From Sinorhizobium fredii USDA 257 (GTDB lineage Bacteria; Pseudomonadota; Alphaproteobacteria; Rhizobiales; Rhizobiaceae): 64,000 bases of DNA. Below are positions 1 through 64,000 of the stretch, in pieces; position 1 is the stretch's first letter, and each line of letters starts with the position of its first letter. The notes under the pieces were generated by a model that searched no databases, was not told the origin of the DNA, and saw only the letters and a list, made by a program, of their open reading frames with translations. The stretch covers positions 2,232,001 to 2,296,000 of the forward strand of contig NC_018000.1 of assembly GCF_000265205.3 (NCBI RefSeq). The letters run 5' to 3'. The translations under genes were made by a program, and so were the position numbers.

Positions 1-1
1 C

Positions 2-703
2 TTCGTCATCGGCTTTCTGCTCGGCTACCCGGCCCTGCGCGTCCAGCATCACTTCCTGGCCTTCATCACGCTGGCCTTCAACGCTCTCGTGGTGCTCGTG
101 CTGCGCAACGAGGAATGGCTGACCGGCGGCACCTACGGCATCGTCGGCATTCCGCGGCCTGAGGTCCTCGGCTTGCCGACGCAGACGCCGCTGGCCTTCT
201 ACTTCTTCGTTCTTGCGCTCTTCGTGCTGATGGCGGCCGCCCTCTACGCCATCATCCGCTCGCCCTGGGGCCGCACCTTCAAGGCATTGAGGGAGAACCC
301 CATTCGCGCCAACAGCCTTGGCGTCGACATTCGCAAGACGACGCTTCTCGCCTTCGCCATCGGCTCCTCCTATGGCGGGCTTGCCGGCAGCCTCCTCGCA
401 CAGCTCACCCAGTTCATCGATCCGCATTCTTTCGGCCTGACCGTCTCGCTCAAGGTTCTGCTGATGGTCATAGTCGGCGGCGCCGGCTTCTTCTTCGGCC
501 CGATTCTGGGCGCGCTGCTGATCGTTCTCGCGCCGGAGTTCCTGCGCTTCACCGAGGGATACTACCTGATGATCTATGCCACGCTGGTCATCGTGCTGAT
601 GGTCTTCTGCCCGACCGGCCTGCTCGGACTGGTCGAGCGTGCCCGCACGGCCCTGAAGCTTAAGCAGAACCCGAATGCCACGACCTGGGAGGCAGGACGA
701 TGA
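2..703 (+). CDS. livM: Branched-chain amino acid-type ABC transporter permease LivM (5' end outside window)
   Basis: The reading frame is open from base 2, so the gene begins upstream of the window; about 233 residues are visible. It shows the hydrophobic helices and conserved patterns of LivM-family inner-membrane permeases, such as GRTFKALRENPIRANSLGVD (the cytoplasmic loop that contacts the ATPases), then AGSLLAQLTQFIDPHSFG, and a C-terminal helix ending in the usual FCPTGLLGL. The stop overlaps the livG start by 4 bases, so translation is coupled. Family members import branched-chain amino acids but many paralogues carry aromatic or hydroaromatic acids. The downstream shikimate-pathway enzymes suggest quinate or shikimate as the substrate here; that is inference from context. 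Confidence 0.93.
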   Translation, partial: FVIGFLLGYPALRVQHHFLAFITLAFNALVVLVLRNEEWLTGGTYGIVGIPRPEVLGLPTQTPLAFYFFVLALFVLMAAALYAIIRSPWGRTFKALRENPIRANSLGVDIRKTTLLAFAIGSSYGGLAGSLLAQLTQFIDPHSFGLTVSLKVLLMVIVGGAGFFFGPILGALLIVLAPEFLRFTEGYYLMIYATLVIVLMVFCPTGLLGLVERARTALKLKQNPNATTWEAGR

Positions 704-1443
704 CGCCGGTCCTTTCCGTACGCAATGTCAGCAAGTCCTTCGGGGGCCTGAGAGCCGTGGACGACGTGTCGTTCGATGTCCACCAGGGCGAGATCCTCGG
801 GCTGATCGGCCCGAACGGCAGCGGCAAGTCGACCCTCTTCAACTGCGTCCTCGGGCAACTGCCCGCCTCGACGGGAACCGTGCTGGTCGATGGCAAGGAG
901 GTCGCAGGCAAACGCCCCTGCGACCTCAACAAGCTCGGCGTCGGCCGCACCTTCCAGATGCTGCAGGTGTTTCCGGAGATGACGGTGCTCGACAACATCA
1001 TCCTGGCCGGCCAGGAGCACAAGGGCACGATGCTCTCGCGCCTCTTCGGCAAGCCGGATGCGGGCCTCACCGAGGAGGCCTTGAGGATGATCGACTTCTT
1101 TCGGCTTGGGCACCAGACCCACGCAAAGGCGGGATCGCTCTCCTATGGCCAGCAGAAGCTGCTCGACGCCGCCATGGCGTTCATGGCGGGACCGAAGCTG
1201 GTGATGCTCGACGAGCCGGCCGGCGGCGTCAACCTCACCATGCTCGCCGACCTGAAGGAGCGCCTGAAGGCCTTCAACCAGGAACGCGGCGCCACCTTCG
1301 TCGTCATCGAACACAACATGGAATTCGTGATGTCGCTCTGCACGCGCATCATCGTGCTGGCGAACGGCAGGATCATCGCCGAAGGCGACCCGGAAACGGT
1401 GCGCAACGATCCGACCGTCATCGAAGCCTATCTCGGAGGTTGA
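700..1443 (+). CDS. livG: ABC transporter ATP-binding protein LivG
   Basis: A 247-residue ATPase of the LivG type. Walker A GPNGSGKS lies near residue 36, the signature motif is LSYGQQK, Walker B is LVMLDEPAGG followed by NLTMLADL, and the switch histidine is in VVIEHNMEF. The GGVN stretch after Walker B is typical of LivG. It starts on ATG inside the livM stop region and is followed after 3 bases by livF, so livM, livG and livF form one transcript. It would energise the membrane permease at the cytoplasmic face. Confidence 0.96.
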   Translation: MTPVLSVRNVSKSFGGLRAVDDVSFDVHQGEILGLIGPNGSGKSTLFNCVLGQLPASTGTVLVDGKEVAGKRPCDLNKLGVGRTFQMLQVFPEMTVLDNIILAGQEHKGTMLSRLFGKPDAGLTEEALRMIDFFRLGHQTHAKAGSLSYGQQKLLDAAMAFMAGPKLVMLDEPAGGVNLTMLADLKERLKAFNQERGATFVVIEHNMEFVMSLCTRIIVLANGRIIAEGDPETVRNDPTVIEAYLGG

Positions 1444-1446
1444 GCC

Positions 1447-2166
1447 ATGCTGGAACTCAAGCAGGTCTATGGCGGCTACGGCAAAATGACGATCCTGAAC
1501 GGCACGTCCTTCAAGATCGACAAGGGTACGATCACCACGGTGATCGGTCCGAACGGGGCCGGCAAATCGACGGTCTTCAAGGCGATCTTCGGGCTCCTGA
1601 AGATCCGCTCGGGAACCGTGCTCCTGAACGGCGAGGACGTGACGTCCTTGCCGCCGGCGAAGATGCTCGCCAAGGGCGTCACCTATGTGCCCCAGGGACG
1701 CAACCTATTCCCGATGCTGTCGGTGCGCCATAATCTCGAGATCGGCGGCATTTCGTCCAATGATCAGTCGAGGATCGCACGGCGCATCGACGAGGTGATG
1801 GAGCAATTCCCGATCCTGAAGGAGAAGGCGAAGGAACAGGCGATCACGCTTTCGGGCGGCCAGCAGAAGCAGCTCGAGATCGCCCGTGCACTGCTGCTTG
1901 ATCCGTCGCTGATCCTCATCGACGAACCGTCGATCGGGCTCTCCCCGCAAATGATCAACGAGACCTTCCGCACGCTGATCCGGCTGCGTGACGAGGGCGT
2001 GACCATCCTGATGGTCGAGCAGAATGCCAAGGCGGCGCTCGCCATGTCCGACTACGGGCTCGTGCTCGAACAGGGCCGGAGCCGGATATACGACAAGGCC
2101 GACAAGCTGCTCGCCGATCCGCGCGTCGGCCAGCTCTTCCTCGGCGCCCATCTCGAGGAGGCGTGA
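1447..2166 (+). CDS. livF: ABC transporter ATP-binding protein LivF
   Basis: The second ATPase of the transporter, 239 residues. Walker A is GPNGAGKS, the signature is LSGGQQKQLEIARALL, and Walker B is LILIDEPSIGLSP, a wording characteristic of LivF; the H-loop position is VEQNA, as usual for this family (glutamine for histidine). The gene directly abuts the next enzyme gene (stop at 2166, next start at 2167), which ties the transporter to shikimate-type metabolism. Confidence 0.96.
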   Translation: MLELKQVYGGYGKMTILNGTSFKIDKGTITTVIGPNGAGKSTVFKAIFGLLKIRSGTVLLNGEDVTSLPPAKMLAKGVTYVPQGRNLFPMLSVRHNLEIGGISSNDQSRIARRIDEVMEQFPILKEKAKEQAITLSGGQQKQLEIARALLLDPSLILIDEPSIGLSPQMINETFRTLIRLRDEGVTILMVEQNAKAALAMSDYGLVLEQGRSRIYDKADKLLADPRVGQLFLGAHLEEA

Positions 2167-3000
2167 ATGCAGCCGGTCCCCGAGATTACCGGAAAGACCG
2201 TCTTCATTCCGCTGATCGGTCATCCGGTCGAGCAGGTGAAGTCGCCGGGGCCGGTGAACGCGTGGTTTTCCGACAATGATGTGGCTGCGGTGCTCATCCC
2301 GGTGGATATCCTGCCGGACAAGGTAGCATCTTTCCTCGACGCCATCCGCGGCACCGGGAACTGCCCCGGCCTTTCGGTGACGATGCCGCACAAGCAGGCG
2401 GCCTATGCCGGCGTGGACGCGCTGACGGATCGGGCCCGCCGGGCGGAGGCCGTCAACATCATCCACAGGAGGCCGGACGGCACACTCCTCGGCGACATGG
2501 TCGACGGGGAAGCGATGGTCGCGGCGCTGGCGAAGAACGGCGTCAGCGTTCGCGGCAAGTGTGTGCTGGTCGTCGGCGCCGGCGGCGCCGGAACGGCGAT
2601 CATCTACGCGCTTGCCGAGGCGGGAGCGGCAACCATCGTCGTCATCGAACGCGATCGGGCGAAATCGGACCGCCTGATCGGGCAGCTGCGCCGCGACTAT
2701 CCGCAGCTTCAGGCACAGGACTCCCTGCCGGACGACATCGACGTCGACATCGCCATCAATGCCTCGCCGGCAGGCATGAACGCCGCTGATCCCCATCCCT
2801 TTCCGCTGGAACGGCTGACGCAGGCGGAAATCATTGCCGACGCCGTGACGAAGCCGCCGGTAACCCCCTGGCTCGAAGAGGCTCGGCGCCGCGGCATAGC
2901 AATCCAGGCCGGCGCCGAGATGACCCTGGCGCAACTGCCGACGCAGATCGCCTTCTGGGGCCTCGACAAGGCCGGCCGGGACGACGGAAAGGGACGATGA
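2167..3000 (+). CDS. Shikimate/quinate dehydrogenase family protein (AroE-like)
   Basis: A 277-residue member of the shikimate dehydrogenase family. The N-terminal substrate domain contains LSVTMPHK, whose lysine is the catalytic residue in the family, and VDGEAMVAAL, which corresponds to the aspartate-containing segment. The nucleotide-binding domain has VLVVGAGGAGTAIIYALAEAG, a glycine-rich dinucleotide loop. It sits between the ABC transporter and a 3-dehydroshikimate dehydratase gene, with which it overlaps by 4 bases. That setting fits a catabolic role, oxidising shikimate or quinate to the 3-dehydro acid, rather than aromatic amino acid synthesis. The substrate preference cannot be decided from sequence. 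Confidence 0.9.
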   Translation: MQPVPEITGKTVFIPLIGHPVEQVKSPGPVNAWFSDNDVAAVLIPVDILPDKVASFLDAIRGTGNCPGLSVTMPHKQAAYAGVDALTDRARRAEAVNIIHRRPDGTLLGDMVDGEAMVAALAKNGVSVRGKCVLVVGAGGAGTAIIYALAEAGAATIVVIERDRAKSDRLIGQLRRDYPQLQAQDSLPDDIDVDIAINASPAGMNAADPHPFPLERLTQAEIIADAVTKPPVTPWLEEARRRGIAIQAGAEMTLAQLPTQIAFWGLDKAGRDDGKGR

Positions 3001-4886
3001 AGACCTCGATCGCAACAGTGTCGATCAGCGGCGAATTGCCGGACAAGCTCGCGGCGATTGCAGCGGCCGGCTTCGATGGCGTGGAAATCTTCGAGAACGA
3101 TTTTCTCGCCTTCGACGGCAGCCCCGCGGATGTCGGACGGATGGTGCGTGACCATGGCCTGGAAATCACTCTCTTCCAGCCGTTCCGCGACTTCGAAGGC
3201 ATGCCTGAACCGCACCGGACGCGCGTCTTCGACCGAGCCGAGCGCAAGTTCGACGTCATGCAGCAGCTCGGCACCGATCTCCTGTTGGTCTGCTCGAACG
3301 TCTCGCCGATCGCGCTCGGCGGCATCGACCGGGCGGCGGCCGATTTCCATGAACTCGGCGAACGCGCCGCCAAACGCGGCTTGCGTGTCGGCTATGAGGC
3401 GCTCGCCTGGGGCCGGCACATCTCGGATCACCGCGACGCCTGGGAGATCGTCCGGCGCGCCGATCATCCGAATATCGGCCTGATCCTCGACAGCTTCCAC
3501 ACGCTGTCGCGCAAGATCGAAGTGAATTCGATCCGCTCGATCCCCAAGGAGAAGATCTTCATCGTCCAGCTCGCCGATGCGCCGCTGATAGACATGGATC
3601 TGCTCTACTGGAGCCGCCATTTCCGCAACATGCCCGGCGAAGGCGACCTCCCGGTCAGCGAGTTCACGCGCGCAATTGCCGAAACCGGCTACGATGGTTA
3701 TTTCTCGCTGGAAATCTTCAACGATCAGTTCCGCGGCGGGGCCGCCAAACCGATTGCCGCCGATGGCCATCGATCGCTGGTCTATCTCGGCGATCAGGTG
3801 CGACGGCATCCGAGTGCAGGCTCTCTCACCGTTGCGCCGATGCCGGGGCGGGCTCCGGTCCAGCGAGTCGGCTTCGTCGAATTCGCGGCTGCCGACGACG
3901 ATGCCGCTGACCTGACCGCCATCCTGAGGACGCTGGGCTTCCGCAAGGCCGCTACGCACCGCTCGAAGAAAGTCGACGTTTACCAGCAGGCCGACATCCG
4001 CATTCTGATAAATACCGACGAAACCGGATTTGCCGGCTCCTCCTATGCCGTTCACGGCAGCTCCGCCTATGCAATGGGTGTCGTGGTCGACGACGCGAAG
4101 GAAACCATGGAACGCGCGCTGGCGCTCGACGCCGAGTCCTTCAGCCAGCCGGTCGCAAAGGGCGAGGTCGAGGTGCCGGCGATCCGCGGCGTCGGCGGCG
4201 GGCTCCTCTACCTGCTCGACGACAAGGGCGACCTCGGCCGCATCTGGGAGATCGACTTCGAGCCGTTCGAGGAGGAAGGCGCGGAGGAGGACGCCGGGCT
4301 CCGGAATATCGACCACGTCGCCCAGACGGTCGCCTACGAGGAAATGCCGACCTGGCTGTTGTTCTACACCTCGATCTTCGCGGCGGAGAAAACGCCGATG
4401 GTCGATATCATTGATCCTGCCGGGGTGGTGCGCAGCCAGGTCGTAGAGAATGCCGCAGGCACGCTGCGCCTGACACTCAACGGGGCGGAAAACCGCCGCA
4501 CGCTCGCGGGCCACTTCATCGCCGAGACGTTCGGCTCCGGGGTCCAGCATCTCGCCTTCCATACGGATGACATCTTCACAACCGCGGCGGCGCTCCGGCG
4601 GAACGGCTTCCGCCCGCTGCAGATCTCGCCCAACTATTACGACGATGTGGAGGCGCGCTTCGGCCTGGAGCCGGACATGACCGAGCGGCTGAAGGCGGAA
4701 AACATCCTCTATGATCGCGACGAGTACGGCGAATTTTTTCAGCTCTACAGCCCCACCTACGGCGAAGGCTTCTTCTTCGAGATCGTCGAGCGGCGCAGCT
4801 ATCGCGGCTATGGTGCGGTCAATGCCATCTTCCGCATCGCCGCGCTCAAGAAGCACCTCAGACCGGAGGGGCTGCCGAAGCAGTAG
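2997..4886 (+). CDS. quiC: Bifunctional 3-dehydroshikimate dehydratase / 4-hydroxyphenylpyruvate dioxygenase-like protein
   Basis: A 629-residue two-part enzyme. Residues 1 to about 280 form a sugar phosphate isomerase-type barrel (MKTSIATVSISG, GFDGVEIFENDFL, YEALAWGRH, LILDSFH, YFSLEIFND), the form known for 3-dehydroshikimate dehydratase, which makes protocatechuate. From about residue 295 there are two VOC/HPPD-like modules; the second has RNIDHVAQ, QHLAFHTDDIF and FFEIVERRSY, matching the two histidines and one glutamate that bind iron in HPPD. Such fusions are known in QuiC-type dehydratases. The gene overlaps the upstream dehydrogenase by 4 bases. It completes a route from shikimate or quinate to protocatechuate, to be finished by the beta-ketoadipate pathway elsewhere. 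Confidence 0.88.
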   Translation: MKTSIATVSISGELPDKLAAIAAAGFDGVEIFENDFLAFDGSPADVGRMVRDHGLEITLFQPFRDFEGMPEPHRTRVFDRAERKFDVMQQLGTDLLLVCSNVSPIALGGIDRAAADFHELGERAAKRGLRVGYEALAWGRHISDHRDAWEIVRRADHPNIGLILDSFHTLSRKIEVNSIRSIPKEKIFIVQLADAPLIDMDLLYWSRHFRNMPGEGDLPVSEFTRAIAETGYDGYFSLEIFNDQFRGGAAKPIAADGHRSLVYLGDQVRRHPSAGSLTVAPMPGRAPVQRVGFVEFAAADDDAADLTAILRTLGFRKAATHRSKKVDVYQQADIRILINTDETGFAGSSYAVHGSSAYAMGVVVDDAKETMERALALDAESFSQPVAKGEVEVPAIRGVGGGLLYLLDDKGDLGRIWEIDFEPFEEEGAEEDAGLRNIDHVAQTVAYEEMPTWLLFYTSIFAAEKTPMVDIIDPAGVVRSQVVENAAGTLRLTLNGAENRRTLAGHFIAETFGSGVQHLAFHTDDIFTTAAALRRNGFRPLQISPNYYDDVEARFGLEPDMTERLKAENILYDRDEYGEFFQLYSPTYGEGFFFEIVERRSYRGYGAVNAIFRIAALKKHLRPEGLPKQ

Positions 4887-4950
4887 CGGGAGGGGAGATC
4901 CCCAGCACTCTTGAGAACGGCCTTAGTGATCGGCCAAGAGCCCACGCTGC

Positions 4951-5601
4951 CTATCCCGCATCGCGAGCGCTGGTCGACAGCAACCGCTCGCACATCACCG
5001 CCGCCTGGGTGCGGCTGACGACGCCGAGCTTCTTGAGGATTGCCGAGACGTGCACCTTCACGGTCTGCTCGGCGATGTCCATCTCGCCGGCGATCTGCTT
5101 GTTGAGCTTGCCCTCTATGATCTTCGTCAGAATGCGCAATTGCTGCGACGACAGCGAAGCGAGGCGGGCACTCATCGCCGCATCCGGATCGGCCGTTTCG
5201 GTGCCAAAGCGGGGCGGCGTCCAGATCTCGCCGTCGAGGATGGCGCGGATCGCGCTCGCCATTTCCGGCAGGTCCAGCGATTTCGGGATATAGCCGGAAG
5301 CGCCGAAGGTGATCGCCTTCTGGATCGTCGCCGCGTCCTGCCTTGCCGAAACGATCGCCACCGGAAGGGTCGGATAATGGGCATGCAGCAGGAACAGGCC
5401 GGCAAAACCCTCCGTGCCGGGCATGGTCAAATCGAGCAGGACGAGATCCACCTCATGCCGGTCGCTCGAGAGAACCTCCAGAACCTCGTCCACCGACCGG
5501 CAGGCGATCAGTTCGAGCTCCGGCAGCACTGCGACGAGAGCGCTGCGCAAGGCTGCCTGGACCATCGGATGGTCATCCGCGATGACGATGCGCGTGCTCA
5601 T
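4951..5601 (-). CDS. LuxR/NarL-type response regulator
   Basis: 216 residues when started at the ATG at 5601, which has a clear GGGGGAGG ribosome site; longer in-frame starts run further into the kinase gene. The receiver domain begins MSTRIVIADDHPMVQ with the acidic pair D9-D10, the phospho-acceptor is D57 in LVLLDLTMPG, and the conserved lysine lies in GYIPKSLD. The C-terminal LuxR helix-turn-helix includes LSSQQLRILTKIIEGKLNKQIA and QTVKVHVSAILKKLGV. It overlaps the end of the hybrid kinase gene by 29 bases, so the two are co-translated. By position it is the partner of the kinase and probably controls the symporter gene upstream, similar to MctR in Rhizobium leguminosarum. Confidence 0.92.
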   Translation of the reverse strand: MSTRIVIADDHPMVQAALRSALVAVLPELELIACRSVDEVLEVLSSDRHEVDLVLLDLTMPGTEGFAGLFLLHAHYPTLPVAIVSARQDAATIQKAITFGASGYIPKSLDLPEMASAIRAILDGEIWTPPRFGTETADPDAAMSARLASLSSQQLRILTKIIEGKLNKQIAGEMDIAEQTVKVHVSAILKKLGVVSRTQAAVMCERLLSTSARDAG

Positions 5602-8600
5602 GTTCTTCCTCCCCCTGCAGCCCGGCGCCCTTGAGCAGGGCGACGGCATCCAGATATCGTCTCAAGGCGGCCGGCTTCACCGGCTTCGCCATGACTTCGC
5701 AGCCAAGCGCTTTCGCCTTTGCGCTGACCTCCTCGCTGCGGTCCGCGGTGATCACCAGGCCCCTGACCTCCCGGCCCCAGTGCTTGCGCAGCCCGTCCAG
5801 CACTTCGACGCCGGTCGTGCCGTCGAGATGGTAATCCACGAGCGCCAGATCTGGCACCAGGCCGTTGCAATTGGCAAGCGCCGTCCTCTCGTCGCTCGCA
5901 ACAATCGGCCGGTGTCCCCAGCGGGAGAGCAAGGCCGACAGGCCCTCCCGTATCGCCGCGTCATTGTCGACGCAGAGCACGGTAAGCGCGGCATGGTTCG
6001 CGATCGACGGCGTGGCGGTCTTTTCCGAAACGGCGACCGCCGCACCTTGCGCCGCGAGCGGAACGGTGACGATGAAGCAGGTTCCCTGGCCTGGCCGGGA
6101 GCGCACTTTTAAGGGAAGATCGAGCAAGCGGCAGATGCGCTCGACGATCGCTAGGCCGAGGCCGCTCCCCTTTTCCCGCTCCTCGCCCGTATCGAGCCGG
6201 CGGAACTCCTCGAAAATCTCCTTCTGGCGCTCCGGGGCAATGCCGATGCCGGTATCACGGACCTCGATGCGCAAGCCGTCCTTCCGCCGCCGGCACCCCA
6301 GCAGAACCCTTCCCCTAGGCGTGTAGCGTATGGCGTTCGAGAGAAGATTCTGCAGCACACGACGCAGGAGCTGCGGGTCGGTGCGGACGAAACGCGTCGA
6401 GGCAACCACCTTGAGCGTCAGGCCGCGCTGACGCGCAAGGGCGGAGAACTCGAGCTCGAGTTGGGCGAGAAGCGAGCCGACCGAAAAATCGACGGGCTGC
6501 GCCCGCACCGCACCGGAATCATAGGACGAGATGTCCAGCAGCTCGTCGAGCAGCCGCTCGGTCGATGAAAGTGCCGCCGCGGCGTTCTTCGCAAGCGCCC
6601 GCTCCTCTGTCCGCAGGTCCTTTTCGGCTTCGTCGGGCTTGAGGCGCAGGCTCTCGTCGAGCGCCGCCAGATAGAGCCGCGCCGCGTTCAGCGGCTGGAG
6701 CAGATCGTGGCTTGCCGCGGCGAGAAAGCGCGTCTTGCCGATATTGGCGCGCTCTGCCTCGGCCTTGGCCTGCTCGAGCGCCTGCGTCCGCTCCTGGACA
6801 CGCCGCTCCAGCTCCTCGTTGGCGCGGCGCAGGCCGGCCGCTGCCCGATGCCGCTCGGTCACATCCGTGTAGGTCGAGATATAGCCGCTCTCGGCCATAC
6901 GGTCGTAGGCGATCTCCAGCACCATGCCGTCCGGCCGCTTGCGCTCGTAGACATAGGGCCAGGATTGTCTGGCGAGATCCCGGTTGACGAGCAGGGCCTT
7001 GAGGTCCTCGCCGTCGTATTCGCCGCGCTCGCGGTTGAAGTCGACGAGGTCGGCGAGCGGCAGGCCGACGCGGATCAGGTCCTTCGGCAGGTCGAGCAGC
7101 GTAAGGAACCGGGCGTTCCACGCCTCAATGGCGAGGTCTGCGTCGAAGACGCAAATGCCCTGCGGCACGCTTTCAAGCGCCCCTTGCAAGAGCTTCCGGT
7201 TGAAATGCAGCGCCTGCGACGCCTCGTCCAGCATCCCCACGGCTGCCTTGCGCGACAGCGAACGGCTTTCGAGCGCCGCGGCCATCACCACGCGGGCCGA
7301 GGCCGCACCGAGCGCGCCGGCGATGAGGTTCTCGGTGAACCGCATCGCATCCACATCGGCAAGTCCGTCCTGTCGCGCGCGGCGCTGTTCCACGAAGTCA
7401 TCGAAGGCGGAAACGCTGCGCTCGGCTCCGACGAAGCGAGCGGCGAGCGTCTTCAGGTCGTCAAGCCGCGTGACGAGCGGCAATGAGGCGAGCGGCGGCG
7501 GCGCCGGGACCCCCTCGGCAAAGGCCTCCGCCTGGAGACGCTCGAGCGGCGAACGATCCGCCAGCAAGGACACGGCCGCAAAGACGGCGAGATTGGCACC
7601 CAGGCTCCAGAGCGTCGCATGCGAAATCGGATCGAGGCCGACGATGCCGAAGAGCGATTGCGGCCTGAGCCAGGCGAGCCCGAGTGGCCCGTTGGCGACC
7701 ACGGCGTCGACGGCGGGCACGAGCGGCGCAATCGAGGGGAGGAGCAGGGTGTAGATCCAGAAGGCGAAGCCGACGACAATGCCTGCGCCCGCCCCGGCGC
7801 TCTTGGCGCGCCGCCAAAGCAATCCTCCGAGAAAAGCGGGGCCGAACTGGGCGATCGCAACGAAGGACAGCAGGCCGATAACGGTCAGCGGATAGGCCTG
7901 ATCGACCAGGCGGTTCATCATGTAGGCGAGCAGCAGGATGGCCGCGACGGAGATCCGCCGCACCAAAAGCAGGGCCGAAGGCGACGGCCAGATTGCACCG
8001 CCGCGGCCAACGAGGCGCGAGCGCAACAGCAGGGGGACGATGACGTCGTTGCAGAGCATCGTGCTCAGTGCCACCGAGGCGACGATCACCATGCCGGTTG
8101 CCGCCGAGAAGCCGCCGAGAAAGGCGATCAGCGCCATCAGGGGGGCATCGGCGGCAAGCGGCAGCGAGATCACGAAGGTGTCCGGGTTTACCGTGTCGGC
8201 GAAACGGGCGATGCCGGCTATGGCGATCGGCACCATCAGGACGCTGAAGACGATGAGATAGGCGGGGTAGAGCCAGGCGGCGGCGCGCACCTGCGACAGC
8301 GATTTGTTCTCCACCACGGCGACATGAAACATGTGCGGCAGGCAGAGGAAGGAGATCGCGGCAATGATGGTGTTCGATATCCAAGTCGGATCGAAAAAGT
8401 CCGGCGCCAGCAAGGACCCCATGCGCGGATCCGCCTCGGCGCGGGCGACGAGGTCGCCGAGACCGTCGAACATGCGGAAGACAATGAACAGCGCCACGAT
8501 AACGAAGGCCGAAAGCTTGACCAGGCTTTCGAAGGCGATCGCCGCCATCAGGCCCCGATGGTGCTCGCTCGCATGGATGTGCCGAACGCCGAACATGATG

Positions 8601-9130
8601 GCGAAGAGCGCCATCGAGGCGGCTACGGCAAACGTGCTGTCGCCGCGGATCGGCCGGACGCCTTCGGGGGCGACGGCCGGCGCGGTCAGGATGTCGAAAC
8701 TGGTGCCGACCGCCTTCAGCTGCAGTGCTATATAGGGCAGCACGGCGAGCAGAGCCGCCATGGTGACGAGCGCGGCGAGTGCCTGGCTCTTGCCGTATCG
8801 CGCCGCGATGAAGTCGGCGATCGAGGTGATGTTCTGGCTCTTCGCGACCGTGACGATCCTGGCGATCAGCCGCTGCCCGAAGATCAGCACGAGAGTCGGG
8901 CCGACATAGATCGACAGGAAGTCGAAACCGCTCAGGGCGCGCCCGACCGAACCGTAGAAGCTCCAGGACGTGTTGTAGATGGCAAGCGTCAGCGCGTAGC
9001 CGAGTGCCGCCATCCACTCGGTGGGTACGGCCAAGCGCCGGCCCGCACCTCGCCGATCCGTCCACCAGGCGATCAGGAACAGGATGACGACATAGGCTGT
9101 AGAAACGGAGAGGACGACCCAACCGGGCAT
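5573..9130 (-). CDS. Hybrid histidine kinase with a sodium/solute symporter sensor domain (MctS/CbrA type)
   Basis: A 1185-residue membrane sensor. Residues 1 to about 500 form a multi-helix sodium:solute symporter (SSS/PutP-like) domain. Then comes a PAS-like region (QGICVFDADLAIEAWNARFL), a short coiled coil, a dimerisation domain with the phospho-accepting histidine in FLAAASHDLLQPLNAARLYL, an ATPase domain (NLLSNAIRYT, DTGIGI, GSGLGLAIV), and a C-terminal receiver domain (VLCVDNDAAIREG, acceptor aspartate in LALVDYHLDG). The ATG at 9130 has GAGGTG upstream. This architecture is the CbrA/MctS type. The adjacent symporter gene and LuxR regulator suggest it senses monocarboxylates such as lactate, pyruvate or alanine; the ligand is inference. 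Confidence 0.93.
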   Translation of the reverse strand: MPGWVVLSVSTAYVVILFLIAWWTDRRGAGRRLAVPTEWMAALGYALTLAIYNTSWSFYGSVGRALSGFDFLSIYVGPTLVLIFGQRLIARIVTVAKSQNITSIADFIAARYGKSQALAALVTMAALLAVLPYIALQLKAVGTSFDILTAPAVAPEGVRPIRGDSTFAVAASMALFAIMFGVRHIHASEHHRGLMAAIAFESLVKLSAFVIVALFIVFRMFDGLGDLVARAEADPRMGSLLAPDFFDPTWISNTIIAAISFLCLPHMFHVAVVENKSLSQVRAAAWLYPAYLIVFSVLMVPIAIAGIARFADTVNPDTFVISLPLAADAPLMALIAFLGGFSAATGMVIVASVALSTMLCNDVIVPLLLRSRLVGRGGAIWPSPSALLLVRRISVAAILLLAYMMNRLVDQAYPLTVIGLLSFVAIAQFGPAFLGGLLWRRAKSAGAGAGIVVGFAFWIYTLLLPSIAPLVPAVDAVVANGPLGLAWLRPQSLFGIVGLDPISHATLWSLGANLAVFAAVSLLADRSPLERLQAEAFAEGVPAPPPLASLPLVTRLDDLKTLAARFVGAERSVSAFDDFVEQRRARQDGLADVDAMRFTENLIAGALGAASARVVMAAALESRSLSRKAAVGMLDEASQALHFNRKLLQGALESVPQGICVFDADLAIEAWNARFLTLLDLPKDLIRVGLPLADLVDFNRERGEYDGEDLKALLVNRDLARQSWPYVYERKRPDGMVLEIAYDRMAESGYISTYTDVTERHRAAAGLRRANEELERRVQERTQALEQAKAEAERANIGKTRFLAAASHDLLQPLNAARLYLAALDESLRLKPDEAEKDLRTEERALAKNAAAALSSTERLLDELLDISSYDSGAVRAQPVDFSVGSLLAQLELEFSALARQRGLTLKVVASTRFVRTDPQLLRRVLQNLLSNAIRYTPRGRVLLGCRRRKDGLRIEVRDTGIGIAPERQKEIFEEFRRLDTGEEREKGSGLGLAIVERICRLLDLPLKVRSRPGQGTCFIVTVPLAAQGAAVAVSEKTATPSIANHAALTVLCVDNDAAIREGLSALLSRWGHRPIVASDERTALANCNGLVPDLALVDYHLDGTTGVEVLDGLRKHWGREVRGLVITADRSEEVSAKAKALGCEVMAKPVKPAALRRYLDAVALLKGAGLQGEEEHEHAHRHRG

Positions 9131-9160
9131 GGCACCTCGTTGCCCAACTGCATGCCCCCA

Positions 9161-9250
9161 TAAGTCGCGACCGACTTAAGGACAAATCATGCAGCAATTC
9201 AAAGTGCTACAGCGCCTTGCGGGTCCGGTCAGACACGCGTCGCTGTAGCG
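9161..9250 (+). repeat. Dispersed rhizobial intergenic repeat, copy 1
   Basis: The stretch starts with a small palindrome (TAAGTCG-CGAC-CGACTTA), continues with CATGCAGCAATTCAAAGTGC and ends with a hairpin bounded by CTACAGCG and CGCTGTAG. The same block recurs at 39856-39950, 51570-51668 and 59163-59252, with a decayed copy near 37168-37226. It lies between mctP and the kinase gene. This resembles the mosaic intergenic elements common in Sinorhizobium. Confidence 0.8.
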
Positions 9251-9347
9251 CGGCATACTCTTCGCCGCCGCTCTTGGTTCATTGCCATATCACCCGCCGA
9301 ATGGCAACGCGACGTGGAAGCCGGCACCGGCGAGGGAGCGATCGGCG

Positions 9348-9375
9348 AGGGGCCGGCCTGATCCGGCCGGCCCCT
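9348..9375 (-). terminator. GC-rich inverted repeat downstream of the symporter gene
   Basis: Perfect 11-bp arms (AGGGGCCGGCC / GGCCGGCCCCT) around a 6-base loop, located 5 bases after the mctP stop. There is no clear U-tract on the minus strand, so it may act as a stabilising 3' hairpin or a weak terminator before the kinase gene. Confidence 0.6.
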
Positions 9376-9380
9376 TGAAC

Positions 9381-10889
9381 TTAGCTGCGCGATTCGGCCT
9401 CGGCGACATGGAGATCATCGTCGGCGGTTTCTTTCGCCGGCACGATGAGGTTGACGGCCACCGCCACGGTGACGTTGAGCGCCAGCGCCAGCAGCCCGGT
9501 ATAGACCGAGACGGTCACGCCGTCGAAGGCCAGCGCGTGCAGCGGCTTTAGCCCATCCGACCAGACGAGAGCCGACCCGCCGATGAAGCCGGCGGCCCAG
9601 CCGGCAAGCAGTGCCGGAGCGCGGAACCAGCTCGTATAGAGGCCGAAGACGAGGGCCGGCAGCGTCTGCAGGATCCACAGGCCGCCGAGCAGCTGCAGGT
9701 CGAGCGCGAACTGGGTCGGCAGCAGCAGGATGGCGACAAGCGCCCCCACCTTGACCAGCATCGAGGTGATCTTGGCGACCTGTGCCTCGCCGGCGGGGGT
9801 GACATCCGGATTGACCCAGACCTTCCAGAAGTTGCGGGTGAAGAGGTTCGCTGCGCCGATGCTCATGACGGCCGCCGGGACGAGCGCGCCGATGGCGATC
9901 GCCGAGAAGGCAAAGCCTGCGAACCAGCCCGGGAACAGCGTCTTGAACAGCGTCGGGACGACGTCGTTGTTGCTCTGAAGCTGAAGCCCGGCGGCGTGGC
10001 CCATATAGCCGAGCAGGGCGAGCAGGCCGAGGAGCAGCGTATAGGCGGGCAACAGCACCGCATTCTTGCGGATCGTGTTTGCGCCCGACGAAGCGAAGAT
10101 GCCGGTCAGCGTGTGCGGATACATGAAGGCGGCGAGCGCCGAGCCGAGTGCGAGCGTCACATAGGGAACGAGCTGCGTCGGATCGAGCAGGATGCCGCCC
10201 TTGCCCTTCGCCTCGAAGGCCGCGTCGGCTGCCGAAAAGACGGCGCTATAGCCGCCGAGCTTGGAGGGCACGACGATGATCGCCGCAAGCACCACGATAT
10301 AGATCATGATGTCCTTGACGAAGGCGATGAGCGCCGGTGCCCTGAGGCCAGACGAATAAGTGTAGAGGGCAAGCACCAGGAAGGCGAGGATGATCGGCAT
10401 TTCGCCTGTAAGCCCCAGCGCCTTGATCGCCACCTCCATGCCGATGAGCTGCAGGGCGATATAAGGCATCGTCGCGATCACGCCGGTGGACGCGACGGCA
10501 AGCTCCAGAGCGCGCGAGCCGTAGGTGCCGCGCACCACGTCACCGGCCGTCACGTAGCCGCGCTCCTTCGCCGCCTTCCACAGGAGCGGCATGACGGCAA
10601 ACACCAGCGGATAGACGATGATCGTGTAGGGCAGCGCGAAGAAGCCGTAAGCCCCAATCGCATAGACCAGCGCCGGCACGGCGATGACCGTATAGGCGGT
10701 GTAGAAGTCGCCGCCGACGAGGAACCAGGTGATCCAGGTGCCGAACTTGCGGCCGCCGAGGCCCCATTCGTCGAGGTGATCGAGCGATTCGGCCCGGCGC
10801 CAGCGCGAAGCGAAGAAGCCCATGGCCGTGACGAGCACGAAGAAGAAGATGAAGACGGCGAGCGCCGACATGTCGATGTTAGCTTTCAT
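9381..10889 (-). CDS. mctP: Sodium:solute symporter, MctP-like monocarboxylate transporter
   Basis: A 502-residue permease with about 13 hydrophobic helices of the SSS family. Family patterns include WGLGGRKFGTWITWFLVGGDFYTAYT near residues 42-67 and YGSRALELA further on. It follows a 58-residue DUF3311 protein whose stop overlaps its start by 11 bases, the standard small-subunit arrangement for this symporter subfamily. Together with the kinase-regulator pair downstream it matches the MctP locus described in Rhizobium leguminosarum, which imports lactate, pyruvate, alanine and related monocarboxylates. The specific substrate assignment rests on family and context. Confidence 0.85.
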   Translation of the reverse strand: MKANIDMSALAVFIFFFVLVTAMGFFASRWRRAESLDHLDEWGLGGRKFGTWITWFLVGGDFYTAYTVIAVPALVYAIGAYGFFALPYTIIVYPLVFAVMPLLWKAAKERGYVTAGDVVRGTYGSRALELAVASTGVIATMPYIALQLIGMEVAIKALGLTGEMPIILAFLVLALYTYSSGLRAPALIAFVKDIMIYIVVLAAIIVVPSKLGGYSAVFSAADAAFEAKGKGGILLDPTQLVPYVTLALGSALAAFMYPHTLTGIFASSGANTIRKNAVLLPAYTLLLGLLALLGYMGHAAGLQLQSNNDVVPTLFKTLFPGWFAGFAFSAIAIGALVPAAVMSIGAANLFTRNFWKVWVNPDVTPAGEAQVAKITSMLVKVGALVAILLLPTQFALDLQLLGGLWILQTLPALVFGLYTSWFRAPALLAGWAAGFIGGSALVWSDGLKPLHALAFDGVTVSVYTGLLALALNVTVAVAVNLIVPAKETADDDLHVAEAESRS

Positions 10890-11055
10890 GACGCACGCTC
10901 CTGTAGACGAAATAGGTGATGAGCGACGTCAGCGGCACCCAGGCAAGCTGATACCAGTAGAAGAAGGGAAAACCGAAGAGCTTCGGCTCCTCGAAATTAT
11001 AAAAGGGGACCCATAGCAGCCCGATATAGGGCGCCAGCAGCAATAGACGTATCAC
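10879..11055 (-). CDS. DUF3311 small membrane protein, symporter partner
   Basis: A 58-residue protein. I place the start at the GTG at 11055 because GGGAGG stands seven bases upstream and the family begins with this hydrophobic stretch (MIRLLLLAPYIGLLWVPFYN); upstream in-frame ATGs have no such site. It has two predicted membrane segments and ends in VYRSVRHES. DUF3311 proteins are usually encoded directly before SSS-type monocarboxylate or acetate symporters, and here the gene overlaps mctP by 11 bases. The role is unproven, probably assembly or function of the transporter. Confidence 0.88.
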   Translation of the reverse strand: MIRLLLLAPYIGLLWVPFYNFEEPKLFGFPFFYWYQLAWVPLTSLITYFVYRSVRHES

Positions 11056-11233
11056 GTTATCCTCCCGCGATGTCTGGACTAAGCGGGATGAGGAAAAGTG
11101 TGTGCGGTTTCCCGCCCGCCTCCCGCTCGAGCTATCGATGGCCACGTGATCCTCGGCACGTGTCCATCTCGCATAGCGCCAAACGCCGCGCCGCGGCCTC
11201 CCTACTTTCGCTCCGGCGCCCCCCTACTTTCGC

Positions 11234-11929
11234 TCATCCCTCTCGCTGGAACTGTTGCCGGCGCGACAGCACGATCACCTTCGCACCGATTTTCACCCGC
11301 TCATAAAGATCGATGACGTCGTCATTCGTCATGCGAAAACACCCCGAAGAGGAGGATTGGCCGACGCTTTGCGGCTCGTTCGAGCCGTGGATGCGGTAGA
11401 GCGTATTGCCGAGATAGATGGCGCGCGCGCCAAGCGGATTGTCGACGCCGCCTGCCATGTAGGCCGGAAGCTCCGGCCGCCTGGCGCGCATGTCGGCGGG
11501 CGGCCGCCACTCCGGCCAGGCGCGTTTGCCGCTCACCATTTCGGTTCCGTGCCAGCCATAGCCTTCGCGCCCGACGCCGACACTGTAGCGCAGCGCCTTG
11601 CCGCCAGGAACGATGTAGTAAAGGGCGTAGCGGCTCGTATCGATGATGATCGTTCCTGGCGGCTCCTGGGTGCGGTATTCCACCAAATGCCTCGGCACGA
11701 ACGCCCCCGCCTGCGGAGAGACCAACGCTCCCCGCTCGTGGCGCGGCGGGTAGGCCGGCGGCGACATCAGGAACTCGATATAGCCGCTGTCGATCCAGAC
11801 CCGCTTGTTCTTCTTGTCGAGGATCGGCGGCCAAGGCTGGTCCGCGGTCGCATGCGCGCCCGACGGCGTCAGAAGGAGGAGAAGAAGCAGCAGCCTCAGA
11901 GGCTGCATCCTCGGCGGCAAATCCGACAT
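11234..11929 (-). CDS. L,D-transpeptidase (YkuD domain), last gene of the type III secretion operon
   Basis: A 231-residue exported protein. A signal peptide (RLLLLLLLLTPSGAHA) is followed by a YkuD catalytic domain with the family motif HGSN...SSSSGCFRM; the catalytic residues would be H181 and C197. A GAGGAG ribosome site precedes the ATG at 11929. L,D-transpeptidases form 3-3 peptidoglycan cross-links or anchor proteins to the wall in the periplasm, and are abundant in Rhizobiales. The gene starts 28 bases after sctU on the same strand, so it probably belongs to the secretion operon. A wall-remodelling role for secretion is inference; it could also be a house-keeping paralogue transcribed by read-through. 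Confidence 0.88.
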   Translation of the reverse strand: MSDLPPRMQPLRLLLLLLLLTPSGAHATADQPWPPILDKKNKRVWIDSGYIEFLMSPPAYPPRHERGALVSPQAGAFVPRHLVEYRTQEPPGTIIIDTSRYALYYIVPGGKALRYSVGVGREGYGWHGTEMVSGKRAWPEWRPPADMRARRPELPAYMAGGVDNPLGARAIYLGNTLYRIHGSNEPQSVGQSSSSGCFRMTNDDVIDLYERVKIGAKVIVLSRRQQFQREG

Positions 11930-11957
11930 GTGAAGTCTCCTCGGACGTTGCGGGCGT

Positions 11958-12995
11958 TCAAATCAGACCATTGGCGACCAGGGCATTCGCCACCTCCTGG
12001 AAGAGCCGGTCCGGAACGGGCGCCCCGACGGGTGTCTTGCCAAGCTCGGCGGCGAGCTCCGCGTCGGCCATGAACGGTATTCCCTGGCTTCTCGCCTGCG
12101 CTCTCATCGAGAACGCCGCTGCACCGACGGCACGACAGACGACGATCGGCACGGGCGTTTCGCCGCGGACATAGCGAATGCCAATCGACACCGACCGCTC
12201 CTCGCCGATCAGCAGCACGGCGCTCGTAAGTCCGGTCCTCGTCGTTCCGAAGAGACGCGCCAGCTTGCGGCGCTCCTGCCGGATCAGCGGATCGCCTTCC
12301 GTATCCTTGTGTTCGCGCTTGCTCTCCGACCGGGTCATGCGCATTTCGCGCATGAACAGCCAGCGCTGCAGGAAGACATCGACCACGCCCATGACGACAA
12401 AAGCGGCAATCGCGATTGACGTGATGGTCTTCAGCATGGAGAGCGACGTCGCATGCAGACAGGCAAAGCCGCAGGTCGGCGACTGGAACAGAGCTCCAAG
12501 CCCCGCATGGAAGACGACGGCAAAGGCGATGGAGAGCGCAACGATCTTGAACAGGGCCTTGCCGAAATCGACGACGCTCTTCAGCGAGGCCATCCGCTTC
12601 AGCCCCGATGCCGGATTGATGCGGTTGAAATCCGGCTCGATCGGTCTGGCCGAGAAGACGAAGCCCTTGGTGATCGCGACATTGGTGGCGAGAATGGCGA
12701 TGATCGTGATGCCGAGGATGGGCAGCACCGTCGTCCAAAGCGCATCGGCGGCGATCGTGCTCAGCCGGTACCAGACATCGGCGAAGGGGCGGGCGTGGAT
12801 CTGAGCCGCCTCGTCCAGGAGCCGGTCGATCTTCACCTCAAGATTCGGCGCGATATAGAACAGGAACAAGGTGGAGAACAGGACGACGATGCCAGAGACC
12901 ATGTCCGGGCTGTGCAGCACCTGGCCTTTGCGGCGCGCGTCCCGGATCTTCTTGTCGGAAGCGGGAAGCGTCTTCTCCTCGCTTGTTTCGCTCAT
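11958..12995 (-). CDS. sctU: Type III secretion export-gate switch protein SctU (RhcU/YscU family), NPTH motif absent
   Basis: 345 residues, the normal family length. The N-terminus SETSEEKTLPASDKKIRDARRKGQVLHSPD is the typical SctU/FlhB opening, followed by four membrane helices and a cytoplasmic linker (RSESKREHKDTEGDP). The C-terminal domain is recognisable through SIGIRYVRGETPVPIVVCRA. Where the family has the self-cleaving NPTH, the aligned residues are EERS (residues 265-268, bases 12192-12203), in LIGEERSVSIGI. Autocleavage is therefore not expected. It overlaps the TPR lipoprotein gene by an ATGA and sits far from sctR-S-T, which are in the opposite operon. Confidence 0.92.
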   Translation of the reverse strand: MSETSEEKTLPASDKKIRDARRKGQVLHSPDMVSGIVVLFSTLFLFYIAPNLEVKIDRLLDEAAQIHARPFADVWYRLSTIAADALWTTVLPILGITIIAILATNVAITKGFVFSARPIEPDFNRINPASGLKRMASLKSVVDFGKALFKIVALSIAFAVVFHAGLGALFQSPTCGFACLHATSLSMLKTITSIAIAAFVVMGVVDVFLQRWLFMREMRMTRSESKREHKDTEGDPLIRQERRKLARLFGTTRTGLTSAVLLIGEERSVSIGIRYVRGETPVPIVVCRAVGAAAFSMRAQARSQGIPFMADAELAAELGKTPVGAPVPDRLFQEVANALVANGLI

Positions 12996-13846
12996 GTGAC
13001 GTCATCATCCCTGGACGACGCCAGCAGACCGATTTCCTGTGCACGGTTGGCGACGTCCGGGATGGAGCGCAATTTTGCCGCCTTCGCGAGGATCTGGCTT
13101 TTCTGCCTCGCCGACATCTCGGGCACGGCGACGGATCGCGCCTTTTCCGTTTCGCCGGCCATGGTTAGAACGATCAGGTAGTTGACGAAATGCCGCCGTT
13201 CGGCGAGCGGCGAGCCCACGACGGTCGTCATATGCGTTACCGCCTGCGTCAGGTTGTTCGAGAGCGCTTCGGCAAGCGCCAGATTTGTCGTCGTGTCGAG
13301 GTTGGACGGCTGCAGCGCCAGGGCCCTCGAAAATGCGCCCTCCGCCGCTCCGCCGTTGCCGCTGAAGACGAGCGCCGTTCCCAGTCGGTTATACGCCACC
13401 ACCGAATTCAGCGCCTCGGCGGCCGGTGCCAGGCTTCGTGCCGCCGACTCCGCCTCTCCCTTCTGCAACTGAGCGGTTCCGAGCCCAAGCAGCGCGTCGG
13501 CGTCCTTGGGATCGATCTCGAGGGCGGCGCGGAAGGCTTGCTCGGCCCCCTCGACGTCACCCGCCTTGAGGCGCGCATTGCCGAGCCGGACGCGCATCGA
13601 CGCATCGTTCGGCGCATTGGCAGCGGCGCGCTCGTAGAGCGCCAATGCCGTTTCGCTTTCGCCCTTCGCCTCGATGCTCTGGGCGATGCTCAGCAGCTTC
13701 ATCTGGGCGCCCGCCTGCTTGTCCTTCTCCTTGTCGGCAGGAACCGTGGTGCAGGCAGATAGCACCAGGAGCGCAGCAACGGCCCCGATCCCCCGCCCCA
13801 TGCTAGGCCGGCAACGGCCCGGATTCAGAAACCAACACGCCTTCAT
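12992..13846 (-). CDS. TPR lipoprotein, TadD-like (probable secretin pilotin)
   Basis: 284 residues. The N-terminal signal carries the lipobox VLSAC, followed by TTVPADKEKD, and then several tetratricopeptide repeats (e.g. ALALYERAAANAPNDASMRV, AEQAFRAALEIDPKDADALL, EGAFSRALALQPSNLDTTTN). The layout and size match TadD, the outer-membrane lipoprotein that helps Tad-pilus secretins assemble. Its stop overlaps sctU (ATGA) and its start overlaps the CpaD-like gene (ATGA), so it is firmly inside the type III operon. A shorter start at 13801 (MGRGIGAVAALLVLSAC) would give a more compact signal peptide. TPR lipoproteins are common, so TadD kinship depends partly on the neighbours. Confidence 0.8.
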   Translation of the reverse strand: MKACWFLNPGRCRPSMGRGIGAVAALLVLSACTTVPADKEKDKQAGAQMKLLSIAQSIEAKGESETALALYERAAANAPNDASMRVRLGNARLKAGDVEGAEQAFRAALEIDPKDADALLGLGTAQLQKGEAESAARSLAPAAEALNSVVAYNRLGTALVFSGNGGAAEGAFSRALALQPSNLDTTTNLALAEALSNNLTQAVTHMTTVVGSPLAERRHFVNYLIVLTMAGETEKARSVAVPEMSARQKSQILAKAAKLRSIPDVANRAQEIGLLASSRDDDVT

Positions 13847-14247
13847 TCTACCCCCGTTTCATTCGCCGCGTTGCGGTGGCTACCGCCGACGTCCCCGTAT
13901 CGATCGATGTAGTTTTTCGCTGCGCGCGCCACGGGCGCGGCCATCGCCGGGCCCATTTCGCGACCCTTGAGCAGATGCCGCTGATCCGCAGCCATGAGCT
14001 GTAGATTGAGGTTGTTGGCGCAGCCGGACGGCAGGTAAAGCGGCTGGTCGGCGGTATCCGGCGTGATGCATGCATCGGGCACCAGCGTCTGGGTCGCGGT
14101 CGTGTCGTAGCCCTTGCGAACGAGCCCGCCCTTCGCCGGCGGGGCACCGTGCATCGAGAGATAGCTGTAATTGGGGGAATAGGGTTGCGGATGCGAACCG
14201 CTGCAGCCCGCCGAGGCGAGCAGGCCGGCCATCAACGCCGCCCGCAT
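13843..14247 (-). CDS. CpaD-like outer-membrane lipoprotein
   Basis: 134 residues from the ATG at 14247, which has GGGAG upstream and gives a compact lipoprotein signal MRAALMAGLLASAGC; starts at 14280 or 14295 would overlap the secretin gene. The C-terminal half, PSGCANNLNLQLMAADQRHLLKGREMG, resembles the conserved GC...NLA.MVA.P.DL..PR pattern of CpaD, a lipoprotein of Tad-pilus outer-membrane complexes; the tail KNYIDRYG also fits. It lies between a CpaC-type secretin and a TadD-like lipoprotein. The match is by recalled family pattern, not an alignment, and the protein is shorter than a typical CpaD of about 220 residues. Confidence 0.65.
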   Translation of the reverse strand: MRAALMAGLLASAGCSGSHPQPYSPNYSYLSMHGAPPAKGGLVRKGYDTTATQTLVPDACITPDTADQPLYLPSGCANNLNLQLMAADQRHLLKGREMGPAMAAPVARAAKNYIDRYGDVGGSHRNAANETGVE

Positions 14248-14269
14248 CTTCGCCACTCCCGAAGGAATT

Positions 14270-15613
14270 TCATTCAACATAGAAGCCGTATCCATTGTTG
14301 ACCGCCGGCTTCGCCTTCTTGCGCGGCGAGGTAATCACACCGGAGGGGCTGTCCAGCGGCGTTTTCATGTTTCGCTCGGAGGTGGGTGACACGAGGTATG
14401 GGGTGATCAGGATGACGAGTTCCGTCTCATTGCGCTGGAACCGCTTGGACTTGAACAATTCACCGAGGATCGGCACGTCGCCGACGACGGGCGTCTTGTT
14501 CAGCGTCTGCGATTCCTGCCGTTGGAACAGGCCGGCGATCGCAAAGGTCTGGCCGCTGCCGACCTCGACGGTCGTGTCCGCACGGCGGATGCGCAGCGAC
14601 GGCACCACCAATCCGGCGATCGAGACGACGCTGTCCTGCGAAACGCTGCTGACCTCGGGACGAACCTGCAGGGCGATTCGGTTGTTCGGCAGCAGCGTCG
14701 GGGTGAATTGCAGCGACACGCCGAATTGCTTGTATTCGATGCCGATCTGACCGTCGCCAGCCGGCACCGGCACCGGTAGCTCGCCGCCCGCCAGGAAACT
14801 TGCGGTCTGGCCGGTGACGGCGGTGATGTTGGGCTCCGCCAGGATGGTCAGGATGCCGTTTGCCTGCAGCGCGTCGAGCAGCACATTCACGTTCACATTA
14901 TCGCCCCGTGCACCGATGGCGATCCCCGTATCGTCTTCATTGCTGGCGCCGCCGGTCCGAACGATGCCGAAGGAGAAGGATCCGCTGTTGACGAAAACGC
15001 TCCAATCGATGCCGAAGCGCGTCAATTCGTTGCGGGCGACTTCGGCAAAGCGGACGCGGATATTGACCTGGTTCGGTCCGGCAATCGTCGTGTTGTTGAG
15101 CGCCGGCTTGTCGGGTGTCGAATAGCTCTGCAGGACACTTTCCATGTCCATCGCCTCGCCGACATTGCGGGTCTGGCCGGTGCCGACATATTGCCCACCG
15201 AAGAGGCTGATATCGACCCTGGTCGTCGGCTGCAGCGCCAGGGCCGACTGTTCCGCGGCTCTCGGATTGCCGCTGACGCGCACCTGCACGGTGCCGCGCG
15301 TCATCTGATCGGCGCTGAGCGCGATCAGATTGGTATCGCCGGTCTTCGTCGCGTAGATGTAGACGACGCCGGGCGAGACGACGCGCACGTCGGCGATTGC
15401 CGTGTCGGCGAGAAACACCGACTCGACCGGTTCGTCGAAGCGAAGAATCGTGCCCTCGCCAACGGTGAGTTCCAGAACCTGGCCGTTTATGGCGTCGACC
15501 TTAACCTGCGCACTCGCCGATCGCAGTGCACAGTGGACCGCAAGTGCGGCCAGCAAGATAAACAGAAAGAGTTTCCCCGCCTGGACAAAGCGAAGGCTTC
15601 GCAAAACTAGCAT
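14270..15613 (-). CDS. Tad-pilus (CpaC/RcpA)-type secretin serving the type III system
   Basis: 447 residues with a signal peptide (LFLFILLAALAVHCALRSASA). The N-domain reads LELTVGEGTILRFDEPVESVFLADTAIADVRVVSPGVVYIYA, the distinctive opening of CpaC/RcpA secretins, not the SctC N0-N1 fold. A secretin core follows (VNIRVRFAEVARNELTRFGIDW, TILAEPNITAVTGQTASFLAGGELPVPV, LRIRRADTTVEVGSGQTFAIAGLF, LGELFKSKRFQRNETELVILITPYLV). It would form the outer-membrane ring. It sits 80 bases after sctV and is followed by CpaD- and TadD-like genes, while a separate protein at 20.1 kb supplies an SctC-type N-domain. Functionally it takes the place of RhcC2/SctC. Confidence 0.88.
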   Translation of the reverse strand: MLVLRSLRFVQAGKLFLFILLAALAVHCALRSASAQVKVDAINGQVLELTVGEGTILRFDEPVESVFLADTAIADVRVVSPGVVYIYATKTGDTNLIALSADQMTRGTVQVRVSGNPRAAEQSALALQPTTRVDISLFGGQYVGTGQTRNVGEAMDMESVLQSYSTPDKPALNNTTIAGPNQVNIRVRFAEVARNELTRFGIDWSVFVNSGSFSFGIVRTGGASNEDDTGIAIGARGDNVNVNVLLDALQANGILTILAEPNITAVTGQTASFLAGGELPVPVPAGDGQIGIEYKQFGVSLQFTPTLLPNNRIALQVRPEVSSVSQDSVVSIAGLVVPSLRIRRADTTVEVGSGQTFAIAGLFQRQESQTLNKTPVVGDVPILGELFKSKRFQRNETELVILITPYLVSPTSERNMKTPLDSPSGVITSPRKKAKPAVNNGYGFYVE

Positions 15614-15693
15614 TCCACTCCCTATTCGTTCCCCTCACCCCGCGCCCCCGCGCAAGCGAGACATGGATCTTCTCGATGTCGATTTCTGAAAGC

Positions 15694-17844
15694 TCATCCG
15701 CGACCGGCACCTCCAAGCTCCGGCGTTCCGGCGACCGGAAGCGCGATATAGCCGAGGCATTGGACGCTGAACTCCGCAGAGATTTCCTGATAGGACAGAA
15801 CCGCCATAGGGACGTCGTGGCGCATCAGGAGGTTTCGGATGTGCCGACGAATGTCCATTGAGGTCAGGATCGCGGTGCGCGACTGCGCATCGGCCTTCTC
15901 GCGCCGCCTCTTGAGCTCCTCGAGGATCGGTGCCGCCAGACGCTCCGGCACAGTGCCGGCCGGACCGCTATTCTTCTCGATCGCCGCTCGCACTTCGTCT
16001 TCGAACGGCCGCGTCAACAGATAGGCCGAAACGATCCGGTTGCTGTCGGCAAGACGAAAACAGATCTGCCGCCCGAGGCTCGCCCGCACATTGTCGGTGA
16101 GCGCCTGCAGGTTCTGGACTTGCGCTGCACGTTCGGCGATCGTCTGCAGAATGATGCGCATATTGGTGATCGGCACGTCTTCCTCGATCAGCCTGCGGAG
16201 CACGTCGGCAAGCCTCTGCACCGACACGACCTCCAGAACCTCCTTGATCAGATCGCCATAGGTCTCTTCCAGCCGGCCGAGCAGCGCACGCGTTTCCTGC
16301 GCGTCGATGAAGTCCGGCGCATAGCGGCGCAGGACGCGCTCGACGAGCGTCATCACCACGTCTGCCGGCTCGCAATAGCCGACATCGGCAGCGTCGAGAG
16401 CTGCCGCATGCGATCGTTCGATCCAGACGAGCTTCAGCCCCAGGAGGTCCGGCTGCGTCACATAGGGAATCGACATGATGTCGAGATCGACGGTTTCGTC
16501 CCAGACCATGAGGTGGTCGAGCAGGAGCGCACCCTCGACGACGGGAACGCCCTCGAAGTCGATGCGAAACTCGACCGGCGCGAGTCGCGCGGCGGTGTGC
16601 AGGCCGATCGCCGGAACGCGAATGCCGAGATCCTCAAGGATCGCTTCGGCGAGGCCCTCCGCCCGCTCGGTGAACGATGGCTGAGGCAGACACCCGGCAA
16701 GTTCCTCCCCCATCGTCACAGTAATCCTTTGCGGCATTCCAGCGGGCGTGCCCGGAGCCCCGGGCAGGTTGCCCGCTATGTGATCGACGACACGTCCACC
16801 GGGGGACACGGAGCGGTCCGCTTCGCGTCGGGTCGGAGCAGTCCGTGCAACCTCTTCGGCAGCCTGGCGTCTGCGGGCGGCGTAGGCGAGCAGGCCGGCC
16901 ACGCCGGCAAGCGCCCAGAAGACGATGAGCGGAAAACCCGGAACCAGCCCGAAACCGAAAAGGATCGCCGCCGCCAGCGCCAGCGCACGCTCGCTCGCAC
17001 CGAGCTGCCCGAGGATTTCGGAGCTGAGGTCCTGCGGGCCGCGGCCGGACGGCACGCGCGTCACCACCGCCCCTGCCGCCACCGCCATCATCAGCGCCGG
17101 TATCTGCGAAATGAGGCCGTCGCCGACCGTCAGCAGCGAATAAGTGTGCGCCGCTTCGCCGACCGAAAGGCCGCGTTGCAAGGATCCGATCGTCAGGCCG
17201 CCGATGAGGTTGATCGCAATGATGATCAATCCCGCCACCGCGTCGCCCTTGACGAATTTCATCGCGCCGTCCATGGCGCCGTAGAACTGGCTCTCGCGTT
17301 CGAGGTCGTCGCGCCGGCGCCGCGCCTCCTGCTGGTCGATGTCGCCGCTGCGGGCCTCGTTGTCGATGCTCATCTGCTTGCCCGGCATCGCGTCGAGCGC
17401 GAAGCGGGCCCCGACCTCGGCGACGCGCTCGGCGCCTTTGGTGATCACCACGAATTGGGCGATGGTGATGATCAGGAAGACGATGAGCCCGACGAGCACG
17501 TCACCACCGACGACGAAGGAGCCGAAGGCAGCGACGATCTGTCCGGCATCCGCGTCAGTCAGGATCAGCCGCGTCGTGGTGATCGCCAGGGCCAGCCGGA
17601 AGAGCGTACCGAGCAGGATGATCGAGGGCAACGAGGAGAATTGCGCCGGGCTTGAAATATAGAGCGCGCCGACGAGAATGAGCAGGCTGTAGAAGAAATT
17701 GAAGCCGATCAGCACGTCGACGAGAAAAGTCGGCATCGGGATGATCATCATGGTGATTGCCAGCATCACCACGGCTGCAACGACGATGTCCGACCGCCGG
17801 GATGCCGCCCTGGCGAACTGGTTGACCGCGGCGATCGCGCTCAT
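15694..17844 (-). CDS. sctV: Type III secretion export gate protein SctV
   Basis: 716 residues from the ATG at 17844, which forms an ATGA overlap with sctY. The first 320 residues contain about eight membrane helices with the FHIPEP-family patterns FLVDVLIGFNFFYSLLILVGALYI, LLGTLFRLALAITTTRLIL and GDAVAGLIIIAINLIGGL, then LLTVGDGLISQIPALMMAVAAGAVVTR. The large cytoplasmic domain (from about residue 350) forms the nonameric ring that receives substrate-chaperone complexes. The length is normal for the family. Gene order X-Y-V is that of Yersinia yscX-yscY-yscV. Confidence 0.96.
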   Translation of the reverse strand: MSAIAAVNQFARAASRRSDIVVAAVVMLAITMMIIPMPTFLVDVLIGFNFFYSLLILVGALYISSPAQFSSLPSIILLGTLFRLALAITTTRLILTDADAGQIVAAFGSFVVGGDVLVGLIVFLIITIAQFVVITKGAERVAEVGARFALDAMPGKQMSIDNEARSGDIDQQEARRRRDDLERESQFYGAMDGAMKFVKGDAVAGLIIIAINLIGGLTIGSLQRGLSVGEAAHTYSLLTVGDGLISQIPALMMAVAAGAVVTRVPSGRGPQDLSSEILGQLGASERALALAAAILFGFGLVPGFPLIVFWALAGVAGLLAYAARRRQAAEEVARTAPTRREADRSVSPGGRVVDHIAGNLPGAPGTPAGMPQRITVTMGEELAGCLPQPSFTERAEGLAEAILEDLGIRVPAIGLHTAARLAPVEFRIDFEGVPVVEGALLLDHLMVWDETVDLDIMSIPYVTQPDLLGLKLVWIERSHAAALDAADVGYCEPADVVMTLVERVLRRYAPDFIDAQETRALLGRLEETYGDLIKEVLEVVSVQRLADVLRRLIEEDVPITNMRIILQTIAERAAQVQNLQALTDNVRASLGRQICFRLADSNRIVSAYLLTRPFEDEVRAAIEKNSGPAGTVPERLAAPILEELKRRREKADAQSRTAILTSMDIRRHIRNLLMRHDVPMAVLSYQEISAEFSVQCLGYIALPVAGTPELGGAGRG

Positions 17845-18176
17845 TCCGCCACCCTCGCCCGAAGATAGGCCTCGAACGCTTCGCGGGCCTGGTCCTTCTC
17901 TCCGCGCAGCCACTGTGCCTTGCTCCTCAACCGCCCAGCGGCTGGATCGACGGCTTCGGAAATGTCCTCTATCCGATCGATGGCGGCGATCGCACGCAGG
18001 CCGGCACCGCTCTCGACGAATGCCTCGGCCAGCGAATGCAACACCGCGACATTGTCCGGGGCCATTTTTGCCGCAAGCAGAAGAAATACCAGGCCGCGCT
18101 CATGGTGGCCGGCGCGACAGTAGAGCGAACCGAGCGCATGAAGGAATTCGAGGCTGTCCGCGTGCCGCTGCGTCAA
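17841..18176 (-). CDS. sctY: SctY-like TPR chaperone
   Basis: A 111-residue TPR-like protein (HALGSLYCRAGHHERGLVFLLLAAKMAPDN, LHSLAEAFVESGAGLRAIAAIDRI), similar in size to YscY (114 residues). It overlaps sctX by 4 bases at its start and sctV by 4 bases at its end. In Yersinia YscY binds YscX and SctV and is needed for early substrate export. The assignment rests on size, fold and the exact X-Y-V order; sequence identity to YscY cannot be checked here. Confidence 0.75.
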   Translation of the reverse strand: MTQRHADSLEFLHALGSLYCRAGHHERGLVFLLLAAKMAPDNVAVLHSLAEAFVESGAGLRAIAAIDRIEDISEAVDPAAGRLRSKAQWLRGEKDQAREAFEAYLRARVAE

Positions 18177-18547
18177 CTGCTTTGCGCCTGCATCAGACGG
18201 TGCTGTAGATCGCGTCTGCTTTCGATCTCGTCGTTCAGCATCGATGTGGTGAGCTTGGCGATGTCCTCGTCGAGATCCAGCCCGGGCAAGACTTCCCGGA
18301 CGATATAGGTCAGGATCTCCTGGGATCGCGACAGATCGAACAGGCTGGCGTTCGAAAGCCTGGCCCGCTCGGCGGCGCCGGACCGAACATTGCCGGTCGA
18401 CGGCTTCTGGCGGGTCTGGCGGATCGATTGCAGGAGCCTGGCGTCGAACTCTTGAGATTGGGCGCGTCCGGCCGCGTCCGGCCGCAACGACACCGCGCCT
18501 GATTGAGCGCGGTTGCGATTGTCGTGCCGGCGGACCTCGATACTCAT
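18173..18547 (-). CDS. sctX: SctX-like early secretion substrate
   Basis: 124 residues, polar and likely disordered at the N-terminus, with helical C-terminal half (SQEILTYIVREVLPGLDLDEDIAKLTTSMLNDEIESRRDLQHRLM). YscX is 122 residues with a similar disordered start and helical end. It is followed by the SctY-like and SctV genes with 4-base overlaps, reproducing the yscX-yscY-yscV order. Its start is 23 bases after the sctD stop. Similarity by sequence alone is weak; position makes it convincing. Confidence 0.68.
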   Translation of the reverse strand: MSIEVRRHDNRNRAQSGAVSLRPDAAGRAQSQEFDARLLQSIRQTRQKPSTGNVRSGAAERARLSNASLFDLSRSQEILTYIVREVLPGLDLDEDIAKLTTSMLNDEIESRRDLQHRLMQAQSS

Positions 18548-18570
18548 CTGTTGTCCCCTCTCGTCGCGCC

Positions 18571-19476
18571 TCAGAAGCGGAGGACGAATTCTTCGCCTTG
18601 CCGGGCGGCCGTCAGGCTGCCGTCACGGATGTCCTTGATGTACCAGCCGTCCTCGAGTGCGGCTCCCCTGTAAAGACGCGCGCCGTCGGCGCCGATCGCA
18701 TAGGGCGTCTCGCCGAACCAGACGGCTCGGAGATTGAATTTCGGTGCCGCCTTGGGCACGGCGTCGCCGACCAGGCTCGTCAGAACGTAAGCCGTGCCAT
18801 AGGAACGGTCGAACCAGGCCTGGACCTCGCCCCAGTTCTTGCGGGCCTCGTCATCGACGGCACCGGAAACGGAAAACCGCGTCCCCTCGACGTCGACTTT
18901 CAGGTCCGACAGACCGGAGTCGCGCAGCCTTGCCGAAAGTGCTGCCGAGACATCCTGTGGCGAAGCAACCGTGGACGCGACCGTCCCGGTCGTCATCGCC
19001 TTCTCGTCGAGAGCCGCCATGGAAAGCCGGTGATCGACGTCCGCAACTCCGGCTTGGACGGCAGCTATGGTAAGCAGCGAGAAAGCCGCCACGCCGCCGA
19101 GCATCCAGCTGGCGCGCGACGACTTTTCCGCCTTTCGAGGCGTCGCTTCCCGCGCCGGCCGGGAAAGGCTGAGGCTTGCGCCGCCGAGCGTCACCGTCAC
19201 GGGGGTGGGAACCTGAAGCCCATGTCCGACCGGGACGGTCGTGTCGTCCACCACGAGATCGGCGCCGATGGCCTCGATCATCACGTCCGCCCCGGCAAAC
19301 TGCAGGCGCATGTGATGCGCCGACACATCGCTGTCGCTGAGCATCAGGTCGCAATCGGCGCCGGAACCGATCAGATAGGCGCCCTTATCCAAAGGCAGTG
19401 AAACGCCGCTGTGCACGCCCTTCAAGACATCGAGCGTCAAAGCGGCAGGATTCCTCAAGACCAGATTGGATGCCAT
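18571..19476 (-). CDS. sctD: Type III secretion inner-membrane ring protein SctD with FHA domain
   Basis: 301 residues from the ATG at 19476 (GAGGTGAT upstream). Residues 1 to about 100 form an FHA-like domain (LDVLKGVHSGVSLPLDKGAYLIGSGADCDLMLSDSDVSAHHMRL), as in YscD/SctD cytoplasmic domains. A single membrane helix (ASWMLGGVAAFSLLTIAAVQAGVA) near residue 130 is followed by periplasmic ring-building repeats. The protein makes the outer of the two inner-membrane rings with SctJ. It is shorter than YscD (about 419 residues), so some periplasmic modules appear to be missing. It is separated from the upstream 53-residue gene by a hairpin. Confidence 0.87.
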   Translation of the reverse strand: MASNLVLRNPAALTLDVLKGVHSGVSLPLDKGAYLIGSGADCDLMLSDSDVSAHHMRLQFAGADVMIEAIGADLVVDDTTVPVGHGLQVPTPVTVTLGGASLSLSRPAREATPRKAEKSSRASWMLGGVAAFSLLTIAAVQAGVADVDHRLSMAALDEKAMTTGTVASTVASPQDVSAALSARLRDSGLSDLKVDVEGTRFSVSGAVDDEARKNWGEVQAWFDRSYGTAYVLTSLVGDAVPKAAPKFNLRAVWFGETPYAIGADGARLYRGAALEDGWYIKDIRDGSLTAARQGEEFVLRF

Positions 19477-19568
19477 GGAACTATCACCTCGCTGGCCGGA
19501 TAGCCGAGACACCGACGCCGCGCGCAAGGCGCAGCCCGGTCAAGTCAGGTTTCTCGCAAATGTGGATG

Positions 19569-19591
19569 AAGGGCGGCGCCAAGCCGCCCTT
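19569..19591 (-). terminator. Hairpin between the needle-like gene and sctD
   Basis: Perfect 9-bp arms AAGGGCGGC / GCCGCCCTT with a 5-base loop, 9 bases downstream of the 53-residue gene. No U-tract follows on the minus strand. Such a hairpin could allow partial read-through and raise expression of the first gene above the rest, as expected for a needle subunit. Confidence 0.6.
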
Positions 19592-19599
19592 CGGCCCGC

Positions 19600-19761
19600 T
19601 TAGCCGTTCGGACGCTGCTTTGCGGCGTCCAGGGCGACCTTCTTTTCGGTCGTGATTTCGGTGATCTTCGCGGACTTCTCAATCGCCTTGTCGAAGGCGT
19701 CCGTCATCTTATCGATCGAATTGTCCGAGGTTTGCGTACCGCCTACACCGGAAACAGCCAT
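19600..19761 (-). CDS. 53-residue needle-like type III protein (first gene of leftward operon)
   Basis: A small gene starting on ATG at 19761 with a strong GGAGAA site. It encodes MAVSGVGGTQTSDNSIDK, then a mostly alpha-helical, charged stretch (MTDAFDKAIEKSAKITEITT, EKKVALDAAKQRPNG). It lacks a signal peptide and membrane helix. Its place as the first and probably most strongly expressed gene of a secretion operon, followed by a hairpin and sctD, suggests a needle (SctF), a needle chaperone or another early substrate. It is shorter than ordinary needle proteins (about 75-85 residues). The gene is likely real; the function is not established. Confidence 0.7.
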   Translation of the reverse strand: MAVSGVGGTQTSDNSIDKMTDAFDKAIEKSAKITEITTEKKVALDAAKQRPNG

Positions 19762-20127
19762 TGTCTTCTCCTTGAGAAATTCGGGCCGGTCGGGGCAAGG
19801 CCCGGCGCCGGCATACAGTTCTTATCGAGTCGACCCCCCATCTCGGGGCGGTGCAATGGTTAAGGTCGAAGCCAGGGAATGACAATTTGCAAGAGCATCA
19901 CATAATATTTCTGTGTGTAATACTTCGTGAGTATAAACGATTAGATCGCGCCAACAACTGTCATAAAATTGTTACCGGCTCGGAGAAATCAGTTACTTTC
20001 AAAGGATTTTCAGCCGGTGCTTGTTTAGCAAAGGGCGTTACTTGTATTTTTTCGGAACCTCGAGTTGCACCTGTCGATCTACTGTTATAGTTTTCGGCCG
20101 CTGATGCGAACAATCGGAACGTTTGAC
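19762..20127. promoter_or_regulatory. Divergent control region between the two type III operons
   Basis: 366 bases without a gene. The left quarter is GC-rich with small inverted repeats; from about 19880 to 20127 it becomes distinctly AT-rich compared with its surroundings (e.g. CACATAATATTTCTGTGTGT, CAACTGTCATAAAATTGTTA). Both operons start here and are read outward. I looked for a tts box of the kind bound by TtsI and did not find a recognisable one, and no TtsI, HrpL or AraC-type secretion regulator is encoded in the locus. Promoters must be present but I cannot place them reliably. Confidence 0.7.
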
Positions 20128-20781
20128 ATGAAGAACGTCATGCTCATGGGGAGGTTCTGTATGTTTGCTATCGCTATATTAGCGAGCACATATCCGACAT
20201 TTGCCGGATATCCGGGCTGGTATGGCAGCAAATACAGCTATGTCCTGATCAACCAGGACGTTCGCGACGCGCTGCAGGAGTTCGGCCGCAACCTCTCGAT
20301 TCCGGTGCTTCTGTCCGACAAGATCCGTGGCCAGGTGCGCGGCGAAATCCGCTCCGAAACTGCGGGCGGCTTCCTCGACAAGCTGACGCAGGGGAACGGT
20401 CTCATCTGGTATTTCGACGGCTCGGTCCTGCACATAAATACGAGCGACGAGTTCTCGACGCAGATCATCAACATCGGCAGGGCGAACGGCAAGGCGGTGA
20501 TAGATGAGATCGAGCGGCTCGACCTCATGGATGAGCGCTTCTCCGTACGAGCCACCGCCAACGCCCCCGCGCTTCGCGTGTCGGGTCCGCCCCCATTCAT
20601 TGCAATGGTCAAGCAGGTCGTTTCGTCCGTTCAACCGCCCCCGGCGGCCCAGATGGACGATCCGCGGGTAAGGATCTTCCGCGGCGGACAGCACGACGAG
20701 GTTGCGGACGATCTGACCGAGAACGGTCGCAAGACGGCCGCCAATTCAAAAACAAGCGACACCTTAGCAGGAGAGCAATAG
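20128..20781 (+). CDS. Free-standing SctC N-terminal domain protein (RhcC1/NolW-like)
   Basis: 217 residues from the ATG at 20128, which gives a normal signal peptide (MKNVMLMGR followed by a hydrophobic core ending PTFAG). The ATG at 20161 has a stronger GGGGAGG site but would leave a signal without positive charges. The mature protein YSYVLINQDVRDALQEFGRN, LSIPVLLSDKIRGQVRGEIR, LDKLTQGNGLIWYFDGSVLHI and RVSGPPPFIAMVKQVV closely follows the N0-N1 domains of YscC-type secretins. There is no secretin pore domain. In classic rhizobial systems the secretin is likewise split into RhcC1 and RhcC2; here the second part is a Tad-type protein at 14.3-15.6 kb. Confidence 0.87.
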   Translation: MKNVMLMGRFCMFAIAILASTYPTFAGYPGWYGSKYSYVLINQDVRDALQEFGRNLSIPVLLSDKIRGQVRGEIRSETAGGFLDKLTQGNGLIWYFDGSVLHINTSDEFSTQIINIGRANGKAVIDEIERLDLMDERFSVRATANAPALRVSGPPPFIAMVKQVVSSVQPPPAAQMDDPRVRIFRGGQHDEVADDLTENGRKTAANSKTSDTLAGEQ

Positions 20782-20967
20782 ATGGCTGGATCGGTAAACG
20801 CGACCACACAGGCGCCCGCGCAGACACAGAATGTGGACCCCTCTCAGGCACAATTCGAGGAAGCGCTGCAGCAAGCCGCCGCAAGCGGCGGCAGCCAGCT
20901 GATCGGGCAGGAAATGATGAAGATCGCCCAGGAAGTGCTGAACGAAGCCTTGTCCGACGAAGAATAG
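20782..20967 (+). CDS. 61-residue small type III protein, needle or rod candidate
   Basis: A small protein starting directly after the NolW-like gene stop (AGGAGAGCAATAG precedes the ATG). The N-terminus is polar and probably disordered (AGSVNATTQAPAQTQNVDPS), the rest is helical (QAQFEEALQQAAASGGSQLI, GQEMMKIAQEVLNEALSDEE). It has no signal peptide. Its position immediately before the sctI-like gene matches that of small needle, rod or early substrate genes in other systems. Coding is supported by the ribosome site, tight spacing and reading-frame GC use; the exact role is unknown. Confidence 0.72.
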   Translation: MAGSVNATTQAPAQTQNVDPSQAQFEEALQQAAASGGSQLIGQEMMKIAQEVLNEALSDEE

Positions 20968-20997
20968 TTCCCCTCTTTGCCAACAGGAGACGCAATC

Positions 20998-21429
20998 ATG
21001 ACGGTTGTCCCGACAGTGGAGACTGCCACGCTTCCAATGTCCCCTGCTCCGCAGGAGTCGGTCCCGCTCGCTTCGCAGAACCTGTTCGAGCATTCCGCGC
21101 TGAACGCCAATACGCTGCCGCACGGTGCGAGCCCGGCGGATCTCGGCCGGACGATCATCGACAAACTCGAAGGTTTCGTCGAACGCGCCGGAAAATTCGC
21201 CAGCAGGACCGGGCTTTCCGCCGAACCTGGCCAATCGCCGACATCGCCGTCTTTTGTGCCGAACGCGGCTAACGCGGAAGCGAATCTCACACGTACGCCG
21301 GACAGCGAGGCCGGGCGGCTGGTGGAAGCCTTGGGCAGGATCTTCGACCATGCGATCGAGACGCAGATGGTCGTCCGCGCTCCGACGCAATTCACCAGCG
21401 CGACGATGACGCTCACCAAAGGTCAATGA
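20998..21429 (+). CDS. sctI: SctI-like inner rod protein (NolB position)
   Basis: 143 residues from the ATG at 20998 (AACAGGAGACGC upstream). The N-terminal two thirds is low-complexity and Pro/Ala/Thr-rich; the C-terminus is amphipathic and helical (AGRLVEALGRIFDHAIETQM) and ends MTLTKGQ, reminiscent of the C-terminus of YscI/NolB rod proteins. It overlaps sctJ by 4 bases, exactly where nolB precedes rhcJ in rhizobia. Assignment is mainly positional. Confidence 0.7.
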   Translation: MTVVPTVETATLPMSPAPQESVPLASQNLFEHSALNANTLPHGASPADLGRTIIDKLEGFVERAGKFASRTGLSAEPGQSPTSPSFVPNAANAEANLTRTPDSEAGRLVEALGRIFDHAIETQMVVRAPTQFTSATMTLTKGQ

Positions 21430-22226
21430 AGATCTTGCTGCGTTCCCCGGCAATTGCGCGCGGACTGGTGCTCGCATTTATGGTTCTGACGCTGCAAGCC
21501 TGCAGCGTCGACCTCTACACCAACCTCGATGAGCGCGAGGCGAATGAAATGGTCGCGACGCTGCTCGCGAAGGGAATTGCCGCGGGCCGTGTCGTGCAGA
21601 AGGACGGTAAGCTGACGGTTACGGTTGATGAGGATCAATTCTCGCAGGCCGTGACCGTGCTCAACATGGCGGGACTGCCCAAGGAAAAATTTGCCACACT
21701 CGGCACAGTGTTCCGGCAGGAGGGCCTTGTCGCCTCGCCAGTGCAGGAACGCGCGCAGATGATCTATGCGCTCAGCGAAGAGCTTTCCCGCACCGTTTCC
21801 GAAATCGACGGCGTCCTGTCGGCCCGTGTCCACGTCGTCCTGCCCGACAATGACCCGCTGCAGCGCAACGCAATTCCCGCTTCCGCCTCCGTATTCATCC
21901 GGCACGAAGCGGAGCTCGACGTCAATCCGCTGATCCCGCGGATCAAGACATTGGTCGCCAACAGCATATCGGGCCTTACTTACGAGAAGGTCTCGGTCGT
22001 GCCCGTCGCCAGCCAGCGGACGAGCGAGCCCGTTGCCGCTGCCGAGCTGACGTCCTTCCTCGGGATCTGGATGCTGCCGGCGAGCGTCGCCAAGGCCCGG
22101 TTGATCTTCGGCTGTCTCCTCGCCGGCCTGCTCGCGGCGATCGGCTGCCTCGGCTATCTGGCATGGCGAAAGCAGAGCCGGCGCCGGAAGGTCTATCCGC
22201 TGCAACCCTATGGCCCGGCGAAATGA
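21426..22226 (+). CDS. sctJ: Type III secretion inner-membrane ring lipoprotein SctJ
   Basis: 266 residues. Lipobox LTLQACSVDLYTNL, then the two ring-building domains of the family (LDEREANEMVATLLAKGI, FSQAVTVLNMAGLPKEKFATLG, FRQEGLVASPVQERAQMIYA, LSRTVSEIDGVLSARVHVVLPD, PASASVFIRHE) and a C-terminal membrane helix (LIFGCLLAGLLAAIGCLGYLAW) with a short basic tail. It forms the inner ring with SctD. The stop overlaps sctK (ATGA). Length and motifs are standard. Confidence 0.96.
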   Translation: MKILLRSPAIARGLVLAFMVLTLQACSVDLYTNLDEREANEMVATLLAKGIAAGRVVQKDGKLTVTVDEDQFSQAVTVLNMAGLPKEKFATLGTVFRQEGLVASPVQERAQMIYALSEELSRTVSEIDGVLSARVHVVLPDNDPLQRNAIPASASVFIRHEAELDVNPLIPRIKTLVANSISGLTYEKVSVVPVASQRTSEPVAAAELTSFLGIWMLPASVAKARLIFGCLLAGLLAAIGCLGYLAWRKQSRRRKVYPLQPYGPAK

Positions 22227-22894
22227 CGGGTCCTTCGCTGGCAGAGGGTTTGGCGGACGCCGATCCGGAAAGCGTTTGGGCGATTTTCCAGACGGCTCCG
22301 GCCCGCCTCGTTCACCCGCGCCATATCGTTCATGCCTATGACGAGGCGATCTCCCTCGAAGCCGCGGCGAGGCTGCAGCAATCCGGCCGGGTGCAGCGGC
22401 CGCTCGCGCGCTTGCTCACCGAAAAATACCGGCTTCCGGAAGCCGGCTCCTGTCAACGCCCGGCAGAGGAGGATCTCGAGCTCCTCGAACTGTCGCCCGA
22501 GCAGATAAAGCAATGCAGCCGTCTGGCGGGTGCCGTGTTCTGGGGCCATGTGCTGGCCGGCGAGATCCGCAATCGCGCGGTTGCCGAGATGAAGTCGCGG
22601 ATCGGCGACCTCGCCTTTCAGCTCGCCGTCCACAACCGCGATCTGGCCTCCGGCCATTTGACACCCGGCGACCTCGATCTCTTGGTGCAGGCGATCGAAA
22701 CCGACGGCCGGAAATGCTGGGCGAGCTGGAAAGTCTCGCTGCCGGAGCCGCTGGCGGCGTGGCTGCGGCTGAGAGACGAGATCGATGAAGATATCGCTTT
22801 TCCCGCGCCGACCGATGCGGAGCGCGGCGCGGCGATAGTCAGGCGTCTCGTGCGGGACAAGAATGTCGGCGCGGCGTTGAGGCAGGTCCAATGA
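22223..22894 (+). CDS. sctK: SctK-like sorting-platform protein (NolU position)
   Basis: 223 residues from the ATG at 22223 that overlaps the sctJ stop. It is soluble, with WAIFQTAPARLVHPRHIVHAY near the start, a pattern reminiscent of SctK/NolU proteins. In Ysc-type systems SctK links the cytoplasmic sorting platform (SctQ, L, N) to SctD. It overlaps sctL by 4 bases. SctK proteins diverge quickly, so the call leans on gene order J-K-L. Confidence 0.75.
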   Translation: MTGPSLAEGLADADPESVWAIFQTAPARLVHPRHIVHAYDEAISLEAAARLQQSGRVQRPLARLLTEKYRLPEAGSCQRPAEEDLELLELSPEQIKQCSRLAGAVFWGHVLAGEIRNRAVAEMKSRIGDLAFQLAVHNRDLASGHLTPGDLDLLVQAIETDGRKCWASWKVSLPEPLAAWLRLRDEIDEDIAFPAPTDAERGAAIVRRLVRDKNVGAALRQVQ

Positions 22895-23496
22895 ACGACA
22901 TCCCTTCGAGCCCCACTAAAAAAATACTCCGGCAAGCCGAAGCAGAGCAGTGGCTCGAAGGCTTTGCCTTCCTGGAGGCGGCGAAGGCCGCAGCGGACCG
23001 GCAGCTCGCTGGGGTGCGTGACCTCGTCGAGAAAAGCAGGAGGGAGGGCTACGAAGCCGGGCGGGTCGAGGGCGAACGCCAGGCGGCAGCGCTGCTTCTG
23101 AGGACCACCGCCGCAGTCAACGCCTACATGGCCGGGTTGGACCGGCAGATTGCCGAGCTCAGCCTGGCGGTCATTGAGAAACTGCTTGGCCGATTCGATC
23201 AGGCCGAGCTCGTCGCCAGGCTGGCGCAGCAGGCGCTGCAATCGTTCCAGCATGAGCGCGACGTCACGATTACCGTTGCCCCCGTGCTTGCCGAACGCGT
23301 CGCCGAGTTCGTGCATCAGCACAGCAACAACGGCACGCTGAAGATAGCCGTTCTCCCCGATCCTCGACTGGATGCGAACAAATGCGTGCTCGCCAACGCC
23401 GTGGCCGTCGTCGATGCGGGCCTTGACACGCAGCTCTCGGTGATACGCGAAGCGCTGCTCGGCGCCCAGCCCAGTCGCTCGGACTCCGCCGCATGA
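22891..23496 (+). CDS. sctL: Type III secretion stator protein SctL (NolV)
   Basis: 201 residues with an N-terminal coiled-coil region (AADRQLAGVRDLVEKSRREG, YEAGRVEGERQAAALLLRTT) and the C-terminal FliH/SctL domain (LDRQIAELSLAVIEKLLGRF, VTITVAPVLAERV, RLDANKCVLANAVAVVDAGLDTQL). It binds and regulates the SctN ATPase. It overlaps both neighbours by 4 bases. Length is normal. Confidence 0.92.
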   Translation: MNDIPSSPTKKILRQAEAEQWLEGFAFLEAAKAAADRQLAGVRDLVEKSRREGYEAGRVEGERQAAALLLRTTAAVNAYMAGLDRQIAELSLAVIEKLLGRFDQAELVARLAQQALQSFQHERDVTITVAPVLAERVAEFVHQHSNNGTLKIAVLPDPRLDANKCVLANAVAVVDAGLDTQLSVIREALLGAQPSRSDSAA

Positions 23497-24839
23497 ACAA
23501 GCATCTCCTGACCGATTCGGGCGACCTCATCCGGCGGCTGCGAGAGCGGGCGCTCGGCAGCGAAACACGGCCCGTGCATGGCCGTGTTCGCCGGATAACC
23601 GGCATCATCGTCCACGCGACTGCACCGATGGTGCGGATCGGCGAACTCTGCCATCTGAGGGACCCGGTTTCGGGCGCGACGGTACCGGCGGAGGTCGTCG
23701 GCTTCGAGGACGAGGAGGCCGTGCTGACGCCGATCGGCGATCTCGACGGCATGTCGACACGCGCCGAGGTCATCGCCACCGGGAAAACCCTGCAGATCCC
23801 GGTTTGCGACGACCTCCTCGGCCGGGTCCTGAACCCCTTGGGCGAATTTCTCGATTTCTCCGGCGACCGGACGCTCCCGCTCGTCACTGACACCTATTAT
23901 CCGACGCACCGGCCGCCGCCCCCCGCCCTTCACCGTGACCTGATCACCGAACCGCTGCAACTCGGCATTCGGGCGATCGACGGGTTGCTGACGGTGGCGC
24001 GCGGCCAACGCGTCGGCATCTTCGGCGAGCCGGGCGTCGGCAAATCCTCGCTGCTTTCCGCTATCGTCCGCGGCACCAAGGCCGACGTCATCATCATCGG
24101 TCTCATCGGTGAGCGTGGCCGCGAGGTGCGGGAATTCATCGAGGGACAGCTCGGCGAAGAGGGGCGCCGTCGCTCTGTCGTCGTGGTTGCGACCTCCGAC
24201 CGCCCGGCGATCGAGCGGGTGAAGGCCGCCTATGCCGCGACGGCGATCGCCGAATATTTCCGCGATCAGCGCCGCGACGTCCTGCTGCTGATGGACAGCG
24301 TCACCCGTTTCGCCCGTGCCCAGCGAGAGATCGGCCTGGCGGCCGGCGAGCCGCCGACGCGCCGCGGCTATCCGCCGTCGCTCTTCGCCGCCCTCCCGCG
24401 CCTCTTGGAGCGCGCCGGTCCGGGGCAAGGCGGCTCGATCACCGCCCTCTACACGGTATTGACCGAGGGCGACGGCACGCTGGACCCGGTTGCGGAGGAG
24501 ACGAAGGCCATTCTCGACGGGCACATCATGTTGAGTTCCGATCTCGCCGAGCGCAACTTCTTCCCGGCCATCGATATCTTGAAAAGCCGCAGCCGCCTGA
24601 TGGAAACCATCGCCAGCAGGACGCATCGGGACGATGCGGCCCGCATTCGTACGCTGCTTGCCCGTTTCGAAGAGATCGAACTTTTGCTGCGGGTCGGCGA
24701 ATACGAACGCGGCGCAGACGCCCTTTCGGATGAAGCGATCGACAAGCGCGACGCCATCGACGCTTTTCTGCGACAGGAGAGTGACGCGTTCTCGCCGCTG
24801 GAGGCGACCGTCGAGCAATTGAAGAGGTTGGCTGCGTGA
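23493..24839 (+). CDS. sctN: Type III secretion ATPase SctN
   Basis: 448 residues. Walker A is GIFGEPGVGKSSL near residue 175, Walker B is VLLLMDSVTRFARAQREIGLAAGEPPTRRGYPPS, a wording diagnostic for FliI/SctN ATPases, and the C-terminal domain includes LDGHIMLSSDLAERNFFPAIDIL. It forms the hexameric ATPase under the export gate and unfolds substrates. Overlaps with sctL and sctO show translational coupling. Confidence 0.97.
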   Translation: MNKHLLTDSGDLIRRLRERALGSETRPVHGRVRRITGIIVHATAPMVRIGELCHLRDPVSGATVPAEVVGFEDEEAVLTPIGDLDGMSTRAEVIATGKTLQIPVCDDLLGRVLNPLGEFLDFSGDRTLPLVTDTYYPTHRPPPPALHRDLITEPLQLGIRAIDGLLTVARGQRVGIFGEPGVGKSSLLSAIVRGTKADVIIIGLIGERGREVREFIEGQLGEEGRRRSVVVVATSDRPAIERVKAAYAATAIAEYFRDQRRDVLLLMDSVTRFARAQREIGLAAGEPPTRRGYPPSLFAALPRLLERAGPGQGGSITALYTVLTEGDGTLDPVAEETKAILDGHIMLSSDLAERNFFPAIDILKSRSRLMETIASRTHRDDAARIRTLLARFEEIELLLRVGEYERGADALSDEAIDKRDAIDAFLRQESDAFSPLEATVEQLKRLAA

Positions 24840-25318
24840 CCCGGAAAGGCGATTTGCGGCAGCTTGTCGAATTGAGGGCGATGCGGATGCGGCGGGCGGA
24901 GGAGCAGGCCCAGCGCCAGCACAATCGTCATGATCAAACCGTCCGAGCGCTGGAAGCGGCAAAGGCTGAAAACCTTGCCCACGATGAACAGCGCAGGCGG
25001 GAAGAGCAGGCCCTCTATTCCAATCTCGCTCAAGGGACCCTCGATCATCGCGACCTCGGACGATATCGGGGCGCGCTGTCCGACCTGGATCACCGCGCCC
25101 GTGATCTGGAGGAACGCATTCACGGCGCGGAGCGCCACGAAAGGCGGGAAAGCCGAAAAAGGGAAGAACTCGCCGCCGAATATCGACGGAAACAAAAACT
25201 GCACGACCGCATTCAGATCCTTGCCGAGGAGAAACAACGGAAGGCGACGAAGCGCGCCGACCTCATCAACGAGATCGAGGACGAAGAGGCGATCCGTCCA
25301 AAGGGCAGAAAGCGGTAG
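24836..25318 (+). CDS. sctO: Type III secretion stalk protein SctO (Y4yJ position)
   Basis: 160 residues, start GTG overlapping the sctN stop (GTGA). Very rich in Arg, Glu, Gln and predicted almost entirely as a coiled coil (e.g. RMRRAEEQAQRQHNRHDQTV, EERIHGAERHERRESRKREE), which is how SctO/FliJ stalks look. It connects the ATPase to SctV. Sequence conservation in this family is low; fold and position make the call. Confidence 0.85.
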   Translation: MTRKGDLRQLVELRAMRMRRAEEQAQRQHNRHDQTVRALEAAKAENLAHDEQRRREEQALYSNLAQGTLDHRDLGRYRGALSDLDHRARDLEERIHGAERHERRESRKREELAAEYRRKQKLHDRIQILAEEKQRKATKRADLINEIEDEEAIRPKGRKR

Positions 25319-25321
25319 ACG

Positions 25322-26368
25322 ATGAGGCTGTCGACCCAGACCCCGCCCGCCGCGGATATCCGCTCGCTCACGGAGGATCCCTCCTGGCTGCCGGAGGTCG
25401 CCGCGGCACAAATCGACCTCACCAACATGCTGTTGAGCATCCGGGGCGCCTTCCGGCTCTCGCTGCCGTCGGTCCATATTGACCTCGAACCCGGCGACAG
25501 TACGCGGCGCGTGATGGATCCGGTCCAGCTGGCGTTCCTGATCGGCGCCTCGCCGGGCCGATGGCTGATTCCCGCATCCGCGCTCGACCGGCTTTCAGCG
25601 CACCTCGGAGTAAGGGGAAGCCTCGTCAACTTCACCGCCCTGCAACGCAACATCCTCCTCGAGGAGGCTCTCGCCCCCGTGCTCGAGGAACTGGACAAGC
25701 GCATCGGAGAACCGTTGCGCCTGGAGCCGCCGGACGAGGCGGCCGACTATGCGATCAAGCTCCCCTGGACGATCGATAGCGGCGATTTTCCGCTCCCTGC
25801 CGAATTGCATTTGAGCGCCGCGGCGGCGTCGAAGATCGGAAAGGCCTTCGGCACCAGGACGAGTTTTTTGAACGAGTTCACTGATAATCTCGTCCAGCCG
25901 ATCCAGCTCCGCGCCGGCGGCCAGCAACTGACCCTCCGCGAGTTCAAGAGCCTTCGCCCCGGCGACATCGTCATGTGCGAGCAAGCGGACGAGCCGTTCG
26001 CCGTTCTTGGCAACCACCTCATCGCGCCTCTGCGCCGGAGCGAAGCCGGCCTCGCCTTCGCCTCCGGCTGGCAGCCACTGAAAACAAGTTGGGAATTCTC
26101 CGCCATGTCAAAGCAGGAAACGCCTTCGTCCGAAGAGCTCGAACCGCTCGCAGATCTGCCGATCGAGCTCGTCTTCGAGATCGGCCGCGCCGAATTCCCG
26201 CTGAAGGAAATCGCCAGGATGGGCGAGGGAACGGTGCTTCAAGCCAGCCCGAGCCTTTCAAGCCCCGTCAATATCCTGGCGAACGGGCGGCTGGTCGGGA
26301 AGGGTGAGTTGATCAGGATCGGCGAGGGCCTCGGCGTGCGCGTGGTGCGGCTTTCGACCGATGGGTGA
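25322..26368 (+). CDS. sctQ: Type III secretion cytoplasmic ring protein SctQ
   Basis: 348 residues. The C-terminal SpoA domain is evident from LADLPIELVFEIGRAEFPLK, EIARMGEGTVLQ and VNILANGRLVGKGELIRIGE GLGVRV, typical of SctQ/FliN. The protein forms the sorting-platform pods. Some SctQ genes have an internal start that makes a free SpoA fragment; an internal ATG at 26104 (MSKQETPSSEELEP) directly before this domain could serve, but I see only a weak ribosome site. It overlaps sctR by 8 bases. Confidence 0.93.
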   Translation: MRLSTQTPPAADIRSLTEDPSWLPEVAAAQIDLTNMLLSIRGAFRLSLPSVHIDLEPGDSTRRVMDPVQLAFLIGASPGRWLIPASALDRLSAHLGVRGSLVNFTALQRNILLEEALAPVLEELDKRIGEPLRLEPPDEAADYAIKLPWTIDSGDFPLPAELHLSAAAASKIGKAFGTRTSFLNEFTDNLVQPIQLRAGGQQLTLREFKSLRPGDIVMCEQADEPFAVLGNHLIAPLRRSEAGLAFASGWQPLKTSWEFSAMSKQETPSSEELEPLADLPIELVFEIGRAEFPLKEIARMGEGTVLQASPSLSSPVNILANGRLVGKGELIRIGEGLGVRVVRLSTDG

Positions 26369-27014
26369 GACGACCACCAATCTCATCCCGATCATCATCA
26401 TCGTCTCGACGATCGGGCTCATCCCGCTCGCCGTGGTGACGATGACCGGGTTCCTGAAAATCTCGATCGTCCTGTTTCTGATCCGCAACGCGCTCGGCAT
26501 CCAGCAATCGCCGCCCAATCTGGTGCTTTATGGCGTGGCGCTGATCCTCACCGTCTATGTGACGACGCCGCTCGTCGGTGAAATGTACCGGACGCTCTCG
26601 AGCGAACAGGTCGACGTGCAATCGATGGACAGCATGGTGCGGGCGGCCGATCAGCTCAGGGCGCCGCTGCAGGCGCACCTTACCCGCTACACGGATGAGA
26701 ACGAGCGCCAGTTCTTCCTGCAGGCAACCGAGCGCATCTGGTCGGAGGAAGCGAGAGCCTCGGTGAAGACCGACAGCCTGCTAATTCTCGTTCCCGCCTT
26801 CGTCAGTTCGGAGCTGACCCGCGCCTTCGAGATCGGCTTCCTGCTCTACCTGCCGTTCCTGGTGATCGATCTCATCGTCTCGACCGTGCTGATGGCAATG
26901 GGGATGATGATGGTCTCGCCGACGCTGATCTCCATTCCGCTGAAGATATTCCTCTTCGTCGCGGTCAACGGCTGGTCGCGGCTGATGCACGGCCTAATCC
27001 TGAGCTACGGGTAG
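26361..27014 (+). CDS. sctR: Type III secretion export apparatus protein SctR
   Basis: 217 residues with four membrane helices. Diagnostic patterns are MTGFLKISIVLFLIRNALGI, PPNLVLYGVALILTVYVTTP and LLILVPAFVSSELTRAFEIGF followed by LLYLPFLVIDLIVSTVLMAMGMMMVSP. It is the main component of the SctRST export gate. It is 8 bases into the end of sctQ and 5 bases before sctS. Confidence 0.97.
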   Translation: MGETTTNLIPIIIIVSTIGLIPLAVVTMTGFLKISIVLFLIRNALGIQQSPPNLVLYGVALILTVYVTTPLVGEMYRTLSSEQVDVQSMDSMVRAADQLRAPLQAHLTRYTDENERQFFLQATERIWSEEARASVKTDSLLILVPAFVSSELTRAFEIGFLLYLPFLVIDLIVSTVLMAMGMMMVSPTLISIPLKIFLFVAVNGWSRLMHGLILSYG

Positions 27015-27019
27015 CGTCG

Positions 27020-27289
27020 ATGGATCAAACCGCCTTCCTCGCCCAGATGCAGAAAGCGATGCTGACCGTGCTGATCGCCTCGGCCCCGGCGCTTGCCATC
27101 GCGATCGTCATCGGCGTCAGCGTCGGTCTCATCCAGGCGCTGACCCAGATCCAGGACCAGACGCTCCCGCAGGCCGTCAAGCTGGTCGCCGTGATGCTGG
27201 CCCTGGTCGTTCTCGGACCGGTGCTTGCCGTCCAGGTCGCCAATTTCGCCAGCAACACGCTCGACATCTTTCCGGCCTTGACGCGATAG
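27020..27289 (+). CDS. sctS: Type III secretion export apparatus protein SctS
   Basis: 89 residues, two membrane helices, with the family core IGVSVGLIQALTQIQDQTLPQAVKLVAVML. It wraps around the SctR core in the export gate. Tight spacing to sctR (5 bases) and sctT (9 bases) supports a single transcript. Confidence 0.96.
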   Translation: MDQTAFLAQMQKAMLTVLIASAPALAIAIVIGVSVGLIQALTQIQDQTLPQAVKLVAVMLALVVLGPVLAVQVANFASNTLDIFPALTR

Positions 27290-27298
27290 GGGAGCGGC

Positions 27299-28120
27299 GT
27301 GGACTTCCTCTCCGCCACGTCCTCGCTGTTCGACGTCGTCTACCCAGTGCTCGCCGGCACCGCGATCGCGATGGCTCGCGCCCTCGGCATGATCGTCATC
27401 ACCCCGGCTTTCGTGCGGCTCGGGCTTACCGGACTGATCCGCTCGGGCGTGGCCATCGCCATCGCCCTGCCGCTGATACCGAGCTTCACGGCGACGCTCG
27501 CGGAGGGGCAGAGCTTCTCGACCCTGGTGATGACCGGCCTGATCCTAAAGGAAATCATTCTCGGGCTCATCATCGGCGTGGTGCTCGGCATTCCGTTCTG
27601 GGCCGCGGAAGTCGCCGGCGATCTCGTCGACCTGCAACGCGGCTCGACATCGGCGCAGCTCGTCGATCCGCTGCAGGCGACGGAAACCAGCATCGCCGGA
27701 ACTTTCTTCGTTCTGACGCTGGTCGCCCTATTCTTCAAGTCAGGCGGCTTTTCCCTGCTCGCCGAAACCTATTACCGAAGCTACGAGGTCTGGCCTGTCA
27801 CTAGTTTCGCACCAAGCCTCGGTTTCGGCGCAGCCGAGGCCGTGCTCGCCATTCTGGACCGGGTCATGCAAATCGGCGTTCTCCTGATTGCGCCGATCGT
27901 GCTCGCTCTGCTCATTGCCGATCTGATGCTTGCATACCTGTCACGCATGTCGCCCCAGTTGCATGTCTTCGATCTGTCGCTGGCGATCAAGAACCTGCTC
28001 TTCGCGATCCTGATCGTGCTCTATCTCAACTATCTCCTGCAATACATGGTTGCGGAGCTCGCCATCCTGAAAGAGGCCCCGGCAATGCTGCGCGGCCTCC
28101 TCGGGACGACGCCTGAATAA
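27299..28120 (+). CDS. sctT: Type III secretion export apparatus protein SctT
   Basis: 273 residues, GTG start with GGGGAGCGGC just upstream. Multiple membrane helices and the family patterns RALGMIVITPAFVRLGLTGLIRSGVAIAIALPL and FWAAEVAGDLVDLQRGSTSAQLVDPLQATETS, the FliR/SctT signature. It is the last core gene of the rightward operon; in classic rhizobial clusters sctU follows here, but in this locus sctU is at 11.96-13.0 kb on the other strand. Confidence 0.96.
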   Translation: MDFLSATSSLFDVVYPVLAGTAIAMARALGMIVITPAFVRLGLTGLIRSGVAIAIALPLIPSFTATLAEGQSFSTLVMTGLILKEIILGLIIGVVLGIPFWAAEVAGDLVDLQRGSTSAQLVDPLQATETSIAGTFFVLTLVALFFKSGGFSLLAETYYRSYEVWPVTSFAPSLGFGAAEAVLAILDRVMQIGVLLIAPIVLALLIADLMLAYLSRMSPQLHVFDLSLAIKNLLFAILIVLYLNYLLQYMVAELAILKEAPAMLRGLLGTTPE

Positions 28121-28307
28121 GGCTTCGCGCCGGCCCACAAAATCCAGTCCCTGTCATCAAACCATTAAGCAGGCCCGCCATAGTGGCCCGCGCGCGCTGG
28201 CGCGCAACCGACCAGCGTCTTGATTTCAGAGACCATTCTTCGCTTTCCGCGCCATTCGCCGGATGTGCACCTCTCGCGCGCCGCATAGAGCCGAGGAGAC
28301 CCCGCCC

Positions 28308-31300
28308 ATGTCCTATCGCATCGATATCGACGGCAAGAACCGCTACGACGCAAACGGCGGTCGCGCAACGTCCGTCTCCGAAGAGCAGCGGCGCTTCTTC
28401 ATTGAGCAGATCAACCAGGCCGTGCGCGAGCGGGCCGAGGCCGGTGGGCCGAGGACGATCGATCCTCTTACCGAGAAGGCGATCGTCGTCGAGAAGGGCG
28501 ACAGTCTTTCGGAGATCGCTGAGGAGAACCATGTCAGCCTGGACGACCTCATGGCCGCCAACCGCATCAAGCTGACGGCGAACTCGGCGGCGATCGACCC
28601 CAATGACGTGGTGATCGTGCCGCTCGCCTCGCCCGTGCTTGTCGCGCAAGGCCCGGTGGACGGCAAGGGCGTGCCCAAGGGCGAGGCTGCGTTCATCGAT
28701 GATCTCTATGGCCGCGGCAACAAGCTCGCCTATGCCGACGACCCTTCGAAGATCGACTATGCCGCCGAAGGCAAGGACATGCAGCGCAACGTCCGAGCCT
28801 ATCTCGACAACCTGCCCAAGGCGGAGCGACAGGCCGCAGCCCTCAGGCTGATCAACAGCGATTGGCTGGATGCAGGTCCCGCCGGCAATGCCGTCAAGGC
28901 GGCGATCGAGGAGCGCGGTCTGAAGACGGACGAAGATTCGGTGATAGCGGACGGGATCTATGATCGAGGCAACCGCATCCAATATTCCGACGACCCGAAG
29001 ATAGACTATCAGGCGGAAACGGGCGAGATCACCAAGGACGTCAGAAGCTATATCGAGAAGCTACCGGAGAAGGAGCGATCCGAGACGCTGCAGCGCCTCT
29101 ATGACCGTGACTGGACCGATGCGGCGCCGGCGCAAAAGGCAATTGAAGACGCTGCAAAGGCGCTGAATGTCAGCTTGCGGCCGTCGATCCACGCCGGTGT
29201 CGACCTTGAAGCCAAGGCACGCGGCATTATCGACAACGCGAACGCCGCCGGCGGGCCAGACGAGGCGTTCCGCAAGCTCGCTTCGGCCTACAGGTCGGCA
29301 ACGCCGGAGGTCCAGCTCGTCCTCCTGGGCTCCGAAGATGCGAAGGCCCTAATCGACAAGGCTGCGAACTGGGCATCGAAGCCGCTCGCCGATTATCAGC
29401 CAGAGCAGGCTTTGAGCGATCAGGGCGATGCCGCGACGACGATGAGCAATCTCGAGCGGCTGACGGCCGGCGCCGATCCGCGACTGGCCGTGGATCTCGT
29501 TTCCTCTGCCATGCCGACCATCGAAGCCGCAAACACGAGGAAGCAGGAAAAGATCGGCGGCGATCTGATCGGAATGAACGCCCAGGCGAACATGATGGCG
29601 ATCATCGACCGCATCGGCGACAGTCCGGGTGCCGATCAGATCGTCGAGCGCTTTGCCGAGATCGGTGGCTACCACCCGAACTCCGTCCCTGTGGCGATCA
29701 GCAACGGCTCCCGCCTCGACTATCCGATCGCTGTCGGCGCCAAGAGTGCGGCGGCCTCACCCGACTTCGTCGTCGAGAACATCGTTCCAAACGTCAAGCA
29801 ATATGCCTCGGCCAAGGTCAACCAGGACGTCATCGCCTATTCGGCGCATATGCAGGAGCTTCAGTGGCTGGTTTCCAACCACGGAGGGACAATGACCCGC
29901 GAGCAGCTCACCAAGGCGGTCGAAGACTACAAGAAGGAAAAAGGCCCAGAATGGGCCAAAACGGAGCAGCGCCTGGAAGACAACATCGCCGCGAGCGGCG
30001 AAAAATTGCTGCATCAACTGACGGCGCTCGGCAATCTACCGCCGGAACTGGCCTCACAGCAGCAAGCCGTCAACGACGAGATCGGCAAGATCCTGTCGGA
30101 CGAAAAGACTGCGATGGCCATCGAGATCGCCATGAAGAAGGATCCAGCACTCATAGACAATCCGGCCGTTCTGAACCTGATGGGCTACCAAGCCCGCCTG
30201 ACCGACCGGGGCAGAAAGCTCGCCGAAGAGGCAACAACCCAGATCATCCGCCACAAGGTCCTGCCGTCGTTCACCGAGCTGCAGTCCGGCGGCCCGGCAG
30301 CCCTCGGCAAAGCCAGGGCCAGCCTAGAGGAGCTTAAGGACGGCAAACTCTCGCAGATGCTCGGCATTCCCAAGGCCGACATGGATCGGGCGATCGACGC
30401 AGTCGGCAAGTCCTTGCCCGAACCGGGCGAGACGGTCGAGCAATCCCGAGCAAAGATGGCCACCATCAACGGCGATCTGAACGATCTCAAGAGTTCTAGC
30501 GGCGTCAGGTCCTTCGCCAACACGACCGGACCGGGTCAGATGCTCCGCCTGATCGGCGTTGCGGCCACCGGAGCGAGCATTTCAAATTCGGCGACCGTGG
30601 CGCAGAACAACCCCACGCTCAGAAACAATCTGAAAGTGGTGATCGATGCGGTCGGGCTCGGCCAGCGAACGGTGGAGATACTCGGCGGAATGGACCACCT
30701 CAACGCCGACTCCGCCGCCGTCAAGCATTTCGGCAGCAGCAGCCGGCCGGCCGTCAAGTTTCTCGGCGCGCTGAGCGGCGGCTTCGATGCCTGGGTCGCC
30801 TTCGACTACTTCAAGGCCGGCGACCCGCTGATGGCCAGCCTTTCGGCCGCGGCGGCGGGTGGAACCATCATGGCGGCGCTCGGAACCGGTACGATGTTCG
30901 GCCCGGCCGGGCTCGTCATCGTCGGCGCCGCGGTGATCGGCCAGATGATCGTTACCAACACGCGCGATTCGAACAAATACATGACCGACACCTCAAAGCG
31001 TTTCCTCGCCCATTCCGACCTCAACGAAACCGCCGCCGGCGCGCTCGTCGACCAGAGCGGCGATGGCCATAGCCCGGTGCCGATCCTCGCCAGATACGCG
31101 GAACTCAAGGGCTATCGTCTCGACCAGCCGGCCGACCGCCAGCAGTTCATCGACTGGCTGAACGGCCTTCCGAAGGAAGGGCTGGAGACGTTGCGCGACA
31201 ATCTGCACCATACGCTCGATGCGTTCGGCGGCGACCGGGCGAAATTGGCTGCGAGCGCCGGTTCGGACGAAAGCTACACGGACACGACACGTCTGAACGA

Positions 31301-31433
31301 GCGCTATGTCAGCGGGCAGGTCTATATACCGAGCCTCGCCGACAAAATCAGAAACGGCGATGCCGCTCCTGCGTCGGCAAAACAGATCGATGTGGTCCTC
31401 GCAGAATTGGGAATTGGAATTCCGGTGGCCTGA
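28308..31433 (+). CDS. Large LysM-containing protein, candidate secreted translocator or effector A
   Basis: 1041 residues from the ATG at 28308 (CCGAGGAGAC upstream). There is no signal peptide. A LysM-like module covers about residues 58-107 (IVVEKGDSLSEIAEENHVSL to VVIVPL). Residues 129-212 and 213-289 are a tandem repeat (FIDDLYGRGNKLAYADDPSK versus IADGIYDRGNRIQYSDDPKI). The middle is helical and polar. Near the C-terminus are hydrophobic segments (AAAAGGTIMAALGTGTMFG, PAGLVIVGAAVIGQMIV) followed by DQSGDGHSPVPILARYAELKG. It starts 187 bases after sctT and shares its layout with the convergent gene. That layout suits a type III translocator or large effector; this is inference. Confidence 0.8.
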   Translation: MSYRIDIDGKNRYDANGGRATSVSEEQRRFFIEQINQAVRERAEAGGPRTIDPLTEKAIVVEKGDSLSEIAEENHVSLDDLMAANRIKLTANSAAIDPNDVVIVPLASPVLVAQGPVDGKGVPKGEAAFIDDLYGRGNKLAYADDPSKIDYAAEGKDMQRNVRAYLDNLPKAERQAAALRLINSDWLDAGPAGNAVKAAIEERGLKTDEDSVIADGIYDRGNRIQYSDDPKIDYQAETGEITKDVRSYIEKLPEKERSETLQRLYDRDWTDAAPAQKAIEDAAKALNVSLRPSIHAGVDLEAKARGIIDNANAAGGPDEAFRKLASAYRSATPEVQLVLLGSEDAKALIDKAANWASKPLADYQPEQALSDQGDAATTMSNLERLTAGADPRLAVDLVSSAMPTIEAANTRKQEKIGGDLIGMNAQANMMAIIDRIGDSPGADQIVERFAEIGGYHPNSVPVAISNGSRLDYPIAVGAKSAAASPDFVVENIVPNVKQYASAKVNQDVIAYSAHMQELQWLVSNHGGTMTREQLTKAVEDYKKEKGPEWAKTEQRLEDNIAASGEKLLHQLTALGNLPPELASQQQAVNDEIGKILSDEKTAMAIEIAMKKDPALIDNPAVLNLMGYQARLTDRGRKLAEEATTQIIRHKVLPSFTELQSGGPAALGKARASLEELKDGKLSQMLGIPKADMDRAIDAVGKSLPEPGETVEQSRAKMATINGDLNDLKSSSGVRSFANTTGPGQMLRLIGVAATGASISNSATVAQNNPTLRNNLKVVIDAVGLGQRTVEILGGMDHLNADSAAVKHFGSSSRPAVKFLGALSGGFDAWVAFDYFKAGDPLMASLSAAAAGGTIMAALGTGTMFGPAGLVIVGAAVIGQMIVTNTRDSNKYMTDTSKRFLAHSDLNETAAGALVDQSGDGHSPVPILARYAELKGYRLDQPADRQQFIDWLNGLPKEGLETLRDNLHHTLDAFGGDRAKLAASAGSDESYTDTTRLNERYVSGQVYIPSLADKIRNGDAAPASAKQIDVVLAELGIGIPVA

Positions 31434-31454
31434 AGTCTCGTTTCTTTGGATCGA

Positions 31455-31482
31455 GGGGCGCCGTCAGGCTGGACGGCGCCCC
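31455..31482 (+). terminator. Terminator-like hairpin between the two large convergent genes
   Basis: Perfect 11-bp arms GGGGCGCCGTC / GACGGCGCCCC around a 6-base loop, 21 bases after the stop of the 1041-residue protein gene. Only a short TT follows, so it may act bidirectionally for the two convergent genes. Confidence 0.65.
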
Positions 31483-31520
31483 TTGGGACAATATGGCGGT
31501 CACTGCAAATACAAAAAGCA

Positions 31521-34500
31521 TCAACTCGTCAGAACGAGATTTTCGCGAGTCCATTCGGCCAATTCCGGAATAGTGCGGGGGCGACCAAGTGATGGATCCC
31601 GGTAAATCGTTTCGCCATCGGGCAACTCCAAATTCTCCAGCCGCTTGGGAGCCGTCGTCGGATAGGTACCATTTTTATCCGGTTTGGTTTCGTGAACGCC
31701 CGCCACGAATTCTCTTAGCTTCGCCATGTCCTTGGTCGCTCGCAGACTTTCGGTAAGGGCCTCGGGCGTCATTCCCAGTTCCTTGGCGAGAGGCTCGATG
31801 ACGGAACCGACACTGTTTCCATCCTCGTCGTGATTGGAAAGTAACTTCGCCGCTTCCTGTTCGAATCCGGCCTTAATGAGGAATTTCTCGGTCGGGCCTT
31901 CGTAGTAACTTGCGATCTTGCTTCTGCGGTAATCGTTATAGATAGCCTCGCCGATGATGCCGACAGCCGCGAGGCCAGCCCCCCACAAACCGGCCTTCGG
32001 TGACTTCATCAGCGAGAGGAACGTTCCGACGGTGGTTGTCGCAGCGAATGCCGAGTTTGCCCATTTGCCCTTCGCCGCATAATCGAGAGTATAGGCAACC
32101 ATCAACGCTCCGCCGGCGCGGTCAAAATACTTAGAGAACCATCCCCACTTCGAGGTGCCGCCGACTTCGGCAAATCGCGTGGCCCGGTCGAGGAAGCCGC
32201 CCTTTGCGACGGTGCCACGTTCGATCAGCGAACGAACGCCGCCGGCGGACAGTTGAGCTGCCTCCTGCGCGATCCCGGCCGTCAGCCAGACGCCGAACGA
32301 CTGGGTGAGGAGGCCAGGTGTGGCGAAATTGTCCTTCGCGCTCCCCAGATAGAGGAGACCCTGAACCGCGGCCAATCCCTTGCCGAAGCCGGACGTCGTG
32401 GTTATGCCGGCGCGGGGATCGAATTTCGATCCATCGAACGCCTTGCTGAGACTTTCGATTGCAGCCTTGCGCGCCTTCGGGTCGGTTGAGGCGTTGGGCC
32501 CGTGGAGAAGCAGGGATGCGCTTTGTGCCAGCTTCGGATCGTACTGACCGGGACTCATGCGCTTAGCCGTTTCGATGCTGCCTGGAGTCGGTGGCTTGTA
32601 GGCCTTGTTGCCGCCAAGGGCCTCATAGGCAGCCACTGTTCTGTGCATGCCGATGATAGCCCGACCGGACCAGTACAAGGTGGGGGCGGCGGGAACCGCT
32701 TCAGTCTCTGGCTTCGCGGTTGCCTCGATGTAAGCCTTGCCCATTTCCGTCCAGGCCTGTTCGCTATTGCTCACCGCGAACCGACTTTTCTCGTCCTGTT
32801 CCAGATGGTTGGTGGCCTGCTTGTAGCGATTGAAGCCATCGAGCCCTTTCAGGTCTTTCAGACTCCCTTCGGCCTCGTGGAGCGCACTGAGGGTGCGGAA
32901 TATCCGCGCACCCTGGTCGTCCATCTTGTCTTTGCTGCCCCTGTTATTGGCAATCGAATCGTCGAGCCCATCGGTCAACTGCTTGGCAGAGAGCGACGAT
33001 TTCCAGTCATTGGCGACAACGAGGTGATCCTTGGCGAATTCGCCAACGGCATTCTGACTGTTCTTGGTCAGGTCATCCGTGCCTTTGATCACAGCATCGA
33101 AGACGGCATTGGCGCCGCTGAGATTGCCGGATTTGTTGAGCTCCTTGACCACCGCGAGACTCAAGGTCGGGTCGTTGCCGCCCGCGATGGCCTTGCGGAA
33201 TGGGTCGCCAGCGGCCTGCGGGTCCGCAGGTTTGATCTCCGGGTAGGGAATACCGATTTCCTTGCCGATCTTCTTCTTGTCTTCGAGCGAGAAGGTTCTT
33301 GCCTTTTCGGGAAGCTTGGCTTCCCAATCCGAAAACGTCTTGTCGGTCGTGTCCTTTACGGCTTTGGCAATCGACTTTGCGCTGTCATCGATGATCTTGG
33401 CGCCGCCAGGAGCCTTCGAGATCCTACCGAGGGCTTCGGAATAATGCGCGATCGTATCGTGCTGCGCCATGTTCCGCGACAGGTTGACTTCCTGGTTAAC
33501 GTAGCGGCCGGCCAGACTGTCGGGAAGTGCACCTGAATTGATCGCCGTTTGCTGACCGATCGTCTGCTGGATGACATCCAGCACCTTTGTGTCCTTCGTC
33601 CCAAACGCCTCGGTCGGTTGATTTGCTTGCTGGACAATCAGAACCGCCGTTTCGTCGGTGACGTTCTTGGTCACTTCGTCGAGCACCTTGGCAGCTCGGG
33701 CCGCACCGTCCTCTTTCTTGAACTGTGTGGCGTCCTCGCCATCGAAGCCCTTGAAATCGTTCTTGCCTTCGCGGAAAGCATCCTGCACACGTTTGGCCGG
33801 TCGGTTGACCAGAACCTCTCGTCCGCTGGCATCGAGCGCCTCGAGAAAGCCCTTGTCCGTCGGACCAAAGGCTTTCAACGTTTCCCGGGCACTGTTGATC
33901 GCAGCTTCGCCGCCATCGGGTGCATTCTTGGCAAGTTTTTCGAACTGACCGGTAAGTTCGGTTTGGACCTTCTGCCATTCTGCAGGGTTTTGCTGCGCTG
34001 CCGTCACCAGCTTGCTGATCGGCTCGAAAACAGCATTCAGATTAGTCTCCACAGATTTCCGCTCGCCCTGCACGAGCTTCTTGTATGCGTCCGTGTCAGG
34101 GCCGAGCGCAATGAGGTCCGCCTCTCGTTGATCGAGGGAGGCCTTGAGCTTCTCGGGCGTGTAGGCCTGGTTCTTGCCGGCCGATTGAAGGTCCGTCTCG
34201 ATCGCGAGCGTCAGCGCCTTGGTCTTCTCGTCTTTATCAGCCGGGCTCGAAGCCTTGTCGATGTCCGCATGCAGATCCTTGATGGTCTCAAGGCTCGTGC
34301 GCCGCTCTTCACTCAATATCCGCAACGACTCGCCTTCGCTAATGACGTCCGGGTTACGGATGGCTGGATTCGTCAGCAGGATATCGGGGATGCTCTGCTC
34401 GTAGAGCGGCGCAATACCCGTAAGCGTTTCGTCCCTCTTGATCTTGTGATCGACGCGACCGTCCTGCTCTTTCTCAGGATTGCCCTGCGGCACCAATGGC

Positions 34501-34613
34501 TTTTTGGCTTTCTGTACGGCGTCTGAAAACTGGCTCGCCTTTGGATCATGCAGGGCAGCCGTATTGCGATGAAACGATGTGCGCAAAAGACGATTGAAGT
34601 CGAAAATGCCCAT
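31521..34613 (-). CDS. Large LysM-containing protein, candidate secreted translocator or effector B
   Basis: 1030 residues from the ATG at 34613, which has a strong GGAGGTGA site. No signal peptide. A LysM-like module lies at about residues 57-101 (HKIKRDETLTGIAPLYEQSI to GESLRIL). Most of the protein is Lys/Asp/Ala-rich and helical. The last 200 residues hold hydrophobic helices (GGALMVAYTLDYAAKG, AATTTVGTFLSLM, AGLWGAGLAAVGIIGEAIY), then LLSNHDEDGNSVGSVIEPLA, which mirrors a segment in the 1041-residue protein. The two look like distant relatives. Its own AT-rich upstream region implies separate regulation. A role as secreted effector or pore component of the type III system is inferred from location and lack of signal peptide. 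Confidence 0.78.
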   Translation of the reverse strand: MGIFDFNRLLRTSFHRNTAALHDPKASQFSDAVQKAKKPLVPQGNPEKEQDGRVDHKIKRDETLTGIAPLYEQSIPDILLTNPAIRNPDVISEGESLRILSEERRTSLETIKDLHADIDKASSPADKDEKTKALTLAIETDLQSAGKNQAYTPEKLKASLDQREADLIALGPDTDAYKKLVQGERKSVETNLNAVFEPISKLVTAAQQNPAEWQKVQTELTGQFEKLAKNAPDGGEAAINSARETLKAFGPTDKGFLEALDASGREVLVNRPAKRVQDAFREGKNDFKGFDGEDATQFKKEDGAARAAKVLDEVTKNVTDETAVLIVQQANQPTEAFGTKDTKVLDVIQQTIGQQTAINSGALPDSLAGRYVNQEVNLSRNMAQHDTIAHYSEALGRISKAPGGAKIIDDSAKSIAKAVKDTTDKTFSDWEAKLPEKARTFSLEDKKKIGKEIGIPYPEIKPADPQAAGDPFRKAIAGGNDPTLSLAVVKELNKSGNLSGANAVFDAVIKGTDDLTKNSQNAVGEFAKDHLVVANDWKSSLSAKQLTDGLDDSIANNRGSKDKMDDQGARIFRTLSALHEAEGSLKDLKGLDGFNRYKQATNHLEQDEKSRFAVSNSEQAWTEMGKAYIEATAKPETEAVPAAPTLYWSGRAIIGMHRTVAAYEALGGNKAYKPPTPGSIETAKRMSPGQYDPKLAQSASLLLHGPNASTDPKARKAAIESLSKAFDGSKFDPRAGITTTSGFGKGLAAVQGLLYLGSAKDNFATPGLLTQSFGVWLTAGIAQEAAQLSAGGVRSLIERGTVAKGGFLDRATRFAEVGGTSKWGWFSKYFDRAGGALMVAYTLDYAAKGKWANSAFAATTTVGTFLSLMKSPKAGLWGAGLAAVGIIGEAIYNDYRRSKIASYYEGPTEKFLIKAGFEQEAAKLLSNHDEDGNSVGSVIEPLAKELGMTPEALTESLRATKDMAKLREFVAGVHETKPDKNGTYPTTAPKRLENLELPDGETIYRDPSLGRPRTIPELAEWTRENLVLTS

Positions 34614-35077
34614 GCTGTCACCTCCCGCAACTGTCACAAAAGCGTCGCAGGTTTATCAAACGCTCGCACCAGTGGCAAATGGCATTGTAGATGCTGGAAG
34701 ATTTTTTAAGAACTACCCGCCTCACTTGGGCATTTTCTGCAGTCATTCTTATAACGAAAATTAGGTAATGCTGATCGTCCGTGAGACAATTTTGTACGCT
34801 CCGCAGCCGTGCACGCATCTCTATTATTTCATTACTTTACGTAGTTTACTAAAAGAGCTAATTTGAATATATATGATGCTGCGCTTTTAAGCATGTGGTG
34901 CTCAGGACGATGACGTCCCTTGGCCCTGTCTCCTGCCAAACCCAATTGCAGGTGCGGCGCCGGGCGAGCCAGGCTGAGCCTGCACGCGACGGAAAATCGT
35001 CAGGGCAATTTCCTTCAATAACCACGGTTGGCTTTGTCATACCTTCCAGGCGGCTGGGACCACGCTTGAGGAAGACC
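34614..35077. promoter_or_regulatory. AT-rich intergenic region upstream of large gene B
   Basis: About 460 bases without a convincing gene. The part from 34640 to 34880 is clearly more AT-rich than the neighbourhood (for example GAAGATTTTTTAAGAACTAC and TTGAATATATATGATG), and probably carries the promoter of the leftward 1030-residue protein gene. A rightward promoter for the DUF2000 gene must also be here. I could not identify a specific operator. Confidence 0.5.
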
Positions 35078-35488
35078 GTGACACGCTGCGCATTCATCAT
35101 CGACCACGCCCTGCCCCGAGGCCTGATCGCCAACACCGCCGCCATATTGGCCATGACTCTCGGCAAGGAGCGGCCGGATTTGATCGGCCATGCCGTCCAC
35201 GATGCCGACGGTAACTGTCATCAAGGGATCACCACCATCGTCATGCCCATCCTGATGTCTAACGTCGACGGCCTGAGGGAGCTGAGGCGGCGGGCGGTAT
35301 CGCAGGAAACATCGGGATTGGCTGTGATCGACGTGACCGAGACGGCGCAGCGCGCCAAGAGCTATCAGGCCTATGAGCACGGCATCGGCGAAATGCGGCA
35401 TGATCACCTGCGCTATCTCGGCCTTTGCCTTCACGGTCCCGAGAAGCTGGTCCGCTCGCTGACCGGCGACCTGCCGCTGATGAAATAG
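35078..35488 (+). CDS. DUF2000 family protein
   Basis: 136 residues when started at the GTG at 35078, which follows TTGAGGAAGACC. The frame is open further upstream, but those residues do not resemble the family. Family patterns are CAFIIDHALPRGLIANTAAI, LAMTLGKERPDLIGHAVHDADG and the end YLGLCLHGPEKLVRSLTGDLPLM. DUF2000 proteins are small and soluble with unknown function. The stop is 8 bases before the LysE-family gene, and the two are probably co-transcribed, with the AraC regulator convergent. Confidence 0.83.
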   Translation: MTRCAFIIDHALPRGLIANTAAILAMTLGKERPDLIGHAVHDADGNCHQGITTIVMPILMSNVDGLRELRRRAVSQETSGLAVIDVTETAQRAKSYQAYEHGIGEMRHDHLRYLGLCLHGPEKLVRSLTGDLPLMK

Positions 35489-35496
35489 AGGCACCC

Positions 35497-36093
35497 ATGT
35501 CGCTGGCACACTATCTTTCGATGGGCTCCTTCGCGCTTGCCGCCTCCATCTCGCCGGGACCGGTCAACATCGTCGCCCTGACCACCGGCCTTCGCCATGG
35601 CTTTCGCGCCAGCATGGGCCACGTGACCGGCGCGACGGTCGGCTTCACAGCGCTTTTGCTGCTGAGTGGGCTCGGTCTTGCCGAACTGCTGTTGCAATGG
35701 CCGGGCGCGACAAGGATCATCGGCGCGGCCGGCGTGGCCTTCCTAGTCTATCTCGCCTGGAAGCTCTGGCGGGACGACGGACGCATTTCGGACGGCAAGG
35801 TGCGGCGGCCGCCCTCGCTTCTCTCCGGTGCCGCGCAGCAATGGCTCAATCCGAAAGCCTGGATCGCCGCGATCGCCGGCATGGGAGCCTTCGGCATGGA
35901 CGGTGGAACGGCCCGGATTTGGCTGTTTTCGGCGCTCTACTTCGTCGTCTGCTACGCCTCGATCGCCGCCTGGGCCTATGCCGGGGCGCGCCTGCGCCAT
36001 TACCTCGACGATGCAGGGCGAATGCGCGCCTTCAATCGGGCGATGGCGGCGCTCGTCGCGCTCAGCGCCCTCTACCTCGCCTTCGAGAGCTGA
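35497..36093 (+). CDS. LysE/RhtB-family amino acid exporter
   Basis: 198 residues from the ATG at 35497. About six membrane helices with the family opening SISPGPVNIVALTTGLRHGFRASMGHVTGATVGF, where the SPGP motif is diagnostic, and SGAAQQWLNPKAWIAAIAGMGAFG. It would export amino acids or analogues across the inner membrane. The stop codon lies directly against the stop of the convergent AraC-type regulator. Confidence 0.93.
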   Translation: MSLAHYLSMGSFALAASISPGPVNIVALTTGLRHGFRASMGHVTGATVGFTALLLLSGLGLAELLLQWPGATRIIGAAGVAFLVYLAWKLWRDDGRISDGKVRRPPSLLSGAAQQWLNPKAWIAAIAGMGAFGMDGGTARIWLFSALYFVVCYASIAAWAYAGARLRHYLDDAGRMRAFNRAMAALVALSALYLAFES

Positions 36094-36966
36094 TCATCGC
36101 CGCGCGTCGGCGGTCGGATGCGCGCTCCGCAGCCGCGCATATTGGCGCGGCGTCGCCGCCACATGCTGCTTGAAGACCCGCTGGAAATGGGCCTGGTCGG
36201 CAAAACCTGCCGAGAGCGCAACATCAACGACGGACCGGCCACGACGCAGTTCGCTCTGCCCGAACTGGATGCGGCGGTTGAGCTGGTAAGCATGCGGCGT
36301 CATGCCGTAGCGCGACCTGAAGGCCCGCACCAGATAGGACGGGGACAGGCCCGAGACGTCGGCGATTTCATTGAGCCGCAGGCGGCGCGTGCAATGCTCG
36401 GTGATGAAGGCGGCGGCACGATCGAGGCGAGGCGTTTCCTGTGCCAGTCGCTCGTCGATCCTCTCGAGGCGATTGTCGAGATCGCCAAAGAAGGCCGCCG
36501 CCGCGCATTCCTTGGCGAGTACCTCGGTTTCCGCGTCGAACAGCACGTCGAACAATCGGTTGAGGCTGCGATAGAGGTGAGAATCGGTGCTCACCACGGC
36601 AGCATAAGGGGTGAAGTCTGCCGCCTGCTGCATCTCCGTCAGCCAGGAAACGTCCACATAGAGCATGCGATAGCCCCAGGGCACGTTTTGAAGCGGGTTG
36701 CAGGCATGCGCCTCTTCGGGGTTCATCAGAACGACCGTGCCGGCCGCCACGTCGTGCCGATAGCGCCCATTGCGGTAGTTGCTGCGGCCATGTGTGACCG
36801 CGCCGATCGAAAAGGTCCAGTGACTGTGGAGACCGTAACAGACGTCGCGCCCGTCGGCCACCTGGCGCGCCTCCAGAAAGGGGAGCGCCGGATCGCGCCA
36901 GAATATGTGGGCGTCGACGGGCCGGGGAGCCATGCTGCCTCGCACTGCGAAATTGGGACTGGGCAC
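36094..36966 (-). CDS. AraC-family transcriptional regulator
   Basis: 290 residues. An N-terminal cupin-like sensing domain (HSHWTFSIGAVTHGRSNYRNG, VLMNPEEAHACNP) and a C-terminal pair of helix-turn-helix motifs (LRLNEIADVSGLSPSYLVRAF, VVDVALSAGFADQAHFQRVFK). The CN/HACNP wording is typical of AraC regulators that control LysE exporters. It is convergent with the exporter with zero spacing, so they share no promoter; control of the exporter is plausible from this recurrent pairing. A start at MAPRPVDAHIF (36933) is an alternative. Confidence 0.92.
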   Translation of the reverse strand: MPSPNFAVRGSMAPRPVDAHIFWRDPALPFLEARQVADGRDVCYGLHSHWTFSIGAVTHGRSNYRNGRYRHDVAAGTVVLMNPEEAHACNPLQNVPWGYRMLYVDVSWLTEMQQAADFTPYAAVVSTDSHLYRSLNRLFDVLFDAETEVLAKECAAAAFFGDLDNRLERIDERLAQETPRLDRAAAFITEHCTRRLRLNEIADVSGLSPSYLVRAFRSRYGMTPHAYQLNRRIQFGQSELRRGRSVVDVALSAGFADQAHFQRVFKQHVAATPRQYARLRSAHPTADARR

Positions 36967-37310
36967 AACGTCATAGGCCAGTTCGCCACTACAGACAAAT
37001 CGCCCCGGGCCGGCTTATTTCCAACGGGAAGGAAGGCATCAACAGAGTTCCGGCAGGCAGGAAAGCGTATTTCCGATGCCGAAACAACCCTCGCACGACG
37101 GTCGTTTCGGCGGCCCCGCAAGGTCATGCGCAGCGGGAATAACCTGCAAAATCCGCATATTGCGGGAGTCCTTGAATCGAAACCGATTTAAGGATAAAAT
37201 TACCCCAGCAATTCAAGGCGTTACGGCAACCGTGCGATCCCAAACGACCGGAGCCGTGTGTTGCACGCGAGTGGTGACGCTTTGATCAAGCTTCATACGT
37301 GGAGGTTGTC
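36967..37310. other. Intergenic region with a decayed intergenic repeat
   Basis: 344 bases between the divergently read AraC regulator and the SPW protein gene, holding the promoters of both. Bases 37168-37226 contain a degenerate copy of the dispersed repeat (TCCTTGAATCG ... CGATTTAAGGA, then CCAGCAATTCAAGGCG). No gene is seen. Confidence 0.55.
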
Positions 37311-37667
37311 ATGCCCAACACCCTTATGGCAGGAAGAAGAAGTCAGGATTGGGCCAATCTGGTCCTGGCCGTCTGCCTGTTCCTCTCTCCCTGGGTCATC
37401 GGCTTCGCATCTGATACGACGCCGACCTGGAACGCTTGGATCGCCGCAATCGTGCTCGGCGCCCTTGCGGTCGCGACCCTTTCGGCCTTCGCCGAATGGG
37501 AGGAATGGGCCAATATGGTGATCGGTCTGTGGTTGATCGTTTCTCCCTGGATCCTCGGCTTCATGGCGAATGCGAACGCGATGTGGACTCACGTCATTCT
37601 CGGCGTGCTCGTCGCCGCAATCGCCGCCTGGGCGCTCTGGGATTATCGTCATCACCTGCATGCCTAG
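37311..37667 (+). CDS. SPW repeat membrane protein
   Basis: 118 residues, ATG at 37311 after GTGGAGG. Four membrane helices arranged as two repeats, each with an SPW motif (VCLFLSPWVIGF and LWLIVSPWILGF) preceded by DWANLVL / EWANMVI. SPW proteins are small integral membrane proteins of unknown function, common in rhizobia. It stands alone between a regulator and the thu operon, with a strong inverted repeat after its stop. Confidence 0.9.
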   Translation: MPNTLMAGRRSQDWANLVLAVCLFLSPWVIGFASDTTPTWNAWIAAIVLGALAVATLSAFAEWEEWANMVIGLWLIVSPWILGFMANANAMWTHVILGVLVAAIAAWALWDYRHHLHA

Positions 37668-37668
37668 A

Positions 37669-37702
37669 CTTAACGGCTTCGGCTCGAGCCGGAGCCGCTA
37701 AG
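37669..37702 (+). terminator. Inverted repeat after the SPW gene
   Basis: A nearly perfect 34-base palindrome (CTTAACGGCTTCGGCT / AGCCGGAGCCGCTAAG, two mismatches) starting two bases after the stop. No T-tract follows. Confidence 0.6.
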
Positions 37703-37787
37703 TCACAGCGCTGGGATCGAGCGGCCCACGAGAAACGACGACCGCTCGAACATGTCGCGCGTTCGCTATGAACGCTGTGCCGACTAT

Positions 37788-37820
37788 CTCCCGCTTTTCG
37801 GGAATGCCGGAAAGCGGGAG
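37788..37820 (-). terminator. Hairpin downstream of thuB
   Basis: Ten-bp arms CTCCCGCTTT / AAAGCGGGAG with a 13-base loop, located just after the thuB stop on the minus strand. A probable 3' end for the thu transcript. Confidence 0.55.
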
Positions 37821-37830
37821 CAGCTTTGAG

Positions 37831-38919
37831 TTATCCTCCGACGACGAGCCGCCCGTCCGCGACCCACTCCATATCCGCGACCCCGAGTTCCCGCCGCTCA
37901 CGCTCGGTTTCGATCGCGAGATCGAGGACCTTCTGCAGGTCGGCGGCATGGCGGAAGCCGGGCTCGGTCACCTGCCCGGCCTGAACCGCGGCGACGAAGC
38001 GCTCGTAATTGGTCGGCACCGCGCCCGCATCGACCTCGCGCCAGATGGCCTTTTCGACGTCGGGCCCGAGGCACGCCCGCAGGCTAGAGCCATCCGGCGT
38101 GTGGATCACCTCCAGCGCACCCTTGTCGCCATGCAGCCTCAGCCTCAGCTCGTTAAGATGGCCGGTTGCCCAGCGGCTCGCATGAATGACGCCCATGGCA
38201 CCGCTGTCGAACTCCACCGTCATGGCAAAACTGTCATTGGCATCGAGGTCGTATTCGCCGATCCGGTTACCGGGCACCTTGTCGAAGGCCTTCAGCCGCG
38301 CGAACACACGCTCGACCGAAATGCCGGCCCCATAGCCGGCAAAATCGAGAATATGAATGCCGACATCGCCGAGCACGCCGTTCGAGCCGTGCCTGGTCGA
38401 AAGCCGCCACAGCCACTTGGACTCGCTTGCCCAGTCGCCCCAGGCCTTCGACACCAGCCAGCTCTGCAGGTAGGAGGCTTCCAGATGCCGGACCTCGCCG
38501 ATGGCGCCGGAGAGCACCAGTTCGCGCGCCTTCTGGAGCGGCGCCACATTGCGGTAGGTGAGGTTGACCATGGCGATGAGGCCGGAGCGCTCGGCCGCCG
38601 CGGCCATTTCCGCAGCTTTTTCATAGTTCTCCGCCAACGGCTTCTCGCAGAGCACGTGCTTGCCGGCGGCAATCAGCGCAAGCGTCGTCGGATGGTGCGC
38701 CTTGTCGGGGGTGACGTTGGTCGCAGCGTCGAATTGCCCCCAGGCGATCGCCTCCTCGAGCGACGTGAAGGTATGCTCGATACCGTGCTGCTCGGCAAAG
38801 GCCTTGGCGCGGTTCGGGTCGACGTCGACGGCGCCGACCATTTCGACGCCGTCTATCTTGGCAAAGGCGTTGGCATGGCTGTTTGCCATGCCGCCGGTTC
38901 CGAGTATCAGCAGACGCAT
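37831..38919 (-). CDS. thuB: ThuB, Gfo/Idh/MocA-family oxidoreductase of trehalose catabolism
   Basis: 362 residues from the ATG at 38919 (GAGGAG upstream); an ATG at 38934 overlapping the thuA stop as ATGA is equally possible. The N-terminal Rossmann domain has RLLILGTGGMANSHANAFAK, and the family catalytic motif AGKHVLCEKPLA contains the conserved EKP. In Sinorhizobium meliloti ThuB works with ThuA to convert trehalose-type disaccharides to 3-keto derivatives. The operon order K-A-B matches that species. It is the last gene of the leftward thu operon. Confidence 0.93.
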   Translation of the reverse strand: MRLLILGTGGMANSHANAFAKIDGVEMVGAVDVDPNRAKAFAEQHGIEHTFTSLEEAIAWGQFDAATNVTPDKAHHPTTLALIAAGKHVLCEKPLAENYEKAAEMAAAAERSGLIAMVNLTYRNVAPLQKARELVLSGAIGEVRHLEASYLQSWLVSKAWGDWASESKWLWRLSTRHGSNGVLGDVGIHILDFAGYGAGISVERVFARLKAFDKVPGNRIGEYDLDANDSFAMTVEFDSGAMGVIHASRWATGHLNELRLRLHGDKGALEVIHTPDGSSLRACLGPDVEKAIWREVDAGAVPTNYERFVAAVQAGQVTEPGFRHAADLQKVLDLAIETERERRELGVADMEWVADGRLVVGG

Positions 38920-38930
38920 CGGCACGCTCC

Positions 38931-39716
38931 TCATCTGTAGCCCGCTTCGCCGGCGCGGTGCAGTTTCGGGCCACGCTCGACGATCGGCTCCAGCGCCCTT
39001 TCCACCGGCACGTTCGGCGCCTCGTGGATCGCCTTGTAGGACCCTTGCGGGTTATGCGCCCATTTCACCGAATTGCGCAGCACATGCTGCACCGTTTCAT
39101 CGTGATAGGTCGGATAGGTCTCGTGGCCGGGACGAAAATAGAAGATGTTGCCGGCGCCGCGCCGCCAGGTCAGCCCGGAGCGGAACACCTCGCCGCCGGC
39201 AAACCAGGAGATGAACACCGTCTCCAGCGGCTCCGGCACGGAGAATTGCTCGCCATACATCTCCTCGTGCTCGATGACGAAATTGTCGCCGAGGCCTTCG
39301 GCAATCGGATGGCGCGGGTTGACGACCCAGACGCGCTCGCGTTCGCCCGCCTCGCGCCATTTGAGTGCGCAGGGCGTGCCCATCAGCCGCTTAAAGACCT
39401 TGGAGAAATGGCCGGAATGCAGCACGATCAGTCCCATGCCTTCCCAGACCCGCTTGGCGACCCGCTCGACGATCCTGTCGTCGACGGCGCCATGATCCTT
39501 GTGGCCCCACCACAAAAGCACATCGGCCGAAGCCAGCCGCTCCTCGCTCAGCCCGTGCTCCGGCTCCTGCAGCGTCGCCGTCGTCGCCTTGATCGCCGGA
39601 TCGGTGTTCAGCGCCGCGGCGATCGTGTTGTGCATGCCGTCCGGATAGATTTCCCGCACGACGGCATTCGTCTGCTCGTGGATGTTCTCACCCCATACGA
39701 TGGTGTTGATAGACAA
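38931..39716 (-). CDS. thuA: ThuA, trehalose utilisation protein
   Basis: 261 residues of the ThuA family, a class I glutamine amidotransferase-like fold ([14 protein letters not shown] opening, [52 protein letters not shown]). In S. meliloti it acts with ThuB in oxidation of trehalose, maltose and sucrose. It is separated from thuK by 242 bases that hold a dispersed intergenic repeat, so thuAB might be partly uncoupled from the transporter genes. Confidence 0.94.
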
Positions 39717-39855
39717 GGTCGTTCTCCTGCTGATTGGGGCATCCGCCGCGGGTGCCCGCTGTCCGTGAATTGAGTCTGTCGACCGGGGTCGGGCTGGGAT
39801 TTCGCCCTACCGGGTCTAACGTCTGGCATTTGGAAATGATCCGAAATCGATGCGA

Positions 39856-39950
39856 TCTACAGCGCCACGCGTCTTCTCAGACGCACAAAGGTCGCTGTAG
39901 CACTTTGAATGCTGCATGTTTTTATCCTTAAATCGGCGACGATTTAAGGA
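39856..39950 (-). repeat. Dispersed rhizobial intergenic repeat, copy 2
   Basis: Reverse-oriented copy of the block at 9161-9250: palindrome CCTTAAATCG-GCGA-CGATTTAAGG, then GCATTCAAAGTGC read on the minus strand, and a hairpin bounded by CTACAGCG. It is inserted between thuK and thuA. Confidence 0.8.
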
Positions 39951-39958
39951 AGCATGCA

Positions 39959-40987
39959 TTACGCGGCACCTCGCAGAATGTGGCGTCCTATCGACCGCCC
40001 CGCCGCATCGAAGCGGTGGATCTGGCCGGCCTCGGGAGCGATCCGCACCGTCTCGCCGGGCTGATGCCGGGACGTCCCGGTCTCCCGGACGATTACCGGT
40101 TCGCCGGCGCCGATGTCGAGGTAGATGTAGCTGTCGGATCCGAGCATCTCGGAGTGGACGACGGTTCCGGCCCATTGCCCGTCCCCGCCGGCGATCTCCA
40201 GATGTTCCGCCCGGATGCCGATCGTCTCGGCTTCGTGGAGCGCGGCGAAATTCCCCGAGAGGAAGTTCATCTTTGGCGAACCGATGAAGCCGGCGACAAA
40301 CACCGAGTTCGGATTTTCGTAAAGCTCGAGCGGCGTGCCGATCTGTTCGACGCGCCCGTCTCTCAGCACGCAGATGCGATCGGCGAGCGTCATCGCCTCG
40401 ACCTGATCATGCGTGACATAGATCATCGTCGTCTTGTGCATGCTGCGATGAAGCTTGGCGATCTCGATGCGGGTGGCGACGCGCAGCGCCGCATCAAGAT
40501 TGGAAAGCGGCTCGTCGAACAGAAAGACTTTGGGATCGCGCACGATCGCGCGTCCGATCGCGACGCGCTGCCGCTGGCCACCCGAGAGCTGACGCGGCAG
40601 CCGCTCAAGATAAGGTGTGAGTTGCAGCATCTCCGCCGCCGCCTCCACGCGCTTGCGGCACTGCTCCTTGTCCTTGCCGGCAAGCTGCATCCCGAAGGCC
40701 ATGTTCTCGAAGACCGTCATGTGCGGGTAAAGCGCATAGGACTGAAAGACCATGGCGATGCCACGTTTCGACGGGACGAGATGGTTGACGACCTCACCGT
40801 CGAAAGAGAGCGTGCCGGAGGTGATCTCCTCGAGGCCGGCAATCAGCCTCAAAAGAGTGGACTTCCCGCAACCGGAAGGGCCGACGAAAACCATAAACTC
40901 GCCCGCCCGGATATCCATGCTGACGCCCTTGATGACGTCGTAGGCGCCGAACGACTTGCGAATGTCGCGCAATTGCAGCTCTGCCAT
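39959..40987 (-). CDS. thuK: ThuK, ATP-binding protein of the trehalose/maltose ABC transporter
   Basis: 342 residues of the MalK/UgpC type. Walker A is GPSGCGKSTLLR, the signature LSGGQRQRVAIGRAIVRDP, Walker B VFLFDEPLSNLDA, and the switch histidine is in YVTHDQVEAMTLAD. The C-terminal OB-type regulatory domain (SPKMNFLSG, IGIRAEHLEI) is shorter than in full MalK. Ribosome site AGGAGT precedes the ATG. It follows thuG by 10 bases. Confidence 0.95.
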   Translation of the reverse strand: MAELQLRDIRKSFGAYDVIKGVSMDIRAGEFMVFVGPSGCGKSTLLRLIAGLEEITSGTLSFDGEVVNHLVPSKRGIAMVFQSYALYPHMTVFENMAFGMQLAGKDKEQCRKRVEAAAEMLQLTPYLERLPRQLSGGQRQRVAIGRAIVRDPKVFLFDEPLSNLDAALRVATRIEIAKLHRSMHKTTMIYVTHDQVEAMTLADRICVLRDGRVEQIGTPLELYENPNSVFVAGFIGSPKMNFLSGNFAALHEAETIGIRAEHLEIAGGDGQWAGTVVHSEMLGSDSYIYLDIGAGEPVIVRETGTSRHQPGETVRIAPEAGQIHRFDAAGRSIGRHILRGAA

Positions 40988-40997
40988 CTCTTAACTC

Positions 40998-41828
40998 CTA
41001 ACCTTTGACGCCGCCGGCCGTCAGGCCGGAAATGATCCGCCGCTGAAAGATGAGCACGAGCACCACCAGTGGCACCGTGACGATCACCGATGCGGCCATG
41101 ATGTTGCCCCACGGTATTTCGAAGTTGCTGCTGCCTGAAAGGAGCGCAATCGCCACCGGCACCGTGCGCTGCACGTCCGACGAGGTGAAGGTGAGCGCGA
41201 ACAGGAATTCGTTCCAGGCGGCAATGAAGGCGAGCAGGCCGGTCGTGACCAGGGCCGGCCACATCAGCGGCATGAACACCCGCGTGATGATCACCCAGGG
41301 CGAGGCGCCGTCGACGATCGCCGCTTCCTCGATCTCCACCGGCAGATCGCGCATGAAGGTTGTCAGCACCCAGACCGTAAACGGCAACGTGAAGATCATG
41401 TAGGAAAAGATCAGCGCCAACGGCGTGTTGAAGATCCCGATCCCGCGTATCAGCTCGAAGAGACCGGCAAGAACGGCGATCTGCGGAAACATCGACACCG
41501 ACAGGATGGTCAGCAGCAGCAGCGACCGGCCGCGGAAGCGCACCCGTCCGAGCGCATAGGCGGCGGTGACCGCGAGCAGCAGCGAGATGGCGACGACCAA
41601 CGTCGCCACGAGCAGCGAATTTCCGAGATTCCGCAGGAAGCTGCCGCTCGAGACGACGTTCGTGTAATTGGCCAGCGACAGTTCGCTTGGCCAATAGTCG
41701 ACGCGGAAGAGGGCAGTGCCGGATTTGAGGCTCGTCAGGACCGCGTAGTAGAAGGGAAAGACCGCGATGACGATGATCGTCGCGACGAGCAGGTAGAAAG
41801 CGGTGCGTTTCGCGAGTGTCGCAGCCAT
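40998..41828 (-). CDS. thuG: ThuG, permease of the trehalose/maltose ABC transporter
   Basis: 276 residues from the ATG at 41828, preceded by GGAGGAGAAC, overlapping the thuF stop by one base. Six membrane helices of the MalG type with the EAA loop EEAAIVDGASPWVIITRVFMPLMWPAL. It pairs with ThuF to form the channel in the inner membrane. Confidence 0.95.
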   Translation of the reverse strand: MAATLAKRTAFYLLVATIIVIAVFPFYYAVLTSLKSGTALFRVDYWPSELSLANYTNVVSSGSFLRNLGNSLLVATLVVAISLLLAVTAAYALGRVRFRGRSLLLLTILSVSMFPQIAVLAGLFELIRGIGIFNTPLALIFSYMIFTLPFTVWVLTTFMRDLPVEIEEAAIVDGASPWVIITRVFMPLMWPALVTTGLLAFIAAWNEFLFALTFTSSDVQRTVPVAIALLSGSSNFEIPWGNIMAASVIVTVPLVVLVLIFQRRIISGLTAGGVKG

Positions 41829-42814
41829 CAGCGTTCTCCTCCGTCGAAGTTGACGCGCCCGAACCACATGTAGAGGATGGTGATCGAGGCGATGATCAGG
41901 AACAGCATGGTCGAGGCGGCCGCGCCGTAGGCGAACTTGTCGAAATCGAAAAGGTTCTCGCGGGCCAGCACCGACATCGTCTTCGTCTGCGCATTGTTGG
42001 GGGTGAGTACGTAGATGAGGTCGAAGATGCGCAGCGCGTCGAGCATCCGGAAGATCACCGCGACCATCAGTGCCGGCCGGATGAGCGGCAAGGTCACCCG
42101 CCAGAACACCCGGAGCGGATGGACCCCGTCTATCCTGGTGGCCTCATAGATGTCGATCGGCACCATCTGCAGGCCGGCGAGGATCAGGAGCGCCATGAAC
42201 GGCGTCGTCTTCCAGACGTCGACGATGAGCACGGCGATCATCGCCGTATCGGGACTGGCGGTCCAGGCGATCTTCTGGCTGATCAGGCCGAGCCCGAGCA
42301 ATATCTCGTTCAGAATGCCGAACTGATCGTTGAGCATCCATGCCCACATCTTTGCCGAAACGATCGTCGGGATCGCCCACGGAATGAGGATTGCCGCCCG
42401 CACCAGGCCGCGCCCGGGAAAATGGGCATTCAGCACCAGGGCGACGACGAGCCCCAGCGCCGTCTCGATGCTGACGGAGATCACGGTGAATTTCAGCGTG
42501 TTCCAGACGGCGTTCCACCAGGCCGGATCGGCGAGCAGGCCCTTGTAGATGGTGCGGCCGCTCTTCAGCGTGATCCAGGAAAGATAGTTCTGAAAGCCGA
42601 CGAAATCGGCGGCGGCAAGGTTGGTCAGCGACGCATTGGTGAAGCTGAAATAGATAGTCCGGACAAGCGGCCAGCCGGCGACGAGCGCCAGCACCAGCAG
42701 GGTCGGTGCCAGGAACACCCAGGCGGAGCGGACGCGCTGGACCTTGAGGTCCGAATTGATATAGCTCGAATGCGCAAGCGCGGCCGGTGGGTCCGCGACG
42801 GTGAGATCGATCAT
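41828..42814 (-). CDS. thuF: ThuF, permease of the trehalose/maltose ABC transporter
   Basis: 328 residues with six membrane helices of the MalF type and the EAA loop YEATRIDGVHPLRVFWRVTLPLIRPAL. It follows thuE after 141 bases; the ATG at 42814 has GGGGAG upstream. Paired by position with ThuG. Confidence 0.95.
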   Translation of the reverse strand: MIDLTVADPPAALAHSSYINSDLKVQRVRSAWVFLAPTLLVLALVAGWPLVRTIYFSFTNASLTNLAAADFVGFQNYLSWITLKSGRTIYKGLLADPAWWNAVWNTLKFTVISVSIETALGLVVALVLNAHFPGRGLVRAAILIPWAIPTIVSAKMWAWMLNDQFGILNEILLGLGLISQKIAWTASPDTAMIAVLIVDVWKTTPFMALLILAGLQMVPIDIYEATRIDGVHPLRVFWRVTLPLIRPALMVAVIFRMLDALRIFDLIYVLTPNNAQTKTMSVLARENLFDFDKFAYGAAASTMLFLIIASITILYMWFGRVNFDGGER

Positions 42815-42955
42815 AAGGTTGGCTCCCCATTGCCGTTCGGCTTTCGCCGCTAGGTTTCAGGGGGATGGCGGCCGGAGTGGGCCGCCATCCCCGGCGACGG
42901 CTGCAAGGCGGGGAGAGAGGTACAAAGTTTTACAGGCTTCCCCGCCCGGGGAGGT

Positions 42956-44218
42956 TTACCAGCTGTCGCCTTTGAGCTCGGTCAGCTCGACTTCCAGCAG
43001 TTCGAGGTTCTCGGCAGCGGTGCCGTCGCCGGAGAGCGTGTTATGGACGGCGCTCCAGAGTTTCGAGGAGACCTCGTTATACTTGACCTTCGTGACGGCC
43101 GACGGGCGCGGCACGGCACTTTGGAAGATCGGTTTCCAGTTCGGCATGAAGGGGTGGGTGGCGGCAATTTCCGCGTCGTCGTAAAGGGCGGCAACCGTCG
43201 GCAATTGCGACAGTTGCAGGGCACGCGCTTTCTGCACTTCCTTGGACGAGAGGAACTTTACGAGCTCGATCGCCGCTTCCTGCTCATCGGAGTATTTCGA
43301 CACCGCGAGGTTCCAGCCGCCGAGCGTCGAGGACGGCTTTTCGCCGTCGGTCGCGGTCGGCAGCGGCATCACGTCGAACTTGCCCTTGACGGCGCTGTCG
43401 TCACCATTTCCGAGCGCATAGGCATAGGGCCAGTTGCGCATGAAGACGGCATTGCCGGTCTGCCAGACGCCGCGCGATTCCTCCTCCTGATAAGCAAGCA
43501 CGCCCTCGGGCGCGATCGTGCCGATCCAGCCCTTGGCCCGCTCGATGGCCGCAGCCGCCTTTTCGTTGTTGACGGAGATCGTCCCGTCGGCCTCGACGAT
43601 CTGCCCGCCACCGGAGGACTTGATCCATTCCAGCGCGTTGCAGGTCAGCCCCTCATAGGCATTGCCCTGGAAGACATAGCCCCAGAGATCGGCCTTCCCG
43701 TCGGCCCGCTCCTTTTCCTGGATCTCCTTGGCGATCGCCGCCAATTCGTCCCAGGTCTTGGGCGGCGTCTTGCCATATTTCTCCAGCAAGTCCTTGCGGT
43801 AGTAGAGTGCCGGCGCATCGGTGAAGATCGGCAGCGCCACCAGCTTGCCGTTGACGGTCTGTGACTGGATAATCGACGGAAAGTGATCGCCGACCACGTC
43901 TTTGGCGGCCTCGGTGAGGTCGACGAACTGGTCGGCGAGCTGCGGCGCCCAGATAACGTCCGTCTGGTAGACGTCGACGTCCTTGTTTCCAGCCGCCAGC
44001 CACAGCCGGTATTGGCTGAATTGCTCGCTGCTCGACGGCGGCATGGTGACGAGACTGACCTTGTGGCCGGTCTTTTTCTCGAAGGCGTCGAGCTGTTCGC
44101 GCATGAAATGCACGTTCTTGCCGGTGGTGTTGGCGGCAAGCGCGAGCTCCGCAGCGACGGCAAGATCGGCGGCGCCCAAAGCGGCGCAGAGAGTCAAGGT
44201 TCTCAGAAGCAGTGTCAT
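42956..44218 (-). CDS. thuE: ThuE, periplasmic trehalose/maltose-binding protein
   Basis: 420 residues from the ATG at 44218 (GGAGGA upstream). Signal peptide TLLLRTLTLCAALGAADLAVAA, then the extracellular binding protein family 1 fold (FEKKTGHKVSLVTMPPSS, ALYYRKDLLEKYGKTPPKTWDELAA, NAVFMRNWPYAYALGN). It captures the sugar in the periplasm and delivers it to ThuFGK. It is the first gene of the operon and probably controlled from the region shared with thuR. Confidence 0.95.
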   Translation of the reverse strand: MTLLLRTLTLCAALGAADLAVAAELALAANTTGKNVHFMREQLDAFEKKTGHKVSLVTMPPSSSEQFSQYRLWLAAGNKDVDVYQTDVIWAPQLADQFVDLTEAAKDVVGDHFPSIIQSQTVNGKLVALPIFTDAPALYYRKDLLEKYGKTPPKTWDELAAIAKEIQEKERADGKADLWGYVFQGNAYEGLTCNALEWIKSSGGGQIVEADGTISVNNEKAAAAIERAKGWIGTIAPEGVLAYQEEESRGVWQTGNAVFMRNWPYAYALGNGDDSAVKGKFDVMPLPTATDGEKPSSTLGGWNLAVSKYSDEQEAAIELVKFLSSKEVQKARALQLSQLPTVAALYDDAEIAATHPFMPNWKPIFQSAVPRPSAVTKVKYNEVSSKLWSAVHNTLSGDGTAAENLELLEVELTELKGDSW

Positions 44219-44595
44219 GATCGATGGCTCCTCCAAATCCCCCAACCGCTCGAAAGCTCCTCAGCAAATTCGAAAACGGTTTGGCTGGAAAAAAGTGTCA
44301 GAAGCGCGAAATGATGTCAATATACTGCCGGACGCCAGTTTGCAGGTACGAATTCAGACGGTTAAATGTCACAAATTCAGGAGCTTATCTTGTTTACAAC
44401 CCTGCTTCGCGTTCGTTGACTCAAAGCTCACGATGAGTGTACGCCTCATGAAATTTAAAGCGATTTGGCTGAGGTGACCGCGCAAGACAGACTCTGCTTT
44501 TCGCCAGATGCGGCAACCGGGCGATCGGTTGTCCCTTGCGGCAAAGGCGTATATTCCTCATCGAGCAACCGGGGTTAAGGGAATAGTTAGGCCGC
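44219..44595. promoter_or_regulatory. Divergent thuE-thuR control region
   Basis: 377 bases without a gene between the leftward thu operon and the rightward regulator gene. It must hold both promoters and the binding site for the LacI-type regulator ThuR. It is less GC-rich than its surroundings. I did not find a clean LacI-type palindrome by eye. Confidence 0.6.
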
Positions 44596-45624
44596 ATGAA
44601 GCTCAAGGAGTTCGCCCGCCAATTGGGTCTTTCGCCGACAACGGTCAGCCGCGCGCTGAGCGGCTATCCGGAGGTGAGCGAAAAGACCCGCAAACGGGTG
44701 GCGGAAGAGGCCGTCCGGCTCGGCTATCGGCCCAACATCAATGCGGTGCGGCTGGTGACGGGGCGCGCCGGTGCGATCGGCGTCATCATGGGCCGCACCG
44801 GCGAGTTTCACTTCGCCGAATTCATGAGCGGCATGGCCGAGCGCCTGGACGGCGAGGACATCGACATCCTTGTCAGCCCGACGACGGATCGCGACTCCAC
44901 CGACGAGATTTCGCTCTACAGCCGGCTCGTCACCAGCGGCCGGGTCGATGCGGTGATCGTCCATTCGCCGAAGCCGACCGACGAGCGCATCGCCTTTCTT
45001 CACGAGCTCGGCTTTCCATTTCTGGTCCACGGCCGTTCCGAGACCGACGTGCCGCATGCCTGGATCGATATCGACAACGAGAGCGCCGTCCGGCGCGCCA
45101 CGTCCCATCTGCTCGACCTCGGCCACAAACGCGTTGCGATGATCAACGGCCGCCACGGGCGGACCTTCTCGCTGCATCGCGACAAGGGTTACCGCAATGC
45201 GCTGCAGGAGCGCGGTATTCCCTTCGATCCACGCCTTGTCGCCCATGACCACTTCACCGACGAGCTCGGTTTTCGCTATGCCCGGTCGTTTCTCGAACAA
45301 TCGCCGCGGCCGACCGCCTTCGTTGCCGGTTCGATGATGACGGCGCTCGGGATCTATCGCGCGGTGCGTTCCCGCGGGCTCGTCGTCGGACGCGACATTT
45401 CGGTGATCGCCCATGACGACGTGTTCCCCTATCTGACGGCCGACAACATGGTCCCGTCGCTTTCGGCGACCCGCTCCTCGATGCGGGCGGCCGGGGCACG
45501 ATCGGCGGATCTCGTGCTGCAACTGTTGGGCGGACGGTCGGCCGAGGAAATCCACGAGCTCTGGCCCGTCGAACTCATCCTGCGCGAGTCGACCGGCCCG
45601 GCGCCAGCGGAAGCACAGTCTTGA
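44596..45624 (+). CDS. thuR: ThuR, LacI-family regulator of the thu operon
   Basis: 342 residues. The N-terminal LacI helix-turn-helix is clear (MKLKEFARQLGLSPTTVSRA, LSGYPEVSEKTRKRVAEEAV, RLGYRPNINAVRL), followed by the periplasmic-binding-like sensing domain (WIDIDNESAVRRATSHLLDLGHKRVAMING, ISVIAHDDVFPYL). Divergent to thuE, as in S. meliloti, where ThuR controls trehalose-inducible expression. The stop overlaps the next gene's TTG start by 4 bases. Confidence 0.93.
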   Translation: MKLKEFARQLGLSPTTVSRALSGYPEVSEKTRKRVAEEAVRLGYRPNINAVRLVTGRAGAIGVIMGRTGEFHFAEFMSGMAERLDGEDIDILVSPTTDRDSTDEISLYSRLVTSGRVDAVIVHSPKPTDERIAFLHELGFPFLVHGRSETDVPHAWIDIDNESAVRRATSHLLDLGHKRVAMINGRHGRTFSLHRDKGYRNALQERGIPFDPRLVAHDHFTDELGFRYARSFLEQSPRPTAFVAGSMMTALGIYRAVRSRGLVVGRDISVIAHDDVFPYLTADNMVPSLSATRSSMRAAGARSADLVLQLLGGRSAEEIHELWPVELILRESTGPAPAEAQS

Positions 45625-46847
45625 GCGAGCAAGTCATCGCACGCAAAGAGGTCGCGATCATCGGCGGCGGACCGGCCGGCCTGATGGCGGCCGAGACCCT
45701 GGCGGAGCTCGGCCATGCGGTGACGATCTACGAGGTGATGCCGACAGCCGCGCGCAAGTTACTGCTTGCTGGCAAGTCCGGGCTCAACATCACTCATTCC
45801 GAGAGCTATCAGCGCTTCGCGATGCGCTTCGGCCACGCGTCCGATCGCCTCCGCCCTGCCCTCGACGCCTTCACGCCCGACGACATACGAACCTGGGCGG
45901 CCGGGCTCGGCACAGAAACCTTCGTCGGCTCCTCCGGCCGCGTCTTTCCGAAGGCGATGAAGGCCTCCCCGCTGCTGCGGGCCTGGCTGCGCCGGCTGGA
46001 GGCCAAGCGCGTCAGGCTCCTCACCCGCCACCGCTGGATCGGCCTTGCGGAGGACGGCTATCTGTTCGAGACGCCGGAGGGACGGAAGACCGTCCACTGC
46101 GACGCCGCGCTGCTGGCACTTGGCGGCGCAAGCTGGCCGCGGCTCGGCTCCGACGCCGCCTGGGTGCCTTGGCTGGCCGCCAAGGGAGTAGAAGTCCACC
46201 CGTTTCGCCCCGCCAATTGCGGCTTCGACGTCGCCTGGAGCGAGGCATTCGTGGGGCGCTTCGCCGGCGAACCCTTGAAATCCGTCGCCGCCACGTCCGG
46301 AGCCGGCGCCCTTCCGGGCGAATTCGTGGTGAGCCGCCACGGGATCGAAGGCAGCCTTGTCTACGCCCATGCGGCGGCCCTGCGCGACCAGCTCGAGCGG
46401 GACGGCAAGGCCGCGCTTACGCTCGATCTCGCGCCGGGTCGAAGCCTGGACCGCCTGACGCGGGATCTGGCGCGCCAGGACGGCAAGGCGAGCTTTGCCA
46501 ATCGCCTCAGGAAGGGCGCCGGCCTCGAAGGCGTCAAAGCGGCGCTGTTACGCGAGCTCGTGCCGGCGGCATCGAAGGCCGATCCAGAAAGGCTGGCAGT
46601 CACCATAAAGGCCTTGCCCATCCCGCTGCTGCGGCCGCGGCCAATCGCCGAGGCGATCTCGTCGGCCGGCGGCATCGGCTTTGATCAGATCGACGCTCAC
46701 TTCATGCTGAAGGCGCTCCCCGGCCTCTTCGTCGCTGGCGAGATGCTCGACTGGGAAGCGCCAACCGGCGGTTACCTGCTGACCGCCTGCATTGCGACGG
46801 GCCGTGCCGCGGCGCGCGGCATCGAGGCCTGGCTCGTTCGCGACTAA
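45621..46847 (+). CDS. FAD-dependent oxidoreductase of the HI0933/TIGR03862 flavoprotein family
   Basis: 408 residues, TTG start overlapping the thuR stop (TTGA). FAD-binding motif VAIIGGGPAGLMAAETLAELG near residue 11, the family marker KLLLAGKSGLNITHSE, and the C-terminal GLFVAGEMLDWEAPTGGYLLTACIATGRAAARGI. These proteins are widespread with poorly known reactions. It is co-transcribed with thuR by overlap, but no sugar role follows from that. Confidence 0.9.
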   Translation: MSEQVIARKEVAIIGGGPAGLMAAETLAELGHAVTIYEVMPTAARKLLLAGKSGLNITHSESYQRFAMRFGHASDRLRPALDAFTPDDIRTWAAGLGTETFVGSSGRVFPKAMKASPLLRAWLRRLEAKRVRLLTRHRWIGLAEDGYLFETPEGRKTVHCDAALLALGGASWPRLGSDAAWVPWLAAKGVEVHPFRPANCGFDVAWSEAFVGRFAGEPLKSVAATSGAGALPGEFVVSRHGIEGSLVYAHAAALRDQLERDGKAALTLDLAPGRSLDRLTRDLARQDGKASFANRLRKGAGLEGVKAALLRELVPAASKADPERLAVTIKALPIPLLRPRPIAEAISSAGGIGFDQIDAHFMLKALPGLFVAGEMLDWEAPTGGYLLTACIATGRAAARGIEAWLVRD

Positions 46848-47049
46848 TCGGGCTTTGCGACAACCCTATCCGTGAGCGGAAAGCTCATTCGATCTACATT
46901 CATGAACTGAATTCACAGGCGTTTCAACAAGGCAGCCGCTTATCGCGGCGGCGCGGCGCTAGCATATTGCACTGCGAAAGACCAACCGTCGTCAACGCCT
47001 CTTCAAGCCTCCGCTCGCACTCCGAACAGTGGGGGGAAACGGATTTGCC

Positions 47050-48231
47050 ATGCCTCTCGCTATCTTCGCCCTGACGATCGCCGCTTACGCGATCGGCACC
47101 ACTGAATTCGTCATCGTCGGTCTGTTGCCGACGGTCGCGACCGACCTCGACATTACCCTGCCGCTCGCCGGCCTTATCGTCAGCGTTTATGCGCTCGGCG
47201 TCACCTTCGGCGCCCCCATTCTCACCGCACTCACTAGCAGGATCGAGCGCAAGCCGCTACTGCTCGGCTTGATGGCGCTCTTCATCGCCGGCAATACGGC
47301 AGCTGCACTTTCGTCGAGCTATGAAATGCTGCTCGTCGCCCGCGTCTTCTCGGCCTTCGCCCACGGTGTGTTCTTCTCGGTCGGCTCGACGATCGCCGCC
47401 GATCTCGTTCCGGAAAATCGCCGCGCCTCGGCGATCGCCATGATGTTCATGGGGCTGACCGTCGCAATCGTCACCGGCGTGCCGATCGGCACCCATATCG
47501 GCCAGATCTTCGGTTGGCGCACGACCTTCTGGGCCGTTGCGGCGCTCGGCGTGATCGCCTTTGCCGGCATCGCGGCGCTCCTGCCGAAGTCGCTCTCCAG
47601 GGCTACCCCGGCAAGCCTTGTCGACCAGCTCCGCGTGCTTTCCTCCGGCCGCCTGCTGATCGTCTTCGCGATGACCGCGCTCGGCTATGGCGGCACCTTC
47701 GTCGCCTTTACCTACCTCGCGCCGATCCTTCAGGAAATCACCGGCTTTTCGCCCGAAAGCGTCGGCCTGATCCTGGTTCTCTACGGCGTCGCCATCGCCA
47801 TCGGCAATATCGCCGGCGGGCGGATCGCCAACACCAATCCGGTGAAGGCGCTTATCGGCCTCTTCCTCCTCCAGGCGCTGGTACTCTTCGCCTTCTCCTT
47901 CACGGCGGCTTCCCCGGTGCCGACGCTCGTCACGCTGGCCGCGCTCGGCTTCCTCTCCTTCGCAAATGTTCCGGGGTTGCAGCTCTATGTCGTCCAGCTT
48001 GCCAAGGAGCATCGACCCGGCACCATCGATGTCGCCTCGGCGCTCAACATCGCCGCCTTCAACCTCGGCATCGCGCTCGGTGCCTGGCTCGGCGGCACGG
48101 TGGTGGACTCCGCCCTCGGTCTCGCTGCGACGCCCTGGGTCGGCGCCGTCCTCGTGTCCCTCGCACTGCTCTTGACCCTCTGGAGCGGTGCACTGGATCG
48201 GCGCTCCACCGGCGCATTGCAGGCCGCCTGA
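47050..48231 (+). CDS. MFS transporter of the AraJ/drug efflux type
   Basis: 393 residues from the ATG at 47050, which has GTGGGGGGA upstream. Twelve membrane helices; the opening FALTIAAYAIGTTEFVIVGLLPTVATDLDITLPLAG is the hallmark of the AraJ/YdhP/NepI-like efflux subgroup, and the loop RIERKPLLLGLMALFIAGN is the MFS motif A position. Likely an exporter of small molecules; substrate unknown. It stands alone, with about 200 bases before it containing nothing recognised. Confidence 0.92.
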   Translation: MPLAIFALTIAAYAIGTTEFVIVGLLPTVATDLDITLPLAGLIVSVYALGVTFGAPILTALTSRIERKPLLLGLMALFIAGNTAAALSSSYEMLLVARVFSAFAHGVFFSVGSTIAADLVPENRRASAIAMMFMGLTVAIVTGVPIGTHIGQIFGWRTTFWAVAALGVIAFAGIAALLPKSLSRATPASLVDQLRVLSSGRLLIVFAMTALGYGGTFVAFTYLAPILQEITGFSPESVGLILVLYGVAIAIGNIAGGRIANTNPVKALIGLFLLQALVLFAFSFTAASPVPTLVTLAALGFLSFANVPGLQLYVVQLAKEHRPGTIDVASALNIAAFNLGIALGAWLGGTVVDSALGLAATPWVGAVLVSLALLLTLWSGALDRRSTGALQAA

Positions 48232-48309
48232 TCCTTGTTCATCAGGCTTCCAGCGGCCCGATGCATGACGCGCCGGGCCGCTCTTCTATGCTTCCCCTCT
48301 CCGCGCCGC

Positions 48310-48519
48310 TCAGTCGTCGATCCGGAATCCGACCTTCATGACCACCTGATAGTGGGCCACCTTGCCATTGACGATCTGCCCGCGAATCTGGTCGACCTCG
48401 AACCAGTCGAGGTTACGCATCGTTTTCGAAGCCCGCGAAATCGCCGTTTCGATGGCTTCGTTAACCGAGTTCGGAGAACTTCCGATCAGTTCAACTTTCT
48501 TATAGACGTGCCCGCTCAC
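48310..48519 (-). CDS. Dodecin family flavin-binding protein
   Basis: 69 residues, the standard dodecin size. Sequence features are HVYKKVELIGSSPNSVNEAI, the flavin-stacking tryptophan in NLDWFEVDQIRGQI and the end HYQVVMKVGFRI. Dodecins form 12-mers that store riboflavin or FMN in the cytoplasm. The ATG is preceded by GAGGA. A single-gene unit. Confidence 0.95.
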   Translation of the reverse strand: MSGHVYKKVELIGSSPNSVNEAIETAISRASKTMRNLDWFEVDQIRGQIVNGKVAHYQVVMKVGFRIDD

Positions 48520-48749
48520 CGTATCCTCCTCAAAGGTTTCCGATTTGGCATCCTTGGCATCTAGGTCGACAGCAGCATGCGTCGCCGCTGACTAGCCGAT
48601 CATGCCTCCGTTGCGTCCCCGCCGCCAGCGAAAGCTCGAAATTGCGGTCGACCGCGCCGGCAAAACGCATCGGCAGGGCGAAAATCAATTCACCGCGGCA
48701 CCGGCGCGGGCTATAGCGGGTTTCATTCGATGCCGCTCTGGAGCTCGCC

Positions 48750-49982
48750 ATGACTGATACCGTCACCGACCGTTTCTTGCGCTACGTCGTCATCGACACC
48801 CAGTCGGACCCCACGTCACCGACGCAGCCCTCCACCGAAAAGCAGAAGACTCTCGGCCGTTTGCTGGTCGAGGAGTTGCTGGCGATCGGCCTTGCCGACG
48901 CCCATCTCGACGAGCACGGCTACGTCTATGCGACCATTCCGTCGAACGTGGACAAGCCGGTGCCGGTGATCTGCTTCTGCTCGCATATGGACACGGCGCC
49001 CGACTTCACCGGCACCAACGTCAAGCCGCAGATCGTCCGCAACTACGCGGGTGGCGACATCCGGCTCGCGGGCGATCCGGCGCAGGTGATCCGCGTCAGC
49101 GACAATCCGGCGCTCGCCGACCAGATCGGCAACGACATCATCACGACCGACGGCATGACGCTGCTCGGCGCCGACGACAAGGCCGGTCTCGCCGAGATCG
49201 TCGCGGCCGCCCAGCGCCTCGTCGACAATCCCGACATTCGACACGGAACGATCAAGATCCTCTTTACGCCCGACGAAGAGATCGGCCGCGGCGTCGACAA
49301 GGCGGACCTTGAAAAGCTCGGCGCCGCCTTCGCCTACACGGTCGACGGCGAGACGGCCGGCCATATCGAGGACGAGACATTCTCGGCCGACAGCGTCGAT
49401 ATCACCATCCACGGCGTCGCCATCCATCCGGGCTTCGCCAAGGGCAAGATGGAAAACGCCATCAAGATCGCCGCGGCGATCGTCGATCGGCTGCCGAAGG
49501 ACATGGCGCCGGAGACGACGGCCGGCCGCGAGGGCTTCGTCCATCCGACCGGCCTGACCGGTTCGATGGAGAAGGCCACCTTGAGCTTCATCGTCCGCGA
49601 TTTCGAAGAAGAGGGCCTCGCCGCCAAGGAGCAGATGCTCGATCACCTGGCGAGAAGCGTCATGAAGGACTATTCCGGCTCCAGCTACAGCTTCGAGGTC
49701 AAGGAGCAATACCGCAACATGAAGGCGATCCTCGACCGCCATCCGGAGATCGTCGAGAATGCCGTCGAGGCGATCCGCCGCGCCGGGATGACGCCGGTTC
49801 GCGGCAGCATCCGCGGCGGCACCGACGGGTCGCGGCTGTCCTTCATGGGCCTGCCCTCCGCCAACCTCTTTGCCGGCGGCCACGCCTTCCACTCGCCGCT
49901 TGAATGGATCAGCCGGCAGGACATGGAGAGAGCGGTGGAGACGATCGTCGAACTGGCGAAGGTCTGGGCGGAGCGGAGTTAG
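48750..49982 (+). CDS. pepT: Peptidase T (tripeptidase)
   Basis: 410 residues of the M20 metallopeptidase family. Zinc-binding and catalytic segments are CSHMDTAPDFTGTNVKP, ITTDGMTLLGADDKAGLAEI and FTPDEEIGRGVDKADL, plus IRGGTDGSRLSFMGLPSANLFAGG with the last histidine at AFHSPLEW. It removes the N-terminal residue from tripeptides in the cytoplasm. Length is normal for PepT. Confidence 0.95.
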   Translation: MTDTVTDRFLRYVVIDTQSDPTSPTQPSTEKQKTLGRLLVEELLAIGLADAHLDEHGYVYATIPSNVDKPVPVICFCSHMDTAPDFTGTNVKPQIVRNYAGGDIRLAGDPAQVIRVSDNPALADQIGNDIITTDGMTLLGADDKAGLAEIVAAAQRLVDNPDIRHGTIKILFTPDEEIGRGVDKADLEKLGAAFAYTVDGETAGHIEDETFSADSVDITIHGVAIHPGFAKGKMENAIKIAAAIVDRLPKDMAPETTAGREGFVHPTGLTGSMEKATLSFIVRDFEEEGLAAKEQMLDHLARSVMKDYSGSSYSFEVKEQYRNMKAILDRHPEIVENAVEAIRRAGMTPVRGSIRGGTDGSRLSFMGLPSANLFAGGHAFHSPLEWISRQDMERAVETIVELAKVWAERS

Positions 49983-50134
49983 GACGCTCGCTTGTCCACA
50001 AGGGGCGCATGAGTTGCATCTCTTGCTCAGGCTTGGGTGGTGACCGGAAGTTCTCAGCCAGAGTGCCGAAGAGCTACATCGCGGACCGGCCGGACATCGC
50101 TTGCATGTTGGCCCGACGGCATGATCCGCCGCCA

Positions 50135-50623
50135 CTATTCCAGAATGGCGACGGCTTCGACCTCGAAGAGCATGGGTTCAATTGCAAGCTTGGGGACAGG
50201 GATCAGAGTCTGCGCCGGGAGTGCCTCGCCGAACATTTCCTTGACGTTTTTGGTCAACACCTCCAGCTTGGACATATCGTGATCGACCACGAAGACCGTG
50301 AGCTTGGCGACCTGATCCGGCCTTGCACCGAGCGCATCGAGGGCGGTGCGCAGATTTGCGTAGGCCTGCTTCACCTGGACAGCGAAGTCGGGCGACAAGG
50401 CTCCAGTGCTGTCTTGGCCGCCCTGTCCGGAGATGTAGGCTAGCCGGGCTTCGCGGGGCACAATCACCGCCGTGCTGTAGCCATTCGGCGTCGGATCATA
50501 GAGGTTTCGTGGATTGACGATGATCAGCTTGAGATCATTCTCATTCGCTGTCGTCGCATTGGGAACTCCCATGGTCATGATGAGTAGCCCTCCGATAAGC
50601 AGATGCTTGATTGCGCGTGACAT
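50135..50623 (-). CDS. Exported RidA/YjgF-family protein
   Basis: 162 residues. Unlike cytosolic RidA it begins with a signal peptide (AIKHLLIGGLLIMTMGVPNATTA). The mature part has the RidA fold (ARLAYISGQGGQDSTGALSPDFAVQVKQAYANLRTALDALGAR, KLTVFVVDHDM, LIPVPKLAIEPMLFEVEAVAI). The usual catalytic arginine segment (xRxxV..) is replaced by TLIPVPKLA, so imine deaminase activity is doubtful. It is divergent to a TetR-type regulator with a perfect operator between them and is probably its target. Confidence 0.9.
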   Translation of the reverse strand: MSRAIKHLLIGGLLIMTMGVPNATTANENDLKLIIVNPRNLYDPTPNGYSTAVIVPREARLAYISGQGGQDSTGALSPDFAVQVKQAYANLRTALDALGARPDQVAKLTVFVVDHDMSKLEVLTKNVKEMFGEALPAQTLIPVPKLAIEPMLFEVEAVAILE

Positions 50624-50700
50624 GATTTTCTCTTGGCGCTGAGGACAAAACGTGCCCCCGCGGTGCAGGATTGAACTTTAACCCATCGCCCATATGATTT

Positions 50701-50744
50701 ACTCGTACAGCGTACCATTCAATCGCACCGTACGCTGTACGAGT
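50701..50744. promoter_or_regulatory. Perfect 15-bp inverted repeat, probable TetR-family operator
   Basis: Arms ACTCGTACAGCGTAC (50701-50715) and GTACGCTGTACGAGT (50730-50744) are exact reverse complements with a 14-base spacer. Each arm also contains a smaller palindrome (GTAC-AGC-GTAC / GTAC-GCT-GTAC). It lies between the divergent ridA-like and TetR-type genes, the standard position for an autoregulatory TetR operator that may bind two dimers. Confidence 0.85.
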
Positions 50745-50813
50745 CAAGCGTTCAGGATCGACATTCGTCGCATCGTCGGCTTAAATCGACGTTCTGATCA
50801 GCAAGGAAGACGG

Positions 50814-51509
50814 ATGGCAGCCAAACGCAGCGGCGCTCAGAGCAAACGGTCTCAGCGGACAGGTGTGTCACTCCGGTCCGCGCAGGAGCCACGCAGTGAA
50901 CCGCCTCTCTCGCTGGAACGGATCGTGGCGACCGCGGTAGAATTGCTGGACGCCCAGGGAGTCGACGGATTGAAGATGCGTCGGCTGGCAGATCGCCTCG
51001 GCTCGGGCGCAATGAGCCTTTATTGGCACGTCGACAACAAAGAGGAGGTCTTTGATCTGGCCCTCGACTCGGTCCTCGAATATCGCGGACCGCCGCAAAT
51101 AGCTGAGTCTCAAGACTGGCGCCGCGAAGTCATTCATATGCTCGAAGACTGGCGCGCCAGCATGCTGCGCCATCCTTGGTCGGCATCGCTGTTGCCGCGC
51201 CGGGCGCTCGGCCCGAATATGCTTAGTCGCCTAGAGATGCTGAGCAAGACCTTGTCCAGAGCCGGTGTAGCGGACGCGGATTTGAACGTCACGATATGGT
51301 CGCTCTGGAACTATGTGATAGGCGCTACCGTCACCCGGGCGAGCTTCGACCTCTCGGACGACGACAGGGCCGCCGCGCAGCAGCGCCTCACACGCCTCAG
51401 CGAACACTACCCGACGATCGAACGCTCTCGTCTGCTGCTGGATAACGATTGGGACGGCGCTTTCAGGAAAGGCCTCGACTTCCTGCTTGATGGCCTCGCT
51501 CCGAGATAA
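50814..51509 (+). CDS. TetR-family regulator with TetR_C-type ligand domain
   Basis: 231 residues from the ATG at 50814 (AAGGAAGACGG upstream). After a basic N-terminal extension comes the helix-turn-helix (LSLERIVATAVELLDAQGVD, GLKMRRLADRLGSGAMSLYWHVDNKEEVFDLALD), whose YWHVDNKEE is characteristic of the TetR(D)/TetR_C class. The C-terminal domain would bind a small ligand. It is divergent to the exported RidA-like gene and its probable operator lies between them. Confidence 0.92.
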   Translation: MAAKRSGAQSKRSQRTGVSLRSAQEPRSEPPLSLERIVATAVELLDAQGVDGLKMRRLADRLGSGAMSLYWHVDNKEEVFDLALDSVLEYRGPPQIAESQDWRREVIHMLEDWRASMLRHPWSASLLPRRALGPNMLSRLEMLSKTLSRAGVADADLNVTIWSLWNYVIGATVTRASFDLSDDDRAAAQQRLTRLSEHYPTIERSRLLLDNDWDGAFRKGLDFLLDGLAPR

Positions 51510-51569
51510 TGAACATTCGGCATTTCCTGGACGAGACGGTGCCGGATTGGTTCGGCATGCTGCCTACTG

Positions 51570-51668
51570 CATGTTTCCTTCAATAGGAGCCATTCCAAAA
51601 CATGCAGCAATTCCAAGTGCTACAGCGACCTTTGCGCGTCTGACAAGACGCGCGGCGCTGTAGCGCCG
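51570..51668 (+). repeat. Dispersed rhizobial intergenic repeat, copy 3
   Basis: CATGTTTCCTTCAAT ... CATGCAGCAATTCCAAGTGC, then a hairpin bounded by GCTACAGCG (51619) and CGCTGTAGC (51664) with an inner perfect stem GCGCGTCT / AGACGCGC. It lies between the TetR regulator and the convergent EF-G-like gene. Confidence 0.85.
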
Positions 51669-51713
51669 TGAGCGATTGTGTCTACTGCGCCTCCTCTCCT
51701 CCCCTCGCCTCTC

Positions 51714-53675
51714 TCAATGCTCGTTCACATGCGTGCCATGCGCATGGATGATCGCCTGTGCCTCCTTGCCGTAGAGCTCTTCGAAATGATCGAAGCTCTT
51801 GGCAAAATAGCCGATGCCCTGCGTTGCCGATCTCAACGATCGGGCCAGTTCTTCGAACGCGCTGCCGGGGATGAGGGCACGGAAGATGTCCCATCCCTTC
51901 GCCGCCTCGTCGCGGTCGAAGCCGAGCACCTGCCCCTTGAGGGTCGAGACGACCGGCACGAGCGCGCCGGAATAGATCGACGGAACATGGATCTCCACCC
52001 GAAAGATCGGCTGCAGCAGCACGGCGGCGGCTTGCGACAGCGCCTGCCGCACCCCGAGCTTTCCAGCCGTCCGAAAGGCATATTCCGAACTGTCGACGGA
52101 ATGGTGCTGGCCGTCGGTCAAAATCACGCCGACGTCGATCGCCTTGAAGCCGAGCGAGCCCTTGTCCATCGCCTCGCGGGCGCCGGCTTCGACTGCCGGG
52201 ATGAAGTTTCGCGGCACTGCACCGCCCTTGACGGTTTCGGCGAAGGAGAACCCCTCACCGCGGCCATTCGGATGGATGCTCAGCTTGACGTCCGCGAACT
52301 GGCCGGCCCCGCCGGTCTGCTTGCGGTGCCGGTAATGAACCTCCGCCGATTTCGAGATCGTCTCCCGATAGACCGGGCTCGGCGGCCGCTCGCTGACCTG
52401 CACATGGAAGACATCGGAAAGCGTCCGGCAGATGTCGCGCAGGTGCACCGGCCCTTGGACGCTGACCAGCTGCGCGCCGGTGCCCTCCTCCTGCATGACG
52501 GTCAGGCCGCGATCGGTCTCGGCGAGCTTCGCCAGCGTTTCGGAGAGCTTGTTCTCATCGCGCTCGCTTTCCGGCACCAGGATCCGCTCGAGGATCGGCG
52601 TCGGCGGCGCCGTCCACGCTGGCGGGGCCACAGTCGCATGGGGCGTCAGCAGGGCCGGAACGGTGAGGTGATCCGATTTTACCGCCGCGAAAATCTGGCC
52701 GGCGACGGTGATGCCGCTTGCCATCGCCCGGCCGCTTGCCGGGTCGTGGAGCGCGCCGAGGCCGGCGCCGCCGAGCACCGCCCCCTGCTTGACGCCGTTC
52801 TGCAGCGCCCGGGCGACGACTGTCTTACCGACACTCTGCCGGTGGTAGGCGTGGAAGCTGACAGCCGTGAGCGTCGCCTCGCCGATGCCGGCAGCTGCGG
52901 CCAGGCGCTTGCGCAGCGCATCGGCGCGCGGCGCTTCGTGGCGCAACACCTTCATCAGCCGCATGATGCCGTTGCTGTGGCTTGCCGCGCCGAGCAGCAC
53001 CGGGATGATCCTGTTCTCGTTGAGCACCCGGGTCGAGATCGCGTAGATCGTGTCGCTCGCCGGCTCGCGGTCTTCGATCAATTCCTCGAGCAGCCAGTCG
53101 TCGAACTCGGAAAGATGCTCCAATAATTCGGTGCGCGCCTCGTGTTCACGCTCGATCGTGCTTTCGGGTATCTCGAAAAGCGACGATGTCTGGCCTTCGC
53201 GATAGCGCCAGGCGCGCTCCGAAATGAGGTCGCAGCTGCCGATGATCTTGTCGCCGTCGCGGATCGGGATTTGACGCAGAACCAGCGGACGGGTGCAATA
53301 GTCCTGCAGCGCCGCGACGACGTCGCGCAACCGGCCGCGCGGCTCATCCATGCGGTTGACGAAGAGGATGCAGGGCGTACCCGAGGCCTCGATCGCCCGC
53401 AGATAGGGAGCGGCGAGCACCGCCTCGTCGACGACCGGCGAAACGCAGAGAACGCAGGCGTCGCTCGCCAGCAACGCATCCTGCGTATGGGCAAGCGCCT
53501 CGTTGTTGCCCGGCACGTCGAGAGCACACCAGGCCTCGCCGCCAAAATCGAATTCAGTGACACATAAACCGTACGGGGAAACTGACTTTTTCGGCTCGCC
53601 TTCCAGCGAGCCCAACCTTTCCACGAGCGTGGATTTTCCGATCTGCGAAGGACCGAGTACAGTAAAGCAGCGCAT
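51714..53675 (-). CDS. Elongation factor G-like translational GTPase (EF-G paralogue)
   Basis: 653 residues from the ATG at 53675 with GGAGG upstream; shorter than canonical EF-G (about 700). The GTPase domain has P-loop GPSQIGKSTLVERL, DVPG for G3 and NRMD for G4 (canonical NKxD), and the switch I region is shortened. Domains II-V follow, including HYRHRKQTGGAGQFADVKLSI, which matches EF-G domain IV, and AVLLQPIFRVEIHVPSIYSG of domain V. Such EF-G-like proteins occur in many alphaproteobacteria as an extra copy; the specific function is not known. It is a single-gene unit. Confidence 0.9.
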   Translation of the reverse strand: MRCFTVLGPSQIGKSTLVERLGSLEGEPKKSVSPYGLCVTEFDFGGEAWCALDVPGNNEALAHTQDALLASDACVLCVSPVVDEAVLAAPYLRAIEASGTPCILFVNRMDEPRGRLRDVVAALQDYCTRPLVLRQIPIRDGDKIIGSCDLISERAWRYREGQTSSLFEIPESTIEREHEARTELLEHLSEFDDWLLEELIEDREPASDTIYAISTRVLNENRIIPVLLGAASHSNGIMRLMKVLRHEAPRADALRKRLAAAAGIGEATLTAVSFHAYHRQSVGKTVVARALQNGVKQGAVLGGAGLGALHDPASGRAMASGITVAGQIFAAVKSDHLTVPALLTPHATVAPPAWTAPPTPILERILVPESERDENKLSETLAKLAETDRGLTVMQEEGTGAQLVSVQGPVHLRDICRTLSDVFHVQVSERPPSPVYRETISKSAEVHYRHRKQTGGAGQFADVKLSIHPNGRGEGFSFAETVKGGAVPRNFIPAVEAGAREAMDKGSLGFKAIDVGVILTDGQHHSVDSSEYAFRTAGKLGVRQALSQAAAVLLQPIFRVEIHVPSIYSGALVPVVSTLKGQVLGFDRDEAAKGWDIFRALIPGSAFEELARSLRSATQGIGYFAKSFDHFEELYGKEAQAIIHAHGTHVNEH

Positions 53676-54066
53676 CCGCGTTCCTCCCTCTGCCAGGATG
53701 ACACTTCTATGAAGATAGGATGCCCCTCTCGAAGGCAAAGTGCCAGAGATTGCTGTTTTTTCTTGGCGAGGCGGTTGAAAGCGGAACGACGAGCCGGATG
53801 CGCTATGAATGCTGCTTTGCAGCAAGATGGGCGCCGAGCCTCATCGCCAAGGTGACGGCCGGAAGCGTCGAGGCCGAACGGCCCAGCGCCGACGATGCAC
53901 ACATCGGCAGATCCGCAGCTGCGCCGCTCGCAATCATGCCTGCCCCTTCCAGAGCACATCGCCCTGCCGCAAATTAGCCGAGCATCATATAAACGCAATC
54001 GAGCCCCGGCGCCTTCATACTTTGACGGATGCGATCTGAAAATGGAGGGTTACTCGAGGCTGCGAC
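53676..54066. other. Intergenic stretch with a possible flavoprotein remnant
   Basis: 391 bases with no convincing intact gene. On the minus strand around 53860-53910 the in-frame peptide ADVCIVGAGPFGL resembles the FAD-binding start of a flavoprotein, but the match is lost within about 20 residues and there is no continuation. The promoter of the EF-G-like gene must lie at its left end. Confidence 0.4.
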
Positions 54067-54819
54067 TTATCCATTCGCGCCGGGTGCGAATTCGGCGACA
54101 AGTTCGTGCCGATCGCCGGGATAGGTGAGCCGTACGCTGGTAACGGGGGCGCCGCCGATCCAGGTCCGCCGCTCAATCACCAGACATGGGGTGCCGATCG
54201 CTATATCGAGGGTATGTGCCGCCTGGCGGCTCGCCGCAACGGCGCGGATCCGATGCTCGGCGGTGCTCCAGGGGATCTGGCCGAGCAGCCACGAGCCCGG
54301 CGCGACCGCATCGAAAGGCTCCGTTTCGGCCTCCGGCACCGCCGCAAGGTTGATAAGCCGCTCTTCGAGACAAAAGGGCCGGCCGCCGGCAAAATGCCGG
54401 CAGGTGATTTCGAGCAGGCGCGCCGAACCCGGAAGATCGATCCGCGCCGAATCGCCGGACTTGACCTTGCGCAGCACGCGTTCGTCGAGACTGTAGCCGT
54501 AATCGAGGCCGAGCGACTCGACCTCGAGCCTGACGTCATGGATCTCCATGACGGCCGACTGGACGTGCGGAAAGGTGACGTAGCTGCCGGATTTGCGCCG
54601 ACGCTCGATAAGGCCTCGCTTGACGAGATCGCCGATTGCCTTGTTCACTGTCATCCGGGAACAGCCGTATTGCTCCGTCAACTCGTGCTCGAACGGAATC
54701 CGGTGGCCCGGCGGCCAGACGCCGGAGAGGATGTTCCCTTCGACGTCGTTCAGGATCCTCTGGTGCAGCGACAGCTGCTCGGGGCGGTCTCTGTCTTCTG
54801 AAGGATGATCGTTGGAAAT
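54067..54819 (-). CDS. hutC: HutC-type GntR-family repressor, no conventional start codon
   Basis: The reading frame encodes a full GntR/HutC protein: helix-turn-helix (LSLHQRILNDVEGNILSGVW, PPGHRIPFEHELTEQYGCSR, MTVNKAIGDLVKRGLIERRR) followed by a UTRA ligand domain (DYGYSLDERVLRKV, LEITCRHFAGGRPFCLEERL, SVRLTYPGDRHELVAEF). It matches histidine-utilisation repressors. However, no ATG, GTG or TTG exists in frame between the upstream stop (54853-54855) and a TTG at 54681, which would remove the first 45 residues and half of the DNA-binding domain. An ATT at 54817-54819 follows GCGAGG at good spacing and may be the mutated or rare start. No hut enzyme genes are in the window. Confidence 0.8.
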   Translation of the reverse strand: MSNDHPSEDRDRPEQLSLHQRILNDVEGNILSGVWPPGHRIPFEHELTEQYGCSRMTVNKAIGDLVKRGLIERRRKSGSYVTFPHVQSAVMEIHDVRLEVESLGLDYGYSLDERVLRKVKSGDSARIDLPGSARLLEITCRHFAGGRPFCLEERLINLAAVPEAETEPFDAVAPGSWLLGQIPWSTAEHRIRAVAASRQAAHTLDIAIGTPCLVIERRTWIGGAPVTSVRLTYPGDRHELVAEFAPGANG

Positions 54820-54992
54820 GGCCGGGACCTCGCTGATAACCAGCCCGGCACCTTAGCGATTTCCGTCGCCGGCGACAGCCCCTGCGCCTCGGCCTCGTGT
54901 TTTTCCACCGAGGGCTTCCCCGGATCCCGCACGCAAGCCGCGCAGATGGCTATGCATGAATCGCTGCCAGGTGCCTCGAATAGCGGCGCCTC

Positions 54993-55008
54993 GTTGTCCG
55001 CGGACAAC
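54993..55008. promoter_or_regulatory. parS-like palindrome, type 1, copy 1
   Basis: Perfect 16-bp palindrome GTTGTCCGCGGACAAC. It fits the GTTNNNNGCNNNNAAC pattern reported for partition sites of repABC replicons, to which RepB binds. It lies 176 bases before the repA start. Confidence 0.8.
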
Positions 55009-55020
55009 CTCTCGGCTGAA

Positions 55021-55036
55021 GTTGTCCGCGGACAAC
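55021..55036. promoter_or_regulatory. parS-like palindrome, type 1, copy 2
   Basis: An identical second copy of GTTGTCCGCGGACAAC, 28 bases centre to centre from the first. Paired sites near repA suggest both partition and repression of the operon by RepB. Confidence 0.8.
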
Positions 55037-55183
55037 TCTGAGCGGAGATATTCATGAAATCATGAGGCGGCGGAGCAAAACGGGTCTTTTTGCCAAGCGT
55101 TTGTCAATCGGCACCGAATCGGCGCATAGTATAACTGCGCAGATTCGCTCCTATTGCAGATTTTTGCGCAGTTTTCGGAGATC

Positions 55184-56383
55184 ATGATGTTGCAGCCGAG
55201 AGTCCATAGCGTCGACGAGCAGGAGCATTTGCCCTCCCTGCTGGCTGCCGACGCTCAGGAACTTGCGCATCAACTGCAGGAACATCAAAAGAAGATCTTC
55301 TCACCGACGGCTCAGAAAACCATGCGGCTGTTCAGCCCGGCGGAGGCTGCCGCCTTCATCGGAATCGGCGAAGGCTATCTGCGCCAGATCGCCTCAGAAG
55401 GCCACGGCCCGCAGCCGCTGTCAAACGGCCGGCGCATGTATGCTGTCGAGGACATCGAGCGGATCCGCCGCGTTCTCGACGAGGGCAGCAAGACGGGCAA
55501 ATACATCCCGCACCGGCGGCCGGGCGAAAAGCTGCAGGTCGTTTCGGTGATGAACTTCAAGGGCGGCTCGGGCAAGACGACGACCGCGGCGCACCTGTCG
55601 CAATATCTTGCGCTGCGCGGCTATCGCGTGCTGGCAATCGACCTCGATCCGCAGGCATCGCTCTCGGCGCTTTTCGGCCATCAGCCGGAGCTCGACGTCG
55701 GCGAGGCCGAGACCCTTTATGGCGCCATTCGTTATGAGGACCCTCGTCCGATCGCCGACGTGGTGCGCTCGACCTATACGACCAATCTCCATTTGATCCC
55801 CGGCAATCTCGAATTGATGGAGTTCGAGCACGAGACCCCGAAAGCCATGATCGGCGGTTCGGCGGAGACGCTGTTTTTCGCGCGGATCGGCGAGGTACTG
55901 ACGGAGATCGAGAGCTTCTACGACATCGTCGTCATCGATTGCCCACCGCAGCTCGGCTTCCTGACCATGTCGGCGCTCTGCGCCGCAACGTCGGCGCTCA
56001 TCACCGTGCATCCGCAGATGCTCGACGTCATGTCGATGTCCCAGTTCCTGTCGATGACGAGCGAACTCATGGCCGTCGTCGAGAAGGCGGGCGGCCGCAC
56101 AAGCTATGACTGGATGCGCTACCTCGTGACCCGCTTCGAACCGAATGACGGCCCACAGAGCCAGATGACCGGCTTCATGCGGGCGATCTTCGGCAACCGC
56201 ATGCTGCACAATGCCATGGTGAAATCGACCGCCATCTCGGATGCCGGCGTCACGAAGCAGACGCTCTACGAGGTCGAGCGGTCGCAATTCATCCGCGGCA
56301 CCTATGACCGGGCGATGGATTCCCTCTCGCTCGTCAATGCCGAGATCGAAGAGATGATCCGCAGTGTCTGGGGAAGGAAGTAA
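55184..56383 (+). CDS. repA: Plasmid partitioning ATPase RepA
   Basis: 399 residues from the ATG at 55184, preceded by CGGAGATC. An N-terminal helix-turn-helix region (LFSPAEAAAFIGIGEGYLRQ) is followed by a ParA-type ATPase with deviant Walker A FKGGSGKTTTAAHLSQYLA, IDLDPQASLSALFG and VIDCPPQLGFLT. RepA and RepB segregate the replicon and repress their own operon. The gene ends 3 bases before repB. Confidence 0.97.
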   Translation: MMLQPRVHSVDEQEHLPSLLAADAQELAHQLQEHQKKIFSPTAQKTMRLFSPAEAAAFIGIGEGYLRQIASEGHGPQPLSNGRRMYAVEDIERIRRVLDEGSKTGKYIPHRRPGEKLQVVSVMNFKGGSGKTTTAAHLSQYLALRGYRVLAIDLDPQASLSALFGHQPELDVGEAETLYGAIRYEDPRPIADVVRSTYTTNLHLIPGNLELMEFEHETPKAMIGGSAETLFFARIGEVLTEIESFYDIVVIDCPPQLGFLTMSALCAATSALITVHPQMLDVMSMSQFLSMTSELMAVVEKAGGRTSYDWMRYLVTRFEPNDGPQSQMTGFMRAIFGNRMLHNAMVKSTAISDAGVTKQTLYEVERSQFIRGTYDRAMDSLSLVNAEIEEMIRSVWGRK

Positions 56384-56386
56384 TCG

Positions 56387-57391
56387 ATGGCCCGCAAGAA
56401 CCTGATCGGCATCTCCGATAGCCCCGCCGCTCCGCTCGAGGGAGAGCGGCCGGTTGTCGAGCGCCCGATCGCAGGCCTTGCGCCGGGGCACCGGACCAAT
56501 GGGCTGGTCGGCGGCATCACCAGATCGCTGACCAACATCACCCAGAAGGTTGAGCGGGCCGAGGAGCTGGAGCGCCAGCTGGCACAAGGTCACGCGATCG
56601 TCGAGCTCGACCCGGCGACGATCGATGCCTCCTTCGTTATCGACCGGCTCGGCGTCACACCCGAAGCGCAGGCTGCGCTGGTCCAACAGATCCGCGACCA
56701 CGGACAACAGGTGCCGATCCTGGTGCGACCGCATCCGGAGTTCGAGAACCGCTATCAGGTGGCTTACGGCCACCGTCGGCTGGCGGCGCTGCGCGAGATC
56801 GGCGGCAAGGTCAAGGCCGTCGTTCGCGAGCTGAGCGACGAGCAGCTCGTCATCTCCCAGGGGCAGGAGAACAACGCCCGCACCGACCTCTCCTACATCG
56901 AACGGTCGCTGTTCGCGGTGCGGCTCGAGGACCGCGGCTTTTCGCGTGAAACCATCATGTCGGCGCTCGGTGTCGACAAGGCGGCGCTGTCGAAAATGAT
57001 CACCGTCGTGCGCCGCTTGCCGGTAGAGGTCATCGAGGCGATCGGTGCCGCGCCCGCCTTCGGTCGGCGGCGCTGGATGGAACTGGCCGACCGGCTTGAG
57101 AACGACGGACGTCGCGCCAAGGCGCTCGCTCATGTCCGACAGAACGCGTTTTCGGAGATGGACAGTGATCGACGGTTCGAAACGCTCTTCGCCATTCTGA
57201 CCGAGACCAAGGCTCGGGCTAGAGCCGAGACCTGGCTTGCGCCGGACCGTACGCGGCCCGTACGCATCCGCGACTCCGATACGGAGACGACGCTTGCTTT
57301 CAGCAACAAGGCGGCACCGGGCTTCGCAGAATTCGTGAGGCAGAGGCTTGATGCTCTGTACCTCGAATACCAACAGGAAACAGGAGATTAA
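56387..57391 (+). CDS. repB: Plasmid partitioning protein RepB
   Basis: 334 residues of the ParB family. ParB-type motif region QVPILVRPHPEFENRYQVAYGHRRLAALREI, then QGQENNARTDLSYIERSLFA and the helix-turn-helix GFSRETIMSALGVDKAALSKM. It binds parS sites such as the 16-bp palindromes in this window. It starts 3 bases after repA. Confidence 0.97.
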   Translation: MARKNLIGISDSPAAPLEGERPVVERPIAGLAPGHRTNGLVGGITRSLTNITQKVERAEELERQLAQGHAIVELDPATIDASFVIDRLGVTPEAQAALVQQIRDHGQQVPILVRPHPEFENRYQVAYGHRRLAALREIGGKVKAVVRELSDEQLVISQGQENNARTDLSYIERSLFAVRLEDRGFSRETIMSALGVDKAALSKMITVVRRLPVEVIEAIGAAPAFGRRRWMELADRLENDGRRAKALAHVRQNAFSEMDSDRRFETLFAILTETKARARAETWLAPDRTRPVRIRDSDTETTLAFSNKAAPGFAEFVRQRLDALYLEYQQETGD

Positions 57392-57396
57392 GCAGA

Positions 57397-57453
57397 GCAA
57401 AAGAAAAAGGCTTCCGAACGACTAGCGCTGCGGAAACCCTTCTCTCGTGTAGC
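57397..57453 (-). ncRNA. Antisense counter-transcribed RNA (incA/ctRNA) of the repABC unit
   Basis: In the 156-base repB-repC gap, on the minus strand, TTGACA (57483-57488) and GAATCT (57460-57465) are spaced by 17 bases and would start transcription near 57453. Downstream is a stem (about 57407-57441, AAGG-CTTCCG against CGGAAACCCTT with a small bulge) followed by CCTTTTTCTTTT, an intrinsic terminator. This position and structure are those of the small antisense RNA that limits repC expression in repABC plasmids. Exact ends are estimates. Confidence 0.8.
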
Positions 57454-57547
57454 AACTTGAGATTCCCATTTCCGCGAATCAGTGTCAAGCCCTTTTGGCG
57501 TCGTTTCGGCGAACGGTTTTCTTTTGCCTTGGAAAAGGTGAAGAGAA

Positions 57548-58858
57548 ATGGAACGTGGAAGTGTGACGACGCCTTTCGGGCGCCGGGCGATGACGCTTGG
57601 CATGCTCGCAAGGCAGATCGCTGCCGGCGATATTCCGCCGAAGCAGTCGGTCGACAAATGGAAATTGTTTCGCACCGTCTGTGAAGCGAAGTCGGAGATC
57701 GGCGTCTCCGACCGCTCGCTTGCAGTGCTCAATGCTCTCTTGAGCTTCTATCCCGGTGCCGAACTCTCGAGCGAAAACGGCCTCGTCGTCTTTCCCTCGA
57801 ATACACAGCTCTCGCTTCGCACGCATGGCATGGCCGGCACGACGCTCCGCCGGCATCTCGCCTGCCTCGTCGAGACGGGCCTGATTGTCAGGCGCGACAG
57901 CCCGAACGGCAAGCGCTACGCCCGCAAGAGCCGCAACGGCACGATTGGCGAAGCCTTCGGTTTCGACCTCGCGCCACTGCTTGCACGGGCCGAAGAGTTT
58001 AAGGTCTCAGCCGCCAAACTCGCCGCCGAGAAACAGCATCTCCGACTCGTTCGCGAACGACTGAGCCTCTGCCGGCGCGACATAACAAAGCTGCTCGAAC
58101 TCAGCCGCGAGATCAGCCCGGACGTTGATTGCCAAGACTTCGATTCCAAGTTTCATCAGCTGATCGCCAGCCTACCGCGCAATGCGCCGGTCGGATGCTT
58201 CGAAGCCCTCCTCGACAAACTCGCAATGCTCCGTGACGAACTTACCAATCGATTGGAAATATTGCTGAATTCGCAAAAAACGGCCACCAATGATCACCAG
58301 ACTGGATGGCACAAACAGAATTCAGACCCAGACTCTAAATTTGAATCTGAACCGGGCTTGGGAAAAGGCGAGGGGATTGGTTTGGCGGACGACCCGTGCC
58401 AAACCGAAAGAGCCACTGTCAGTTCGCACCCGCCTCACCAGAGGCGCCGCGGAGACCCTCCCCTGGCGCTGAACAGGTTCATTCCTCCGACTGAATCCGT
58501 CGAATGCCCTCGCCGCCAGATCCCCTTGCCGGCGGTGCTTCAGGCCTGCCCGCAGATTGCCGACTACGGACCGTCCGGCCGCGTCGCGAACTGGAAAGAC
58601 CTGATGACCGCGGCCATTGTCGTGCGCACCATGCTGGAGGTAAGCGCCGACGCCTATGAGGATGCCTGCTCGGTCCTTGGTTACGAGAACGCCGCAGCTG
58701 TCATGGCCTGCATTCTCGAAAGAGCCGATCAGATCAACTCGCCGGGCGGATATTTGCGGGATCTCACCCGACGCGCAAGGAAGCAGGCGTTTTCGCTGGC
58801 ACCTATGGTCAGCGCCCTGTCTCAAGCTAGGAGGGTGAGCGCACCGATGACAAGTTAG
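57548..58858 (+). CDS. repC: Replication initiator RepC
   Basis: 436 residues with the typical start MERGSVTTPFGRRAMTLGML and conserved PKQSVDKWKLFRTVCEAKSEIGVSDRSLAVLNALLSFYP and LRTHGMAGTTLRRHLACLVETGLIVRRDSPNGKRYA (helix-turn-helix region). RepC starts replication, and the origin in this family lies inside the repC coding sequence. Its translation is controlled by the antisense RNA just upstream. Confidence 0.97.
   Translation: MERGSVTTPFGRRAMTLGMLARQIAAGDIPPKQSVDKWKLFRTVCEAKSEIGVSDRSLAVLNALLSFYPGAELSSENGLVVFPSNTQLSLRTHGMAGTTLRRHLACLVETGLIVRRDSPNGKRYARKSRNGTIGEAFGFDLAPLLARAEEFKVSAAKLAAEKQHLRLVRERLSLCRRDITKLLELSREISPDVDCQDFDSKFHQLIASLPRNAPVGCFEALLDKLAMLRDELTNRLEILLNSQKTATNDHQTGWHKQNSDPDSKFESEPGLGKGEGIGLADDPCQTERATVSSHPPHQRRRGDPPLALNRFIPPTESVECPRRQIPLPAVLQACPQIADYGPSGRVANWKDLMTAAIVVRTMLEVSADAYEDACSVLGYENAAAVMACILERADQINSPGGYLRDLTRRARKQAFSLAPMVSALSQARRVSAPMTS
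58240..58365. other. Probable replication origin region within repC
   Basis: This part of repC is visibly richer in A and T than the rest of the gene (for example GAAATATTGCTGAATTCGCA, CAAACAGAATTC and CTAAATTTGAATCTGAA). In repABC replicons the origin has been mapped inside repC at an AT-rich segment. The exact limits are an estimate. Confidence 0.4.
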
Positions 58859-59278
58859 GGCAGGGACGATAGGGCAGGGCAGAGGGCGACGACAGCTGTT
58901 TGGAGGGCAGGGCCACTCGCGCGACTGCATATGCGGAGTGCTCTCATACCATTCGTCTGCCGCTGTAAAGCATCGACGATTTTTTATGCAAGAAGTCGGC
59001 CGGCATCGATCCGATACCTCTTCTTAACAAATTTGCCGTTATCGTAACGCATTGATGGAAAGCGGTCCGGTGGACTACACGGAAGCTAACTCGGCAGTTA
59101 CTTCCGCTACATCGGGCCCGGAATTTCAGCCATTCAGCTTCCGATGATGGTGAGCGCCTCACCTACAGCGCCGAGCGACTTTTCAGACACACAAAGGTCG
59201 CTGTGCACGTTAGACTGCTGCATGTTTCCATCCTTAAATCTGCTTCGATTTGGCGAGACATGCGCATAGTCGAAGTTT
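58859..59278. other. Gene-free region after repC, with repeat copy 4
   Basis: About 420 bases without a gene. Bases 59163-59252 hold a minus-oriented copy of the dispersed repeat (CTACAGCG ... CTGCTGCATGTTTCCATCCTTAAATC). The rest is unremarkable; I see no intact gene and no clear terminator for repC. Confidence 0.5.
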
Positions 59279-59650
59279 TCAGTCCGCGTTCCGAAAAGCT
59301 CGGCTGTAGACCGATATGGCGTTTTGGCAGGGGTCTTTCGTATTGGCGAACTAATAGCCGTCCGCGCGTGGATTGGACCGAACTCGAGACCGTTTTCTGC
59401 AGATCGCCGGCAGAAAGCCTCGACATCCGCCACGTCGAAGACAAGCTTGATGACGGACTGACCATCCCGCTGCCCTTTCGCGGCCGGATGAAGCATGATG
59501 TTGGCACCGCCATCCGAGGCGAACAGCTCGACAATTCCGTCGCGGGCAACCTTGTCACTTTGAAGCCGAAGTGTCTCTCGTAAGAGCGAGCCCTCGTTTC
59601 GATATCCCGCGCATAGATAACCAGCCTGTTGAGCTGGCACGTCCGCTTTC
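59279..59650 (-). pseudogene. Decayed VOC/glyoxalase-family gene
   Basis: Three pieces in different frames make one VOC protein. The first, QLNRLVIYARDIETRARSYE RHFGFKV, starts after a good ribosome site (GGAAAGGAAAGCGG) but with ACG where ATG is expected. A shift near 59537-59551 leads to ARDGIVELFASDGGANIMLH through VFDVADVEAFCRRSAENGLEFGPIH. A second shift near 59360 leads to DGY, an in-frame TAG (59351-59353), then FANTKDPCQNAISVYSRAF. A lost start, two frameshifts and a stop show that the gene is dead. Confidence 0.85.
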
Positions 59651-59698
59651 CTTTCCGGGTGACCTGTGCATCCGCGCGTGAATGTGGTCTCCATGCGT

Positions 59699-59714
59699 GT
59701 TGACAGCTGTCAAC
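59699..59714. promoter_or_regulatory. parS-like palindrome, type 2, copy 1
   Basis: Perfect 16-bp palindrome GTTGACAGCTGTCAAC, again fitting GTTNNNNGCNNNNAAC but with a different variable core from the sites upstream of repA. Confidence 0.75.
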
Positions 59715-59731
59715 AGTACCTGGACTGGCGA

Positions 59732-60568
59732 TCACTCGCGCCAGTGCTCGGCGACCCAGGGGGTCGGGCGAATATAATGGCGCAGATAGCGAAACGGGTT
59801 CTTCTCCCTTCGCTCGGCAGAAAACATTCCCCATAAATGGCCGAGCGGTGTCGCGGCGCGGCCTTTGTAGCCGAACTGACCGTCGATCGCGTGCTGTGGC
59901 AGCAGGCCGCGCGGGAAGAGAACGATCCGGCAATCGGCGGGCAGGCGCGGCGCCAGATAGTAATTCAGCGGAAACGGCCAGCGGCAATCCTGGCGGAAAT
60001 GCAGGACGTGCCGACGCGGGAAGAACTTTGCCCCGCCCGGCGCGTTGCGCGTCACGAAGCGCTGTTCGAAACGATATTCATCCGCCACGCCTTGGGGATC
60101 GGCGCGAAACTTCTCCTGCAAGGGCACTAGCTTGCCGACCGGGAAGCGGAACACCGACGTCTGGCCGAGCCGCTCGAACGGCGTCGTCTGGTTGACGGCC
60201 AGCACCACGTCATCCGGCCCGCCGATTTCGAAGAAGCTGTCGAGCGACCCGACGATCACCACGTCGAGGTCGAGAAACAGCACCGGTCCTTTGAGGCTGC
60301 CTAGCTTCGGTCCCCACAGGCGGGCTTTCGGCCAGATGCCCTTGGTGTTCTTCGGCATCTCGACATCGAGGGGCGGCAGGTCCTCGCAGAGAATTTCCGG
60401 GCGGAGGTTGTCACGGCTGTCGGTGAAGCAGGTGAAGGTGAAGGGCGGCGTTATGTTGCGTGCCACCATGGCATAGAGCCGATTGATGAAGGGCGCGCCA
60501 TATTTGGTCCCCCAGCTGATGCAGATCACTTGCTTGATCCCGCCGCTTGCCGTCAGAACGCTTGCCAT
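59732..60568 (-). CDS. Glycosyltransferase-like protein with DLD motif
   Basis: 278 residues. The opening QVICISWGTKYGAPFINRLYAMVARNIT and the DxD-type metal/nucleotide-sugar site GPVLFLDLDVVIVGSLD are those of GT8-like or related plant-symbiont glycosyltransferases of the GT-A fold. No signal or membrane helix, so it acts in the cytoplasm. The ATG at 60568 has GAGAGAAG upstream. It stands between two parS-type palindromes; the acceptor is unknown. Confidence 0.8.
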   Translation of the reverse strand: MASVLTASGGIKQVICISWGTKYGAPFINRLYAMVARNITPPFTFTCFTDSRDNLRPEILCEDLPPLDVEMPKNTKGIWPKARLWGPKLGSLKGPVLFLDLDVVIVGSLDSFFEIGGPDDVVLAVNQTTPFERLGQTSVFRFPVGKLVPLQEKFRADPQGVADEYRFEQRFVTRNAPGGAKFFPRRHVLHFRQDCRWPFPLNYYLAPRLPADCRIVLFPRGLLPQHAIDGQFGYKGRAATPLGHLWGMFSAERREKNPFRYLRHYIRPTPWVAEHWRE

Positions 60569-60806
60569 GGACTATTGCTTCTCTCGTATCTGTGCCTGCG
60601 GAAAGCGCCCAACGCCGAACGGTGCAGAACGGCGTTCCGGGAGAGCGGCGAGGATATTGCAGGCAATCGATCAAACCCCGTGGCGTCTTAAAGCAGGAAT
60701 TGCCGACAGATGGCAAGGTGCGGAGTCGCGCAGCTTTCGGGGAGACGTGGCTACGCCTGGGCAACCGGGGAGGGGAGCATCGCTGGCTGTGACCTATGGT
60801 GTCTAA

Positions 60807-60822
60807 GTTGACAGCTGTCAAC
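60807..60822. promoter_or_regulatory. parS-like palindrome, type 2, copy 2
   Basis: Identical copy of GTTGACAGCTGTCAAC in the gap between the glycosyltransferase and DUF1612-type genes. Confidence 0.75.
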
Positions 60823-60926
60823 AACGATCACCTTGGCGTCGCAGGGCTGTGAAAGTGGAGCGGCTGGAATACTTCATCTCTTCCAGCATGCAAGGTGCAC
60901 CGGAGATGAGAGGCCGGATCGATGCT

Positions 60927-60942
60927 GTTGACAGCTGTCAAC
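60927..60942. promoter_or_regulatory. parS-like palindrome, type 2, copy 3
   Basis: Third identical copy, 120 bases from the second and 133 bases before the start of the DUF1612-type gene. Confidence 0.75.
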
Positions 60943-61075
60943 TAACGCAGAAGTCGCGTTTTGCCGGCCGCGACCAGCGAAAGCTCCAGGGATTGGACAT
61001 TTATGGAGACAAGCGACGCAGTGCGCGAAATTTCGGTGGGTAATATCGCGTCGCCCTGTGACGGAAGGAAATAGC

Positions 61076-62266
61076 GTGTTAGCTTCCGTTTCAGCGAAAG
61101 GCTTCGTCTTTTTAATGAGATACGAGACTCCCGACCCGCTTCATCCAACGCTGCTTCCGGGCATAATCGCCGCGGAGGACGGGCTCGCCCGGCTCGATGA
61201 ACGCACTTCCCGCCACGCTGTTGCCGACGGGTTTCGCGAACGCGGGCAGTTCTTCGACGCAGCGGCGGCCCTCTGGGTGGCGGGCGAACTCGTCCATGTC
61301 GAGGATCTGGTTTTACACGATTCGCACATGGATACGCGAGCCCCTTCTCACGAATTGACGATCGCCCACGCGGTGTTGCGGGTCCGGCGCCGATTGGAGC
61401 TGGCCGAACCCGGCTGGGCATTGACCTCACCCGGGTTGAATGCGCTGAGGGGAGAGCAGGGCGCAGCCCTGGCGAATGAGAACTATTGCGTGGCCCCGAA
61501 CGCTCACACGGGCCCCCACGAGACGCGCGAACTGGCGGACGACACCGATGGGAATCCGCTCGCCAGCGAGTTCGCCGAACTTGATGCGGCTGTCGCGCGA
61601 TCGCAGCGGCTTCTGGATTTTCACGTCGGCAGCCTCCCGGAAGCCGATCCCGCCATGTCGAAGGAGAGGCCGGCAGCGGAGCCTTCGGGCCAGCTGGGCC
61701 TGCTCTTCGATGAGGAATGGGACGAGGCCGCTCGGCTCGATGCCTGGCGCGGCGTTCTCGTCGCTGCCGATCAACTGCCCGCCTGCCTTGGCGCCGCGGT
61801 CCTCTATGACGCCTGGGAGAGGGTCGAGCCGCTGCGTCGCCAGCATTGGCTAGGCTCGCTTCTCGTTGGTGCCTATCTGCGCTCTCGCGGCAAGATCGCC
61901 TCGCATGTGCTGGCCTTCAATACGGGGCTGAAGACCATCCGGCATGAGCGGCGCCGTTCGAAGGACCGGCTGACACGCCTCAGCGCCTTTCTGGAGGCGA
62001 TGGCGGTGACAGCTGATCTCGGCCTGAAGGAACTCGACCGGCTGTCGCTCGCAAGGACGCAGATGGAGATGCGCATCAAGGACCGCCGCTCCAACAGCAA
62101 TCTTCCGGGGCTGATCGATCTCGTCCTTTCCCGGCCGATTGTTTCGACGGCGATGATCGCCCGGCATCTGAGCGTCACCCAACGCGGCGCGCTCAATCTG
62201 GTGCGCGAACTGGGAGTGCGCGAGATAACGGGCAGGGGCCGCTATCGCGGCTGGGGCGTAATTTGA
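61076..62266 (+). CDS. DUF1612-type helix-turn-helix protein of rhizobial plasmids
   Basis: 396 residues if begun at the GTG at 61076, which has ACGGAAGGAAATAGC before it; other in-frame starts are the GTG at 61058 and the ATG at 61115 (MRYETPDPLHP). N-terminal part: EDGLARLDERTSRHAVADGFRERGQFFDAAAALWVAGELV. The C-terminal part has LAFNTGLKTIRHERRRSKDRLTRL and ends in a helix-turn-helix region (IVSTAMIARHLSVTQRGALNLVREL, GVREITGRGRYRGWGV). Proteins of this kind are frequent on rhizobial plasmids near repABC and have no known function. The closeness of the type 2 palindromes is suggestive of a link. Confidence 0.78.
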   Translation: MLASVSAKGFVFLMRYETPDPLHPTLLPGIIAAEDGLARLDERTSRHAVADGFRERGQFFDAAAALWVAGELVHVEDLVLHDSHMDTRAPSHELTIAHAVLRVRRRLELAEPGWALTSPGLNALRGEQGAALANENYCVAPNAHTGPHETRELADDTDGNPLASEFAELDAAVARSQRLLDFHVGSLPEADPAMSKERPAAEPSGQLGLLFDEEWDEAARLDAWRGVLVAADQLPACLGAAVLYDAWERVEPLRRQHWLGSLLVGAYLRSRGKIASHVLAFNTGLKTIRHERRRSKDRLTRLSAFLEAMAVTADLGLKELDRLSLARTQMEMRIKDRRSNSNLPGLIDLVLSRPIVSTAMIARHLSVTQRGALNLVRELGVREITGRGRYRGWGVI

Positions 62267-62320
62267 CGTTCAAACTTCGGGGAGCGGCGCTGCGGGGCGC
62301 CATCGGAGATCCTCGGTCAG

Positions 62321-62821
62321 TTACCTCTTCTGCAGATTGATCTCGCTGGTGACGACGCGGTTACCGGTCCTCGGATCGACGTCGACGGTTACAAGCTTCA
62401 TGCCGTTCTCGCCCACCCTCTGCAAAGTGAGGTTGGCGCGCCGATCGCCGTTCACTTCTCTCGCCCAATGAATGGTGAGATTGATGGCGCTGCCACGGCG
62501 CTTGCCGATCAGCGTCGACTTGCGGCCACTCGGGCCGACATAGGTGCCGCTATAGTTGACACCGGTAAACTGAAGGTCGGCGCCGATCGAGCGCGATACG
62601 ACGATGAGGCCCCGACATGTGCCTTTCAGCGAAAGCGCAACGTCAGTCGCTTGCGAATCGAAATTGCAGGAGACGTTGATCGGCGTCCTGTCGACGCGAA
62701 CCCTCACCATGCCTCCACCGGCCCATTGGCCCTCCAGCGATCCGAGAAAGGCCGATTCATCGGCCTGAACCGTGCCCGCAAACAGGGACAGCATGACTGC
62801 TACGAATAGATGCCTGATCAT
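62321..62821 (-). CDS. Exported conserved protein of unknown function
   Basis: 166 residues with a signal peptide (IRHLFVAVMLSLFAGTVQADES). The mature part begins FLGSLEGQWAGGGMVRVRVDRTPINVSCNF and looks like a small beta-rich periplasmic protein, with two cysteines (SCNF and GTCRG) that could form a disulfide. I recognise it as a rhizobial conserved hypothetical but no named domain. It is a single gene, convergent with the DUF1612-type gene. Confidence 0.82.
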   Translation of the reverse strand: MIRHLFVAVMLSLFAGTVQADESAFLGSLEGQWAGGGMVRVRVDRTPINVSCNFDSQATDVALSLKGTCRGLIVVSRSIGADLQFTGVNYSGTYVGPSGRKSTLIGKRRGSAINLTIHWAREVNGDRRANLTLQRVGENGMKLVTVDVDPRTGNRVVTSEINLQKR

Positions 62822-62983
62822 CAGTGAGTGCCTCCCCCAATCGTCCGAGGCCGGACGCGTTTCCCATCCGGTGCAACGCGCCGTCCGGCTGGAAGTTCCT
62901 CTCGCTAGGACACTAACATCGAGCGTTCGGGCAGGACACCATTGTAGGGTGATGGGAGAGGGGCATCCGCGGCCGCCCGGCCG

Positions 62984-63847
62984 TTAGCTTGCGAATTTCT
63001 TCGCGCCGGCAACGCAGGCGACGATGGCGAGCGTCGCGGCGAGCATCGTCCAACTCACCGTTTCATCGAGCAGGGTCGCGGCCAGAGCGAGCCCAAAGAA
63101 TGGCTGCAGCAATTGCAATTGCCCGACGGCGACAATGCCGCCCTGCGCCAGGCCGCGATACCAAAAGATGAAGCCGACAAGCATGCTGAAGACGGAGACA
63201 TAGCCGAGGCCGAACCAGGAGGCGGGGCGCAATTCGTCGAAACTCACCGGCATGGTCGCAAGGGCCAGTCCCAGCATGGCCGGAAGCGACAGCACCAGCG
63301 CCCAGGAGATCACCTGCCAGCCGCCGAGCTTGCGCGACAGTTTCGCACCCTCGGCATAGCCGAGACCGCAGGCGAGAATGGCGGCAAGCATCAGGAGATC
63401 GCCGACGGGCGAGGCGGAAAAGTCCTGGCGAAGCGCGAAACCGACGACGATGGCGCTGCCGAGGCCGGAAAACAGCCAGAAGGCAGGGCGCGGTCGCTCA
63501 CCGCCGCGCAGCACCCCGAAGATTGCCGTTGCCAGCGGCAGCAGCCCGACAAAGACGATCGAATGGGCGGACGTCACGTGCCTCAGCGCCAGCGCCGTCA
63601 ACAGCGGGAACCCGACGACCACGCCCAGCGACACGACGCCGAGCGGCAGGAGATCGCCGCGTTGCGGCCGCCTTTCGCGGAAGACGAGGAGCAGGCAGAC
63701 GGCGAGTATTCCGGCAATGGTGGCGCGCGCCACCGTCAGGAAGACGGGATCGAAATCCATCACCGCGATCCGCGTCGCCGGCAGCGACCCGCTGAAAATC
63801 AGCACACCCACCATTCCGTTCATCCAGCCGCTCGTCATCCTGTGCAT
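62984..63847 (-). CDS. EamA/DMT-family transporter
   Basis: 287 residues, ten membrane helices in two EamA repeats (DPVFLTVARATIAGILAVCLLLVF; VSFDELRPASWFGLGYVSVFSMLVGFIFWYRGLAQGGI; LQLLQPFFGLALAATLLDETVSW). AGGAG lies before the ATG at 63847. A drug/metabolite-type permease, probably an exporter; substrate unknown. It is divergent to a gene that begins at the right end, probably its regulator. Confidence 0.93.
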   Translation of the reverse strand: MHRMTSGWMNGMVGVLIFSGSLPATRIAVMDFDPVFLTVARATIAGILAVCLLLVFRERRPQRGDLLPLGVVSLGVVVGFPLLTALALRHVTSAHSIVFVGLLPLATAIFGVLRGGERPRPAFWLFSGLGSAIVVGFALRQDFSASPVGDLLMLAAILACGLGYAEGAKLSRKLGGWQVISWALVLSLPAMLGLALATMPVSFDELRPASWFGLGYVSVFSMLVGFIFWYRGLAQGGIVAVGQLQLLQPFFGLALAATLLDETVSWTMLAATLAIVACVAGAKKFAS

Positions 63848-63917
63848 GCCCTGCTCCTTTGCCCTGTATCGGTTTTGTATCCGCGCAGGCGGCTGGCGCT
63901 TCCAGATACGGTGAGGT

Positions 63918-63935
63918 ACAGTTCTGCCAAACTGT
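63918..63935. promoter_or_regulatory. Operator-like inverted repeat between divergent genes
   Basis: ACAGTT-CTGCCA-AACTGT, an exact 6-bp inverted repeat, in the gap between the EamA transporter and a gene starting at 63958. Flanking GGTAC and GGTA extend the look of a regulator binding site. Confidence 0.5.
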
Positions 63936-63957
63936 CATGGTAGTGGAGCCGGTACGG

Positions 63958-64000
63958 ATGAGACCGCAGACCGCAGATGCAGACGGAGAGACGCTGATCG
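63958..64000 (+). CDS. Start of a divergent gene, probably a regulator (3' end outside window)
   Basis: An ATG at 63958 with GTGGAG upstream opens a frame (MRPQTADADGETLI) that runs off the window. EamA transporters of this type are often divergent to a GntR/MocR-type regulator, which would fit, but 14 residues are too few to identify it. Confidence 0.35.
   Translation, partial: MRPQTADADGETLI

Follow-up and report, generated by a model that had tools for sequence, protein, structure and literature searches.

Why do three genes that resemble outer-membrane parts of the Tad pilus stand inside a type III secretion (T3SS) operon? The question is raised by the window analysed here, a 64,000 nt stretch of the Sinorhizobium fredii USDA 257 genome (assembly GCF_000265205.3, contig NC_018000.1, positions 2,232,001–2,296,000 of the forward strand), in which genes for a secretin, a CpaD-like lipoprotein and a TadD-like TPR lipoprotein, all on the minus strand, are sandwiched between sctV and sctU (Table 1). 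The row of three genes and the ATGA overlaps described in the first-pass annotation are both present: the overlaps were read directly in the sequence at the CpaD-like/TPR and TPR/sctU junctions, and by its coordinates the CpaD-like ORF also overlaps the end of the secretin gene.

Table 1. Genes of the T3SS locus, with positions counted from the first nucleotide of the window
Gene or product	Position	Strand	Evidence and remarks
sctU	11958..12995	-	Pfam Bac_export_2 251.9 bits; TIGR01404 260.8 bits, below cut-off 358
TadD-like TPR lipoprotein, likely pilotin	12992..13846	-	284 aa; lipobox LSAC, Cys32
CpaD-like lipoprotein, C-terminal CpaD domain only	13843..14295	-	150 aa ORF; true start possibly internal
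RhcC2-II, Tad-type secretin	14270..15613	-	447 aa; C-terminal tail GYGFYVE
sctV	15694..17913	-	TIGR01399 728.4 bits, cut-off 692.25
SctY-like T3SS chaperone (TPR)	17841..18176	-	59.6 bits, below cut-off 70
sctD, inner ring	18571..19527	-	FHA domain, Y4YQ_C domain; TIGR02500 77.9 bits, below cut-off 86
RhcC1-like, N-terminal part of ordinary SctC secretin (N0 + short N domain)	20065..20781	+	
sctJ	21426..22226	+	TIGR02544 229.3 bits, cut-off 161.95
sctN ATPase	23493..24839	+	similarity to FliI/YscN-family-annotated gene in locus L075, not family profile
sctO	24836..25318	+	YscO 28.1 bits, just below cut-off 28.8
sctQ	25322..26368	+	FliMN_C domain 75.1 bits

The locus is the Rhc-II T3SS of sinorhizobia. 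Its secretin is 95.7% identical to that of the pNGR234b T3SS (our locus L081), the gene order is the same in both, and the secretin is split, as in Rhc subgroup II, into RhcC1 (the SctC N-terminus) and a Tad-like RhcC2. Clusters of this type are described as Rhc-II in published passages (PMC3574062, PMC3973906), and nothing essential separates the window from T3SS-II of NGR234 pNGR234b and USDA257 or from T3SS-2 of P. syringae. The roles of Rhc-II systems are given there as unknown, and transcription in NGR234 is reportedly weak (PMC3973906).

The secretin and its two lipoproteins

The secretin contains the Pfam domains T2SS-T3SS_pil_N (61.5 bits, cut-off 23) and Secretin (149.6 bits), and its closest PDB match is the Tad secretin RcpA at 169.7 bits, against 24.9 for InvG and 21.9 for MxiD, which are T3SS secretins. 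An ordinary SctC/YscC identity was rejected on the same PDB comparison and on a TIGR02516 score of only 78.0 bits against a cut-off of 238.45; the CpaC/RcpA type proposed for this protein holds. The RhcC1-like protein, which is missing from the first-pass annotation, matches TIGR02516 with 92 bits over profile positions 2–152 of 463, and has no secretin domain. The outer ring is a hybrid, because part of the T3SS's native secretin, its N-terminus, is retained as RhcC1.

Of 50 distinct Tad secretins (identified as such from neighbouring genes, with secretins below 200 bits and the small loci L018–L037 left out), 43 have a C-terminal tail of the pattern G[FYL]xx(x), as do 11/11 Rhc-I secretins and 25/31 distinct Rhc-II secretins; this count places locus L080 with L084 and L141 under other T3SS, whereas the neighbourhood count given below places it under Rhc-II. 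The six Rhc-II tails off the pattern are three GFYVGD and three GMIVK; GLIVK and GLIIK endings occur among those that fit it. All 20 further secretins of the same bacterial family (L018–L037), which were not classed by neighbours and stand outside the 50, have tails of the GH type (GHFLDL, for example). The GFYVE-type tail of the Rhc-II secretin is thus common to many Tad secretins and not general to Tad. A tail versus linker figure of 0.97 against 0.56 was computed on 19 Rhc-II rows out of 31 distinct ones, without the tails of the GFYVGD, GFYLQ and K-ending kinds; the pattern count over all 31 is the fair one. The last four residues of RcpA are described as required for TadD binding (PMC10499894).

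Taken alone, the CpaD-like protein falls below the curated CpaD cut-offs (PF09476, 23.0 against 31.1; TIGR02522, 16.5 against 94.45). A profile of its relatives nevertheless matches one built from CpaD proteins with an hhalign probability of 98.1 (E 6.5e-14, 71 columns), a relative on a Klebsiella plasmid passes PF09476 at 33.3 bits, and the CpaD C-terminal signature C...GC...N..NL..M...DL..GR..GP is present in the window's protein, in which Cys31 lies in a SAGC lipobox (read by eye). The match is limited to the last part of the CpaD profiles. The N-terminal OmpA-like domain, which corresponds to CpaD alignment profile positions 27–110 of 208 (matching OmpA-like PDB chains, best E 6e-4), is missing, and the Rhc-II protein consists of the C-terminal domain of CpaD only.

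The TPR protein has a lipobox, and the curated families give it generic TPR matches only, the top one being MamA at 58 bits (cut-off 200), with SycD/LcrH at 45.9 (cut-off 104.8); searching PDB sequences for TadD brought up mostly generic TPR proteins. Its link to TadD rests instead on ranking within whole genomes. Three genomes were compared in which a Tad locus, but no Rhc T3SS, had been located (G361, G366 and G210, with Tad loci L131, L085 and L099; 37–58 candidates scored); in each, the TPR gene of the Tad locus was the best genome-wide match of the window's protein. Together with the lipobox and its place beside a Tad-type secretin, this sustains the TadD-like assignment. Searched against its own genome, the TPR protein finds no match at E 1e-5 other than itself, and the module is therefore not visibly derived from the resident Tad system. 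Two Asn residues, N188 and N222, are near-invariant in Rhc-II TPR proteins (12 rows compared; alignment A1 has 13, of which L107 was left out). In a search for compensating changes between tail and TPR groove, rows paired with K-ending secretin tails were seen to carry His rather than Arg at position 218 of the window's protein (3 rows against 9), but the three His rows belong to a single clade and amount to one event.

A neighbourhood conserved with the secretion system

The sctV–secretin–CpaD order occurs on one strand in all 33 distinct Rhc-II loci, window included (35 loci minus the twins L063 and L108; L062, on the same contig as L045, was not used), with CpaD adjoining the secretin in every one. 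A TPR gene lies within 2.6 kb in 30/33, on the same strand in 16 and inverted in 14. There is none near the secretin in L065, L067 and L075; in the genome of L067 a TPR gene containing an in-frame stop is found farther away on the contig. The arrangement persists in Sinorhizobium, Rhizobium, Phyllobacterium, Mesorhizobium and beyond, and because it recurs in other genera it is not a chance one.

The locus shares with the Tad pilus module (CpaC/RcpA, CpaD, TadD) the secretin, the C-terminal CpaD domain, a TPR lipoprotein and the GF-type tail of many Tad secretins. It differs from it in the missing OmpA-like domain and in its surroundings: no Flp pilin was found in the window, the genome's five matches (E up to 0.1) all being elsewhere, and among the window's ORFs starting at 4–30 kb no best match of at least 18 bits was found to CpaB, CpaE, CpaF, TadB or TadC. 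The earlier statement that Tad ATPase, platform and pilin are absent holds within these ranges, as does the conclusion that this is not a pilus locus; a stranded Tad locus was rejected because of these absences and of the neighbourhood conserved with the T3SS.

Could the genes nevertheless be serving something other than the injectisome's outer membrane? That all three are of Tad type, while other Tad genes lie elsewhere in the genome, would suit a fragment displaced into the operon and still serving the cell's Tad pilus. We regard this as very improbable, given that the neighbourhood is kept across genera, that the genes are coupled to sctU through ATGA, that the resident Tad locus (L060) carries its own secretin, CpaD and TadD, and that the same T3SS has an SctC remnant lacking a secretin domain. 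The TPR protein might separately be a T3SS chaperone, or a generic TPR lipoprotein unrelated to secretin piloting, as its generic repeats and its MamA and SycD/LcrH scores would allow. The lipobox argues against this, T3SS chaperones being generally cytoplasmic according to published passages (PMC4311626), as do the presence of a separate SctY-type chaperone and the first rank of Tad-locus TPR genes in all three genomes. We consider this alternative unlikely, and the chaperone identity itself was rejected. The C. crescentus TadD orthologue CpaO is reported to be dispensable for pili (PMC13170226), and TadD kinship is thus no guarantee of a pilotin role; in M. loti, loss of Y4yS is reported to lower RhcC2 (PMC4311626).

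The genes present, their homology, the conservation of their neighbourhood and that of the tail are shown here, and make it probable that the three genes form the outer-membrane module of the Rhc-II T3SS, derived from the Tad pilus secretin module. The physical interactions, outer-membrane location and piloting role that follow are inferred. The secretin would be exported, and both lipoproteins would be lipidated and sorted to the outer membrane. The groove of the TadD-like lipoprotein would take the last residues of the secretin (GFYVE), as P. aeruginosa TadD does those of RcpA, and would bring the secretin to the outer membrane for assembly there. The CpaD-like lipoprotein would touch the secretin barrel through its C-terminal domain; C. 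crescentus CpaD has been modelled as a belt on CpaC (PMC13170226). Having no OmpA-like half, it would not tie the secretin to peptidoglycan. RhcC1, which is what remains of the T3SS's first SctC at its N-terminus, would link the SctD inner ring with the foreign secretin, in line with the proposal of Abby and Rocha. The first-pass picture of an injectisome with a borrowed outer-membrane ring and its lipoproteins is thereby kept as to the Tad-type secretin and the conserved CpaD- and TadD-type lipoproteins, and amended in that the ring is hybrid and the CpaD truncated.

Relation to Rhc-I and origin of the module

The retention of accessory lipoproteins, presented in the first-pass annotation as a notable extension, is not new in kind. 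Derivation of rhizobial RhcC2 from Tad was in print in 2012 (PMC3459982), and by 2015 Rhc-I had been noted to contain a CpaD-like gene as well as Y4yS, a TadD-like protein on which normal RhcC2 levels depend (PMC3459982, PMC4311626, PMC4500985). Rhc-I systems (M. loti; NGR234 pNGR234a; RhcC2, y4xK, Y4yS) share with the window a Tad-type RhcC2, a TadD-like TPR lipoprotein and an RhcC1 remnant, and a CpaD-like lipoprotein adjoins RhcC2 in 13/13 Rhc-I loci. They differ in that y4yS is short (179 aa in the near-identical L069 and L083) and stands beside rhcV, away from rhcC2, whereas in Rhc-II the three genes adjoin and the TPR protein has 284 aa; moreover, the match of y4xK (64.5 bits) spans the full CpaD profile, while the Rhc-II CpaD lacks the first half. 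A 2015 commentary describes subgroup II clusters as being without y4yS and asks why a system-specific pilotin is needed (PMC4500985). The TPR gene PSPPH_2523 of the P. syringae subgroup II cluster is known; it is not called TadD-like in the published passages, and nor do the subgroup II passages name the two lipoproteins CpaD- and TadD-like. What we add is that, contrary to the 2015 statement, Rhc-II has both helper lipoproteins beside its secretin.

Every one of the 20 Rhc-II secretin rows has at least one Tad row nearer to it than the nearest Rhc-I row, and the same holds for each of the 10 Rhc-I rows with respect to Rhc-II, which suggests two captures. In a 70-row tree, the 10 Rhc-I rows form a group (100/100) nested in Tad; the 20 Rhc-II rows group together (100/97) on a different side, and starred branches separate the two. 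We see an even chance that two or more captures took place, in which Rhc-I and Rhc-II acquired their Tad modules (secretin, CpaD and TadD) from separate Tad lineages; the docking tail would have been kept each time, so that the portable unit would be the secretin with its lipoproteins and not the secretin alone, and the Rhc-II CpaD would later have been cut to its secretin-facing domain. That a Tad secretin was captured only once, by the ancestor shared by all Rhc systems, with Rhc-I and Rhc-II then diverging fast and the present function the same, is a serious contender at a little under even odds. It is the scenario published in 2012 (PMC3459982), and a single Rhc clade was not rejected in five of six AU runs: a sparse one with 24 Rhc-II rows (p 0.322) and four dense ones with 20 (p 0.111, 0.077, 0.072 and 0.097). 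L084, L141, L090, L112 and L136 were dropped for p 0.072; p 0.097 belongs to the analysis that includes a joint secretin–CpaD tree of 61 of the 70 rows, the CpaD domain being unlocated by pattern in eight and one row having no CpaD. Against it stand the distances, the separation in the 70-row tree and the remaining dense run, that with most rows, in which one clade was rejected (p 0.0295) after the long-branch rows L141 and L112 had been dropped and five Tad rows added. The SctV tree was not used, its flagellar outgroup being unusable and other T3SS families absent.

These observations bear on how secretins swap between machines. The loss of a domain from the Rhc-II CpaD hints at the region through which CpaD may contact the secretin. 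Should Rhc-II possess a TadD-type pilotin of its own along with a conserved tail, a testable rule would follow, namely that a secretin is portable when it comes with its pilotin and its tail and meets an inner-ring adaptor (RhcC1); if there were two captures, this rule would have been at work twice.

Gene order between sctV and sctU

The window lies at 2.23–2.30 Mb on a contig of 6.48 Mb, in a genome of 7.03 Mb. The first-pass annotation placed a Tad-like trio between sctV and sctU, and the ORFs were indeed found there, consecutive and on the minus strand; ATGA overlaps at the CpaD-like/TPR and TPR/sctU junctions couple the two lipoprotein genes and sctU, as had been claimed.

Features of the T3SS region in window coordinates
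Feature	Position	Strand	Remark
Response regulator, sensor kinase, sodium:solute symporter	4951-10889		beside the T3SS
L,D-transpeptidase (YkuD)	11234-11929	minus	directly after sctU
sctU	11958-12995	minus	last of five consecutive genes
TPR lipoprotein	12992-13846	minus	between CpaD-like gene and sctU
Small CpaD-like lipoprotein	13843-14295	minus	directly after secretin
Secretin	14270-15613	minus	directly after sctV
sctV	15694-17913	minus	
SctC N-terminal remnant	20065-20781	plus	
sctJ, sctN, sctO, sctQ and further T3SS genes		plus	
Protein of >1000 aa	28263-31433		flanks the T3SS
Protein of >1000 aa	31521-34637		flanks the T3SS

A search for other loci with the same order, as had been suggested, found sctV, secretin and CpaD on one strand in all 33 distinct Rhc-II loci (window included). 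The TPR gene lies within 2.6 kb in 30 of the 33 (16 on the same strand, 14 inverted); the full window order occurs in 15 and its inverted-TPR version in 11, several loci ending short of sctU. All 13 of 13 Rhc-I loci have y4xK after the secretin and in the same orientation.

Members outside the Rhizobiales include a Klebsiella plasmid and a Halomonas plasmid. One K. pneumoniae plasmid (NZ_CP035384.1, 20008-45174) carries an Rhc-II-like T3SS cluster that encodes RhcC2 and a short CpaD-like protein, with no TPR match within the 25 kb shown; the secretin match recurs on two further Klebsiella plasmids. An alphaproteobacterial T3SS, L084 (G505:C2:186000-205500), has a Tad-type secretin ending in GFIID; its CpaD is longer (216 aa ORF) and its TPR gene stands apart. 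On a Thioclava plasmid (L079, NZ_CP053563.1) a Tad-type secretin adjoins genes for type I secretion and others that are TadE/TadG-like; the stretch gave no match to CpaF.

Around the window's own T3SS, the first part of the sensor kinase is, by eye, transporter-like; the kinase and its neighbours resemble RpuR/RpuS/MctP, the pyruvate genes reported from pNGR234b, a naming that we infer. One of the two large flanking proteins has a LysM domain; the other has no Pfam or NCBIfam match. HrpK-like genes have been reported in Rhc-II clusters (Gazi 2012, PMC3574062).

Secretin and its origin

The secretin was claimed to have an N-domain of CpaC/RcpA type, and this is borne out: Pfam identifies a pilus N-domain and a secretin domain, and among PDB chains the Tad secretin RcpA scores 169.7 bits, against 24.9 and 21.9 for the T3SS secretins InvG and MxiD. 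The profile search that had been proposed gave 78.0 bits with the curated SctC model (cut-off 238.45), lower than with GspD (120.2) or PilQ (110.3), all three being under their cut-offs; on these scores an ordinary SctC was rejected. The T3SS's own secretin is left only as N0 (32 bits in Pfam) and short N domains (TIGR02516 positions 2–152 of 463), as described for RhcC1. The pNGR234b secretin of S. fredii NGR234 is 95.7% identical to that of the window, and the chromosomal T3SS-II of USDA257 has been described as nearly identical to NGR234's (PMC3973906), so the window probably belongs to USDA257 or a closely related strain.

Abby and Rocha (2012, PMC3459982) derived RhcC2 from Tad, with RhcC1 kept perhaps as a linker; Denise (2019) reported that T3SS co-opted secretins several times, with Tad among the sources; and a commentary (Gazi 2015, PMC4500985) described RhcC2 of both subgroups as Tad-related. 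The module may have been acquired once, by an Rhc ancestor, or separately by Rhc-I and Rhc-II. The suggested phylogeny (70 rows) places Rhc-II in one clade (100/97), with which the further T3SS secretins L084 and L141 group (100/99), and Rhc-I in another (100/100) inside Tad; the two are not sisters. For every one of the 20 Rhc-II rows at least one Tad row is nearer than the nearest Rhc-I row; likewise, for every one of the 10 Rhc-I rows, at least one Tad row is nearer than the nearest Rhc-II row. When a single Rhc-I/Rhc-II clade was put to the AU test on unrooted trees, the p values were 0.322 (47 rows), 0.111, 0.077, 0.072 (65 rows), 0.097 (secretin with CpaD, 61 rows) and 0.0295 (73 rows). 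Since the tests lack independence, and the question itself arose after the first tree, two captures are the favoured reading of the sequences rather than one that is shown. A proposal of two Tad captures was not found in the literature examined, most of it partial text and most subscription journals outside it.

The two lipoproteins

The CpaD-like assignment holds at the level of profiles, but not for the single sequence, which falls under the curated CpaD cut-offs. Its relatives, 19 from Rhc-II loci plus L084, give a profile that matches one built from y4xK and Tad CpaD sequences, 20 in all, over 71 columns (hhalign probability 98.1, E 6.5e-14); the two share a Cys, a GC...NL..M motif, DL, GR and GP. 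The window protein lacks the part that corresponds to the CpaD profile's first half. That half matches OmpA-like PDB chains (E 6e-4), and an OmpA-like N-terminal fold has been reported for C. crescentus CpaD (PMC13170226). Elsewhere the genome encodes Rhc-I y4xK (69.5 bits) and a Tad CpaD (198.7 bits).

Among curated families the TPR lipoprotein has generic TPR matches only, and the TadD-like claim is carried instead by genome searches. The Tad-locus TPR gene is the best match in 3/3 genomes (G361, G366, G210) in which a Tad locus but no Rhc T3SS was located, as judged from the located loci rather than from a sctV search; G361 also holds a second, unclassed secretin locus (L140). G505 has both systems; there the top match is the TPR gene of the T3SS, followed by that of the Tad locus. 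Of the three matches in G086, the best lies on the Rhc-II contig, whose TPR gene (G086:C114:31151-31933) is further along, beyond L067, and has an in-frame TGA; the remaining two fall outside both loci retrieved from this genome. No other protein of the window's own genome matches at E 1e-5. N188 and N222 are kept in 12/12 Rhc-II rows checked and in 17/18 Tad rows each. Automated annotation already labels relatives 'Flp pilus assembly protein TadD' and the like.

Mercante (2015, PMC4311626) described mlr8762 as CpaD-like and Y4yS as TadD-like and required for normal RhcC2. For Rhc-II, Gazi (2012) described the cluster and its TPR proteins, and the 2015 commentary gave subgroup II as being without y4yS. 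Tampakaki (2014, PMC3973906) listed y4xK as a putative lipoprotein and gave the role of the Rhc-II system as unknown. In the literature examined, again mostly in partial text and with most subscription journals outside it, Rhc-II lipoproteins named CpaD- or TadD-like were not found.

Secretin tail and assembly

Tad structure is covered by PMC10499894 and PMC13170226, the former reporting that TadD binding needs the last four residues of RcpA. The pattern G[FYL]xx(x) is found at the C-terminus of 43/50 distinct Tad secretins (classed by neighbours), 11/11 Rhc-I, 25/31 Rhc-II and 3/3 other T3SS secretins; it is loose and was defined after the tails were viewed, which makes these counts descriptive and not a test. 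Of the six Rhc-II tails that depart from it, three read GFYVGD and three GMIVK. All 20 further secretins of the same bacterial family (L018–L037, outside this count) have GH-type tails, and so do L071 and L072 inside the count, which speaks against a tail general to Tad; the T3SS tails are thus like those of one set of Tad secretins and unlike the Tad tails usual in this family. By analogy with homologues, from which all of these interactions are drawn, the TPR lipoprotein would pilot the secretin via its C-terminal tail, the CpaD-like lipoprotein would contact the barrel, and RhcC1 may bridge to SctD.
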